From Lotus japonicus (Eukaryota; Streptophyta; Magnoliopsida; Fabales; Fabaceae): a stretch of DNA of 64,000 nt. Positions 1 to 64,000 of the stretch are shown here, one piece after another. Made by a program: the position numbers and the translations under genes. Numbering within the stretch: position 1 is the stretch's first letter; every line of letters starts with the position of its first letter. The notes below the pieces were generated by a model, which saw only the letters and a program-made list of their open reading frames with translations, did no database searches and was not told the origin of the DNA. The DNA is taken from assembly GCF_012489685.1 (NCBI RefSeq), contig NC_080046.1, forward strand, positions 47,827,176-47,891,175, read 5' to 3'.

Positions 1-832
1 GAAGAAGCACCTAACTTTGTGTAACCATGCTTCACCTATACCTCAGTGGTGATTATCAAGGTAGTTCTCTATTTAATAAACACAAATTTTTTACAGAGCT
101 ATCCTTAATGTGTTACGACCAATTTTAATACATTGTATTAACTGAAATTCCAACTGTAACATTATTTTTCAGCCTCTGCCATGTACTTTTGTTGAATGTT
201 GATACATAAACTACTTCTAAAAGTTCCAAAGTGGGTATGGTCCCTCAATTGAAAGTTGAAAGTGCATCTCCTACAACGGGCTGTTCAGTGCACATTGTAT
301 AGTTCCTTGGCATGCAGTGATGAATTGCAAGGAATGCCTCAAGTCTGAAAGGAAAGGTGAAAAAGATTCAAATAGAAGTGGTTGTTCTTGCTTCCTCCAT
401 TTTCTCTTTACAGGTTGGATGCAACTTCTGCTACAACAGTGGGAAGGATTGAAGGCATGGACATATATGTGACAAACCTTAGTCCACATTAGACTTCACA
501 TGTATCATTGGAAGTCCTACCATTCAAAATTAGATTTTATTTTGAATTACTCAATTGCATTGGGGGTGATGAGATTTGAAGTTTTCTTTTGGTATGAGTT
601 TCCATTTATTCTACACATCTTATCTCTCATGTAAATGAAAAGAAATAAAGTGTTGTTTGTAAGGATAGATAGTATGCTTTATAATAGGGATTTCAAAATA
701 ATTTAGTTGTAGTAGTTTATTTCAGCTTACTTTCATGTATTTAAGCAGAAACACCTGAGAATAGGATGGAGTAACTTTAGGGATCAAAAGCTATTTTCAA
801 AAGTTCAAATTGATTCCACAAAAATTAGTTGT
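1..832. other. Intergenic sequence, no gene seen
   Basis: AT-rich sequence. The short ORFs in it have no recognisable motif and I see no repeat boundary. Confidence 0.5.
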
Positions 833-844
833 TTGCATTTGCAG

Positions 845-1033
845 ACCAAGTTCCAAGTTGTTTTCCCAGCCTCCTTCCCCATAGGCATGCTAGCCATTTG
901 CACATGTGCTTGGATTTTGTTTGGCTTTGAAAGGATGCTGCCATGGGAAGAAAAATCTCTTCCATTCCAGCATCGGGGTGGTGATGAGGATAATGGAGTT
1001 AAGTTAGTGAAACACATTTCTTTGTTGTACTAA
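845..1033 (+). CDS. Possible terminal exon of an unrecognised membrane protein
   Basis: An open stretch of about 62 codons follows a good splice acceptor (pyrimidine-rich tract, then TTTGCAG ending at 844) and ends in TAA at 1031-1033. The translation has one hydrophobic stretch (FPIGMLAICTCAWILFGF) followed by a charged tail (FERMLPWEEK, HRGGDEDNG), as in the last exon of a membrane protein. I do not recognise the family and could not find the upstream exons. It could equally be a chance ORF or a gene fragment. Confidence 0.22.
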   Translation, partial: TKFQVVFPASFPIGMLAICTCAWILFGFERMLPWEEKSLPFQHRGGDEDNGVKLVKHISLLY

Positions 1034-1908
1034 AAATGTATAAACAATGAACAAGCATGGGGCAATTCTTATCCAATGCATGGAATCGACTTGGGAAACA
1101 AGAGTGCATATGAGCAAAACCAGGGACAACAGAGATTCAGTTTACATTCTCTAAGTAAAACCAGAGACACAACATAGATTCAGTTTGCATTCAATATAAA
1201 CATTTCGCATTCCAAGCACATTGACATTTATGGATCAATGGCATTAAACATGCCCAAAAAATTGTTTTAATCTTTCACTATTAAAATAGTGAAAAAAATC
1301 TTATAAACCAACTCAGAAGGGCATTGGAGGGGACAAAATATGTTGATTGCTAGAAATAAAAAATTGGAAAAGGAATGCAAGGTGTATTTGTTGTTTGTGC
1401 TAGAAGTACAAGTCAAGTAAGGAGTTATTACCTCTGCAACCATGGCCTCTCTTCCCTCTCTGAGAACTTGATGGGAAAGTGATGATCACAGAGAACGCAA
1501 CAGAATAAAAAAATGTTTTGGTGAAACCATCAGTGGTGATTTGCAGGTCTCTTAGCTGGCATTTCCCTTAGACATTTAGCAATTTCCCTTAAACATTGGA
1601 CATTTAAGAGCCTATTTTGATTGTTCTCAATTTTGCTTGGTTTGACACTTCTCTTTCAATGGCGTTAATTTTCAAAGGGTTATTAGATTATCTATTGGGT
1701 ATTCAAGCTCCATTACATATATAGTTTATTTCTTTCAATTAGTTATAAATTTATGACTGCATCTTAGAATGGGTTTATATTTATGTTTATAACCATATCC
1801 TCTCATGTTTATTGTTCTGCAAATTAAATCATTGATTTGTTATCTTATTTTTTCAACAGGCAAAAGAGTGATAAGGGGAAAGCTCGCAATGGATATAGCC
1901 ATGAAGGG
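1034..1908. other. Intergenic sequence, no gene seen
   Basis: No coding or repeat structure is recognised. A splice-acceptor-like TTTTTTCAACAG ends at 1859, but the short ORF after it runs into low-complexity sequence. Confidence 0.45.
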
Positions 1909-1935
1909 GATATATATATATATAGAGAGAGAGAG
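1909..1935. repeat. (TA)n(GA)n compound microsatellite
   Basis: A run of TA dinucleotides passes directly into GA dinucleotides. Confidence 0.8.
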
Positions 1936-2040
1936 ACACACAAAGTAATTATGTTCTGTGAATTCTGCAAAATGCTGAATTTTGTAGAAGGAATTTGCTT
2001 TTGGTCTAGGGTAATGTTCATGAACTTCATCTGACACTAA

Positions 2041-3780
2041 AGTTAGTGTTTGGATCTTCCATACATTGATGTTTTTTTTTTTGATATATTTTTTGGGTTT
2101 GTTGTCATTTTGGTTCAGTATTTTTAAGATGACATTGACATTGGGCATACTGTTTTTTTGTTCCATAATGAACTCTTTGACTTTTGGTGGTTGTCTTTTG
2201 TGCTTCTAATAGTTATTTTTTAATGAAGGTGTATAATAAGAGGTTGTCTAAATGACCCATGAGAAAATTTGGGTTAAATAATCCATCATCCAATCACATT
2301 GGAGATAAGTGAGTTGTAAATGAATTTTGGTCATTCTTTAGATATAATAAAGAAGTTTTCGCAACCTTAAGAGTAAAATAACAATTTAACAATTTATCAT
2401 ACTACATTAAAAATTTGACTATAATTATTTTGGTAAAAATGGAAATTATTCTCCCATATTCAATCACGACCGTCTGTTTCATAGCAATCTCATTCTCCCA
2501 TGTATTTACTAAACTTAATCGTAAAAATCAATGTATTCACATAGGGGTCCTAAGAACATTTGAAGAGACCTTCAATATTCTTCACTTTTTTTAAACCTTT
2601 AATCTTCTATAAAGCTTAAATTATAGGTATAAATACCTCTTTGTCCATACTTTTTGTTGCCAGTTTTCTTATTTGATTTCATAGATTTGTTGCTTCATTG
2701 ATTTCGATGCGTTTCACTATGAATTTTCTTTTTTTTTGCAATTATTATATGTTTTTGTTCTGTTTGGATTCTGAACCTTTTATACACTTTTCGGCGTTCT
2801 AAAACCATCACAAATGTAGGTGTCCAATAATGGATTATATTGTTTTTATGTTCACCAATCTTTTCTATTCGGATTCTTTCCTTTCTTTTTGGTACACCGG
2901 AAAGATAAATTACACCCTCTCGGGATCGATCTCTAGACCTTCCTCTCCCCTACTCATATGCCCCGCAGCTCTTACCACTTGAGTTATCATTAGGGACTCA
3001 TTTTCTTTTCTTAAATGTTAATCACTTCGCATATTATAAAAAACTTCACATTTTCAAACGTTAAATGAATTAATTAATTTTGCTAAAAAAGGATTAATTA
3101 TTAAATGAAAGATATAAAAAACATGAAAAATAAAATCGTTTTTTGTTGTAAATCACCCCAATTTAATTACTGTGATCAAAACAGTATCATCATTATGGAG
3201 TCATAAATATCTAGTAAAAGAGTAATCTTTGTAACTTATATCCTACATTATTTTCTTTATCACAATTAAGGTGTGTAACCGATATCCTACTCTATTTGCC
3301 TCATAGCTTATAAATGACCCAATTTCTTCTTCTTTTTTAAAATTCATTTCTACTACAGTTATGAGGTTCATTTTGACAATAAAATTCATTCAAATATTCA
3401 GGTCGTAAATGAGACATTACTCAACTTAATATTCATTTGTTTTTTCGTTGATTTCAAATACTCTCATTGGGACACAATACTATTTGAGCTGACAACATTA
3501 GTATCATGGTGACGTTAGGGCAAAAAATATGTTTAAAATTATGAGGGATCATCACATCATCACATTGGGGTAAACAACAAACACAAGTGTGTTGAACACC
3601 TCATCTTTAACCTAAAACCTTAAAATATTAGGTGTATGAATCATTTTACTTATAAACAGCTCAAAATTGTTATTTTCTTTCTATGTTAGACTTTTGATAG
3701 TGTCTTTTATAATTATTTGAATAAACAAATAAAATTAACACAAGTTTTTTAAAAATTACAAACGACAAACAAAAATGAAT
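2041..3780. other. Intergenic AT-rich sequence
   Basis: No gene was recognised. The right part probably belongs to a plus-strand Helitron ending at 3813, but I could not place its 5' TC end. Confidence 0.4.
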
Positions 3781-3786
3781 ACCCCC

Positions 3787-3813
3787 TTACATCGCACGGG
3801 TAAAAAATACTAG
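3787..3813 (+). mobile_element. Decayed Helitron 3' terminus
   Basis: The sequence CGCACGGG, then TAAAAAATA, then CTAG followed by T matches the 3' end of the Helitrons at 18995 and 33791 in the opposite orientation. The 5' half of the hairpin has diverged. CTAG followed by a T is the expected CTRR end and target base of a Helitron. Confidence 0.5.
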
Positions 3814-4190
3814 TATAATTATAAAATAAATACAAGAACATGATGTAGAGAAATCAGTCTCATGTGTGATCTCTTCCCAACAAAGAAATACAAGGAAAAG
3901 CCTACCATTCCCACCCCCTCCTTAATTCTCAAAATAAAACCAGTGCCAATTATAGATCCATAAGAGCGCGTCTAAAGTCTCGCGTCTAACAGATGGAATC
4001 TTTATCTATTCTTTGTTGAACTGCATGGATCATATCTTTTTATTTTTCTTGCTTATAATTTTATTTAATTTTTGTATATTTATTTACCGACAAAAACTTA
4101 TATAAGTTCTTTATATTAAATATAAGAAACTTATTCTAAGTTTAATTTCCCTTATTTATTACGCTCACTTTATTCATATCTCTTTATTAA

Positions 4191-4947
4191 CTAGTATTGG
4201 TCCCGCATCATTCACGGATGAAATAAGAGTATTTTGTCGATATACATCAAACATTTTCGAATTTTTATTTTTTAAATACGTATATCACCTATTTAAGTTT
4301 TTTTCCTAATCCTAGTTACATTCTAATTCCTTTATTTTCTAATTTGTTATGTTTTGAGTCAAATATACCAAAATCATTTTAATCTTCTAGAATTATATAC
4401 AAAAACATAAAAATGCAAATTTTTTGGAGTTAATTTCCGAATCAATCCTTTAAAGCTATTTGATATCAATTTGTTTATGGCACATTTGATATTATTTTGA
4501 ACGTAAGATATTACATTCAATTTTTTTAATTATTTGTTATATAAAAAATAACCCTGATTATTAAGAAAAAGACTTTGTCAGCATACATCTTAATAGTAGA
4601 AAAGTCACAATTGATTTTTATTAATTATTCTAATATTATTAAAAGCCATTAAATGTCAAATTAATATAATAGTTATTTTTGAAAAAAATCACAATTGACT
4701 TTTGTTAATTATTCCAATGTCATTAATTAATAACTATTAAATGCAATATTAATACATTAATTATTTTCAAAAATATGGAATTATTTAATATTTAAATTAC
4801 TAAAAAATCAGAAAATATAGATATGACACTATCTACTTACTAATTATAGTATAAGAGAAAAAACTTATAAAGAAAGACATAAAATGAGGGGGTGATACTT
4901 ATCGAAGTTATCACTTTTTGGTTTCAGAAATAGTATATAGTATAAGA
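4191..4947 (-). mobile_element. Non-autonomous Helitron, copy 1
   Basis: Read on the minus strand, the element starts with TC at 4947 (preceded by A) and ends with CTAG at 4194-4191 (followed by T). A short imperfect hairpin lies about ten bases before the CTAG. A T / A|TC...CTAG|T arrangement is diagnostic for Helitrons. A second copy lies at 15376-16129 with clear similarity along its whole length. It is 757 bp, very AT-rich and contains no ORF, so it must have been moved in trans. Confidence 0.7.
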
Positions 4948-5270
4948 TATGATGAATTGTGGGTAGAGGGATTATGAATATTAATTAGTTTCCAAACTTA
5001 TTAGCCCACCAATCACATTTTTTCAACATACCTCCTACATGGTCCCCTTAGAAAAGTGACCACCAACCTACCATCCTCATTTTTTAAATGTGTCTTCTAC
5101 AAGTAATTCACGTTCCCCCTAGGCCCTAAGGAAAATGGCAACCAACGGTCCCTTCAAATGAGCGGTTATTAGGGTTCCATATGCATTGTTAACCTTATCA
5201 TTATAAGGACAATTATAGAATGAGTTAAGACGAATTTTGTTTTATGCTACTTAGTTTTATCCTCATTTTT
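4948..5270. other. Host flank of the Ty3 element
   Basis: No gene was recognised. It ends at the TATTG target duplication at 5271-5275. Confidence 0.5.
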
Positions 5271-5275
5271 TATTG

Positions 5276-5501
5276 TGTATCGTTATTGGGCTTACAACCT
5301 TTGTAGTCTAATGGGCTTACCGAATTTGTACTATTGGGCCAGGCGACCCATGACCCGAACAGGTCAAAACATCATGATATATAAAGAGGACACCGCCCAT
5401 GCGGTGGGGGATCCAACACTTTTTACTCATTTTGCTACTTTGTCATATTCTACTGTCGTTTACTAATTGCTTAGCCCTGACCGGAGTTCTAGACCGGAAC
5501 A
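5276..5501 (+). repeat. 5' LTR of the Ty3 element
   Basis: It begins TGTATCG and ends GGAACA. A TATA box (TATATAAA, 5378-5385) lies in mid-LTR. It differs from the 3' LTR at about five sites. At 226 bp it is unusually short for a Tat-type element. Confidence 0.9.
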
Positions 5502-5502
5502 T

Positions 5503-5520
5503 TGGCGCCCACCGTGGGAC
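5503..5520 (+). other. Primer-binding site of the Ty3 element
   Basis: TGGCGCCCACCGTGGGAC lies one base after the LTR end. The TGGCGCC core complements a tRNA 3' end and is typical of this group of plant Ty3 elements. Confidence 0.8.
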
Positions 5521-5556
5521 CCAGGAATTCAATCCTAGGCTTCAAACTCACTAAAA

Positions 5557-7044
5557 ATGGTGAATCGATCTAGAGCAAACGGAAGGGACAATCATGTTAA
5601 CCATGAAAATGTTCCGCTCGACATTTTGCAATAGATCATGGCGGATCTAACTGATCTTCGTCAACACAATCAACAACTGCAAACTCAACTTGCTGAGATC
5701 AATCAAGATCGGGGCTTGCATGAGGGCGATCGTAGAATGGCAGAGATGGTGGTAGATTTTCAACCGTTCACAGAAGACATTGCAAACACAACCGTTCCAG
5801 ATAACTTGAAGACTTTGGTTCTTGATTCTTATTACGGAGATTCTGACCCAAAGGATCATTTGGTGTATTTCAACACCAAAATGGTTATTGTGGGCGCTTC
5901 AGATGCTCTGAAGTGTAAAATGCTTCCTTCAACTCTCAAAAAGTCAGCAATGACTTGGTTTACAACGCTTCCACCGCGTTCAATCGCAGGGTTCATGGAT
6001 TTATCGGCGAAATTTCTGTCCCAATTCTCAACTAGTCGCGCCCAGAAAGTGACCCCAACAACTTTATTTAATTTGCAACAGAGGCATAATGAAAGTCTAC
6101 AATCTTTTATGGGGCGTTTCAATCAACTATCAGTGCACTTGGAGGATAAAATGCCAGAAATTTGTATTGCTGCTTTTGAATTGGGCCTTCAATCAGGAAG
6201 TCTGAACAGTAGTTTGAGTCGAAAGCCCGTGGAGACAATGGCGGAGTTGCGAAGTAGGGTACAAGGTTTCATTAGGGAGGAGCAAAGTGATCGCATAAAG
6301 AGAAATCGCAAGAGTGAGGCGGTTACTGGCCAACAACAACAGTCAGATTCGAAAAAGGCGGCGGTTAACGATCAACGTTCGGGCGGAGCAGTTACAAAAG
6401 GAGAGAGAAGTTACAATAATTCAAGTCGTTTTGATAACCGCTCTAATTTTTGAAATCGTGCTCAGCCTTATGGAAATCTTGGTTATGGACAGTCGATGAC
6501 GTGGACCAGAAACCAACAAGACAGGTCGACCCCACTTGCGGTTAATTTAACTGAAGCATTGCACATGTGTTTGGAGGCTAACACAATTCGTTTTCCTAAA
6601 AAACCAAAACGCCCACCAGGCAACGTGGACAGAAGTAAGTGGTGTGAGTATCACCGAATTGCGGGACACAATACAGATGATTGTTTTACCCTAAAGAAAG
6701 AGATTGGGGCTTTGATAAAGGCAGGCTACATGCGTCAACTGGATGGGCGAAAGGAGTCAGAGGGAGCTGGAACCTCAACGAAGCGTGATGACACAGGGAA
6801 AGAGATCGAAGAGTCTGAACCAAAGAAGCAAGTTGGAGGTGAAACTAAAGGGCGCATTCATTCCATATTTGGAGGATTTCAAGGAGGTGGTATGACTAAT
6901 TCTTCAAGAAAAATGTATGTTCATTCCATTAATGCTGTATATGCTAATGATTGGGGAAGCTGGGGAATCAATCAGCCCGATTTACATTTACTGTTAGAGA
7001 TTTTGAGGGAGTTCAGCCTCATGAAGATGATCCCATTGTGGTGA
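5557..7044 (+). pseudogene. gag: Ty3 gag (capsid/nucleocapsid), interrupted
   Basis: Gag forms the particle that packages element RNA in the cytoplasm. The frame opens with ATG at 5557, hits TAG at 5632-5634, reopens at ATG 5638, hits TGA at 6451-6453, and continues in the same frame to 7044. The capsid part (about 5750-6290) matches the plant Retrotrans_gag pattern, with KDHLVYFNTKM, MTWFTTLPP and FLSQF. A C-x2-H-x4-H-x4-C zinc knuckle (CEYHRIAGHNTDDC) lies near 6645-6690. The end overlaps pol, which lies in another frame. Both stops fit single transitions (such as CAG to TAG). The pol frameshift near 6950 could be programmed or a mutation; I cannot tell which. Confidence 0.85.
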
Positions 7045-10000
7045 TGCTAAAAGTTGCTGATTACGAAATTGAGAGGGTACTGTTGGATCAGGGAAGTTCT
7101 GCGGATTTGATATATGGCGATGCATTTGAAAAGTTAGGGCTTACAGAAACTGATTTATTACCATATGATGGGGCGTTAGTTGGCTTCTCAGGTGAGAAAG
7201 TATTTGTTAGAGGGTATGTGGAGCTAAATACCGTGTTTGGTGAAGGTAAAAACAAGAAAGCCTTTGCCATTAAGTTTCTTGTGGTACAGTGTACATCGCC
7301 GTATAATGTGCTTATTGGAAGACCATCGCTCAACAAACTTGGGGCGATTATTTCAACAAGACATTTAACAGTTAAGTATCCATTGGACAAGGGCGGAGTT
7401 GGAACTTTGAAGGCTGATCAGGTGGTTGCTAGGAAATGCTATTCCGACAGTTTCAAGCAGTATGGTCACATGGGAAAGAGAGCAGTGAAGGAGGGACATA
7501 GAGTTTTTGGGGTTGATGTTGATCAAGATGAGGTTAGTTTGGACCCGAGAGAGGGCTTTTCTGATTTCAAGATGACTCCAGAAGAGGAAACAAAGACAGT
7601 GAAAGTGGGCGAAAGGAATATGAAAGTCGGGGTAAACTTAACTCCAATCCAGGAAAGCAGACTGGTGCAACTGTTAGCTGAGAATATGGACTTATTTGCT
7701 TGGAGTTCACGAGATCTTCCAGGAATCGATCTAGAGTTCATTTGCCACAAATTGGCATTGAATCCTGGTGTGGAGCCAATCGTCCAGTTGAAGTGTAAAA
7801 TGGGCGAAGAGAAAGAACTGGCAGTGAAAACAGAAACTAACAAGTTACTTGATGCAGGTTTTATAAGGGAAGTGAAGTATCCAACTTGGTTGGCTAATGT
7901 TGTCATGGTCAAGAAGAGTAATGGAAAGTGGCGAATGTGCACAGATTATACATATTTAAACAAGCATTGTCCAAAGGATTCATATCCACTGCCAAACATA
8001 GATAAATTGGTAGACCGGGCTTCGGGATTTGGAATGTTGAGTTTGATGGACGCGTATTCGAGCTATCATCAAATTCGAATGTACGCGCCAGATGAAGAGA
8101 AAACAACATTTATGACAAACCAAGCAAATTATTGCTATCAAACCATGCCGTTTGGGCTTAAGAATGCACGAGCAACTTATCAGCGGTTGATGGACAGAGT
8201 CTTTGAAAAGCAAGTAGGGCGTAATATGGAAATCTATGTGGATGATATGGTGGTCAAATCAGAGGAAATGGGCGGTCATTGTATGGACTTGGCTGAGGCT
8301 TTTGGAGAAATCAGGAAGCATAACATGCGTTTGAATCCGGAAAAATGCTCTTTTGGAATTCAAAGTGGAAAATTTTTGGGCTTTATGATTACTAGAAGAG
8401 GAATTGAAGTTAATCCCGATAAGTGCAAAGCAATTTTAGACATGCAGAGCCCAACATCAGTGAAAGAGGTACAGAAGCTAACAGGAAGAATTGCGGCTTT
8501 GTCACGATTTTTACCATGCTCAGGGAGTAAGGCGGCTCCGTTCTTTCAGTGTTTGAGGAAGAACAAAGCTTTTCAATGGACAGATGAGTGTGACCAGGCT
8601 TTTCAAACTCTAAAGGAGCATCTGGCTAAGCCTCCCATATTGTCAAAACCAATTCCAGGTATTCCGTTGTCAATTTTCATTTCCATATCAGATAACGCTG
8701 TGAGTTCTGTCTTATTGCAAGAATGTAAAGAGGAGTTGAGAATTATATATTTTGTGAGCCATGCTTTACAAGGGGCTGAGTCAAGGTATCAAAAAATAGA
8801 AAAAGCTGCACTAGCTTTGATTATCACCGCCCGAAAATTGAGGCCTTATTTTCAAGGTTTTCAAATCAAAGTCAAAACTGACTTTCCCCTACGTCAAGTA
8901 CTTCAAAAGCCTGATTTAGCAGGGCGTATGGTTTCTTGGGCTGTCGAATTGTCAGAATTTGGTATAGTGTTTGAGAAGAAGGGACAAATAAAGGCGCATG
9001 GCTTAATAGATTTTGTGAATGAGATGTCTCCAGAAGAAAGAGTATCAAAAGAAGTGGGATGGTTTTTGTCTGTTGATGGTTCATCAAATTTAAAAGAAAG
9101 TGGAGCTGGTATAGTTTTGGAGGGACCGGGCGGAGTAATTATTGAGCAATCTCTCAAGTTTGACTTCAAGGCGAGCAACAATCAAGCGGAATATGAAGCA
9201 ATAATAGCAGGGGTGAGACTTGCCTTGGAGATGAATGTACGTTGTATTGTAATAAAAACTAATTCTCAGCTTGTGGCAAATCAGATAAAGGGAGATTATC
9301 AGGCGAAGGATGTTCAGTTGGCTAAGTATTTGGTAAAGGTTCAAGAATTGTTGAAGCAGATGGACAAGTTTCAGGTAAATCATGTTCCAAGAGAGGAAAA
9401 TACAAGGGCTGACATATTATCTAAATTAGCAAGCACAAAGAAACCAGGTAACAACAAGTCTGTGATTCAAGAGACTTTGAAGGGTCCAAGTGTGAAGGAG
9501 GATGATGTAGTGATGGCAACAGGCGGAGCAACTATAGATTGGATAGATAGAATTCGAATGTGTCTGGAAGTGGATGGATCAGACTTAGCTCTATTTTCAA
9601 AGGATCAGATTCGAGAAGCGAGTTGCTACACAATGATGGGTGGACAACTTTACAAAAGGGGCGTTGGAGTTCCACTGCTAAGATGTGTTAGTAAAGAGGA
9701 TGCAGAAAGAATTATGTTTGAGGTACATGAGGGAGTCTGTGCCAGTCATATAGGGGGAAGATCTTTGGCTTCGAAGGTGTTGAGGGCAGGATTTTATTGG
9801 CCAACTTTAAAGGGTGATTGTATGGAATATGTTAAGAAATGTGAAAAGTGTCAAGTTTTTGCTGATCTTCATAAGGCGCCTCCTGAAGTTTTAAGTTCAA
9901 TGAGTTCTTCATGGCCATTTGCAGTGTGGGGCGTAGATATTTTGGGTCCATTCACTCCAGCGGGGGCACATGTCAAGTTTGTTCTAGTGGTAGTGGATTA

Positions 10001-10763
10001 TTTCACGAAATGGATTGAAGCAGAGTCAATGGCAAAGATCACAGCTGAAAAGGTTAAGAAATTTTATTGGAGGAAGATAATATGCAGGTTTGGAGTGCCA
10101 GCAACCATTGTTTCTGATAATGGAACGCAGTTTACAAGAAGGAAGGTCAGAGATTTTTGTGCAGAGATGGGGATTGAGAACAGGTTCACCTCAGTGGAAC
10201 ACCCACAATCTAATGGGCAGGTTGAAGCAGCAAACAAGGTGATTTTGAATGGTGTGAAGAAGAGATTGGGCGAAGCAAAGGGATTATGGGCTGATGAGTT
10301 GATCACAGTGGTTTGGGCTTACAACACAACACCCCAATCCACTATTGGAGAAACACCTTTCAAGCTTGCTTACGGAGTTGACGCGATGATTCCAGTGGAA
10401 ATACAAGACATGACTTTTCGAGTGGCAACATATGAAGAGAACCAAAATCGAGAAAATGTTCTAGTGGATTTGAATTTGGCAGATGAGGTGAAGGCGGAAG
10501 TTCGTTTAAGGGAGGCTACAGTCAAACAAAGGTCAGAAAGGCGTTATAATACTCGAGTGGTTCCTAGGAGCATGAAAGTGGGCGATTTGGTATTGCGCAG
10601 AAAGGCAAAGAGTTCAACTGATTCAAAGCTGACACCTAACTGGGAAGGTCCATATAGAGTGCTGCGTGATTTGGGACAAGGGGCTTACCACTTGGAGAAG
10701 TTATCTGGGCGCAGGGTTCCAAGAGCATGGAACGCACAACACTTGCGCTACTACTACAGTTAA
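6951..10763 (+). CDS. pol: Ty3 Pol: protease, reverse transcriptase, RNase H, integrase
   Basis: A single open frame of 1270 codons. In order: aspartic protease (DQGSSAD, near 7087); reverse transcriptase with WRMCTDY, MPFGLKN and the catalytic YVDD (near 8236); an RNase H linked to RT; a second RNase H domain (VDGSS...NNQAEYEA, near 9075-9290); integrase with an HHCC zinc finger (about 9725-9860) and DDE residues in WGVDILGP, SDNGTQF and NGQVEAANK (about 9935-10225); then a GPYRV tail. It copies element RNA to DNA and inserts it. Several usual residues are changed: NARATY for NAGATY in RT, TYL for TDL, and TNSQLV for DSQLV in the second RNase H. The start is uncertain because pol is normally made as a fusion with gag. 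Confidence 0.92.
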   Translation: MGKLGNQSARFTFTVRDFEGVQPHEDDPIVVMLKVADYEIERVLLDQGSSADLIYGDAFEKLGLTETDLLPYDGALVGFSGEKVFVRGYVELNTVFGEGKNKKAFAIKFLVVQCTSPYNVLIGRPSLNKLGAIISTRHLTVKYPLDKGGVGTLKADQVVARKCYSDSFKQYGHMGKRAVKEGHRVFGVDVDQDEVSLDPREGFSDFKMTPEEETKTVKVGERNMKVGVNLTPIQESRLVQLLAENMDLFAWSSRDLPGIDLEFICHKLALNPGVEPIVQLKCKMGEEKELAVKTETNKLLDAGFIREVKYPTWLANVVMVKKSNGKWRMCTDYTYLNKHCPKDSYPLPNIDKLVDRASGFGMLSLMDAYSSYHQIRMYAPDEEKTTFMTNQANYCYQTMPFGLKNARATYQRLMDRVFEKQVGRNMEIYVDDMVVKSEEMGGHCMDLAEAFGEIRKHNMRLNPEKCSFGIQSGKFLGFMITRRGIEVNPDKCKAILDMQSPTSVKEVQKLTGRIAALSRFLPCSGSKAAPFFQCLRKNKAFQWTDECDQAFQTLKEHLAKPPILSKPIPGIPLSIFISISDNAVSSVLLQECKEELRIIYFVSHALQGAESRYQKIEKAALALIITARKLRPYFQGFQIKVKTDFPLRQVLQKPDLAGRMVSWAVELSEFGIVFEKKGQIKAHGLIDFVNEMSPEERVSKEVGWFLSVDGSSNLKESGAGIVLEGPGGVIIEQSLKFDFKASNNQAEYEAIIAGVRLALEMNVRCIVIKTNSQLVANQIKGDYQAKDVQLAKYLVKVQELLKQMDKFQVNHVPREENTRADILSKLASTKKPGNNKSVIQETLKGPSVKEDDVVMATGGATIDWIDRIRMCLEVDGSDLALFSKDQIREASCYTMMGGQLYKRGVGVPLLRCVSKEDAERIMFEVHEGVCASHIGGRSLASKVLRAGFYWPTLKGDCMEYVKKCEKCQVFADLHKAPPEVLSSMSSSWPFAVWGVDILGPFTPAGAHVKFVLVVVDYFTKWIEAESMAKITAEKVKKFYWRKIICRFGVPATIVSDNGTQFTRRKVRDFCAEMGIENRFTSVEHPQSNGQVEAANKVILNGVKKRLGEAKGLWADELITVVWAYNTTPQSTIGETPFKLAYGVDAMIPVEIQDMTFRVATYEENQNRENVLVDLNLADEVKAEVRLREATVKQRSERRYNTRVVPRSMKVGDLVLRRKAKSSTDSKLTPNWEGPYRVLRDLGQGAYHLEKLSGRRVPRAWNAQHLRYYYS

Positions 10764-11746
10764 AGTTGTGTTCTGAAAAATTTCGCTTCAGTGTGTTTTA
10801 TTCTGTTCAAAGACTACGTCGTGTTTATTTGTTTGGTGGTTCCTGTACTTCTTTAAGTGTCAAGACTATGTGGTTGTTTAGTAAGACTCAGTAGCATGCA
10901 CTCTTTTCTCTACCTATTAGGGAGAGTTTTTAATGAGGCATGATGTTAAATTTTAATGAAAAAACAAGTATGCACTCTTTTCTCTACCCCGGGCGGGAGA
11001 GTTTTTAACGAGGCATAACCTTTAAAAATTTCTTGAGTGCTTTGTTAGCATTTAAGTTACTTTTCAACTTAGGTCTATCAATTGGGCGATTCTAGACAAT
11101 TGAGAAAGAGTAAGTCTCTTAAAACTAGAGCATTTGGCCACGAATTCATAAGCAAAGCCTTAACTTGGATTAAGCTTGTCCAACTTAAGCACAAAGCCTC
11201 CAAGCGAGCAAATTTCTGTATCAGAACAATTTGCGCTTCTGATCCCTTTATTTTGATTCAATTCAAAATTGCAAAGGCCTTATGAATTCAAAGAATAGTT
11301 GTTAAAACTGTGAAAGTTTCTTTTGCGTGAAAAGCTTGAATGAACCCATCGTTCTGTGATTAAAAAGAATCCGGGTGAAAGGTATCTATGCTGTGAATTA
11401 TTTTCATTTGTTCATATTATTGATATGTTGCTTAGAGATTTTTCGTTTGTTCATATTATTGATATATTGTTTAAGGTTTAAAAAAAAAGCAAAATAGCTT
11501 TGGAGTTAATCATTATCACAAGAAAAAGTGATGAGTCTAGGTGAGGAAGGGCGATGGAGAGTTAAGGTTTAGCAATAACAATGAGATTTTCAACATAAGA
11601 ACGCTTGTATTAAAATAAAGGGGAGGTGGTACGCCTTAAACAGACCGGAGATAATTGAAAAGTAGGAAAGCAAGAAGCTAAATCATCCACTTGGTATAAG
11701 ACCAAGTAGGAAACAAAACATCATTCTCTATTTTTCTGGCGAAGAG
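10764..11746 (+). other. 3' non-coding region of the Ty3 element
   Basis: No sense-strand gene was recognised. It holds a 75-bp tandem duplication (10896-11035) and a small direct repeat of TTTGTTCATATTATTGATAT (near 11406 and 11449). Confidence 0.6.
10896..11035 (+). repeat. 75-bp tandem repeat, two units
   Basis: Units start at 10896 and 10971, each with TGCACTCTTTTCTCTACC followed by GGGAGAGTTTTTAA and GAGGCAT. Motifs of this kind (CACTCTTTT, GGAGAGTTTTT, AACGAGGCA) recur in 3' regions of plant LTR retrotransposons. Confidence 0.8.
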
Positions 11747-13612
11747 TTAGTGGTTTTCTCCTTCACCCTCCTTGTCATTGGCATCTTCACCTTTGTTGTC
11801 ATTTCTTTCTTCTTCTTCTTCTTCTTCTTCTTCTTCTTCTTCTTCTTCTTCTTCCTCAAAGTTGGGCAGAACCAAATTTCCGTCAATGATCCTGGCATAA
11901 GGATCAATACCATCAGTGTTGATAGGCAGGTTCGGATTGAGGAACAGAATTTGCTCTTTGGCCTTGTTAAAGCCAGCTTCAAGTTGGGAGAGGATGGAGG
12001 CCTTCAAGGAGGTGGTTTTGGTGGAAAGGTTGGCAACAGATTCCTTCAAATTTGTATTCTCAGAGGTGAAAAGATTTGCCTCTTCCTTCATCTTCTTATT
12101 CTCTTCTTCTTTCGCCTTCATCAAGGCTTGGTTTTCTTCTAAAGTCTTCTTCAATTTTTCAAGTTTCAAAGCCAGGTCCGCGGCTTTTTTCTCGTTGACT
12201 TTGTTAGATTTTTCCAACAGCTTCATGGTCGATTTCAATTTGGCGTTCTCTTTTTCCTTGTCTTCAAGCTTCTTGGCCGTAGAAAGCCCATCGAAGCCAC
12301 TGGATTCAAGCTCTATCATTTTTGAAATCGCAGCAATTTCCAAGCTCTTGGTCATAACAGCTTGACAGGCTTCCTGAAGCCCAATTTTTCTTATTTTCTC
12401 TCTGTCAGCCTCGAACACAAGGTTCGTGTCCACCAGGGTGTTGAAATTGATACGGGAATCCCATAAAGAAGTGACTTCTTCTGCAGTCATGTCATCAAAC
12501 TCTTTAAGTTCATACTTCCATGAAGGGGACGGGGCGCTGGAAGATCCATATTGGTTGGCACCTTTGGCTACAAACTTTTTCATTGAAGACTGAATGCTAG
12601 TCTTCTCCGTGGGCTTCTCAGAATCTAGATTTCTTTTTCTTCTTTTCTGGGCGGGATTCTTGTCAGTTTCAGAATGGTTTCCTTCAGGTTCAGTCAAAGT
12701 CTTGGCGGGAGAGGGCTTGTTCTTCAACGCCTGCTGTTCACGACGGAAGCGGAGAATGTCATCTTCAGAGAGGCGTGCCATCCTAGCTGCAATGAAATTA
12801 AGAAGTAGAAAGTCATAAATCTTTGGGGCGAAAGAAATGGGGGGAGAGATATAAAAGGAGATTCTTACCAACAAATCTGGCTAAGTCTCTCTTTTTAAAC
12901 GCTTCATAAAAGTCATAGAGGTTTAAATTAATTGTTGACAAGAAATCAACTTCATGTTTTTCATCAATAGTTAAGGAAGATTCAGGTACTTTGTAAATAA
13001 GTTCGGGCTTATCAGTCCAGTAAAATGGGAACCGAGGAGTGCCGTCATCATAGTAGAAAACGTCTTTACTTTTCTCAGATTCCCTCAACTTGAAAAATTT
13101 CGCTTTCCAGTGTTTGTAGTTGCTCCTAAACAGAGTGAAAAGCCCACTTCCTCTAGCGGAAGATAGAGAAATGTACTCACCCTTCACTTTCATCCCAGAG
13201 GTTTCAAAAAAGGAGAAGCCCTAAACTCAAAAGCCCTAAGATAAGCCCAGCCATTCGCAGATAGCTGAGTTGGGGCGATATTCATTAGGGATAGGCTGGA
13301 ACAGGTGAAGTCTGAAAGGGGAAGTTTGTATTCGAGGTCAAGAAATATGGTTTGGAAAAAATATGTGTGGTTTCTTCCACTAGAGTCAGGTTTTCCAAAA
13401 CAACAAGGTTCATCAGGGGCACATGCGATTATGTCTAAGTGAGCATCATTTCCGTCAGCCCTAAAAGTGTATTTGGTTAGCAGGTCCATTACTTTAGGAA
13501 TGGTACGGAAATCACTGAATCTAGTTGTGATTTTCCGTGAAACCCATAGGGAATCAACAGCCGTGGGGTTTTTACGGTTCTTAGGTGCCTTACGAGAATT
13601 TTTTGCAACCAT
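11747..13612 (-). pseudogene. Antisense gene (aORF) of the Ty3 element, spliced, one frameshift
   Basis: A minus-strand gene lies between pol and the 3' LTR. Coding starts at ATG 13612. Its N-terminal part resembles the plant 'putative gypsy type transposon' domain (Transposase_28-like; SLSSARG, LFRSNYKHWKAKFF). An 82-bp intron (12868-12787) has clean borders, GTTG|GTAAGAAT and TTGCAG|CTAGG, and keeps the frame. The last exon encodes about 345 residues: a basic and Ser/Pro-rich stretch, a long Lys/Glu coiled coil, and an acidic poly-Glu tail. A one-base frameshift near 13215-13225 separates the first coding block (13612-13190) from the next, so this copy is probably inactive. Function is unknown; a structural or regulatory role is only conjecture. 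Confidence 0.75.
11806..11853. repeat. (TTC)n microsatellite coding poly-Glu in the aORF
   Basis: TTC repeats on the plus strand read GAA/GAG on the minus strand and make the acidic C-terminal run of the antisense protein. The repeat stays in the coding phase. Confidence 0.9.
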
Positions 13613-13627
13613 TTTTGAGAATCTACC

Positions 13628-13842
13628 TGAAATTAAAAGGAAAAGGGGGTTATCAGGGTGGAGAAGTTTGTGAATGAGCCGTTTTATGGGTATGTTAGGC
13701 AGTTAGGTCTCAGAATTCTGGGTAAAAGAGTTTGTGTGGAAAAAATTTGATGTGATTTTGAATCCAAGAGTAGAAATATGAGAAGATGGGATGTGAACAT
13801 TAAAGTTGATAAACAAATAGTTGAAGAGGACGAGGATTTACC
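13628..13842 (-). other. Probable 5' UTR intron of the aORF
   Basis: On the minus strand a donor CTCCTG|GTAAATCC lies near 13842 and an acceptor TTTCAG|GTAGATTC near 13628, just before the coding ATG at 13612. This is a prediction from splice motifs only. Confidence 0.4.
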
Positions 13843-14000
13843 AGGAGAAAAAGAGTAGAGCTTTGAAGAAGACGCGGGGTACTCTTGTAAAATTCTCAGA
13901 GGTTCTTCTGTTTTCCAAAAGTAGGCAGCAAGCACTCGTTGGAATTTTGTGAGGAAATTACTGGGGAGATTGAAAGTGGTAAGAAATGAGGAGAGGTGGT

Positions 14001-14010
14001 GCTTTTATAG
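14001..14010 (-). promoter_or_regulatory. TATA box of the antisense gene
   Basis: The minus strand reads GCTATAAAAGC-like sequence (CTATAAAAGC), a strong TATA box about 390 bp before the aORF start codon. It lies inside the element and outside the LTR, so the antisense transcript would not depend on the LTR promoter. Confidence 0.55.
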
Positions 14011-14606
14011 TCATAACTAGGAGTAGTCGCGTGGTTTCACATAAATTTTTAGGCTTTAAGAGAGGAGATGTGTCCTTTGCTGGACCGGTAAAATTTCGTT
14101 GGTGAAACGTCTCGTGGAAGTAAACAGTCGCGTTTCTTTAGGTTTGAATGTAATAATTACTTTTTTACGAATGCTGTTTGAAAGGGTTAAGATAGTGAGT
14201 ATTAAATGCTGAGTGGAAAGGAATTGTGAGAGTCGTCAGGTTTTGTGCCATCACGTGTTAGGGAAGGTAAATTCCAGTTTCGAAATATTTGCATATCTGG
14301 TTTGTGATTATGATAGGGACATGACACTGAAGCGACAGGCATAGACTATGGTCAGAATCGTAGAGAAGAAAGCAGGCAAGAAAGCATCAGCAAATGACAG
14401 GGGCGTACAAATAATGACAAGGGCGAAGCTTTCTTCATTTGTTATAAGCTATTTTTTCTTTACATGTAACAATTATCTAAATTTAGTGTAATTTTAGTGT
14501 TATTGTCTTTGTACCTTGAGGGGCTTTGAGTATTGTATTGTGGGCTTACGTCAAAGACACACTACATCTCAAAATGGCTTTTAAGATTAGGTGTCTTGTG
14601 GGTTTG
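14011..14606 (+). other. 3' end of the Ty3 internal region
   Basis: No gene was recognised. It contains the region upstream of the antisense TATA box and ends at the 3' LTR. No clear purine-rich polypurine tract stands directly before the LTR. Confidence 0.5.
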
Positions 14607-14832
14607 TGTACCGTTATTGGGCTTACAACCTTTGTAGTCGAATGGGCTTACCGAATTTGTACTATTGGGTCAGGCGACCCATGACCCGAACGGGTCAAAA
14701 CATCATGATATATAAAGAGGACATCGCCCATGCGGTGGGGGATCCAACACTTTTTACTCATTTTGCTACTTTGTCATATTCTACTGTCGTTTACTAATTG
14801 CTTAGCCCTGACCGGAGTTCTAGACCGGAACA
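14607..14832 (+). repeat. 3' LTR of the Ty3 element
   Basis: TGTACCG...GGAACA, 226 bp, with TATATAAA at 14709-14716. It is followed by the TATTG target duplication (14833-14837). Confidence 0.9.
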
Positions 14833-14925
14833 TATTGAGTCAATTTTTAAGAGACAAGCCCAACCGCATAAATATGAAGAAGCCCAATAATAATAGTTTA
14901 AAAAAGAGTTTAACTAGAACGGGGC

Positions 14926-15134
14926 TAAAACAGTGGCCAAACAAACCAACGAGCAGCAGGAAAAACAAAAAATCCCATAGCAGGTTGCAAAAACAAACCA
15001 ACGAACGGGGCTAACACTGTTTTAGCTCTAGTTTGTCTTTGGTTTGGTTTTTGCTTTTTCTTGTTTGTTTCTTTATATTTGGGTTGAGTACCCCTTGTAC
15101 TCAATTTAATGCAAGTTTTGGCTTATAAAAAAAA
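14926..15134 (+). mobile_element. Short 5'-truncated LINE tail (retroposon)
   Basis: A 209-bp insertion ends in GGGTTGAGTACCCCTTGTAC..., a LINE-like 3' UTR, and a short poly-A. It is bounded by the 14-bp direct repeat AACTAGAACGGGGC (14912-14925 and 15135-15148). A long target duplication plus an A tail marks target-primed retroposition. Confidence 0.8.
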
Positions 15135-15375
15135 AACTAGAACGGGGCCAAATTGACATGGCGTATATAAGCTAAAAAGTTATAAAATATACATATAGCA
15201 ATAGTTTTTTTACTCACATATAGCACTAGTTAAAAGTAAATAACTCAAGCAATTGGTTAATATCTCATATATATATAAATCGAATTTCTTACTATGAAAC
15301 ATTTATACTCCTTTTTTATTTTAGGGTATTCTTAAGATTATAAATTTGACAGCATAAATATATAATTAATATAAA

Positions 15376-16129
15376 CTAGTATTGATCTCGTATCATGTAC
15401 GAAGGGAATAAGAGTATTTTGTCAGCATACATCAGATCTATTTATATTTCCTCCATGTTTTTCTTTTTTAAATGTGTATACCACGTGTTTAAGTTTTTTT
15501 TTTCTAAACCTAGTTACATTCTAATTCATTTTTTCCTAATTTTTTATGTTTTGAATCAATATACCAAAACCATTTTAATCTTCTAAATGTATATAAGAAA
15601 ATATAAAATACAATTTTTTGAGTTAATTTCTAAATTAATTCTTTAATACTATTCAATCAATTTTTTTATGACATGGTTGATATCATTTTAAACGTAAGAT
15701 ATTACATTCAATTTTTTTATTTTATAATATAAAAAATAGTAATAATCATTAAAAAAAAGACTTTGTTAACATACATCTTAATGGTAGAAAAGTCACAACT
15801 TACTTTTATTAATTATTCTAATATCATTAAAAATTATTAAATGTTAAATTAATACAATAGTTATTTTTAAAAAAAATCAAAATTGACTTTTGTTAATTAT
15901 TCTAATGTCATTAATAACTATTAAATTTAATATTAATAATTAATTATTTTCAAAAGTATGAAATTATTTAATATTTAAATCACTAAAAATCAGAAAATAT
16001 AAATATGTCATAGTCTACCTACTAATTATAGTATGAAAGAAAAAACATTTACAGATAAGCATAGAAAGATGAGGTGAAACTTGTCGGAGTTGCCACTTTT
16101 TGGTTTCGAAAATAGAATATAGTATAAAA
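15376..16129 (-). mobile_element. Non-autonomous Helitron, copy 2
   Basis: Homologue of 4191-4947 over its full length. On the minus strand it ends with CTAG (15379-15376) followed by T; the 5' TC has changed to TT but the preceding A is kept. It is 754 bp with no ORF. Confidence 0.65.
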
Positions 16130-16740
16130 TATAATTTTATGCAAAAAAGTGTTTCTTTTGTAAGTATTGATGAATTCATATTTTAAAACGTAACTATAAA
16201 TAAAGGGAAAATGAGGTTCAATATTTTTTTAGTACGTTAAATTGCTATCGCAATTTCAACTCGAATATTGTGAAGGTCAAAGGTCTTCCCAATAGTATGA
16301 CTCCTGCAGATTATGACGGCTAAAACGACCTCAATTTATGTCTATAAATGTACAAAATGACGGTTTGAACCCTTGTAATTCACATTAGTTACAAAAAAAT
16401 TATACAATTACGATTTTGACAGCTCTAATTAACATCAAAGAGGAAACATTTTATATAAGGACGGTTGAAACCAGGGGCAGATGCACCTTATAGAGTATGG
16501 GGTAAATTGCCCCCACAATTTTTTTGATGTTTCCGATCCTTAATACTATGTGTTGTTTGTATTATTTATTTTATAAAAAAAATATTTTCTTACTACTATA
16601 TGTAGGAGAATTATTTGCTCTCACTACTTATTTATATGTATGTTTATTTCCCCCACTACTTATTTTATCAATATTTTTAAATTTAAATTAATTTAATTAT
16701 AGATTATAAACGTGGAAAATAAAGTATAATTAAAAATTAC
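16130..16740. other. Intergenic sequence with a possible hAT end
   Basis: CAGGGGCAGATGCACC near 16475 resembles the CAGGGGCGTATC terminus of the hAT at 17965, but no matching right end was seen. Otherwise there is no gene. Confidence 0.35.
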
Positions 16741-17040
16741 ACATGGCACGCCAAGTTAGCGCTGGCATGCCACTCAGCCTCCTTGTCGGAGTCGCCCTCC
16801 GAAGAAGATCAATTTCAAACTAGGTGCAATCGGAGGGATGGGGACCAAAATATTTTCCGAAGAGAAATTCTCTCATGGCGTTTTGTTCTTTGTCCCTGGG
16901 TAGTGCCCGGTTCCTCTGTTTTGGGTTGGGCTTTTCTTTCCTTTTTTTTTCCTTTCTCACTATTAACTTTGTACCTTGACTTTTTAGGGTTGAAGTATCC
17001 CTAATACTTCTCTAATACAATTTGTCTTAACTAAAAACAA
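16741..17040 (+). mobile_element. LINE 3' end remnant
   Basis: The stretch ends with GGGTTGAAGTATCCCTAATAC, then TCTCTAATACAATTTG and A-rich sequence. This layout resembles the LINE tails at 15060-15134 and 33420-33488. No reverse transcriptase frame survives and I found no target duplication. Confidence 0.45.
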
Positions 17041-17279
17041 AAATTAAATTGCCTTACAAATAGAGGGACTAATATGACCATTATCCCTAATTAATAAAGA
17101 TGATTATCAATATCGTTGTATATTTAATGGAAGAGAAGAGCGTTTTCCTGCCATTGTAGCTTAGAATCAACTTGTGGTGGAATTAAATAAAAAAATTAAT
17201 GCTAATAAATAGAACAATTTAATCATTATCCTTTTTTATTTGGGTACAAGGGGGAAAACAAAAACACAAGAAGCTAAAA

Positions 17280-17909
17280 ACTAACCTGGCAAAGCAGGGG
17301 AACAACTTCAGATGGAGGAACCTTCCAAATCTTTCGGTCCCACCCTTCACGAACGACGATCTTGGCTAAAGCGTCGGCGAGCTTATTCTGTTCGCAGTAC
17401 ATGATTGATCATGACACTCCAATCCCTCTATAACAATCCACAAGCTGTTTCAATTATCTCATCATGCGAAACAGTTTGGACATTCTCATATTAACAGAGG
17501 CTGTTCCCCATCATTGGAACTTCGCTACATCGAGATGAATCCTCTGCATAACATCCCTTGATTGCCACAGAAGTTGATTAAAAACGAAGCTGTTTCTCCA
17601 CTTCCAAAGATTCCAGGCTATAGCACAAAACATAGCATTATCTTGGACCTGCAATTGAGAAAAAATACACATCCGAAAGGATGCGCTCGCTAGCACGCCT
17701 GCTACAACCCTTGCAAATCTGCTCCAGACCCACACCGTGCTGGGACAGCGATGGAGAATATGCTCTGCGTCCTCCACCAACGCTCGATCCACACCTAATA
17801 CATGTCGCCGAACTCGCAAGATGGCTTCAAAACCTCTTTGCATTTGTTGGGAGCGCGCCAGAGGAAAAAGGCACCATCGGTGCTCTTGCTTTGCAAATAA
17901 GGAACACAT
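17280..17909 (-). pseudogene. LINE ORF2 C-terminal fragment (zinc-binding and RNase H regions)
   Basis: A minus-strand frame of 132 codons (17909-17511) reads like the zinc-binding region after a plant LINE reverse transcriptase: EDAEHILHRCPSTVWVWSRF and WNLWKWRNSFVF. Downstream, after stops, a block near 17400-17290 resembles the end of a plant RNase H domain (NKLADALAK, REGW). The reverse transcriptase itself is absent and the frame is broken, so this is a dead fragment. Confidence 0.75.
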
Positions 17910-17964
17910 GTTAGCTAACTAAAAGATAATTATCTAACTCGTTAAAAAAAAGCATAGGTGGATC

Positions 17965-18552
17965 CAGGGGCGTATCCACGATTTTCTTGTTGGGGGGGGG
18001 GAATATAAGACTAAAAAAATATTCATTGAATATTATATAGACTTTAAATAATAAAAAATTATTTAAATACAATTTTTCGTTATTTCATGGTACTAAATTT
18101 ATCTATTATTGTATCAATGGAGATTTTTTCAGCAATTTCTCTCTCGATATAGAGAGAAATTGATCTTCAATTTTGTTGATCATTGATCTTCAATTTTGAG
18201 AAGATCATTGATCTTCAACTTTGTTGCGAAGCCGAGTCTTAACAACTTTCATTGCAGAAAAAGATCGCTCTGTAGATGCTGTTGAAATAGAGAGTGTTAA
18301 AACAAGACGTATCAATCTATTAACAAGTAGAAATATTGTTCTTTTCCAGTTTCAACTAACTTCTGGTAAAACTCGGATAAACTGGAAATTTTCCCTGAAT
18401 TAGAATATCGGAAAACATCGGAGTGATAATGTCTCAGTTGGAACGACAAATTCCTTCTTTCTAGCTCAGAAAAATACCTATAGTCGGTAAACATTTCAAA
18501 ATTTGGGGGGGGGGCGAAGGCCCCTGCCAGCCCTCACCTAGATACGCCCCTG
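17965..18552 (-). mobile_element. Internally deleted hAT transposon
   Basis: The 588-bp element has 12-bp terminal inverted repeats (CAGGGGCGTATC / GATACGCCCCTG) and a perfect 8-bp target duplication GGTGGATC (17957-17964 and 18553-18560), as expected for hAT. The minus strand between 18330 and 18209 still encodes the C-terminal dimerisation motif of the hAT transposase (ISTASTERSFSAMK, then KTRLRNKVED). The rest of the transposase is gone. G runs flank both ends. Confidence 0.88.
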
Positions 18553-18560
18553 GGTGGATC

Positions 18561-18994
18561 AATTATGTTAGTGTATTTTTTTATTTTCCAATGTATTCTA
18601 TGGCTGACATCCATGCATACTGACCATTAGTATAAACGCGTGAGGAGAGGTGGAGGAAGAGAGATATGAAGAAAGAAGAGAGAAATAAAGATGCAATAGG
18701 TGCTTTGATTGATAGAGAAAAGAAAAATAGATAGAAATGAAAGTGGAAAATAAAGAAGTGAAGAGGTGTGTATAGATCATAACTCCCACCAAATAATCTC
18801 AAAATAGTCCATTGCGAGCAATCCTAATGGTTGGGCCATAAGCTACAATAGTTGGCACAACCATCTTGTTTTGAAAAAAATTATTAGGAACCGTGCAGCA
18901 CAGTAAATTTGATGTAGTTAATATAGCTAGTTTGGTCTTTGATTGTCTTTTTTGGTACATGGTCTTTGATTGTCTGAAAGTAAATTCTCTTTTA
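18561..18994. other. Intergenic sequence, no gene seen
   Basis: No gene or element boundary was recognised between the hAT and the Helitron. Confidence 0.5.
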
Positions 18995-19604
18995 CTAGTG
19001 TTCTTTACCCGTGCGTTGCACGGCGATTAAATTTATTGTAAAGATGAATAAGTAGTAATGTGTTTTAACTTAGTTTAGGCTCTTTTCAATAAGTATAAAA
19101 GATATGGAACCGAACATATGTTACAAACATGTAGATGAATATAGCACAGTAAATAGATTAATTTGATGAGGTTGTAGATACCTGACTATGTCAACACTTG
19201 AATAGTAATAAAAAACAACTTTTTAAGTAATGCATTACATTGAAATTAAAATAAGATAAACATAACAATGACAGCAACATGAACCCTTATTCAAAATTGT
19301 AGTCCATGATTAATGATATAAACTTCATAATCGTGCTTGTTGTCAATAAGCATATTTGAGCTATAGAACCTTGAAAGGAAAAAAAAATTATAAGTGTAAT
19401 AGTAACCAATACAAATATAAACAATGTATAATTTGAAAATGATAAACTAACCTTATAGAAACGTCAATAAACCTTCAAATTAGATGATCAATAAACTGCT
19501 TGATATATTTTTATGCTGCCAACAATAAAGAGAATAACCATATCAGTTTTCCTATTTCTAAAATTTAAATTCAAATTAATTGTAAGATAATCAGCACTTA
19601 CATG

Positions 19605-22142
19605 TCAAATATTATCGAAGACTTCTTGATACACTACGTTGCGTGTAGTGTTAGATACAACTCCTTCGTCATCAATGATGAACATCTTCAACATTTTTCT
19701 AGATTTAACTCTAGAAAGTGCAACATATAGCTGCCCGTGAGTAAAGACAGGCCTTGACAAATACAGTCCAACATGAGATAAAGATTGTCCCTGACTTTTA
19801 TTTATAGTCATCACAAAACATAAAGTAACAGAGAATTGTCTGCGCTGGAATTTGAATGAAATGTCAGAATTAGATGGAGTTAAGCTCATCCTTGGAATAA
19901 ATGTTGTTTCACCCATCTTGTTTCCATTTAAAACAGTAGCAACAATTATATATTTAGTCAATGCGTTGATTATCATTCGAGTGCCATTACACAACCCTGC
20001 AGCTTGGTCTATGTTTCGAATGAGCATGATAGGGACACCAACTTTCAGTTTAATTGCATGGTTTGGTATTTCAGAGCATTTGAAATCATTTAAGAATTCA
20101 GATGTAAATCATTCCGCATTGTCACCTGAATCTTCGTCTGACTTGCACGGAGTATCACAGCTCAAATATTCTGTTTCATCACCAGGAATCATTGCTAACA
20201 TAAAGTTGTTGATTTCCTCTAAACTTTCAAGTGTTGGTGCAAGGATCGCTCTTTCTTGAAAGAATGAACTTTTTTGCAAATTATGTGCAAGTTTCGGATA
20301 TGCAAAATTAACTAATTCAAGCAACGGTTCCTTACACTGTTCAATAAGAAGATCTGGAGGAATCTCAATAAGTGTTTCTTCCTCATCAATCGTTTTAACT
20401 GTACCATCTCCCACTTGAAGCAACCAATCTGCAAACTCTTTTATTTCTGCTGCTGAAGAAGTTGACGTAGCATTTTGCAATCTCATATTAACAGTCAACT
20501 TCATTACCTTGCAATGCTTCCACAGATATGAAGAATTGATAGCTGAACCGACAATTTCAGAACGGCTTCCTTTGGAAATAACTGGAAGTATTTGTCTAAA
20601 GTCGCCTCCCAGTACCACAACTTTACCTCCGAATGGAATGTCATAACCATAGGTAGACTGAGTCTTCATAATGTCATTTAGAGATCTGTCTAAAGCTTCA
20701 AAACAATGTTTGTTTAACATAGGTGCCTCATCCCAAATAATTAGGCTTGCTTTTTTCAATAATTCAGCTTTTGGGGAACTTTGACGAAGATTACAGGTTG
20801 ATATCTCATTTATTGAAATAGGAATAGAAAACCTTGAATGAGCAGTTCTATCTCCAGGTAACAATAGCGATGCAATTCCGCTAGATGCGACATTTAAGAC
20901 GATAAGACCCCTTGAACGCAAAGCAACATATAATATATTCCCAACAAATGTTTTTCTAGTTCCTCCAAAACCATATAGAAAAAGGAATCAATTGTTATCA
21001 GACAAAACATCGTCCAAAACATTCTTATAAAAAATCTCTTGCTCTGAAGTAAGAGAACTGACCAATTCATCACGAATCTTTACCATTTCAGCCCTATTAT
21101 AATTCAACTCATCTGCAACGAATCTATCTTCAAAATTATGAATTTCTGAAAATTTAGGGTATGGTAAACATGGAAATTCCTTGAGTAACCTTTCATTGCC
21201 TTGCAATATTTTTTCAATCTCAATCATACATAAGTTCTGTAATCCTTCATCCTCTATACGAAGATCTGAAGGAAATTAAATGAAATAAGCAAAATAAATC
21301 AAATAAGAAAATTAAATTAAATGAGAAATATTGAGTTTTAATTTTTCCATTTTGAGAAAGAAAATGAATTTACACAACTTAAATTTTTCCTTCTAATAAG
21401 ACTCGCCATATTTTGATAATGTCAAATTTGAAATATTTTTAAAAAAATTGTATTATTTTAAACGTGATACTCAGGTATAAAACTTTAAAAAAAAACTGGA
21501 CACATTTATTTAGACAATAGAATCTCTGATATAGATTTTTTTTTAACCTGCAACAAATAACAGTGAGATTTGTAGGTGAATCTTTGTTTTTTTCTATTGG
21601 GAAAACTAATTATAGGTTAATTTGAGTATAAGAACAAAATATCTCTATAAAAATTAGAAAATAGATATGGTATATAATTATGATATAGTAGCTGTCCAAT
21701 CTCTTAGGTTGTGGCGTACTTTTTAAAATACGGTAAATATTGTTGGGTTCAATTAACATATGGAAATAAATAGTAATAGCCATGGACAATTATACATGTG
21801 AAAAAATAAACGCATACTAATTCATAAGGGAGAAAAAAGTAAATATTTGTCATCAGCATTCTAGTAAATAATTTCCTTAGCTGAGATCCGGAACCAAGTT
21901 CACTTGCAATTGAAATTCCATCAACATACTCCCGGTCATCCTCCATTAATCCCATCGCTTCGCATGCATCGCAGAATGTGGGATAAACAACACCCTTAAC
22001 AGTTCTTATGCTTTTAAAACTGTCACAATCTTTTTGCCTAGTTAATAAAACCCGCATGTAGTAATTTTCTCCCATTCCAGGAGCAATAAATTGCAATCGA
22101 CCAAGAGAAAGGCCTCTTTTCCTAGGAACCCATATTGTTGAT
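19605..22142 (-). pseudogene. Helitron PIF1-type helicase, disabled
   Basis: The Helitron helicase unwinds DNA for rolling-circle transposition. Blocks on the minus strand in order: the pre-helicase region with GENYYMRVLL and YPTFCDACEAMGLMEDD (22142-21860); TSEQEIFYKNVLD (about 21030); Walker A (about 20965); IIWDEAPM (Walker B, about 20730); GGKVVVLGGDFRQILPVI; and the C-terminal INKSQGQSL and HGQLYVALSRV motifs (about 19810-19720). Lesions: TGA at 20988-20990, TGA at 20109-20111, and Walker A reads GTRKT where GTGKT is expected (codon 20955-20957). The 21250-21850 interval has no frame and may be an intron or insertion. Confidence 0.88.
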
Positions 22143-23050
22143 TTTTTGTTTTACACAAACTTGGAATCAAATTCTGCATATGTGAGATTTCAGCTCAATG
22201 TTCTGTATAAAAATTAATTAACATGGACCAAATTTGAAGGCTGCACGTGAATTACTCATAAGAATTTCCTATTATAGGAAAATAGGATATACAATTAAAA
22301 TGGTCTTAATACAGTTAAATAGGAAATTAATTAATATGTTAAAATCGTCGTGCAACCTTTATGGTAAATAACACTAAGTTCATTAGGTTTGACTTGTTTT
22401 GCAAACAGCATTAACATGGTGTTAATGCTTGAATGAAATTCAACCGTGACTTCCTCAACAAAAATAACACCATTTTAATTCTTGACTTTTTTTAAGCAAA
22501 ATTAACACTATTTTTTTGCAATTTGAGTTAAACCTTTTTAATGAATGGCCTGACTTTTTTTCCTTAATTAAACACCAATTTTCGTGGTTTTTATATTTTA
22601 TAAAAAATCTGAATTAATACATTTTTTTTTCAAATTTTGATCTTTGCTTGATTTATTTCAAATAAAAAAACGGAAAATTGTTAAAAATAGAGCTAATTGA
22701 ATTAATTCCTCCATTTCTTTTAAAAATCCATAACCGCAAAATTGTTGGAGATTTTAAATAAGGAATGTTTTAAAAACCTATAATGGAATTTTTTGCTCCT
22801 AATAAATGGTTTATACAAAAAAATATCCGTTTTAAAAACATAATGAAAATTCAGTTTCAAAAACTTGAATGACTTTGAATAATGGGCCTCCATAAAAAAA
22901 CTGAAATCAAAATGGGCTTATACTATATTGGTCCAAAACAATAAGACGGTGACACTTGTCAAGTAAAGAGGGGAGGTGGGTGAGAGCCATTCTTGGAGTG
23001 CCAAATCATGAAGGTGGGGCTCACAACCTTCCTCTTTTCTAAAGTATATA
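22143..23050 (-). other. Helitron 5' region
   Basis: AT-rich, with no coding remnant recognised between the helicase block and the 5' TC end. Confidence 0.5.
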
Positions 23051-23055
23051 GATGC

Positions 23056-25110
23056 TGTGACACCCCGAATTTAATTAAGGGCATTAGAGTCTTTTGATGG
23101 AGATTTACTTTTGGATTATTCTATTTAGGGATAAGTAAGGGAAAATATATATTAATATGTTTAAAACGTGGTTTTTTTTGGGTTACATAAAACGTGGGTT
23201 TTGGTTGCTTAGCAGATATAAATAGTTTAAATGCTTCAAGTGGTTTAAAAATCGGTTATCGATAAATTAAAAAGGAGTTGTTTTAAATTTGAAAGTTTGT
23301 TTTCAGTGTAGAGAGGGAGAGTAAGCCACAATGACCAGGTACATACATGCGTGTCGTTACTGAACTGTGAGGAGAAAATGGTGCTGAGAGGAGTGGTTTT
23401 ATTTTATAAATAGCACGCATTCTTTTGGAGAAATTCATTGGTTGTTTCTGCTTTCCTCTAGAGAATTCGATTCAGAGTGCACATGGATACTACCTCCGAA
23501 GGTAAGGGTAGTGCCGGTTTAGAGTGTCATGTATCTGTGTATTTTAATTTTTGTACTGTGACCTGAACAATTGATGCCATGCCTTTCCATGTGCTAATAA
23601 TCTTTCTTTTTCTCTCAAACACTCACAGAATTTTAATCAGGCTACTATACCTTAGGACTATGGTGGAACTGGAACCTGTACTGTTTTCATGTCTAAAATA
23701 CGTGAACTGTTATGAGATTGGGTAACATGCCTGCCTTGTGTTTGTTGCTGCCTTGAGAAAATTCTATAACCTCTTATATTAATATAATTAATTTCGTTTG
23801 AGCATATACATGACACTGTGTATAATAGTTTGAAATCCTTGCTGAAGTAGTCTTTTTCTTCTTGTGCTAGTTGTGTCCCTATCTGTTTTGTGTGCTTGTA
23901 GTTTGCCTTGATAAGGTTAGACCTGCAACAGTTTTTGAATCTTTTCTAAAATGGAATCACTTTGATAATTAATAACTTGTAATGTATTTGTTTCATTTGG
24001 AGAGGAATATAAGGCTGTAGTTTGATCAGTGTTGCATGAGAATCTTTCCTTTATGTATGCTGTCCGTGGGCCTATGCCTTCTATATGAAAAATAAGTGAT
24101 ACAGATAGATGAAGGTATATACTTGTCTGAGAGTGTGGTTTAACCTTTGAATTGTTGTTTCATGTATTTTCACTGTCTTCTGATATCCCTGCCTCTAAAC
24201 CGTCTATATTGTTCTCTGCCATAGTTAATTGGATCTTATCTTGTGATTGGAAGACATACTGTATTTGGTTGTTGATAATTGGACAGAGGGCAGATGCATA
24301 TTAGGGTTGATTATGAGATGTGTTGACGTCCTGATTAAAGTGGCCATGACGTTATGAAATTGTCCCATTGATTGTCCCGCCCCTCTTGTGGCGTTTGAAA
24401 CCGGTTGTTGGTAGTTGCATATAGTATTTAGGAATTGAACCTCTACTTGACTAACTTTTGTCGTGAATTTAATTCACTTGAGTTTGGCTACATGACTTAC
24501 TTGGTAGACCTAGGTTTTGACTTGAAATTATTGTTTAATCTTGCATGGGCACTAACCCTTTCTTGTTTGATATTTGTTATTTGCGCGTCTATCGCCATAG
24601 ATAAAGACGATGTTGCACCGCGTGAAGTATAATTTTTTTCACAAGGACTCGCCAGACGCGTGGGAGGTGGACCACGACACGCGCAAGGCAACATACCGTG
24701 GTTTGTTTGCAGTCACTACTATTTTTGCTGATGGACGTCGCTCGTCGGACTATCACATCGGGGAATAAGAGATCTCCTTGCCCCCACCAGATGAGCCTCA
24801 AGAGGAAGCACCTGTCGAGCAAATGGTGGAGACATCAGAGGAGGAGGAACCGGAGAAGGAAACCATCCCTGAGATGGTGGAAAGGATGATCAACGAGAAG
24901 ATAGAGTCGTTTGGGGAGAAGTTGCACAACTTCTTCCCGGAGATTCTGGCTTCTCATCAGAATTAAAGAACCCCGTTGGTGTCCGTGGCGTTTATCTTTT
25001 CTTTATTTTCCTTATAGTTAGTTGTTTTTCCTTAGCACGGGATGTGCGCTAGAAATAATCGTTGGAGTTTTATTAGTTTTAGTTTAACCACTATTTTATT
25101 GGTGAAACAT
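23056..25110 (+). repeat. Chromovirus-type LTR, left arm of an inverted pair
   Basis: It begins TGTGACACCCCGAATTTAAT, matching the start of the minus-strand LTR at 27265. A TATA box TATAAATA lies at 23405-23412, and a splice-donor-like GAAG|GTAAGG near 23502. It contains a 118-codon ORF region (24611-24966). Similarity to the right arm is lower in the promoter half and high from about 24500 to 25110. The outer side abuts the Helitron, and no pol remains there. Confidence 0.7.
24611..24966 (+). pseudogene. Small acidic ORF inside the left LTR
   Basis: The frame starts MLHRVKYNFFHKD and has one internal stop near 24770 (after YHIGE). It continues to an acidic segment (SEEEEPEKETIPEMVERMIN) and stops at 24966. 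The right arm carries the same ORF. I do not recognise the family. The charged C-terminus may form a helix; function is unknown. A splice-acceptor-like CGCCATAG precedes it at about 24600. Confidence 0.55.
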
Positions 25111-25192
25111 TTCATTTTCATTGAATAATAAGTCTAGAAGTATTTTGGAAAATTATTGAGAAGTTTCTGTTTATTTTATAATTTTTCGTTCG
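25111..25192. other. Spacer between the two inverted LTR arms
   Basis: About 82 bp, AT-rich, between ATTGGTGAAAC on the left and GTTTCACCAAT on the right. It may be the true end of one LTR that is missing from the other. Confidence 0.6.
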
Positions 25193-27265
25193 GTTTCACC
25201 AATAAAATAGTGCTTAAACTAAAACCAATAAAACTCCAACTATTAATTCTAGCGCACACCCCGTGCTAATGAAAAGCAACTAACAATGTGGAAAATAAAG
25301 AAACATCGTCACGGACACCAACAGGGTTTTTAATTCTGACGAAGTTACACTGCTCCCCGAAGGGCTCCATCTTCTCGTTGATCATCCTTTCCACCATCTC
25401 AGGGATGGTCTCCTCTTCCAGGTCTTCCTCTGGCTCCTCCTCCTCTGATGTCTCCACCATTTGCTCGACATGTACTTCCTCCTCAGACTCATCTGGTGGG
25501 GTCAAGGAGAACTCCAACTCCACGATGTGATAGTCTGAAGCACGACGTACATCAGCGAATGTAGTAGTGACTGCAAACGAACCACGGTAGGTTGCCTTGC
25601 ACGTGTCGTGGTCCACCTCCCACGCGTCAGGCAAGTCCTTGTGAAAAAGATTATACTTCACGCGGTGCAACATCTTGATCTAATGGCGAAAAGGCGCCCA
25701 AATAACAAATATCAAATAAGAAAGGGTTAGTGTCCATGCAAGATTAAGCAATAAATTCAAGCCAGAACATAGGTCTACAAGGTAAGTCAGGTATAAAGTT
25801 AGTCGAATATCAAATAGAGGTTTAATTCCTAAGAACTAAATGCAGCTACCAACAACCGGTTCAAACGCCACTGAGGGCGGGACAATCAATGAGACAACTG
25901 TCATTACCTTGTCACTTCAATCAGGACGTCAACACGTCCTGTAATCAACCCTAGTATACAACTGCCCTCTTTCCAAGCATTAGAAACCAAATAGAGTATT
26001 GACAGTAAGATCCAATATATCACCAATTTACTATGGGAGAGAACAACACAGTCAATTGAGAGGCAATAGGTAAACACGATAAAAAATAATTCATTTAGCA
26101 AGATTCAGTAAATTTAATCTAACACAGATAGATGGTAAGAGGGAACCAATAACAGAAACAGTATCAAACTTGAGAAATAATTAGAAAATGAGGTGTTATC
26201 AGGCATGGTAATACTTGAGGGGGAGTGGCACTCATAACTTAAAATTTCACCAAAAAAAAAGAAAGAGGCCTAGCCTCGATTTGATTTAACCTGAGAGCAA
26301 CAAATATCAAACCTTGCAACCTATCTCACTATCATTAAGAATATTCTTAAATAGAACAGATCATGACCAATAGAATAATAACACTCAAAATTTAAGCATG
26401 TTCACACACGGTTCTTTCTAAGTTGTACTCGCGGTCCTAGTAGAATGATTTCATTCAAGCAAAGCACATAAGACAAACAAAACTAAGGAATTTGTGACAT
26501 ATATCTCGAGTTTTCTACCCAGTAAATAAAAGTTCACGTTCTGGACATAAGCAGTAAGGTTACAATTAAAACAAAAGGTGAGATAGCATAACCATATATA
26601 TATCAAATTGATTTAGAATATAAAGGTTCTAGCACGTATAGATACGACAGTAACAATTCAAATAGCAGTACAGAATTTAATCACATAGATAGACACAAAC
26701 TCTAGACCGGCACCACCCTCACTTTCGGAGGTAGGATCGCATGTACACTCTGGACCAAATTTTCAGAAAGAAGGAGAGATGGTCGTTGAATTAATCTCAA
26801 GGAGAAAAATGCTATATATAAGCTACTGAAAGACAACTAAAAGAAACAACCTCTTAACATCACCCTTTTCTGCAGCAACAACATGGTTGTCTCCCTTCTT
26901 TTATGTTAAGTTTAAATTTTATTCCAATAGCAATGTATCTAGTCATTTGGTTTACCCTCATTCTAATCTGGAACCAACTTTCAAATTTAAAACCACTTTA
27001 TCACTCTTCTCTGAAACCAATCCCTCGCTTCATTTTTTTGTTTAAAACAAATTAAAACATAATAAAATGAATTCTGTTTCCATTTAACAACTCAACTGAC
27101 AACATGAAGCACTATGAAACCGATCATATATGATAAATGACCAAAAACTCCACTTTCAAGCAACCAATTTTCCCTTCTAGAGAACAGTTTAAATATTATT
27201 TATTTAATAACAGTAATAACCCTCAAAAGACTCTAATGCCTTTGAATTAAATTCGAGGTCTCACA
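25193..27265 (-). repeat. Chromovirus 3' LTR, right arm of the inverted pair
   Basis: On the minus strand it starts TGTGAGACCTCG at 27265, just after a G-rich tract (AGGGGGTAG) and the end of a chromovirus integrase, so it is a 3' LTR. TATATATA lies at 26813-26820. It carries the intact copy of the acidic ORF (25673-25266). At about 2.07 kb it is long. Confidence 0.75.
25266..25673 (-). CDS. Small acidic ORF inside the right LTR, unknown function
   Basis: An open frame of 135 codons lies fully inside the chromovirus LTR. Order of features: MLHRVKYNLFHKD; DAWEVDHDTCKATYRGSF; a short Ser/Asp-rich region; then a strongly acidic segment with Glu runs (EEEEPEEDLEEE) and VERMINEKMEPFGEQ. The left-arm homologue ends in LHNFFPEILASHQN, while here the last 30 residues come from another frame, so a small frameshift near the end is likely. 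The first 100 residues align closely between arms, which suggests the ORF belonged to the family. I do not recognise the protein. Confidence 0.5.
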   Translation of the reverse strand: MLHRVKYNLFHKDLPDAWEVDHDTCKATYRGSFAVTTTFADVRRASDYHIVELEFSLTPPDESEEEVHVEQMVETSEEEEPEEDLEEETIPEMVERMINEKMEPFGEQCNFVRIKNPVGVRDDVSLFSTLLVAFH

Positions 27266-27282
27266 TTACTACCCCCTAAAAA

Positions 27283-27576
27283 GAGTTTCGCCCTCGAAAC
27301 TAAGGGTCCAAAAACAACTCAGGGTACTGATTCCTCATCTTATCCTCTAGCTCCCACGTGGCGTCTCCCGTGGTCTGATTCCATCACCTTTACCAGCGAA
27401 ACTTGCTTGTTCCTCAACTGCCTGATGCTTCGATCCGCAATCTTCTTAGGTGGAACCTCAAAGGTTAAATTATCCTTTAACTCGATTTCATCACTGGTGA
27501 TAACATGTGAGGGATCTGAAATGTACTTCTATAATTGAGACACAATTACGGAATGATCGCTTAGGGAATATTGTAT
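27283..27576 (-). pseudogene. Chromovirus integrase C-terminus with chromodomain-like end
   Basis: The minus strand reads KYISDPSHVI, LKDNLTFEV, DRSIRQLRNK and VSLVKV. One base is missing near 27378, after which TWELEDKMRNQYPELF follows. These are the hallmarks of the integrase C-terminal and chromodomain-like region of Tekay/Del-type Ty3 elements. A stop sits before KYISD. Everything further upstream in pol is missing, and the copia-type element at 27581 now lies there. Confidence 0.82.
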
Positions 27577-27580
27577 ATTT

Positions 27581-28061
27581 TGTTGGGGTTGATTGCAATG
27601 TAAGTCCCACATTGCTAATGAAGGAGAAAAAAGATCAAGTTATGCATCTTGGAGAAGTCCCACATCGCTTAGATTAGTGAGGGGTGGGAGGGTTCAAGAC
27701 TATATATAGGGATCTCAGGCTCCTTGTTTCAACACACCAAAAACACCAAAGATGTAGCACCTGAAAACACTTTAAGTTTATATTTGTGTTTTCTTTTTCT
27801 CTTATGCTCTTGTTTTAGAGCATTGTGAGATGTAGTTCAAATATTTACTTTGGAGAGTGCGGGTGTACTGGGGTCTTGGGGTGTGGTTGAGAGTGAAGTC
27901 TATGTGTTGTAACAATTTTCACATAGTGTTTGTTCTCTGATTGTCGGTTTTGACAACGGCCGTGGTTTTTCTCCGGTTTTGGAGTTTCCACGTTATATTC
28001 TTGCGTTGTTGATTGCGCTCCTGGTTTTACTTTACTTCTTCAGCTGTGTTATTTCCTAACA
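27581..28061 (+). repeat. 5' LTR of the small copia-type element
   Basis: TGTTGGGGTTG...CCTAACA with TATATATA at 27701-27708. It differs from the 3' LTR at about seven positions, all transitions. Confidence 0.88.
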
Positions 28062-28460
28062 GTGGTATCAGAGCTTCCGGTTCGATGGATATTACTTTGT
28101 GTGGTATTGCGAAGGTGCTGAAGAAGTGTGACATTGTGAAGTGTTGTTTTGGGAGGTTCTGGAAAGACACCTCTCTTTTCTGGGAACCAACCTGGTGCAC
28201 GATTTACAGTCGGTCTGCACTGTGATGATGCTGTAATGGAGGAGTTGATGCAATCATGATTACACAAGGCGTTCTGGGCATGAAATTGTTCAGGTGGCAC
28301 ACGGGCATTGGTGGATATAGATGCAAGGTGTGTGGTGATAGCGTGCGGGCATTGGTTGGCGTTGATGCAAGGTACGTGGTTATGTCGATGGCTGATGAAC
28401 TTCCGGAGTAAGCCAACATGGAAGTTGCACCATAAATTTTCAGCAAGGTTTCGGCATGTG

Positions 28461-28640
28461 GAATTCTTGGAATGGTTTAGTTCCAAGTGAAGAAAATTCT
28501 TGGAATGGTTTAGTTCCAAGTGCAGTGTACTCTTTATGGTGGAGTATGATAATTTAATATGTCGGTATATAGACAATGAAAATTATGTTTGTCGGTGAAG
28601 ACAATGATTGTCGGTGTAGACAATGAAGACTGGAGACCAT
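28461..28640 (+). repeat. Short direct repeats inside the small copia-type element
   Basis: ATTCTTGGAATGGTTTAGTT occurs twice (about 28463 and 28496). A motif close to GTCGGTGNAGACAATGA occurs three times between 28560 and 28630. Confidence 0.75.
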
Positions 28641-28658
28641 TACAATCAAGGTGGAGAT

Positions 28659-29133
28659 TGTTGGGGTTGATTGCAATGTAAGTCTCACATTGCTAATGAA
28701 GGAGAAAAAAGATCAAGTTATGCATCTTGGAGAAGTCTCACATCACTTAGATTAGTGAGGGGTGGGAGGGTTCAAGACTATATATAAGGATCTCAGGCTC
28801 CTTGTTTCAACACACCAAAAACACCAAAGATGTAGCACCTGAAAACACTTTAAGTTTATATTTGTGTTTTCTTTTTCTCTTATGCTCTTGTTTTAGAGCA
28901 TTGTGAGATGTAGTTCAAATATTTACTTTGGAGAGTGCGGGTGTACTGAGGTCTTGGGGTGTGGTTGAGAGTGAAGTCTATGTGTTGTAACAATTTTCAC
29001 ATAGTGTTTGTTCTCTGGTTGTCGGTTTTGACAACGGCCGTGGTTTTTCTCCGGTTTTGGAGTTTCCACGTTATATTCTTGTGTTGTTGATTGCGCTCCT
29101 GGTTTTACTTTACTTCTTCAGCTGTGTTATTTT
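28659..29133 (+). repeat. 3' LTR of the small copia-type element
   Basis: Direct repeat of 27581-28055, with the final six or so bases lost or changed. Confidence 0.85.
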
Positions 29134-29319
29134 TATGCTATATTGTATATTTTTATATGTTACAAGGCAATATTATTTGAGGATAACATTAGGAAAGTTA
29201 TTCTAATTTAATGATGTATTACTACTTTTCTTTTGTGTTGGGGAACCCAATAGAACCAGAAACAAAACTAAGGAAACATTATTGGAAAGAAACAGCTATG
29301 ATATTATCCCTTAACAAAT

Positions 29320-29510
29320 GGAACATAGATGAAGGGATATGATCCTTATCAAATTCCTGTTCCGAGCCGTATCTAAGTCTGGCTAGAAGGTCAGCGCAAC
29401 GATTAGCTCCATGATAAGTTCAGTGGAAAAACACCTCACAATTCAAATCAGCCAGATATTGGATGTCACTAACTAAGTCCGCACAAGGATGAGCCAAATG
29501 ATACTTAACT
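29320..29510 (-). pseudogene. RNase H-like fragment of a LINE-type element
   Basis: The minus strand reads HPCADLVSDIQYL, a stop, then HGANRCADLLARL, matching the C-terminal half of the RNase H domain fused to plant LINE reverse transcriptases. A stop codon and missing flanks mark it as dead. Confidence 0.6.
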
Positions 29511-29559
29511 ATGATGAGATTCTTTTGAAAAAAAATAGCTCATGACTTTTTACTCCTAT

Positions 29560-32500
29560 TGTTCTTTAACTATGTGTTTGTTTTTTGGTCAAGTTTATCC
29601 ATGTGTAATTGAAGCATTATTAACACGTTGAAGTGCTAGTTTAACCTCAATTTTTCTTTTTGGTCGCAGACCTCAACTCTCTCTTTTTTAAAGGCAGACC
29701 TCAACTTTAAAAAGGTCCCAAATGGATAAAGATTGGAGTAATATCCACCAAAAAAGGTTTTCTGTACCATGGTGTACTATCAACAAAAAACAGAAAAAGG
29801 AAGCGGAAGATTGGAACAAGAAAAACAACGGAAGCTAAGGATTAAATAAGCTTCAGTCCATTGGGCTTGTGCCCTATATTAAAAAGGAGATTGATAAATA
29901 TACCACCCCACCCCAAACACATCACTCCCAATATTTCAAAAACCCAAAAATACTCCTAAACCCTTCCCTTACCACCCCTCTCTTCCTCTTCTAGAAGACC
30001 ATCATCTTCATCTTCCTCACCTTCTATCTCTCACTCATCCTCACCATCTCTCACATTCCTCTCTTCATCTTTCTCAACATATCTAATTGCATTGCATTCC
30101 ATTGAACAAGTAAGGTGAGCTCCAATTTTTCTATAATCTTTGGTTGTTTTATTTTTATTTCCCCATGCATGTAGCGTCTTTGCAAAGTTCTCGCCATAGG
30201 CGAAGTTTCATCTATTTGAAAATTAAAATGTGATAGTCATGCAGTATATTTAGATTTTAGAATCCAGCTGTGACAATAGCTGACTTAGACTTTTATGATC
30301 CTATAATTAAATATGAACTCTAAGCATCTATATTTTAGAATCTGACATTGTAATACCTAAATTATACGTCTGATTCTAAAATTTGGTTTGCAGTATAAGC
30401 TTCCGAATTTTAGAATTAGGGAAAAAAGAAGCATAAATAAGTTGATAACATTTAACGTTTAAGCGCTAAACGAAATATTCTATGTTTCTTACTCATTGCA
30501 AAAGTCAATCATTGTGATTGATTCAACAACATAACTATAATTAGAGAGATAGAAAGCCAATGATTAAGTGAAACTTTCCAATGATTACTTTTTTATATTT
30601 CAGTTGGTTAATTTAGCTATGTGGGGTATGAAGATCTAGTTCTGATTCATATAGTGATTATAGAGACCAGGAAATGATTTTTGCATTCAGTTTCTGAATA
30701 TAATATGAGATAAACACAATCTTTTCACACAAATAATTATGCAACTTTGTGAGGGTAGGTATCAGTCTTTGTCTAACTTGCCACTTCAAGAAAGAGATGG
30801 GTGTGGGGTATAGATCGAGTGAGAAGGGAAAACAGCCCATATACAACCAATCTGGATGGCTTAAATTACATAATTCTGTTTTGGTTAGATCTTCACCTCT
30901 GGGACCCATCTCTCCTTCTACTATATTGCCATTTTCTTTGTTGGTGTTTTTCACAACTTTCCTTACTTCAAAAATTGTTGAATAATTAGTATAGTTGTAA
31001 AGGTGGATGAGTTGAAACAGGAACCGAGTCATTCGATGGAAAATCAATTAACTTTAAGGTTGGTGATGATCGATCGACCTTTTGGGAGTTCTTCAAGTGA
31101 AAAATAAATAATAAAGATGTCATATATTAGATAAAAAGAAGTATTCAATAGTTTATAAGTGAAAAAACTCATACATAAATTACCTTAAGATTTTAAGTGA
31201 AAGATGTGTTATTCTTCACTAATGTGGTCTACTAATTTAATATGGTTATAAAAAGACATATCCATAGTCATGTCTCTCTCATACTATAGCCATGAAGGAT
31301 AACCTCACACCATAACATGAACTAGAGTAAAACTGATAGTAAATGTATTAGTTTGAACTTGTAAGATTTTAATTTTTATATATTTTTAATGAAAACATGC
31401 ACAACAATTAATTGAATGAGAACAATAAGAACCACCTTTAAAAAAACACCAACCTAAATACAAAATTCAATACCAATAATTTTAATTTAAATAAATGTCT
31501 AATATCAAGTTAAAAAGATTTCACATACACAATTTATTATTATATTTATTAATTTTTAAGAGCAGTTCTTCTCTTATGGGCTCGAGGGAAGATAAGTAGC
31601 TTGTCTCGAGAAAAGCTCAAAAAGTGTACTGAAGGAGCATAAGGGTCACCTCTCTTTCAGACCTCTTTCATACTTTCCAAGTCCGCCCCACCTCATTTCT
31701 AAAAAAAGAGGGAGCGAAAAAAGGAAGAATAACCGTTTGACTTTGGCACATGAGGTGGTGGGTTTGGTTGGGTAACATAATGGATATGTATCCGATTGCA
31801 ATCTTTAATACATACAATATAATTATTCGATGTCATCAATTAAAAGTTTATGATGTTGTTATATGTTATTTGGGAGGCTCGTAATACCTTGATTTTAACA
31901 GTGGTGCCCTTTCTTGTGTTAAGGTATTCATGCGGGCTGCTACCATTCGCTCCTTGCCTCGTACTCTAGGTTCTAGTCCTCGTGTATTTCCTTGGTTGCA
32001 GGTTCGGCTTGATGTTGCCCTTCCCCAAAATGGATTAAAATAAATTTTAATGCTTATGTTCGGGATCTTTCTCTTGTGGGATTGGGTTTGAGTATGCATG
32101 GTTGCTTGTAACTGTGACGGAGAGGTCTTGGTAATTGGTCATTTCAATCCTCGAAGATATATAGAGTCAACTACTTTAGTATCTGAAAAATGAAAACTAT
32201 CATTTTTATCCTTGAATTATAAAAAATAAAAAATTGTCCCTAATGAGAAATGTGATCATCTTAATCTCTCGCATGAAAATCAGTGACCCTCTAATCCTGT
32301 ATTTAGGAACTTAATGGCTTTCTACTCTACAAAAATATACCATATATTGTTCAGAAAGAAACCAGGAAAGTTCAGGTTCTTTTCCTGAGAAAAATTATTA
32401 GGAGTCGTGAGCATGGAATCAGATTGGTGGTGATAATTGAGAGGTAGAATATGGAAAGAAACATGACGGTTGGATTTGACAGCACTATGCAGTTCAAGTA

Positions 32501-32610
32501 CAAGCAGGGAAAGTCCCCCCCCCCCCCCACCTCTATAATAAAGGAAATAATTTCCTTCCTTCTACTTTTCTTTCCTCTCATTTTCTTTCCATAACCAGAC
32601 ACAGCCTTAA
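29560..32610. other. Intergenic, no gene recognised
   Basis: AT-rich DNA with scattered short ORFs and no domain. A CT-rich stretch (29990-30110) ending in AAGTAAGGTGAGC looks like a plant 5' UTR with a splice donor, but no coding sequence follows. Confidence 0.4.
32515..32528 (+). repeat. Poly-C tract
   Basis: Fourteen consecutive C residues. Confidence 0.85.
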
Positions 32611-32613
32611 TTC

Positions 32614-33008
32614 GTGGAGATCTCACTTCTGAAACCAACTTAAACTAATGGTTATTTTAAGAACTTAAGGTAAGAATCTCGTATCACTTAACTCAACTCA
32701 TGAAAGATGACATATTATTGGACAGTAGGATATATATAAGAAAGTTAACATGATATGATATGAGTTAGTGACCATACTTTGTTAGTGACCATACATGTCT
32801 CTTTATTAACGACCTTAAAGTTTTAGAATAATTAATTCATGATATGTATTAAAGACTCTACTATAAGCTTTTCATATGTCACCCAAAAAAAAAATTTACT
32901 ATAAGTGACATGGAGTTTGATGCTACTTGTGTGACACTCACATTATTGTAATAAAAAATTGAATTTAAGTAGAATTCATGTATTTTTACCCAACAACTTA
33001 AATTTTTA
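32614..33008 (+). repeat. Dispersed repeat, third copy
   Basis: GTGGAGATCTCACTTCTGAA through CCAACAACTTAAATTTTTA matches 47094-47395 and 56889-57220. This copy is outside the 4.2-kb duplication, so the family predates it. No terminal repeat or ORF was recognised. Confidence 0.75.
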
Positions 33009-33299
33009 TCACAATTAGATTCAACACAAGCCTCCATGATCAGCGATTGAAGGGCCAAACTCATGCCATATATATAGGATCCCGAGAGCCTCTACTATAG
33101 CAGCACCTTGTTGAACCAGCACCTTAGCACACATGGCCGCAACAACGCCTCCTTCACTATTCCTAGCTAATTACCACCGTCGCGCCTCCTGCAGCTCATC
33201 CATTGCAGCTCCTGCAACCTTCAACATATCAGACTAAACCGCATCAAAGCAAATCTTACGTGATACAGGATTGAGCACACACTCACAACTACATTCTTC

Positions 33300-33488
33300 G
33301 GGCCTTTCAACTATGTTGGGAGTGCATTAGCTTGTGGGAATTAAGTGTTATTGTTAGCTTTTCTTTTGTTGAATCTGTTTGTTCCTTGTCTGGAATATGC
33401 TTTTATTTGTATCTTGTTGCTCTTTTGTTTTTTTTTGTTGGAGTGTCCCTTTTACTCTTATCTAATACAGTTTTACTTATAAAAAAAC
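33300..33488 (+). mobile_element. LINE 3' tail remnant
   Basis: GGAGTGTCCCTTTTACTCTT, TCTAATACAG and a short A run resemble the LINE tails at 15060-15134 and 16960-17040. No frame or target duplication was found. Confidence 0.45.
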
Positions 33489-33521
33489 CGTTAAATAAAA
33501 ATAAGATAAAAATTCAAAAAT

Positions 33522-33712
33522 TAAAAACCTAAATCCTAATCAAATCTAAAATTTAAAAAGTCCTAATTAAAGATAGATAAAAACTATCAAAATCTAGCAA
33601 ATCAAATTAAAAACTCATAAAATTCTAAATTAAATAAAAATACGAAAATTATATAAAAATACCATAAAAACTAATTAAAACGCATAAAATAAATTAAAAG
33701 ACCCACAAAATT
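33522..33712 (+). repeat. AT-rich repeat unit (family also at 36612-37028)
   Basis: The run AACCTAAATCCTAATCAAAT, TCTAAAATTTAAAAA, GATAGATAAAAACTA and AATCTAGCAAATCA recurs as two and a partial unit at 36612-37028, with a period of about 190-205 bp. Confidence 0.7.
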
Positions 33713-33790
33713 ACTCTTCTATTCCCGGGTTATCAATTGTAAAATCCAATCTTAAATTTATTTTTAATATTATTTTCAATTGAACAAATA

Positions 33791-35548
33791 CTAGTGTTTT
33801 TTACCCGTGCGTTGCATGGAGAATATGTGTATTGTATTTGATACGTCAATCTATACCTCGATTATTAAAATTATATTAAACAAAAGAGGAAATAGAAGTG
33901 TCTGAAATGGTAAGCATAATGTACCTAAATAAACACAACCAAGGAATGATGATAAGTATTTTCTCGCATAGTTGGAGGAAGTCAACTATGCAGAAAGTCT
34001 GAAATGGTAAGCATAATGGACATAAAGACTTCTCTTTTAAGCCTGATTGAGATGAACACCCTAAATTAAATCATAGGTAATATCCCATGAAGACAATATC
34101 AATAGCACAAATCATAGTTATAAGGAATTATAAATATATTTATCGTAAATAAATGAATGTGTTAGCAGCAAAAACCAGGATTGTGAAAGATAAACCATAA
34201 TGTATGATCTCATTGTATATATATGAAGTCAACTATGGACAAAGTTTGATATATATTAAAAAATTTGTAGGTTCCCCACTCATATGTTCTCAAAGACTTC
34301 TTGGTAGACAACATTGCGCGTGGTTTTTGAAATTATCATTTTTTCATCCACCATGAGCACCTTCTGTCATTTTCTATATTTCACCCTTGAGAGAGCGACA
34401 TACAACTGTCCATGAGTAAACACAGGCCTCGGAAGTCGGAACATACAAACCCACATAAGAAAGAGACTGACCTTGACTCTTGTTTATGGTCATTGCAAAG
34501 CATAAAGTCACCGGAAATTGCCTTTGAGAGGATTTGAAGGGAAGACCAGAGTCAGAAGGCGTTAAGGTTATCCTTGGAATGTACTCTGTTTTACCCAACC
34601 TGATTCCTGATAAAACAGTTGCAACCATTATATATTGAGTAAGATGAGTGACTCTCAACCGGGTTCCATTACACAAACCAACCGCTTGGTCTATGTTTCG
34701 AAAAAGCATGATTGGAACTCCAACTTTCAATATCTGTCTATGGTTTGGAACTCCCGAGCACTGAACGTCGTTTAAAAACTCAGAGGTGAACCACTCCATG
34801 TCAACATCGGACTCTTCATCCGATCTACATGGGGTATTGTAGCTCAAGTACTCTCTTCGACGCCAGAAAGCTTTGACAGCATAAAGTTGTTGACTTGCTC
34901 GACACTCTCGAGGGTCGGGGCGAGAATCGCTCTTTCTTGGAAGTATGAATCAGTTTTTAAGTTCACCACTATGACCGGATAAGTAAAATCAACCAATTCA
35001 AGAAGAGGATCAGGACCTTATCCAATGAAAAAATCTGACGGAATCTCAATCGTGGTTTCAGCCTCGTCGATGGTGTTGACTGTTCTGTCGCCCACCTTAA
35101 GAATCCACTCAGCGAACTCTCTTATTTCTGCAGCACACGTTGAGGATGAAGCACTCTGTAATCTCATGTTAACAACCGGTTTCATTACCTTGCAATATTT
35201 CCATAAGTAGGATGAGTTGACGATCGACCCCACAATATCAGCTCCGGTTCCCTTTGAAATAACCGGGAGAATTTTCCTAAAGTCTCCTCCAAATACCACA
35301 ACCTTACCCCCGAAAGGCCGGTCACGACCCAATTTTGCTCTGGTTTTCATAACGTCATTTAAAGACCTGTCCAACGCTTCAAAACCATTGTTTGTTCATC
35401 ATTGGTGCCTCATCCCATATAATGAGACTCGCCTTTTGTAGTAATTCAGCTTTAGGTGATCCCTGACGGAGGTTGCAAGTGGAGACTTCATTTATTGAGA
35501 TAGGTATTGAAAATCTGGAATGGGCAGTTCTCCCACCGGAAAAGGTTT
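33791..35548 (-). mobile_element. Truncated Helitron with helicase remnant
   Basis: The 3' end on the minus strand is CTAG at 33794-33791 followed by T. The hairpin CCGTGC-GTT-GCATGG (33805-33819) has one G-T pair. Helicase sequence follows in the same orientation until a poly-T run near 35546, where similarity to the helicase stops. The 5' end is lost. Confidence 0.8.
34374..35520 (-). pseudogene. Second Helitron PIF1-type helicase fragment
   Basis: It is homologous to the C-terminal two thirds of the helicase at 19605-20921. Recognisable parts: GGKVVVFGGDFRKILPVISKG and RSLNDVMKTR (35374-35018), then WFTSEFLND, VPIMLFRNIDQAVGLCNGT and TINKSQGQSL (34847-34374). Here the Trp codon that is TGA in the first copy is intact (EWFTSEF). 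Lesions differ: one extra base near 35386 breaks the frame before FEALDRSLND, one breaks it between the two blocks, and a frameshift near 34430 destroys the final motif. The two copies therefore decayed independently. Confidence 0.85.
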
Positions 35549-36320
35549 TTTTTTTTATAATTTTCCTCCCCGCAAGAGAGTTTTTCCCTTGTAATTTGTA
35601 TAAGAAATAAAAGTTGATTATATTGTTCTGTAGTACAAAATTAGCGTGAAACTATATTATAAATAGATGAAATCTTATTAAAAATTATTTTTATATTAAT
35701 TTTTTATCTAGATGTATTTCATGTAAAATTTCCTCCCCATTAAATAAGTATTAATGTTTATTACCCGTGCGTTGCACGCTAAATTTTGATATTATAATTG
35801 AGGTATGTATCAATGATTCTTAACAATATTTTTTTGAAAGATAACAAAATTGATATACTAAAACCAATATTTGTCATTCTTTTTACTTTCTAGAATTAAG
35901 AGTCTAAAAACTATGACCACTCAACAAAACAAAACCACAACGAATATCACACAATCTCCAAAATTTCAAACATTTTTTTTATATATTTTAACCATAAAAT
36001 AATTTTGAAAATTATAAAAAATATACTTAAATTATATAAAAATTAATTTTCTATTAGGTTTAACATCAAAGTATTTTCTTGTTAAACTGTTCGTTCCCGT
36101 AGGAAAATTTTATCTCTACAATTTGCACAAAAATTGAAAATGGACTAATATGTATAAAAAATTAAAATTAAATTAAATTTTAAACCTATGAAATCTTATT
36201 AAAATTAATTTTACATTGAAGTTTATGCAGAAGCATTTTTATGTAAAATGTTCGTCCCCATGAGAGCTTTTAATCTTGTAATTTAAATATAAATATATAA
36301 ATATTATTGTTATCTAATCT
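35549..36320. repeat. Diverged direct repeats in the Helitron cluster
   Basis: Segments beginning TTTTCCTCCCCGCAAGAGAG (35559), TTCGTTCCCGTAGGAAAA (36090) and TTCGTCCCCATGAGAGCT (36250) share TTGTAATTT and GAAATCTTATTAAAA downstream. Spacing is irregular. Confidence 0.5.
35751..35779 (-). mobile_element. Helitron-like 3' terminus
   Basis: TTAATGTTTATTACC followed by CCGTGC-GTT-GCACGC. It aligns with the ends at 18995 and 33791, but CTAG has become TTAA. Confidence 0.5.
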
Positions 36321-36339
36321 CGACATGACATTTCTATAC

Positions 36340-36365
36340 TCTCTCTCTCTCACACACACACACAT
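36340..36365 (+). repeat. CT/CA microsatellite
   Basis: CTCTCTCTCT runs directly into CACACACACA. Confidence 0.75.
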
Positions 36366-36391
36366 ATTTATCTGATTCTTTGAAAGGTTTA

Positions 36392-36418
36392 CCGGTGTTT
36401 TTTTTCTGTGCGTTGCAT
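36392..36418 (-). mobile_element. Helitron-like 3' terminus, strongly decayed
   Basis: CCGGTGTTTTTTTTCTGTGC then GTTGCATTTGATA matches the neighbourhood of 33791, with CTAG changed to CCGG and a broken hairpin. Confidence 0.35.
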
Positions 36419-36611
36419 TTGATAAATCAATTAATCATGAATGTGATTATGCGTGTTTGTTTAAATCTTAGATAATTATGGCAAATCTTTTAAAATTCGG
36501 TTTCAATAACTGTTTTAGAATTAGGAAACACGTGTCAACAAAATATAAGTTATCTAATTCATTTCTAATATGTATTTATATATATAGGAGGAGATGACTG
36601 ATGCAATATCT

Positions 36612-37028
36612 TAGAAATCTAAAATTTAAAAAGGTAATAAATAAAGATAGATAAAAACTACAAAATCTAGCAAATCACAATAAAAACTCATAAAATCCTA
36701 AATTAATTAAAAATTTAAAATTCAATAAAAATACCATAAAAATTAATTAATACTCTAAAAATAAATAATAAGATAAATTAAGATAAAATCATAAAATAAA
36801 CAACCTAAATCATGATCAAATCTAAAATTTAAAAATGTACTAAATATATATAGATAAAAAGTATCAAATCTAGCAAATCACAATAAAAACTCATAAAATC
36901 CTGAATTAATTAAAAATCCAAAAATTCAATAAAAATACTATAAAAATTAATTAATACTCAAAAAATTAATTAAGATAAAATCAAGAAATAAACAACATAA
37001 ATCCTAATCAAATCTGAAATTTAAAAAT
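36612..37028 (+). repeat. Tandem AT-rich repeat, two units plus a partial
   Basis: The TCTAAAATTT block starts near 36618, 36821 and 37013 (last one TCTGAAATTT). Each is followed or preceded by AATCTAGCAAATCACAATAA and ATACCATAAAAATTAATTAA. Confidence 0.7.
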
Positions 37029-37503
37029 GTATTTTTTTATGAGAATTAACGTGAGAATGACACGTCACTAAATCAGCCTGATAAAAGTTCTTCTTTTCTA
37101 ATATATATATTGATATTGATATTGATATGCAAATTCATATATGTTCATGGGTGTCAGGTGCCCATGAATGTCTATGGATATTTTAAAATTCGGTAAAAAC
37201 TCACTTAATGGATATCCATGCGGGTAGGAGCGGGGAAGGGTATAAATTTTTCCCTGCGTAGCGGGTGGTGGGTATATACCACCCATGCTCATCCGTACCC
37301 TGACATTTGTCCGTCGATAACCTTGAGACCCCATACTTAGCCATTTTTTCAACTTTCCTTCAGCTCTCGTCATGGCTATTTTCCGACGCTCACGCGAGTC
37401 TTTTCTGAATTTTCGTCTGTGTGAAATTTCAGGCCAACACTTAGTTAATCAGTTAGTTAAGCAATTACATAGTTGGGTGCGTAGACTCATATTGTATAAA
37501 AGC

Positions 37504-37534
37504 ACTAATATTTTTTACCCGTGCGTTGCGCGGG
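37504..37534 (-). mobile_element. Helitron-like 3' terminus
   Basis: CTAATATTTTTTA followed by the hairpin CCCGTGC-GTT-GCGCGGG (37518-37534). The terminal CTAG has become CTAA on the plus strand. Confidence 0.5.
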
Positions 37535-37829
37535 TGCCTTCTTTCTTATTTTGTATTGTGTTTTTTTATGGTTATTTTAAAATTATTTATTCGTATGAAA
37601 AGGAGAAAAATCAATTTTATTTTTCTGATAAATAGGTTATTTTGTCTAAGTGTTAATTTATGTTTTAAATTGTGTTTTTTTTTTGTCGTAGATTTTTTTA
37701 TGAGTGTATTTTTTATTTATTTATGTTGTTTGTCCTTGTTTATCTAATTGATGATTGGATTTATTCATTTGATATAACAATTTTATTGTGCTTTACAAAT
37801 AGAAGTAATATTTTTTTGTAAGATCTTAT

Positions 37830-39034
37830 TAAATATTAAGTTTGTTTTTTTGAATTTCATAACTCATACGAAATAAATAATAATAAATTTATTTAAAATA
37901 ATTTGAAGTTAATAGTATAAGTCCATATTAAATTATCACTATAAACCTTGGTTTCTTCAGAGATGATCGATTACATGAAAATGATGTCAACTATATTAAA
38001 TTGTACAAAATCATATTTTGCAATAGGAGTAGTGTCACTTGTAACCTCTTCAGTTTTTGAGATGTTCATTCAAGTAATCTTATATTTGCGCTTTGCGACT
38101 CTATATTTTCTAGCATATGCTTGAACCATAAATTGTTGAATCGCATAAACTTGTCATACACATACTGTGTCACTAAACAGTAGCATTTGAAAAACTACAA
38201 TTTAAAAAATTCACTTAATTATGGTAATAAATAGCTTGGTTTAGGTACCTTGAAAGTGGGGAAAACAAAGAAATTTAATACCTTTTCAACGATTAAGAGA
38301 AGTTCAATACTGTGAACACCTAATTTTGTCCTACCTTAATAATATTAAATTTAGTCCAAAATAATAATAATAATAATATTAATAAATTAAATTTTTTCAG
38401 AATTTATAAAATTCCTAATTAATTAAATAAAAAAATATTATTAAAATATCAAAAGTAAATTAGGTGATTCTAGGTCAAGTATTTCTTTGTCCCTAAGATT
38501 GGTTCCAAAGAATATTCTAGTTAAAGATCAGGAGTTGTGAGCAAGAAACCCTAGGTCATAAATAGATGAGCCTCTTTGTGGTAGAGGCAGGTTCAGAAGT
38601 AATTCATAAAATTTGAGAGTGGCAAGAAGAAGAGGGACGATCAAAATATATACCAATAGAGGAATATAGCAAAGGAACCATCAAGCAAGCACAACACAAA
38701 CGATTTTTCAACCAGGTAACCTTCTCCCTTTCTCTAGTTTGTGATTACGTGCACATGTTGATTGGTCCCTCTTTTATTTAACTGCCAGTGGGTTTGAATA
38801 TTAGGCAAGTAAATCAATTACAAGTTTAAGAAATGGCTTTTAAATCAAATTAATAAAAATAAAGCGACATCATGCTGCAAACTTCAGTATCAATTTTATA
38901 CCATAATTGTTAACGACATTCTCAAAACTTTAAAACGCAGAATCACATTTCAGTATTGCACTACACACACCTATTATCTTCATCATATTTTTCATCCATC
39001 CTTTAATTAATTTGTCAACTGATTGTAATGGAAG
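37830..39034 (+). repeat. 1.2-kb duplicated segment, copy 1 (flank plus start of a Tat/Ogre-type LTR)
   Basis: It matches 42220-43434 nearly throughout. The first 480 bp are flank; from 38311 (TGTGAACACCTAATTTTGTC) it is the start of a Tat/Ogre-type LTR. The copia element interrupts the LTR at about 39035. Confidence 0.85.
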
Positions 39035-39393
39035 TAATACAGGATAACCATTAGTTTGTTAAGTCTGTTAGTTTGTTAAGTCTGTTAGTTTGTTAGTCAG
39101 TTAGGTTAGTTACAGAGTCTGTTAGATCAGTTTGTTAGTCAGTTAGATTAGTATTAGGCTAATTAGCTTAGTATAAAAACTCAAAACTGAGAGTGATGTA
39201 ACCACCAATTCATTTTCTCACTTTTCATTCAATACAATCATCAAATTCTCTCAATTCTCAATATGGTATCAGAGCTCTCTGTTGTGCACTCTGATTTCTC
39301 TTCCGTTTTCTTCTTGATTCACGAGTCTTCTCCTACCTCGAGATTTCCCCTCTAGTTCTCGAATCTTCCGTGAGCTCGTGATTCAATTCAGCC

Positions 39394-40510
39394 ATGGCGG
39401 CATGCACCTTATCTTTACTCTGTTGAAGATGTCTTGGTCACTTCTTGCCCTCTGTATGTGCATCCGAACGAGAACCCGTCGATGGTGCTCGTTTCACCAC
39501 CGTTGTCCGAAGGCAACTATCATAACTGGTCCAGATCGATGAAGATGAGCTTGCTCACAAAGAACAAGCTCGGTTTGGTTGATGGTTCTTTGCCTGAACC
39601 TGCAGCAGATCATCCGATCTATCATTTCTGGCAGCGATGCAACACCATGGTTCTGGGATGGTTGATTCGTTCCATGAACACTGAAATCGCACAATCGATC
39701 CTATGGCGTGAACGAGGGATCGAAGTTTGGAAAGAGTTGAAGGAGCGTTTATCTCAAGCAGATCTCTTATGAATCTCAGAGCTTCAAGAAGAGATCTACA
39801 GTTTGAAGCAAGGAGATCTATCAGTGACAAAGTATTTCACTACGATGAAAATCTTGATCGATGAATTGGAGGTGCTGAAACCTCTACCTTCTTGCACATG
39901 TGATGCTTTGGTCAAGATCCAAGAGGAGCGTAATTCCGATCATGTAATTCGATTCCATCGAGGCCTCAGTGAACAATTCTCAGGCGTTAGGTCACAGATT
40001 ATGCTCATGGATCCTCTTCCTAGCATCAATCGTGTGTTTCAATTGGCGGCACAGCAAGAACGGCAATTCGCAGTGGAGCATGTTCCCAAAGTTCTTATGG
40101 CGAATGCAAATGGAGCTTCAGATTCTCAGAAGCATCAACAGAATGCAAATGGAGGTAAAACCAGTAGCTATCACTCTGGAAATTCTTCTGGCAATCGTTA
40201 TCCGCATGGAGAGTCTAGTTCGAGCTCCAATGGTTATCGTCACCAGGCACGCAGAGTTTGTTCCTATTGTGGAAAGATTGGACATATTGTGGATGTGTGT
40301 TACAAGAAACACGATTATCCACAAAGCTTCAAGTCCAAGAATGCCAATTCTCAGGGAAACCAGAAGCAGGTCAATTTGGCTATGGGTGCGGATTCAGGAG
40401 CGAGCACAGAGGATGAGGATGCTAATTCAACTCATGGTGATCATTCTCGATTCACTCTCACAGAAGCACAATACAACAGCCTGATTTCTCTCTTGCCTGC
40501 TCAAAATTAG
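39394..40510 (+). pseudogene. gag: Copia gag, interrupted
   Basis: Gag of a Ty1-copia element. An early frameshift follows the apparent start ATG near 39394. The main frame has HPNENPSMVLVSPPLSEGNY, NWSRSMKMSLLTKNK and a capsid-like helical region. A TGA at 39770-39772 replaces an expected Arg codon (CGA to TGA), and the frame resumes as ISELQEEIYSLKQGD. A zinc knuckle C-x2-C-x4-H-x4-C (CSYCGKIGHIVDVC) lies near 40258-40300. It ends at TAG 40508-40510, after which the same reading continues into protease. Confidence 0.85.
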
Positions 40511-40582
40511 GAACATCAACGCACTGCCAAAGTCAATTTTGCTCCTACAACAAAGACCTCAGTTGTTGCTCAACACAATATT

Positions 40583-42019
40583 GTGAATGTTCCAACCAAG
40601 AACGGTAAATTCAAACCTCTCCAATGGATCATTGATACAGGAGCAACATATCACATATCTTGCACTTTATCAGTTTTTGTTTCTTATAAGCGCATCAGTC
40701 CTGTTCTTGTGAATTCACCCAATGGCAATTCACTCACTGCACATTTTTCTGGCACTGTTGTTTTTACAGATTGTTTTTATCTGGTTGATGTTCTTTATCT
40801 TCCAGAGTTTCGCTTCAATTTGATATCAATGACCAAGCTTGTTAACACTCTTGCTTGTAGACTCACCTTTCTCCCTAAAATGTGTTTGATACAGGATACC
40901 AAAGCCTCGAGGATGATTGGTGCAGCTAAGGAGGTTGAAGGTCTCTATTACCTCACAAGTCCAGTCCTGTCAACACCTCATTTGTTTTCATCAGCTCGTG
41001 TTTCATCTTGTTTTTCTGCTTCTACAGCAAAATGTCCAAGTTTGTGGCATTTGCGTCTAGGCCATCCATCCTTTGATAGGCTTAGTCAGTTAGGTAAAAT
41101 TTTCCCTTACATCTCATGTAATAAGGATCACTTTTGTGATACCTGCCATGTAGCTAAGCAAAAGAAATTGTCTTTTCCTGATAGTGAAAGTAAATCAAAT
41201 AAAGTGTTTGAATTACTTCACCTTGACATTTGGGGTCCTTGTTCTGTTTCTGCAATGCATGGTCATCGTTTTTTTCTCACTATTGTTGATGACTATTCCA
41301 AATTTACATGGCTATTTCTACTGAAAAATAAATCAGAGGTTCAAGATCTTATCCCTCATTTATGTGCCATGGTTGAAACCCAATTTGGTAGCCTTGTTAA
41401 AGTAGTTAGATCAGATAATGGACCTGAATTCTTTTTAACCAAGTTTTACTCTACAAAAGGTATCTTACATCAACGAGTTTGTGTTGAAACCCCGCAACAA
41501 AACTCGGTTGTTGAACGAAAACATCAACATTTATTGAATGTCACTAGGTCTTTGCTTTTCCAAGCCAATTTGCCTAAAGTTTTCTGGTCACATGCAGTAG
41601 CTCATGCTACTTTCCTCATCAATAGGTTACCTACTCCAACTTTAGGTAACAAAACACCTTATGAACTTCTGTACAATAAGCTGCCTGATTTCAGTTTTCT
41701 TAAAATTTTTGGGTCCTTGTGCTATGCTTCTACTCTTTCACGCCATCGCACAAAGCTAGATCCGAGAGCTCGTCGATGTGTGTTCATTGGTTATAAGCAT
41801 GGTACCAAAGACTATTTGTTGTTTGATATGAAGTCTAGAGAGGTCCTTCTCTCAAGGCATGTTGTTTTTCATGAAACCGAGTTTCCATTTAAGGTTACTT
41901 CTCATAACCTTGATCCTTCTGATAATCCTTCATTGCCTACTTCTATGGGCACTAAGGACATAGACTTCACCTTATTACCCACAGGACAAATTCCTACACC
42001 TCAACCTCCAGTTCCTTAG
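40583..42019 (+). pseudogene. pol: Copia protease and integrase, no reverse transcriptase
   Basis: An open frame of 478 codons. Domains: aspartic protease with IIDTGATYHIS (near 40628); the pre-integrase zinc finger with LWHLRLGHPS and CDTCHVAK (41040-41160); integrase catalytic core with LDIWGP, SDNGPEF and VVERKHQ as the DDE residues (41222-41520); and the usual NRLPTPTLGNKTPYELL tail. It ends at TAG 42017-42019, and a further block (42020-42229, ending SYASLSPKHFAF) runs in the same frame. It then joins the duplicated flank, so RT and RNase H are lost. Confidence 0.9.
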
Positions 42020-42219
42020 GTGTTACCAGCTCCAGAAATTGTCACACGACACTCCATTCGCTCTCGTTGTGTACCAGCTCATCTCCATGACTACCAGCTT
42101 ACTGTTCCACCTTCTTTAGCTGCCATCAATTCTTCCTTCAAGGCTTCATCCAAAGGTATCACACATCCCTTGTCCTCTGTCATTTCTTATGCATCTTTGT
42201 CTCCCAAACATTTTGCTTT

Positions 42220-42752
42220 TAAATATTAAGTTTGTCTTTTTGAGGTTCATAACTCATACGAAATAAATAATAATAAATTTATTTAAAATAATTTGAAGTT
42301 AATAGTATAAGTCTATATTAAATTATCACTATAAACCTTGGTTTCTTCAGAGATGATCGATTACATGAAAATGATGTCAACTATATTAAATTGTACAAAA
42401 TCATATTTTGCTATAAGAGTAGTGTCACTTGTAACCTCTTCAATTTTTGAGATGTTCATTCAAGTAATCTTATATTTGTGCTTTGCGACTCTATATTTTC
42501 TAGCAGATGCTTGAACCATAAATTGTTGAATCGCATAAACTTGTCATACACATAGTGTGTCACTAAACAGTAGCATTTGAAAAACTACAATTTAAAAAAT
42601 TCACTTAATTATGGTAACAATAAATAGCTTGGTTTAGGTACCATGAAAGTGGGGAAAACAAAGAAATTTAATACCTTTTCAATGATTAAGAGAAGTTCAA
42701 TACTGTGAACACCTAATTTTGTCATACCTTAATAATATTAAAGTTAGTCCAA

Positions 42753-42786
<34 letters not shown>

Positions 42787-43434
42787 TAAAGTTTTTCAGA
42801 ATTTATAAAATTCCTAATTAATTAAATAAAATAATAATAATAAAATACCAAAAGTAAATTAGGTGATTCTAGGTCAAGTATTTCTTTGTCTCTAAGATTG
42901 GTTCCAAAGAATATTCTAGTTAAAGATTAGGAGTTGTGAGCAAGAAACTCTAGGTCATAAATAGATGAGCTTCTTTGTGGTACAGGCAGGTTTAGAAGTA
43001 ATTCATAAAATTTGTGAGTGGCAAGAAGAAGAGGGACGATCAAAATATATACCAATAGAGGAATATAGCAAAGGAACCATCAAGCAAGCACAACACAAAA
43101 GATTTTTCAACCAGGTAACCTTCTCCCTTTCTCTAGTTTGTGATTACGTGTGCACATGTTGATTGGTCCCTCTTTTATTTAACTGCCAGTGGGTTTGAAT
43201 ATTAGGCAAGTAAATCAATTACAAGTTTAAGAAATGGCTTTTAAATCAATTAATAAAAATAAAACTACATCATGCTGCAAACTTCAGTATCAATTTTATC
43301 CCATAATTGTTAACGACATTCTCAAAACTTTAAAACGCAGAATCACATTTCAGTATTGCACTACACACATCTATTAGCTTCATCATATTTTTCATCCATC
43401 CTTTCATTAATTTGTCAACTGATTGGAATGGAAG
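42220..43434 (+). repeat. 1.2-kb duplicated segment, copy 2
   Basis: Matches 37830-39034. It starts in the shared string TTAAATATTAAGTTTGT that also lies at the copia junction. Beyond 43434 it continues uninterrupted through the rest of the LTR, so it represents the LTR without the copia insertion. Confidence 0.85.
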
Positions 43435-44654
43435 CATTGCTCTTGCTATTGCTATTGCTATTGCATTGCAGACTAGGTTTTGTGGTTAGGCATTAACTAA
43501 TTTATTGGATTAAATAATAATATTAAAAATAAGAGTTAATTGAAAATGAAGTTGTGCAGCGGCGCGACCCTCTTCCATCTAGAGTCTAGACTAGGTTTTT
43601 TTTCTTTTCTTTTTCCAATCTTTTTAAAACAAGAATTAATTAAAAACAAAGATGTGCAGCGGGTTGCCCTCTTCCATTTAGACTAGGTTTTTCCTTTCTA
43701 TTCAATATTTTTAATTTTTAAATCATGCAATCAATTGGTTAATTACATAACTACCAAGAATTAGTTAATTACGTTCAAACAGGTCTTAAGTAGTAAAACC
43801 CAAATCCATAAGATATAAAGCATAGTTAATTATCAAGTTACTTTATTTGTTATTAAAAGATCCAAAATATCATTTTCAATTCTAGAAAATCTCTTCAAAA
43901 ACTTAAATCAAGTTATCAAAACTCACAAAGTACTCTCTTTAATTCTCTCCGGCTTTTCATGCCTTTCAAATTCAAGCCCAGGCTTCTTTAAACCTTTGGT
44001 GATCAAGCTTCTTCAAACTTTCATAGCCAAGCTCAGGCTTCTTCAAGCCTTTTAAATTGGCTTCTTTAAGTCTCTCAATATCAAATTCCGGCTTCTTTAA
44101 GCCTCTCAAAATCAAGCTTCTTCAAGCTTTCTCCAATCATTTCAAATCAAGCTTTTTCAAGCTTTCATTCAGAACTACGTTGCCTGGATGTCTCTCTGAA
44201 GAGTATACGTAGGCCAGGAACCGATTCCCGTTAGGCACCCCAAATTAAAAATATATTTAAACCCTAAGAACTACGGGGCCTTGAAGACCCCATTGCACAA
44301 GGGGGGATACGTAGGCGCAAGTCTCAAAGGCTTGTCAGTCCAAATATGTAAATAACCCATTTTTCTTTTCTTAATTAAATTTCATAATAAATATGCATAA
44401 TTCTCTTGGGGTGAAATAAATATTTTAAAAGCTAATAAATTTTACACAATTAATTAGAGGTAACTGTTTATAAGCAGACGTTGTACGGTGCTAGTACCTT
44501 CCCTATGTGTAATTGACTCCCGGATCCAACTCTGATTGCGAAGATCATAACTTTATGGGTTTTCTAATGTTTTCCCACTTTATAAACATTAGTGGCGACT
44601 CTTCTGAATTTTTAAATATTTTAGCGTCGTCCCACCGCTACCCTCGTTGTGACA
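42704..44654 (+). repeat. Tat/Ogre-type LTR, complete
   Basis: It starts TGTGAACACCTAATTTTGTC and ends GTTGTGACA, 1951 bp. The sequence right after it reads TTGGCGACTATGCTGGGGAC, closely matching the Arg-tRNA primer-binding site of Ogre-like Ty3 elements, so this is a 5' LTR. The internal region is lost after about 40 bp, where the 4.2-kb duplicate begins. Confidence 0.82.
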
Positions 44655-44656
44655 GT

Positions 44657-44674
44657 TGGCGACTATGCTGGGGA
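44657..44674 (+). other. Primer-binding site of the Tat/Ogre-type element
   Basis: TGGCGACTATGCTGGGGA, two bases after the LTR end. The family form is TGGCGACTCCGCTGGGGA. Confidence 0.75.
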
Positions 44675-44728
44675 CCCTTCGAGAGTCAAGCCTACATATT
44701 ATGATGCAATGAAATCTCTTATTAGTTA

Positions 44729-45276
44729 GGCTTAAATACTCTAGGGGTCCCTGAAATTGTACCCCGTAACAAAATAAGTCCCTGAAATTTTTTTTTCCGA
44801 TTCCGGATCCCTGGAATTGTTTTTTTAATCAGAATAAGTCCCTACGCCGGAGAAGACGGTGGTTGACGACGGCGGTCATGGCGGCGCTACGACCAGGGTG
44901 TTGGGCCGGCTTCGTCTTGTCCTCAGGAACTCAGTGGTGGTGGTCTCGTGGGCTGGGTCGTCACAGTTGAAGAGAAAAGGTCAGTCGCAAGTTGATTTCT
45001 TCTCGCCGGAATTTATGGAGCTTCTCGGTTTCTTCGTTTTAGCTTTGTTTCTTGCGATTTCTTCGCCCAGATCAGATATATGAAGGTCTAAGAGTGTTTT
45101 AAACATGTTATTTCATGGTTTGTGGAAACAATGAGGAGGCAACCACTTTCTTCTTCGGCGTAGGGACTTATTTTGATCAAACAAATTTTTCTAGGGACCC
45201 GAAATCGGAAAAAAAAATTTCAGGGACTTATTTTGATACGGGGTACAATTTCAGGGACCTACAGAGTATTTAAGCC
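44729..45276. mobile_element. Non-autonomous Mutator-like element (Pack-MULE candidate)
   Basis: Terminal inverted repeats of about 125 bp start GGCTTAAATACTCT and include GTCCCTGAAATTGTACCCCG and AATAAGTCCCTACGCCG. A perfect 9-bp target duplication TATTAGTTA lies at 44720-44728 and 45277-45285. The sister duplicate at 55080-55088 has a single TATTAGTTA and no element, which proves the borders. The interior (about 44858-45150) is clearly GC-richer than the TIRs and reads like genic sequence. Confidence 0.93.
44859..45083 (+). pseudogene. GC-rich ORF captured in the MULE
   Basis: A 74-codon frame opens MVDDGGHGGATTRVLGRLRLVLRN and ends near FVLALFLAISSPRSDI. Its base composition differs strongly from the flanks, as expected for a host gene fragment carried by a Pack-MULE. 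I do not recognise the parent gene and the strand of the parent is not certain. Confidence 0.35.
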
Positions 45277-45288
45277 TATTAGTTATTA

Positions 45289-45554
45289 CTCCCTCCGTTC
45301 CTATTTATCTGTACAGGAAGAGAAGATTCACACAAATTAAGGAAAGCAATTAATTGTGTTGATTTTCATAAAAGTGTTATTTGTTTTCCTATATCACCGT
45401 TTAGAATGTATTTTATCTTTCTTCATTTATTGTTTATGTAAGGGCATTTCTTGGAAAAACATCAATTAATGCTCTCTTGAAACTGTAAGTGGAAAGTTAT
45501 ATATGAACAAAAAAAAATTCTTCAAAGTGGACAGTTAATAAGGAACGGAGGGAG
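45289..45554. mobile_element. Stowaway-like MITE, copy A
   Basis: CTCCCTCCGTTCC at one end and GGAACGGAGGGAG at the other, flanked by TA on both sides. 266 bp with no ORF. Confidence 0.88.
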
Positions 45555-45556
45555 TA

Positions 45557-48500
45557 ATTCCCAAAAAAAAAAGAAGCAGAATGAACATGGTTGGGATGAG
45601 GGTAGGATGTGAGCGAAGGAGGTTAGAACCAGAAATACTCCATCTTCCTTTTTTTGTGGATATGGTCATTTTCCCTTGATAATAAAATATGCATATATAT
45701 GGTGCACAACTATTTATGTATGTGAAATTATCAAATGAGTTGTATAAAAATCAATGATAGGTGTACTAAAAACAATATCATTAATTTAGAGGATACTTTA
45801 GTTAAGATTGGAAATAGAGTTTATCTCTAAACTCCCACTAACCTATATTTAGTAATAATATAAATACTATTAATATTAATATGATTATCTCATTAAATAG
45901 AGAGGTAATGTATTTTTACATTTGGTTCGTTCAAAAAAATTTATACATTTGGGGTAACTTAATAATTACCTTTCGAACTAACACGACTAGCTAACCACTG
46001 GCTCTAAGCAACATAAACACATATTGGGAATACTAACCGTAACAAATGATCAATGTGCTGTCTATTAATAGTGTGATCTCAATACTCTCATCTTCACTCA
46101 TTCTCTAGTCTCTTCTTCTTCTCTCTCCAGTCTCTCATCTTCACTCATTCTCTTCTTCTTCTTTCTCTGTTCTGCTCATGTTCTTCTTTCTTTCTCCATC
46201 TGTTCTCCTAGTGTCAAAGTCAAGAAGAGACCATGGTGTAACAATCTGTTTTTATGTGAAATTCAACGTTTGAGTTATCTTCAAAATGGGTTGTTACCCA
46301 TGGTCTTTACTTGATTACTTGACTGATGATAAACTGTTATGTTTAATAAAAATCATGAATTTTAATTGATCAGCCGAACTTGGTAAGGTTAACTCCTCTC
46401 TGTTTTGTTGAACTATATTCTCTAATGTGGGGCTGGGTAGGCAGGCGTTGGCCCATGTGATCTTGTAGATGGGTAGTTTTTTTGCCTTGTGTATATGCCT
46501 CTGTTTGTTTCTGCATTTCTTTGTCGGTGGGGGTGTGAAGTGTTGAAGGGAGACATAATCGACAATAAATTGATTTGGTTTGAAAATAATCATAAAAAAG
46601 TGTGCCCTTTTTCTATGTCGTAGCAAAGCATCAAAGTTAGTTCAATTAATTAAATAATTAAGCATTTCGTAAACTGCTCAAGTTTAAGCCAAGCCAGTTC
46701 AAAACTTCAAGTCCATGGAATTCACTAAAATTAAAGCATGCATCACAACAATCTTAACCTACAATTTACATAAACTGCAATAACATTTACTTTGGAAACT
46801 ATCAAGTTAAGGTTGTATTTGTTGTGAATTCAAGATATGGTAGTGAAAATGTGATGAAAGAAAATGTGACTATGAATGTATTAAATCTCTTTTTTCTAAT
46901 GTTCTATTTGTCTCATTATCTTTTTTTAATCTTACTTATTAGTAAAAAAAATATTATTGAGAGGGAGAAGATCTAGTGCTTTTTCTCCATGTCAGTGTGT
47001 AATAATATGAAGGACAATCCACATCATGTGTAACTAGTGGTAGCTTTTCTCATCATGAGTACGTTATTGTGACATTTTCACAAACACGTTATTGTGGAGA
47101 TCTCACTTATAAAACCAACTTAAACTAATGGTTATTTTAAGAACTTAAGGTAAGAATCTCGTATCACATAACTCAACTCATAAAAGATGGCATATTATTG
47201 GACAGCAAGATATATAAGAAAGTTAACATGATATATGATATAAGTTAGTGACCATACTTTGTTAGCATACATGTCTCTTTATCAACGAGCTTAAAGTGAA
47301 AGACTCTACTAGTTGCGTGACACTCATACTATTGTAATAAAAATTGAATTTATGTAAAATTCATGTATTTTTACCCAACAACTTAAATTTTTAGGATAAT
47401 TGGTGGATTGTTGGTTTATAATTAACATGCTTTGAAGGAATTTTGTGTATACTTCTGCAACTGGGCATATTTTATGCTATGGGCAGGCCTAAATAGTATA
47501 CAGTTTTTGTTAATAGGGTGCATATATTAATGGTACATGTCTTTACATGAAAGAAATTAGTTTACTGAGAAGAGTTGTTTCAAGTGAAGAGAGAACAGGT
47601 AGAAAATATGAATCTCAAGATTCTTTTTAAATAGTTCACAGATTTGAGCAAAATAATTGTTCTCATGAGAAATTCAGACTGAATGATTTACTTTTTAAGC
47701 CAAAGAAAGTAATTATCATGTTACTTTCTGGATCTACAATTACAAACAGTGAGTAATAGTGCTATATCTGATGGGACAACATACAAGAGCTCAGAACAAA
47801 ACTGGCCCATGATGAAGGACCTATCTGCTACAATTTCTCTTAGTTAGACAACAAAATCTACATTAGACATGACTAGTTTCGAGTATATCTTGGCTCTGTC
47901 TCATGATCCATTGCACAAACCCTCCAATTATAAATGTTTCAGGTGCTGCTATTTGGTTAAAGGTGGAAGAACCTGAAAAGTTAGATAAAAGTGGAATCAA
48001 GAAACATAATACAGTGGAGGCTACTAGTGCAAATGGAAACTAGAAAGTTTGGATAATGATATCTGACAAAATCATGATCAAAGGTTTATACAGTAAGTTG
48101 CATAGGTATTGATTTAACAAAAAAATTCGGTGGGGTCCTCAGTTGCACCAATAATTGAGTGGTATCCAAATTTTAGCATTTAGTTGACTACCTTTAATTG
48201 TGATGTAAGGACTAAGGACCATTCCCATAACATTTATTTGCAACTTGACTAAGGATATACAACATTTAATTCAATTTTCATGCCATTTTTCCAGGATAGG
48301 GAGAAAAAAAATATAAGTTCAGCATTTCAACCTGTGAATAATTACAATCAGAACACATCAAAAAAATATGTTGAGGATGTGATTTCTAGTTGAGAGAATG
48401 AAAGGAGCAATTAATCATGCATCACCTAAACTTTTCAAATATATTTCTTTTTGCAAAATCAGGTACTTTGGTTATCCAAATAAGGTAAAAAAGGTGACCT

Positions 48501-49020
48501 AATCTAGTTGACTAAGTCATCCCCAATTCTTATTTATGTATTCACCTCTAGATGTCACATAGTCTTTTATTTTCACTTTACCTCCTTTTTATTGTTGTTA
48601 ATTTTGTTTTTGTTTGGACAATATTGTACAGTCACTGATGAATTTATATACAAGTAACAATATATAGTTGAGCTGGGAGACATACTCTGAAAACATACGA
48701 AGGGTTCTATCATCTTGTGAGATACACCATAGGTTCTTGTAAGCATGCTTCTTAACTAACTAACCTGTGAACATTGGAAACTAAGAATATCAATGAAAGT
48801 TATAGTATGAGAAGAATACACAAGATAATAGAAGTTTTTTGCATCTATATTATAAATCGGTAGAATCAATAAAATATAAAACTGAAGAATGCCATGAAAT
48901 GGTCTTGACTAATTTGTGTTAACATAGTACTGAAATTAGACAATCAGTAGATGTTCTATGCTATGTGAAACATGTAATGATGATCTATATTTGTCATATA
49001 ATAGGAATATAACAGAGCAA
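45557..49020. other. Non-coding part of copy A
   Basis: No gene was recognised. It includes a CT-rich stretch (46085-46180) with a partly repeated CTCTCATCTTCACTCATTCT, and the dispersed repeat at 47094-47395, in which about 30 bp is missing compared with the other copies. Confidence 0.55.
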
Positions 49021-49027
49021 AATGTTA

Positions 49028-49105
49028 ACAATTCGTGCACGACTCGAACCTGTGACCGCAAAGTCACATGGAAACAACCTTACCGTTGCGCCAATGTTCG
49101 CCCTC
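49028..49105 (-). mobile_element. tRNA-derived SINE head, copy A
   Basis: The minus strand reads TGGCGCAACGGTAAGG (A box, near 49093) and, about 40 bases later, GGTTCGAGTCG (B box, near 49050). This spacing and sequence resemble the 5' part of Au-type plant SINEs. The 3' body is missing. Confidence 0.6.
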
Positions 49106-49340
49106 TACTCTAGAGAAAGGATAATTAGAAGAAATTTAGTTCTTACCCTAGTCAAAGAACCAGTCATTGTTGAAGAAAAGGATTCATCAGCGTTCCACAT
49201 GGTGACATGCATCTGTTTACCCACAAGCAAAAGGTGAACTTCTCCATTTAATTGATAAGAGATCCTCATTTTATTGTAAGAACTTGTTTGAATGCGGACC
49301 AAAGTGAAATTATTGGAGCTTATCCAGTGTTTTTGTTCCT

Positions 49341-49500
49341 AACTGAGCTTCAACAAGTGCTCTTTTGTCTGGATCCAAACACGGTCTAAGTCAAGGAAAG
49401 GAGAAAAAGTGTGTAAAAGGCTTGCCAATTTTTTCATAACTGAGCTTCATTAAGTGATCTTTTGTCTGGATCCAAACAGGGTCTAAGTCAAAGAAATGAC
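49341..49500 (+). repeat. 97-bp tandem duplication
   Basis: AACTGAGCTTCA, CTTTTGTCTGGATCCAAACA and GGTCTAAGTCAA occur at 49341 and again at 49438. Copy B has a single unit. Confidence 0.75.
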
Positions 49501-49960
49501 CGGTGGAGAAGAAAAAGATGCAAAAGAAAATTTTCGAACTTGATGGAAGATCTTCTTGTGCTGGAATGATGCTGTTGGAGAATCCAAATCGATGAGATTT
49601 CCTGCACATGAATGGAGATGCAGAATATCAAAATGGGTGATGAAAATAACTTGAAAGGGGTGGGGAAAGATGTTTTATACATGGGAGAAGAAGGGAGACT
49701 CTTGGTGATTTTGTAACCATAATCCATGATCAGGAGTTACAAAAGCAACAAATAAAACGACCAAGAATATGAAAAGGTTGTATAAAGAATTTCATAAGAA
49801 AATGATCAACGATTAGGATTAGAAGAAATGAATGGCAAAGATTGATTTCATATTGAATTACTCACAAATTTAGGTATTTGACCATGGAAAGTTTTCCACC
49901 CATGTGCATTGAAGTATTATATTACAATTTTACCCTCAAGGTTGCAAAACCTCTCCCTTT
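49501..49960. other. Intergenic, no gene recognised
   Basis: Short ORFs on both strands have no recognisable domain. Confidence 0.45.
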
Positions 49961-49964
49961 ATAT

Positions 49965-50045
49965 ATAAATATAAATATAAATATAAATATAAATATAAAT
50001 ATAAATATAAATATAAATATAAATATAAATATAAATATAAATATA
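49965..50045 (+). repeat. (ATAAAT)n microsatellite
   Basis: More than a dozen uninterrupted ATAAAT hexamers. Confidence 0.95.
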
Positions 50046-50857
50046 GATACCTTGTACACTTTACTCGTTCAATGAATTGATTTTTCTCTTCCAATCAACC
50101 ACTTTCAGTTAGAGGTTGTTAGTGGTCACTACTCACTATGTATATAATGAGTCAAAATTGATACTAAATCTTGACATTATCGACATAGTACACGGGCTGG
50201 TCTAAATGGAGTTATATTGCCAACTTTTTTCAAACTACGGATGAAAATGAAATGAAATGAAAAATATGGGTACTCATTTGATGATTATTTGATAGTTGCT
50301 ACCTCTAGTTTCTTTCGTGAACTATTATAGTATGGAGTAAAAGCATAGGTGAAGTCAAATGTCTGTTTCATATATAGGATAGAGAGAAAGTATGGTTTAT
50401 CTTCCCAAGTCTCGCATGGCCTTTTGGATAGTAGAATACGTAAATGGTAAATATGGTAAAAAAAAAATGGACCTCTGAAATTACCTACACCACTGCTATG
50501 CTTTGTTCATCTTCTTGTGATTCTATTAAGCAAGTACTTCATTGATTACATTAATTGGAAAAATTTATTGTTCATACTTTAAGTACTGGACACTTAAGGG
50601 TGACATATGAGTGTGAATAGAGATAAATAAGTGATATAATATGTGGAGTTGTAAAAAATATAGAAAGTTTGAAAAAAAAATGGAAAAAATGAGGTGTAAA
50701 TGGATCAAAACTCCATTACTTATAGTCCATCGGTTGGCTGATTAGGAAATATTGCATTTCTGTGATATATGATTTAGTCTATATCAAAATATATTGGCAT
50801 ATACCATGTAAGATGTCATAATTATCATCATTATTTAAGTGAGGTTTTTTTATGCTT
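50046..50857. other. Intergenic, no gene recognised
   Basis: AT-rich host sequence into which the LINE derivative at 50874 inserted. Confidence 0.5.
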
Positions 50858-50919
50858 AATAACAAAGAAACAAGCGTCAGGGTGGTTTTAATTTATTTGT
50901 TGACGGCATTGATGATTCA

Positions 50920-52761
50920 ATGACGTACCATCAACTTAGGCAGGTTTTTGCTCAGTATGGAGCGATTCAGAGACTGTTTTTGCAGCTCAGACGGCGGCCA
51001 GGTCGAAGAAACCGGTTTGCTTTTGTACGGTTTAGAGAGGAGCACGCAGCGAGGGAGGCAATCAAGGTCGTCAATGGTGCTTTTATCAATCAGTCATTGT
51101 TATCTGTAAAGATGGCTATGTATGAGTCTCGCTCGGGAATGAAGGGGAGTTGGAAGAGGAAGGCGTTAAGGTCCGGGAGCCCGAAGATGGTTTGGACGGA
51201 GAAACAGGGGATGCAAAAACAGGGGTCAGGATCTCACAGTAGACATGAGGTTATGTACAGTTCAAAGGAAGAAGATTGTCTCAGTTTGGAAACTTTAGCT
51301 GAAGCTACTACCTTTGGAGTTTGTTCTGTTGAGATGATACAAGATTTTCTTGATAGGAATGGCCTTGATATGATACGAGTCACGCCATTGGGGGCGAGGC
51401 AGGTGATACTAGAATTTCCAACGAAGGAAGATATGGAGGCAATTTTGAGCGACGGTAAGGACTTTTTGCAGCAGAAGTTCTCTTGTGTTGAGCCCTGCAC
51501 CAATTTGACAAGAGCACGCAGTCATTTGGTTTGGGTGGTGATAAGGAATGTGCCTGTTTATGTTTGGAGGTACGATTTCTTTGAGACTGTAGTGGCGCCA
51601 TTTGGAACGGTGATTTGTGTCGACAGTCCTATGTCGGCACGGACTCGTTATGATATGGCACGTGTTCTCATCGAATCCTCTACTCCTTTGAAAGCTTGCT
51701 GCGATGTATGTGTTTTCCTGGATGGGGAGGAAGTCGTGATTACTGTGGAGCCAGAGGTGGGGTTGAGTTCGCCTTCTTTTGTGGCTTGCTGCAAAGGGAA
51801 GCCACCGGTGATTTCATCAACGAAGATGGTGCCTGCTGAGGGTGACGACGGAGTGGAGGAGCGTTTCAGATCGAATGATGATGGGGATGCGTTACAAAAA
51901 ACTCTTGATGATTTGCGTGAATCAGGCTATGAGGAGGAGGAGTTACGTGAGATGGCACTTTTCAAAAAGTATTTTGAAACTGAGGAGTTACAGATGCCAG
52001 CAAAGCAATTTAACTTGGAAACAGGGGATCATGTAGTTTTAGCAAACAAGGAGAAGGTGGAGGCCGTTTGTGAGGTTAATTCTGAAAATCAATTCAGTTT
52101 AATTGAAGGGTTAGATGTAAACAATTTGGAGGGCGTCAAAATTGGAACGGTACCAGATTTAAAGGGGAGCGGTTACTCAATTGAAGAGTTTGCAGAGATG
52201 GAGGCTTTGGATAAATCACAAATGGGGGAGAGATTTCAGGAGGAATATTCTATTCCATTAAATGCTATTGTTCCATTTTCAAATGTTTGGGAAAGGAATC
52301 TTACCAAGGGGCATGGAATGGAATTTAAAGAAGGTCAATCATTATATAAAATGGGGGATGCGTTTCCAAATTGGTCACGGCATTATAATGCATGCTTTAA
52401 TTGGGGTGAAGGATTTGTTTGGCCAGCTGGACAAAGCAATGTTTGGATTAATCCACAAAAAAAGGCTTCTAGTAGTGAACTGAGATTAAAACTTTTAACG
52501 GATGGTAAGGGCCCAGGGGATGTCGTGTATGGCAGTATTCAGCAGGAGGAAATAACTTCAAATAATACCAAGAGAAGTTTTAGAGGAGTGAAGGCACTAG
52601 CTCGTAAAAGGGGTCAAGGAGGGCATCACAAAAATTTAATCACATGTATGGATGTTGAAGAGGGCGAGAAAGATAAAGCAACATTCGTGGCATCCGATGT
52701 GGTGGAGAGTTTGTATTCAGATGATGAAATTTTGGCTAGAATAAAACAACGAAGAGGGTGA
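50920..52761 (+). CDS. LINE ORF1 protein, RRM type
   Basis: An uninterrupted frame of 613 codons. In-frame sequence before the ATG reads FNLFVDGIDDS, so the RRM's first strand lies upstream and the natural start was lost by 5' truncation; ATG 50920 is only the first Met left. RNP1-like NRFAFVRF is at residues 31-38. A central domain (residues about 140-290, with HLVWVVIRNVPVYVWR and FGTVICVDSPM) resembles the DUF4283-like part of plant LINE ORF1 proteins. The rest is acidic. The protein would bind element RNA in an RNP. After TGA 52759-52761 a different frame encodes a basic AT-hook-like KRGRPRGSKNKSK, so a frameshift cut off the C-terminus. Confidence 0.8.
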   Translation: MTYHQLRQVFAQYGAIQRLFLQLRRRPGRRNRFAFVRFREEHAAREAIKVVNGAFINQSLLSVKMAMYESRSGMKGSWKRKALRSGSPKMVWTEKQGMQKQGSGSHSRHEVMYSSKEEDCLSLETLAEATTFGVCSVEMIQDFLDRNGLDMIRVTPLGARQVILEFPTKEDMEAILSDGKDFLQQKFSCVEPCTNLTRARSHLVWVVIRNVPVYVWRYDFFETVVAPFGTVICVDSPMSARTRYDMARVLIESSTPLKACCDVCVFLDGEEVVITVEPEVGLSSPSFVACCKGKPPVISSTKMVPAEGDDGVEERFRSNDDGDALQKTLDDLRESGYEEEELREMALFKKYFETEELQMPAKQFNLETGDHVVLANKEKVEAVCEVNSENQFSLIEGLDVNNLEGVKIGTVPDLKGSGYSIEEFAEMEALDKSQMGERFQEEYSIPLNAIVPFSNVWERNLTKGHGMEFKEGQSLYKMGDAFPNWSRHYNACFNWGEGFVWPAGQSNVWINPQKKASSSELRLKLLTDGKGPGDVVYGSIQQEEITSNNTKRSFRGVKALARKRGQGGHHKNLITCMDVEEGEKDKATFVASDVVESLYSDDEILARIKQRRG

Positions 52762-53597
52762 AAAAGGGTAGGAGGGCTCGGTGCTGCTGGGGGAGGTCGA
52801 AAAGTGGTCAAGCCTAAAGCAAAGAGAGGAAGACCAAGGGGAAGCAAGAACAAGTCAAAACAACAGGCGGAAGTGGATTTAATGTGTTCTGACGATAAGG
52901 TTGATTTTATGGACCTGGATTCAAGGGCTCGACAGACATGGAAGGTCGGGAAATAGGCGGGAGTGGTTTACAATGGTGATGAAGAGATGATGATTCAAAG
53001 ACTTAAGAATCAAATCCAATTAAATCATCCTGAGTTGCAATGATGTTTATGGGGAAGGTTGTGTTTTTGTTACTGATTGAAGGTCACTTGGTTTGTTTCC
53101 TCGAGATTTATTTGTGGTGGATGGGGGTTGCGGACATGAGATTTTGTTCTCTGTGGGTTTTTACCTATGAACTTGTTATATGCTTGGTTGGTGTGGTTTG
53201 GTATCGAGGTTTCGATGGACCTTATTGAATTGGTGACTAATGGGGAGCTGGTTTGCTGCTACTGTATGTTTGGAGGATTGTCTTAAGTTTTATAACAGAT
53301 TGGGCCACGTAATTGTTTTTTTGGTAGATAAGGGTTTGGCTTGGTGTTAGTTCAATGGTGGGTGTAATGGTTTTTTTTAGGGGGTTTTATTCTCTTGGTG
53401 ATTTGAGTACTCTTTTCCCTTTACTAGGTTTTTCCCACTGGGTTTTCCTAATAAAGGTTTTAATGAGGCTCTGTCCCAAGTGTGCTTCCCCAAAAGGAGT
53501 TTCTTATGTGGTTTGGTTTTTTGCTCTTATGAGAGGCTTGTTCTCATGGTGCTTTTCAATTTCCTTATTCAATAAAGTTTATTTTTGCTGTAAAAAA
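52762..53597 (+). other. Frameshifted ORF1 end, ORF2 start and 3' UTR of the LINE
   Basis: 52790-52956 encodes the AT-hook-like and acidic tail in a shifted frame, ending in TAG. 53039-53053 is the likely ORF2 start. The remainder is 3' UTR ending in poly-A at 53592. Confidence 0.65.
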
Positions 53598-53613
53598 AAT
53601 AACAAAGAAACAA

Positions 53614-54632
53614 AAATCAGTGATGCAAGTAGGAGAAGAAGATATCACCGAGGCGGTGAAGAAAGTGAAATAGTGTTGACAGGTTCAGGTTTGCAATGCT
53701 ATTTAATATTTAATTATAATCGAAAAAATACAAAATTAAATATGCTGAATAATAATATAGAGAGGTCTCATATATATATATATATATATATATATTATGT
53801 GTATTTATCTCTAACAGGTTTTGTGACCATAAAAGATTTGTAATCTTGTGATGAAAAAGTACACTACAGTGATGACTTTGAAGGCAAATCTTTGAGATTT
53901 ATTCAACTTTTTATAATAAAAAGTAAAAATTGTTTGAAATTGGTTGCACTTGCACCCATGACCATGAGGTAAGGCAGATGCAGAAGCTAATTTATTTCTC
54001 AATATCAATAAAGGTTAAAAAAATTGCCACTGAAAGAGATATATTGTTGTTCCTAAGTTCTAAGTAACTCTGTCATTTTCACTTTGGAAATGCTCCCAAG
54101 GACTCCCACTGGAGAAATGTCTCACTACTATAACCCTCTTCAGCTCTATATAGTTAATCATGTTAAAAGAAATGTCCTATTACATATTAAGTGACTTTTT
54201 TTATGACAAGGCGGGAACATATTCAGTGATCAATGTCGTGCTACAATATCATTTGCATCCCACCCTAATCAACTTTTTGTTACTACTTTTCCGATTCATT
54301 ATTCACACTTCACAGAAAGTTTGTGAATTAATGGTGTGGATGTGTAATATTGATCTTGTGCCAATGCAATGCTATAGCTAGCTAGCTTTCTAGTTGGGAG
54401 ACATAGTAGCAAGTAACTAGAGAATGAAGAGAGACATTATTATAATTTATCTAATAAGGGGTCTTTTTTTTTTCTAGTATGCGTCATCTATGATCTCAAC
54501 ATATCCAAGATCTTGTCATTTTCAGTGCTTAATGCTGAGAAATTGACAATAGCCCATGTTTGCAAAGAGAGGAAGGAGGATAGTGAAATCCCTGCTTCCC
54601 CAATCAATAATGGCTCTGGCATTGAAGGTGAC
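53614..54632. other. Intergenic, no gene recognised
   Basis: It contains a (TA)n microsatellite at 53770-53795. No coding domain was seen. Confidence 0.5.
53770..53795. repeat. (TA)n microsatellite
   Basis: About twelve TA dinucleotides. Confidence 0.85.
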
Positions 54633-54635
54633 TAA

Positions 54636-54916
54636 GGCCCAGTTTGGAAGAGCTTATTTGAGCTTATCTGACAGCATAAGCTCTTATGCCAGTGTTTGGG
54701 AGAGCTTATGCAAACAGCTTATGGTCTGCCATAAGCTATTTTCAGCTTATTTTCATAAGCTACTCATGATAGCTTATGAAAAACAGCTTATGCTTATACA
54801 CAACTTATTTTTAATTTATTTCAATAAATTTTTAAAAATAGCTTATGAATAAGAGCTTATGTCATAAGCGCTTATGACCATAAGCGCTTAATTAAGCTGT
54901 TTATCCAAACGGGGCC
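54636..54916. mobile_element. PIF/Harbinger-like MITE
   Basis: The ends GGCCCAGTTTGGA and TCCAAACGGGGCC are inverted repeats, with TAA on each side (54633-54635, 54917-54919) as the 3-bp target duplication. 281 bp with no ORF. The interior is full of AGCTTAT/ATAAGCT inverted motifs and can fold on itself. Confidence 0.82.
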
Positions 54917-55091
54917 TAATTGGTGGTGAAAGTCTTTGCCTTTAATTTTTAGGGGGTGGAGTAGGAAATTAAGTGACTTTGGAGAAGTTTGTGTAATGGT
55001 TTCTGCCTTTGCATGGGAACTTGTATACTATTTCAGAACCAAATCCTCTCAACGAATATTATGATGCAATGAAATCTCTTATTAGTTATTA

Positions 55092-55355
55092 CTCCCTCCG
55101 TTCCTATTTATCTGTCCAGGAAGAGAAGATTCACACCAATTAAGGAAAGCAATTAATTGTGTTGATTTTCATGAAAGTATTATTTGTTTTCCTATATCAC
55201 CCTTTAGAATGTATTTTATCTTTCTTCATTTATTGTTTATGTAAGGGCATTTCTTGGAAAACATCAATTAATGCTCTCTTGAAACTCTAAGTGGACAATT
55301 ATATAGGAACAAAAAAAATTCTTCAAAGTGGACAGTTAATAAGGAACGGAGGGAG
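55092..55355. mobile_element. Stowaway-like MITE, copy B
   Basis: CTCCCTCCGTTCC ... GGAACGGAGGGAG with flanking TA; sister of 45289-45554. Confidence 0.88.
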
Positions 55356-55359
55356 TAAT

Positions 55360-58300
55360 ACCCAAAAAAAAGAAGCAGAATGAACATGGTTGGGATGAGG
55401 GTAGGATGTGAGCGAAGGAGGTTAGAACCAGAAATACTTCATCTTCCTTTTTTGTGGATATGGTCATTTTCCCTTGATAATAAAATATGCATATATATGG
55501 TGCACAACTATTTATGTATGTGAAATTATCAAATGAGTTGTATAAAAATCAATGATAGGTGTACTAAAAACAATATCATTAATTTAGAGGATACTTTAGT
55601 TAAGATTGGAAATAGAGTTTATCTCTAAACTCCCACTAACCTATATTTAGTAATAATATAAATACTATTAATATTAATATGATTATCTCATTAAATAGAG
55701 AGGTAATGTATTATTACATTTGGTTCGTTCAAAAAAAATTATACATTTGGTGTAACTTAATAATTACCTTTCGAACTAACACGACTAGCTAACCACGGGC
55801 TCTAAGCAACATAAACACATATTGGGAATACTAACCGTAACAAATGATCAATGTGCTGTCTATTAATAGTGTGATCTCAATACTCTCATCTTCACTCATT
55901 CTCTAGTCTCTTCTTCTTCTCTCTCCAGTCTCTCATCTTCACTCATTCTCTTCTTCTTCTTTCTCTGTTCTGCTCATGTTCTTCTTTCTTTCTCCATCTG
56001 TTCTCCTAGTGTCAAAGTCAAGAAGAGACCATGGTGTAACAATCTGTTTTTATGTGAAATTCAACGTTTGAGTTATCTTCAAAATGGGTTGTTACCCATG
56101 GTCTTTACTTGATTACTTGACTGATGATAAACGGTTATATTTAATAAAAATCATGAATTTTAATTGATCAGCCGAACTTGGTAAGGTTAACTCCTCTCTG
56201 TTTTGTTGAACTATATTCTCGAATGTGGGGCTGGGTAGGGAGGCGTTGGCCCATGTGATCTTGTAGCTGGGTAGTTTTTTTGCCTTGTGTATTTGTCTCT
56301 GTTTGTTTCTGCATTTCTTTATCGGTGGGGTGTGAAGTGTTGAAGGGAGAGATAATCGACAATAAATTGATTTGGTTTGAAAATAATCATAAAAAAGTGT
56401 GCCCTTTTTCTATGTCGTAGCAAAGCATCAAAGTTAGTTCAATTAATTAAATAATTAAGCATTTCGTAAACTGCTCAAGTTTAAGCCAAGCCAGTTCAAA
56501 ACTTCAAGTCCATGGAATTCACTAAAATTAAAGCATGCATCACAACAATCTTAACCTACAATTTACATAAACTGCAATAACATTTACTTTGGAAACTATC
56601 AAGTTAAGGTTGTATTTGTTGTGAATTCAAGATATGGTAGTGAAAATGAGATGAAAGAAAATATGACTATGAATGTATTAAATCTCTTTTTTCTAATGTT
56701 CTATTTGTCTCATTATCTTTTTTTAATCTTACTTATTAGTAAAAAAAAATATTATTGAGAGGGAGAAGATCTAGTGCTTTTTCTCCATGTCAGTGTGTAA
56801 TGCTATGAAGGACAATCCACATCATGTGAAACTAGTGGTAGCTTTTCTCATCATGAGTACGTTATTGTGACATTTTTACAAACACGTTATTGTGGAGATC
56901 TCACTTATGAAACCAACTTAAACTAATGGTTATTTTAAGAATTTAAGGTAAGAATCTCGTATCACTTAACTCAACTCATGAAAGATGGCATATTATTGGA
57001 CAGCAAGATATATAAGAAAGTTAACATGATATATGATATGAGTTAGTGACCGTACTTTGTTAGCATACGTGTCTCTTTATCAACGAACTTAAAGTTTTAG
57101 AATAATTAATTCATGATATGTATTAAAGACTCTACTAGTTGCGTGACACTCATACTATTGTAATAAAAATTGAATTTATGTAAAATTCATGTATTTTTAA
57201 CCAACAACTTAAATTTTTAGGATAATTGGTGGATTGTTGGTTTATAATTAACATGCTTTTATGGAATTTTGTTTATACTTCTGCAACTGGGCATATTTTA
57301 TGCTATGGGCAGGCCTAAATAGTAAACAGTTTTTGTTAATAGGGTGCATATATTAATGGTACATGTCTTTACATGAAAGAAATTAGTTTACTGAGAAGAG
57401 TTGTTTCAAGTGAAGAGAGAACGGGTAGAAAATATGAATCTCAAGATTCTTTTTAAATAGTTCACAGATTTGAGCAAAATAATTGTTCTCATGAGAAATT
57501 CAGACTGAATGATTTACTTTTTAAGCCAAAGAAAGTAATTATCATGTTACTTTCTGGATCTACAATTACAAACAATGAATAATAGTGCTATATCTGATGG
57601 GACAACATACAAGAGCTCAGAACAAAACTGGCCCATGATGATGGACCTATCTGCTACAATTTCTCTTAGTTAGACAACAAAATCTACATTAGACATGACT
57701 AGTTTCGAGTATATCTTGGCTCTGTCTCATGATCCATTGCACAAACCCTCCAATTATAAATGTTTCAGGTGCTGCTATTTGGTTAAAGGTGGAAGAACCT
57801 GAAAAGTTAGATAAAAGTGGAATCAAGAAACATAATACAGTGGAGGCTACTAGTGCAAATGGAAACTAGAAAGTTTGGATAATGATATCTGACAAAATCA
57901 TGATCAAAGGTTTATACAGTAAGTTGCATAGGTATTGATTTAACAAAAAAATTCGGTGGGGTCCTCAGTTGCACCAATAATTGAGTGGTATCCAAATTTT
58001 AGCATTTAGTTGACTACCTTTAATTGTGATGTAAGGACTAAGGACCATTCCCATAACATTTATTTGCAACTTGACTACGGATATACAACATTTAATTCAA
58101 TTTTCATGCCATTTTTCCAGGATAGGGAGAAAAAAAATATAAGTTCAGTATTTCAACCTGTGAATAATTACAATCAGAACACATCAAAAAAAATATGTTG
58201 AGGATGTGATTTCTAGTTGAGAGAATGAAAGGAGCAATTAATCATGCATCACCTAAACTTTTCAAATATATTTCTTTTTGCAAAATCAGGTACTTTGGTT

Positions 58301-58850
58301 ATCCAAATAAGGTAAAAAATGTGACCTAATCTAGTTGACTAAGTCATCCCCAATTCTTATTTATGTATTCACCTCTAGATGTCACATAGTCTTTTATTTT
58401 CACTTTACCTCCTTTTTATTGTTGTTAATTTTGTTTTTGTTTGGACAATATTGTACAGTCACTGATGAATTTATATACAAGTAACAATATATAGTTGAGC
58501 TGGGAGACATACTCTGAAAACATACGAAGGGTTCTATCATCTTGTGAGATACACCATAGGTTCTTGTAAGCATGCTTCTTAACTAACTAACCTGTGAACA
58601 TTGGAAACTAAGAATATCAATGAAAGTTATAGTATGAGAAGAATACACAAGATAATAGAAGTTTTTTGCATCTATATTATAAATCGGTAGAATCAATAAA
58701 ATATAAAACTGAAGAATGCCATGAAATGGTCTTGACTAATTTGTGTTAACATAGTACTGAAATTAGACAATCAGTAGAAGTTCTATGCAATGTGAAACAT
58801 GTAATGATGATCTATATTTGTCATATAATAGGAATATAGCAGAGCAAAAT
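55360..58850. other. Non-coding part of copy B
   Basis: No gene was recognised. It includes the dispersed repeat at 56889-57220 and corresponds to 45557-49020. Confidence 0.55.
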
Positions 58851-58857
58851 GTTAACA

Positions 58858-58935
58858 ATTCGTGCAGGACTCGAACTTGTGACCGCAAAGTCACATGGAA
58901 ACAACCTTACCGTTGCGCCAAGGTTTGCCCTCTAC
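58858..58935 (-). mobile_element. tRNA-derived SINE head, copy B
   Basis: Minus-strand TGGCGCAACGGTAAGG and, further on, AAGTTCGAGTCC, where the B box has one change against copy A. Confidence 0.55.
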
Positions 58936-59217
58936 TCTAGAGAAAGGATAATTAGAAGAAATTTAGTTCTTACCCTAGTCAAAGAACCAGTCATTGTTGA
59001 AGAAAAGGATTCATCAGCGTTCCACATGGTGACATGCACCTGTTTACCCACAAGCAAAAGGTGAACTTCTCCATATAATTGATACGATATCCTCATTTTA
59101 TTGTAAGAACTTGTTTGAATGCGGACCAAAGAGAAATTATTGGAGCTTATCCAGTATTTTTGTTCCTAATTGAGCTTCAATAAGTGCTCTTTTGTCTGGA
59201 TCCAAACAGGGTCTAAG

Positions 59218-61575
59218 TCAAGGAAAGGAGAAAAAGTATGTAAAAGGCTTACCAATTTTTCCACTCACAGGATCATCAATGCTAGCTGCTCCACTCATGG
59301 ATCCACTGCTATTGCTGGGTGGAATCATTGTTTGGCTGTGTTGCACTGACTGGGGACCATATCTATACATATTCATTGGCTGCAAGAAAAAACCAACACA
59401 CAAGGTAAATTAATTTCAGTATACAAACTATGAGAAACTCATCAAGAGGGCACAAGGAGTTTTAATAAAGGGAATACCTGAAACTAAGTTCCTTTTGAAA
59501 GAAACCAGTTACTTACCTGAGAGGCATTTTGCATAAGATGATAGCCCATGTAACGCGCATATTGCTCTGAAATTGCTGGATTTTGCATCTGATTCTGGTA
59601 GTTAAAGGCACCCAAAATAGGATTTGGGGACATTAATGACTGGTTTGGGGTCTGAGATGCTGCTATGGATTGATCGAGTGGCCCTCTTGGTAACTGCATT
59701 GGGTTGTGAATTGGAGGAAAAGGAGGTGTAGCCATTCCCATTCCCATTTGTGACATATAGTGCTGAATTCCTGGAAACATCATTGGTGTCATGCCAGTTC
59801 CCATCCACATTACCTAGCAGCAAGAACAGAATTAGTTATTTCAATTGTTAGCTATGTGAAACAATTTTCATATGCAAGATATTATTTAGATCATGTACCT
59901 GAAGCTGTAACTGAAGTGATTTCAAGTATTCGATCGCCTCTTCTAGCATTGATGCTTTATCTGTCTGCACATACATGATGCATCTCTTAATTTTTAAACC
60001 ACTATGATTCAATCTTATAAAATGGAGAGAAAAAAAATTCTAAACTTGTCCAATTGTTTTGTTCTAATTATCACAACTGAGTCAACATGCATTATGATAA
60101 CAAACCTTGCTACTGTGAGGTATGAGTTGTTGCAATGCCCTCATCTTCTCATTAATCCTATCTCTTCTTCTCTGCATCAATAAAACAACACTTCCACTAA
60201 TAAGAGTAAAGTTTACAAAAATTTCAGTCTTAACAAAAAGAGTGTCCAAACCCCCACCCTTTCTGACAAATTATGCACTTCAGCAGCACGGTTCCTTCGC
60301 GCTGACGCTGCTCGCCGAGATGCTTTATTTCCAACAGCTGATTTGAGTTCTGTGTCCTATTGCACATACATAAAGGAAGGAATATCTCAGTGTGCCAAAG
60401 AGAAAAGTATCTAATCATGACTGCAAATAAAGAGAGGGAGGCTTTACCTCACTTTGTTCTTCCACATCAATCCCTTTCCTTTTTTCGCCCTGGCTTCTTG
60501 TAGATAGGGAACAAGTTTTTCCAAGACTACTACCGCCTGAGCCCCCTGAAGATGAAGTCATAGTTGGTTCAAGCATCTCCGGTTTTCCTTTCTCACACTG
60601 CGGAATTGTTCTATGGACATCATCTCTACCAGCTTCAGGCTCAGCAGATAAAGTAGTAGTCCAAGCACCATTGCTTGAAGCCCTGCTTATATCAGGATCT
60701 TGAGGGATGTGATTGCTTCCGCAGTGACTCGAACCAACCGTCATCACTGAGCACTCTCTAATCTCACCTTTTGACACATTATTACCAGCAATTTTGTCTC
60801 TCAAATGTGCATTAGCAGATGCTGTAGAAACAATAGGGAGTGCTGAAAAGTGGGGAAAGTTTTGGACCTTGTTTTTCTGATATGAATCAGAAGCATGAAA
60901 TTTTGGAGCAGGCATAGGAATTCCTGAGAATTCCTGAACACAGGAGGGTTTCATACTGGAATCATCCAATTTGGAAAACTTTGCATCTCCAAATTGCCTG
61001 ATTTGCCTGTAAGACTCAACTTCACAGAGAGGCAGTTCAGATAAAAGTTCTGAACATAATTCTTGTTCCAGCGAATGGTCCGGAGGGTATTGGATCCATG
61101 AGATTGTCTCATCATCTTGGATCATCCCAAATGGATCACTAGTCCTCAATGTTGGTTGAAATTTTTTGTTAACCTGTCTTGAGGCGATAGAATTCACAAC
61201 TGATTTCTTATGTGCTTGGCTCTGCAATACTAGCTGGCCATTTTGCCAAAGGATCTCCACAAGATCATTGTCCATCCTGAAGAAGTGACCACATGGATAA
61301 CTATAATTGAAGCAAACTTTTGGCATATTTGGAAACTCGTTCGAAAATCACGTTTAAGCAAAAATCATGATGGACAAAAGCAAGACTTTTGCTTATGTCC
61401 ATCATGATTTTTCGCTTCACCAAGTCCTTTGGACAAGTTTTCAACCATGCACTTAATTTGAACAAGAATAGTATTCTGCTTTGACAGACATAAATTTAAC
61501 ATACCCTATGGGTTTCTTTTGGTTGGTGAGACAGGTATCACTCCCAAAATTCCAATCAGGAGCACTGTTGTTCAT
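59218..61575 (-). CDS. PIF4: Phytochrome-interacting bHLH transcription factor (PIF4/PIF5-type)
   Basis: A nuclear regulator that binds G-box DNA and active phytochrome and promotes growth in shade and warmth. Coding exons: 61575-61505, 61276-60448, 60356-60258, 60171-60106, 59964-59899, 59813-59517 and 59379-59218. All introns are GT-AG and the frame holds throughout, giving 529 residues. Residues 1-24 read MNNSAPDWNFGSD...KKPIG. The APB motif for phytochrome B follows at about 28-44 (DLVEILWQNGQLVLQSQ). The basic region (RRNRAAEVHNLSER) and helix-loop-helix lie at about 319-377, split by two introns as usual in PIFs. A Met/Pro/Gln-rich tail follows. PIF4 versus PIF5 cannot be settled here. 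The last exon may be spliced at 59253 instead of read to TGA 59218. Confidence 0.93.
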
Positions 61576-61593
61576 GGCTAACCAAATCAGTTA

Positions 61594-62450
61594 TCTGGTT
61601 ACACAAAAAGAAAAGAATTTAGATTTTAAAATAATCAAATAAGCATAAAAAAACAACTTTTGGTTTTGAATAACTATTAGCAACTTCTAAAATAATCTGT
61701 ATAGATTTTAAAAGGCAAGCTGCATAATCAAATAGGAATAAACCAAGTTTTTTAATTGGAAGAAAGGAATAAAAAAGAAAGGATTTGGGAGTTTGGGTCA
61801 TGTGTGTGGAACTTTACAAGCAGAATAGAGAGCCAACCAATGAAATGGAACCATGAGTAGTTTATTTGCCATTCTGGATTGTGTGAATAAATAAAGCATC
61901 AAAAGTTCTCATTCCAAGAGTCCCAAAATGGAAAGCTCAACTCTCAGTTACAGTTGAAAGTACAATCACAAGCACAGAGAAAGTAAAACAATAAAATACA
62001 AGAGTAAATACAAAACATTAAACTAAACAAATAGAGCAAAAAATTTGAGACAGCCAGCTTACAGAAAGCTTTAATAACATTGGAAGACTCAAACAAACAA
62101 ACACAAACACAGAAAACAGATTCCCAACAAATGGGAAGCAAAGAAACAAGGAAATTATTCACAAATCAATGAAGACTATTACTTTGAAAAATGAAAACAT
62201 AAGAAAAGAATGAAAAATTATTCTTTCAAGCATAAAAGACAACCCCATAATTTTAGTGTCATTAATTTTCACAATCACAATAAGATAAGCGCAGCAGAAA
62301 AGAAACCTTACCTGATCCAAGGAAAATATAGTTTTTTTTTAATCTTGTTGAACTTGAAGGTAGCTGGAAGCTAGAAACTGAAGCTCCTAGTTTGTTCCTC
62401 TTTCTCTGTCTTTAACTTTCTCTGGGTGTGTCCTTGTGCTCAGGGAAGTT
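61594..62450 (-). other. 5' UTR of the PIF-type gene with a 717-bp intron
   Basis: A donor GGATCAG|GTAAGG at 62312/62311 and an acceptor GTAACCAG|ATAACTG at 61595/61594 define an intron of 717 bp just before the start codon at 61575. The upstream exon (62312 to about 62450) is purine-rich leader sequence. Transcription start is not fixed. Confidence 0.6.
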
Positions 62451-62649
62451 AGAAAACAAAGCATGAAGAGGAGTTTTTAACAACAAGAAAGAAAGAAAGT
62501 GACATCAGCAAAGAGAGAGAGAAAGGGGGCAATAATCCCATAGTAAAATGGTGATTGAGTTTCTGAACAATGATAAAAACATGGCTTCATGGAGAATGGT
62601 TTTGAATCTTGATAGAACATTTTTTCTTTCATCTCATTTTTATCTACTT

Positions 62650-62662
62650 CCTTTTTATACAT
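62650..62662 (-). promoter_or_regulatory. Possible TATA box of the PIF-type gene
   Basis: The minus strand reads TGTATAAAAAGG about 340 bp upstream of the leader's donor site. A weaker TTAAAAACTCC lies nearer, at about 62475. Confidence 0.3.
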
Positions 62663-62985
62663 TTTTCTTCTATAACATCATCTATCATATATCTTATTCA
62701 TTTTCTTATATTTTCGTGTGTTTCTAGCATTATAAATGTGAGGCCAGTACATGTCTATCAAGATAGAAAAAAACACTCAAATTGGTTTCTAACATCATAA
62801 AAATAGGCTTAATCCACCCTAGGTCAACAAAAAAAATTGATTCATTTTGATAAAAGTGTTTCTCTTTAAATTAATTTTGGCAAAATAATGAGCCTATTGT
62901 AAATAAGATGTAGTAAACATTTTACTTAAAACATATGGACGAAGCAATTTTTGATGTGTCAATTCACCACAAAAATAAAAATATA

Positions 62986-63266
62986 CTCATTCTGTTCCTA
63001 AATAACTGACACTATTTTTAACTAAATTTTGTTCTTAATTATTTTCACTTTAGAAAGTTTAAGAGAGAATTAATTATACTTTACTAATTGTACCCTTCAT
63101 TTATTGGTGGTAGAAAAGTTAAAAAGTTAGAATTAATATGAGAAATAAAGGGTATAGTAAGAAGTTAGATTTTAATTTTAATAAAACAATAATATTAATT
63201 GTCATTTCTTAATACTTGTACAACAATTTTAAAGTGTGAGTTATAGTTATTTAATAACGAGTGAAG
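62986..63266. mobile_element. Diverged Stowaway-like MITE
   Basis: CTCATTCTGTTCCTAAATAA at the left and TTATTTAATAACGAGTGAAG at the right are inverted, matching the CTCCCTCCGTTCC family with several changes. Confidence 0.55.
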
Positions 63267-64000
63267 TGTATAAAAAGAAAAAATTGATCATCAAAAAGTT
63301 AGAAGTTGTGATTGCACTAATGTTTAAGAAATTAAGATAGAATTTTTGTCATTGGAAATTGATCCATGCATCATCTAATTGTTTTAATGATGAGTTTGAA
63401 GTTCACCCTATATATAATAATGATAATGACGATAAGGAATTGAAGATTTGCTTATCTGGATTCTTGTTGTGCATTATTTAAAGCGAAAGGAAATCTAAAA
63501 CTAGATGCACATGGTGGGTGCTATCCCTAGTTTGATGAAGGGCTATGCCACATGTCAATGACAAGCTGTATTTCTATTGGGGAAATGATAAGGAACAACA
63601 CTGTCAGAGAAAGATGTGGCCCTCGTGCTCCTCCAAATTATCAAAGCACCAAAGAACATATCTCATCTTTATTTTATTTTATTCTCTTGCTTTTTTCATA
63701 TATTATTTAATTTGCAGCCTGGAAAATTTCCACATGTGCACTGTTGTTGTAATTAAATTATTATTTATCAAATTGGTACACTTTGAGTTTGTGTAAATTC
63801 TTGTGCAGGAGCAGTGTTGTACTTGTAGGTTAGTGTGTGACCAACATATGTTGCAAATTGACGAATGTGAACATGACAAAGGTTTCCATTTTTCATTTGT
63901 ACGCGGGTATACAACACTTCATGGCATGTGCCCCTTAGGGCACACAAGAAATTAAACAATTGTTAAATTTGATGAGCGGATAAGATTAGAACAAAATCCT
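63267..64000. other. Intergenic, no gene recognised
   Basis: Short ORFs only, with no domain or repeat boundary visible. Confidence 0.5.

What the first reader, a model, noticed from the sequence alone, without database searches (positions are those of the whole stretch)
11747..14010. Spliced antisense gene with its own promoter inside a Ty3 retrotransposon
Seen: minus-strand coding blocks that keep frame across an 82-bp GT-AG intron, a second predicted 5' UTR intron and a TATA box at 14001-14010. The product has a plant gypsy-associated N-terminal domain, a long coiled coil and a poly-Glu tail. Known: extra antisense ORFs occur in Tat-lineage elements. Inference: it is transcribed from an internal antisense promoter, independent of the LTRs, and could limit or assist the sense transcript.
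Basis: partly seen in the sequence, partly recalled or inferred. Interest (0 to 1): 0.75.

Follow-up and report, generated by a model that had tools for sequence, protein, structure and literature searches.

The report
Broken antisense gene in plant retrotransposon
A jumping gene, probably from a legume genome, carries a backwards, intron-containing accessory gene of a kind already known from this family of plant retrotransposons, and in this copy the gene is broken by a small deletion.

Summary
The minus-strand gene is real and not a chance reading frame, but it is of a known kind: the antisense TRP28 (Transposase_28) accessory gene reported in 97% of recently active Retand clusters (Tat-lineage Ty3 retrotransposons of plants). 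The in-frame 82-bp GT-AG intron (12787-12868) is confirmed: both Lotus japonicus RefSeq models that hold both exons join them at this point, and a 60%-identical relative keeps the donor. The TATA box exists but is weak evidence (the hexamer occurs in 40% of shuffled upstream regions). An internal antisense promoter with a nuclear product is already reported for maize Grande gene23 (seen in a review only), and homologues of the bean antisense ORF were counted in Lotus in 2014. Possibly new is only the gene structure: the TRP28 exon and the long-helix exon belong to one spliced gene, whereas the survey I read used an ORF finder. No RNA data and no DNA of other copies could be obtained.

The parts
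5274..5501 (+). 5' LTR, the part that aligns with the 3' LTR; possibly truncated at its 5' end
   Evidence: 228 bp, 5 differences to 14605-14832; no target-site duplication seen (my reading)
5638..7044 (+). gag frame with an in-frame stop at 6451-6453
   Evidence: Retrotrans_gag 50.2 bits in 5638-6453; stops at 6451 and 7042 in this frame
6951..10763 (+). pol, 1270 codons open: protease motif, RT, RNase H, second RNase H-like domain, integrase
   Evidence: Pfam; protease motif at 7086
14605..14832 (+). 3' LTR, the part that aligns with the 5' LTR
14004..14009 (-). TATAAA of the proposed antisense promoter
   Evidence: only TATAAA in the 992 nt upstream; expected at least once in 39.8% of shuffles
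13627..13841 (-). possible 5' UTR intron (GT...AG, 215 bp)
   Evidence: sequence only; would remove the sole upstream ATG at 13800
13190..13612 (-). antisense exon 1, first frame (140 codons), start of the TRP28 domain
   Evidence: 95% identical to P0013 over 92% of the query; Transposase_28 15.6 bits
13218..13225 (-). place of the out-of-frame deletion: 8 nt stand where two relatives have 15 residues (net loss 37 nt)
12869..13193 (-). antisense exon 1, second frame, after the break, up to the splice donor
   Evidence: tblastn P0002 84.5%, P0003 90% identity
12787..12868 (-). 82-bp GT-AG intron
   Evidence: same join in P0002 and P0003; donor kept in P0014
11747..12786 (-). antisense exon 2, with stop codon
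   Evidence: 11 relatives at 55-92% identity
12629..12646 (-). basic cluster, possible nuclear localisation signal
   Evidence: matched in 8 of the 9 sequences that cover it
11939..12289 (-). long helix, residues 165-281 of the exon 2 product
   Evidence: AlphaFold2 model with 12 sequences; block means from residue 171 to 270 are 91-97
11807..11854 (-). 16-copy trinucleotide array coding the glutamate run
11163..11255 (-). stretch matching the last 31 residues of P0002: an alternative last exon, or a deletion in that other copy
   Evidence: 83.9% identity; not decided

Best explanation
This is the antisense TRP28 accessory gene of a Retand-type Ty3 retrotransposon, in a decayed copy. In working copies a promoter between the gene and the 3' LTR would drive an antisense transcript; splicing joins a TRP28-containing first exon to a second exon coding for a basic cluster, a long helix and an acidic tail. 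The product most likely enters the nucleus, forms oligomers through its helix and acts in trans on element DNA or chromatin, regulating transcription or integration. The antisense arrangement lets the gene keep an intron and its own promoter through the RNA stage, because an antisense intron is not spliced out of the sense genomic RNA. In this copy an out-of-frame deletion in the TRP28 core prevents the full protein. Shown here: exon structure, conservation of the intron position, conserved protein in relatives, the break. Inferred: promoter, transcription, nuclear role, oligomers, action in trans. The confidence given is for the identity (antisense Retand-type accessory gene, broken copy); for the nuclear trans-acting role alone I would say about 0.5.
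For: Frame far longer than in 1000 shuffles. Exon 2 relatives at 55-92% identity, among them whole-length ones at 55-60% (P0004-P0006) without stops. Both RefSeq models holding both exons (P0002, P0003) join them at this intron; P0012 has an exon 2 unit beginning at the same point, consistent with the acceptor; P0014 reads into the intron at the same donor and phase. P0013 and P0014 read through the broken place with 15 residues each and score 25.6 and 33.6 bits for PF04195, cutoff 26.2. Pol domain order has a second RNase H-like domain between RNase H and integrase, stated for Ogre and Retand in PMC6317226 (passages). Antisense TRP28 ORFs in 97% of recently active Retand clusters, PMC11963269 (parts 1-3 of 5). 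Grande gene23: promoter upstream of the gene, nuclear product, PMC7264820 (parts 1-2 of 3).
Against: No transcript evidence. This copy scores below the PF04195 cutoff, and P0013 is also just below it (25.6 against 26.2). TATAAA is expected by chance in 40% of shuffles. The heptad test is marginal. P0009 lacks a match to the basic-cluster pattern. RefSeq models may be predictions without read support. No RT tree was built. The alignable LTR (228 bp) is shorter than the published Retand range (315-1,194 bp).
Confidence: 0.82

Rival explanations
1. The antisense transcript acts mainly as RNA: it pairs with the 3' part of the sense genomic RNA and feeds small-RNA silencing that limits the element; the protein matters little.
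For: The antisense gene lies wholly inside the sense transcription unit. PMC7264820 names dsRNA control as possible alongside a protein role. This copy cannot make the full protein but could still be transcribed.
Against: The protein is conserved in whole-length relatives at 55-60% identity, which an RNA-only role does not explain.
Confidence: 0.15
2. The product in this subfamily is a shortened protein of 454 residues that starts at the ATG at 13193, after the break, without the TRP28 domain.
For: That frame is open through the splice to the stop. P0002 and P0003, the two RefSeq models reaching this part of exon 1, start at the same methionine.
Against: In P0013 this methionine is internal, and in P0014 it is absent, so the ancestral protein was longer. 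Gene-model programs choose such starts when upstream frames are broken. The ATG lies downstream of the first frame's start and overlaps its stop, so a ribosome would have to re-start.
Confidence: 0.08
3. Programmed frameshift: the two exon 1 frames are joined by ribosome slipping at the T run before 13205.
For: The frames overlap and the overlap holds a run of six T.
Against: P0013 and P0014 read through without a shift and hold 15 residues that this copy lacks; reading across the break does not raise the domain score (14.6 bits).
Confidence: 0.02
4. Chance frames or a captured host gene rather than an element gene.
For: Some relatives bear host-like names (CROWDED NUCLEI 3-like, WEB family).
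Against: Frame length far beyond 1000 shuffles; several distinct relatives rather than one; the domain and place are those published for Retand elements. The names may reflect long helices only (inference).
Confidence: 0.02

Closest known systems
Antisense TRP28 (PF04195) ORFs of Retand elements, with a cluster 'Lotus japonicus 1' (Vicient 2025, PMC11963269; parts 1-3 of 5 and passages)
   Same: Place between pol and 3' LTR, antisense, TRP28-type domain, pol-to-LTR stretch of 3841 nt within the published 2,933 to about 6,560
   Different: Alignable LTR 228 bp against 378 for that cluster and a published range of 315-1,194; here an intron is seen; the paper predicted ORFs with ORF Finder and its text has no word starting with 'intron'; this copy's domain is broken
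Maize Grande gene23 (Gomez-Orte 2013; not held, seen only through PMC7264820)
   Same: Antisense accessory gene between pol and 3' LTR with a promoter of its own and a nuclear product
   Different: Expression was shown there, not here; direct protein comparison not made; whether gene23 has an intron is unknown to me
Bean antisense ORF2 in 15 Ty3 families such as pvRetro13 (PMC4093653, passages)
   Same: Legume Ty3 elements, antisense ORF between pol and 3' LTR, some with an SMC-type match; 226 TBLASTN hits reported in Lotus japonicus
   Different: Listed as ORFs; the passages I saw name no intron and no TRP28; sequences not compared here
HTLV-1 HBZ (works like, not a relative; recalled and named in PMC11963269)
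   Same: Antisense gene of a retroelement with a nuclear regulatory product
   Different: Its promoter lies in the 3' LTR (PMC7264820, for HTLV); no homology claimed; analogy only

Membership tests
Retand lineage (Tat, Ty3 retrotransposons) | Second RNase H domain between RNase H and integrase (shared with Ogre, PMC6317226) | tested here: met
   RT_RNaseH to residue 670, RVT_3 708-826, integrase 914-1085; taking RVT_3 as the aRH domain is recalled
Retand lineage (Tat, Ty3 retrotransposons) | Antisense ORF between pol and 3' LTR | tested here: met
Retand lineage (Tat, Ty3 retrotransposons) | TRP28 domain (PF04195) in that ORF at the curated cutoff of 26.2 bits | tested here: not met
   15.6 bits in this copy, whose domain core is deleted; relatives P0013 25.6 and P0014 33.6, so met by one of two relatives and just missed by the other
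Retand lineage (Tat, Ty3 retrotransposons) | Clusters with Retand in an RT tree | not tested
   no reference RT set was fetched
Retand lineage (Tat, Ty3 retrotransposons) | Sizes in the published range (LTR 315-1,194; internal 7,380-12,869; pol to LTR 2,933 to about 6,560 bp) | tested here: inconclusive
   internal 9103 and pol-to-LTR 3841 fit; alignable LTR of 228 bp does not, and may be a truncation
Antisense accessory gene with its own promoter (gene23 type) | Antisense transcript from an internal promoter | not testable with these tools
   TATAAA at 14009-14004 only, expected in 40% of shuffles
Antisense accessory gene with its own promoter (gene23 type) | Nuclear product | not testable with these tools
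   basic cluster in 8 of 9 sequences covering it is suggestive only

The most novel reading that the evidence does not exclude
In a subfamily of these Lotus-type Retand elements the spliced antisense gene has shed its TRP28 domain and persists as a 454-residue nuclear, long-helix protein that starts at an internal ATG: two annotated relatives start at the same methionine as the longest intact spliced frame of this copy.
Probability: 0.08. Interest if true: 0.4.

Novelty: new member of a known kind. Interest (0 to 1): 0.22.

Why it matters
The kind of gene is known; its function is an open question. Two details are useful. The intron joins a TRP28 exon to a long-helix exon, so antisense 'TRP28' and 'SMC-like' ORFs listed apart in surveys may be exons of one gene. 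And an antisense gene is a natural way for a retrotransposon to keep an intron and a private promoter through its RNA stage. Both points can be tested with existing RNA-seq.

Tried and rejected
Programmed frameshift or stop-restart at 13190-13205: dropped once two relatives read through with 15 residues that this copy lacks (the tail of my third row in the alignment is misplaced by the aligner and was not used). Chance frames: rejected by shuffles. Host gene capture: unlikely. TRP28 fold: the model is too poor (mean pLDDT 37.5), so no fold search was run on it; none was run on the exon 2 helix either. DNA of other copies: three viral-contig scans found no relative of the antisense gene; a fourth, with a piece of pol, gave four loci at 24-31% identity, not used. 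The window's genome could not be reached: eight of eight tries did not complete, so dN/dS was not computed. No Rfam family reaches its gathering score in the window. Two key papers are not held. In the eight paper searches that ran, judged from their listings, I saw no report of a spliced antisense Retand gene; subscription papers are mostly not in that library.

Full report
The element. The window holds a Ty3 retrotransposon whose LTRs align over 228 bp (5274-5501 and 14605-14832, 5 differences). It has a primer-binding-like stretch after the 5' LTR, a gag frame with an in-frame stop at 6451 and an open pol of 1270 codons, 6951-10763, in another frame. Pol has RT, RNase H, a second RNase H-like domain and integrase in that order, which PMC6317226 gives for the Ogre and Retand clades (passages). 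I saw no target-site duplication and no clear polypurine tract before 14605 (my reading), so the 5' LTR may be truncated. Five of the 11 proteins found with exon 2 are Lotus japonicus RefSeq models; the other six come from a source that names no organism. The window is probably from Lotus japonicus or a near relative; this is inference.

The antisense gene. The minus strand between pol and the 3' LTR has a stop-to-stop frame of 377 codons; in 1000 dinucleotide shuffles the longest frame averaged 98 codons and never exceeded 208. An 82-bp GT-AG intron lies at 12787-12868; removing it joins 13193-12869 to 12786-11747 into 454 codons without a stop. Of the 14 proteins found in three searches, two hold both exons, P0002 and P0003, and both join them at this point. 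P0012 is a fusion of two exon 2-like units, the second of which begins at the same point, consistent with the acceptor. P0014, 60% identical in exon 1, reads into the intron at the same donor and phase. Whether the RefSeq models rest on reads or on prediction could not be seen. The last 31 residues of P0002 match 11255-11163, either an alternative last exon or a deletion in that copy.

The break. P0013 (95% identical over 92% of the first frame) and P0014 (60%) read through and have 15 residues where the window has 8 nt, a net loss of 37 nt. The lost piece is in the core of the Transposase_28 domain: this copy scores 15.6 bits, P0013 25.6, P0014 33.6, cutoff 26.2; reading across the break does not help (14.6). 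I first considered a programmed frameshift; the relatives speak against it. P0013 itself ends before the donor, so it is intact at this place but is not a complete gene.

The protein. Exon 2 aligns with 11 proteins at 55-92% identity, some of them fragments. A basic cluster is matched in 8 of the 9 sequences that cover it; P0009 misses the pattern. The exon 2 model has one helix over residues 165-281, mostly at high confidence, with mean pLDDT 66.8 for the whole. The heptad signal is marginal, 544 of 10000 permutations being as strong, and the strongest period in the scan was 3.2, not 3.5, so 'coiled coil' is likely but not shown. The tail is acidic; its glutamate run is a perfect 16-copy trinucleotide array. 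The TRP28 model has a mean pLDDT of 37.5 and was not used.

The promoter. TATAAA at 14009-14004 is the only such hexamer in the 992 nt upstream of the start; it occurs at least once in 39.8% of shuffles. A possible 5' UTR intron, 13841-13627, would remove the only ATG in the assumed leader. These fit an internal promoter but do not show one.

What is known. Read: parts 1-3 of 5 of PMC11963269 and passages; parts 1-2 of 3 of PMC7264820. Passages only: PMC6317226, PMC4093653, PMC3091746, PMC9289625. The first reports antisense coding regions in all its recently active Retand clusters and TRP28 in 97%, one cluster being from Lotus japonicus. The second reports that Grande gene23 is transcribed from a promoter upstream of it, antisense to gag-pol, with a nuclear product, suggests protein or dsRNA roles, and asks that spliced antisense transcripts be looked for. 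PMC4093653 reports 15 bean families with an antisense ORF2 and 226 TBLASTN hits in Lotus. So the kind, and its internal promoter, are known. I saw no report of an intron in such a gene in the searches listed under Tried and rejected, but Gomez-Orte 2013 and Steinbauerova 2011 could not be read.

How it works. An antisense gene can keep an intron and a private promoter through the RNA stage because its splice sites do not exist in the sense genomic RNA; antisense-intron retrotransposition markers use this (recalled). The likely product is a nuclear protein acting on element DNA or chromatin in trans (inference from gene23, the basic cluster and the published DNA-binding prediction for TRP28). 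A dsRNA role of the transcript is possible alongside. In this copy only the transcript and, at best, shortened products remain.

Verdict. Real feature, known kind, decayed copy. Interest is low to moderate because of the intron structure.

Noticed in passing
4185-4953 and 15370-16135: A direct repeat of about 770 bp, 82% identical, stands on both sides of the retrotransposon: the flanks of an older element or a repeat cluster into which it went.
   Followed up: partly
19605-20921 (-) and 34374-34847 (-): Pieces of PIF1-type helicase genes (PF05970 at 251 bits; Pif1_2B at 37 and 75 bits), probably Helitron remnants (inference).
   Followed up: partly
24489-25793: Large imperfect inverted repeat made of four arm pairs, 87-91% complementary.
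   Followed up: no
45277-49499 and 55080-59229: Long direct repeats about 9.8 kb apart, most listed copies 97-100% identical: a tandem duplication or very long terminal repeats.
   Followed up: no
37829-39034 and 42219-43434, with 39803-42019 (+) between: Direct repeats about 4.4 kb apart, 94-97% identical, around a gag-like frame and an integrase frame with GAG-pre-integrase and SH3_retrovirus domains: a Copia-type element, shorter than a full one.
   Followed up: partly
50920-52761 (+): 613-codon frame with an RRM and DUF4283, lying between the 9.8-kb-spaced repeats.
   Followed up: partly
60415-61326 (-): 303-codon frame with no Pfam match at 0.001; its start recalls phytochrome-interacting factors (recalled, not tested).
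   Followed up: no
11163-11255 (-): The tail of RefSeq model P0002 matches here, 83.9% over 31 residues: alternative last exon of the antisense gene or a deletion in that other copy.
   Followed up: partly
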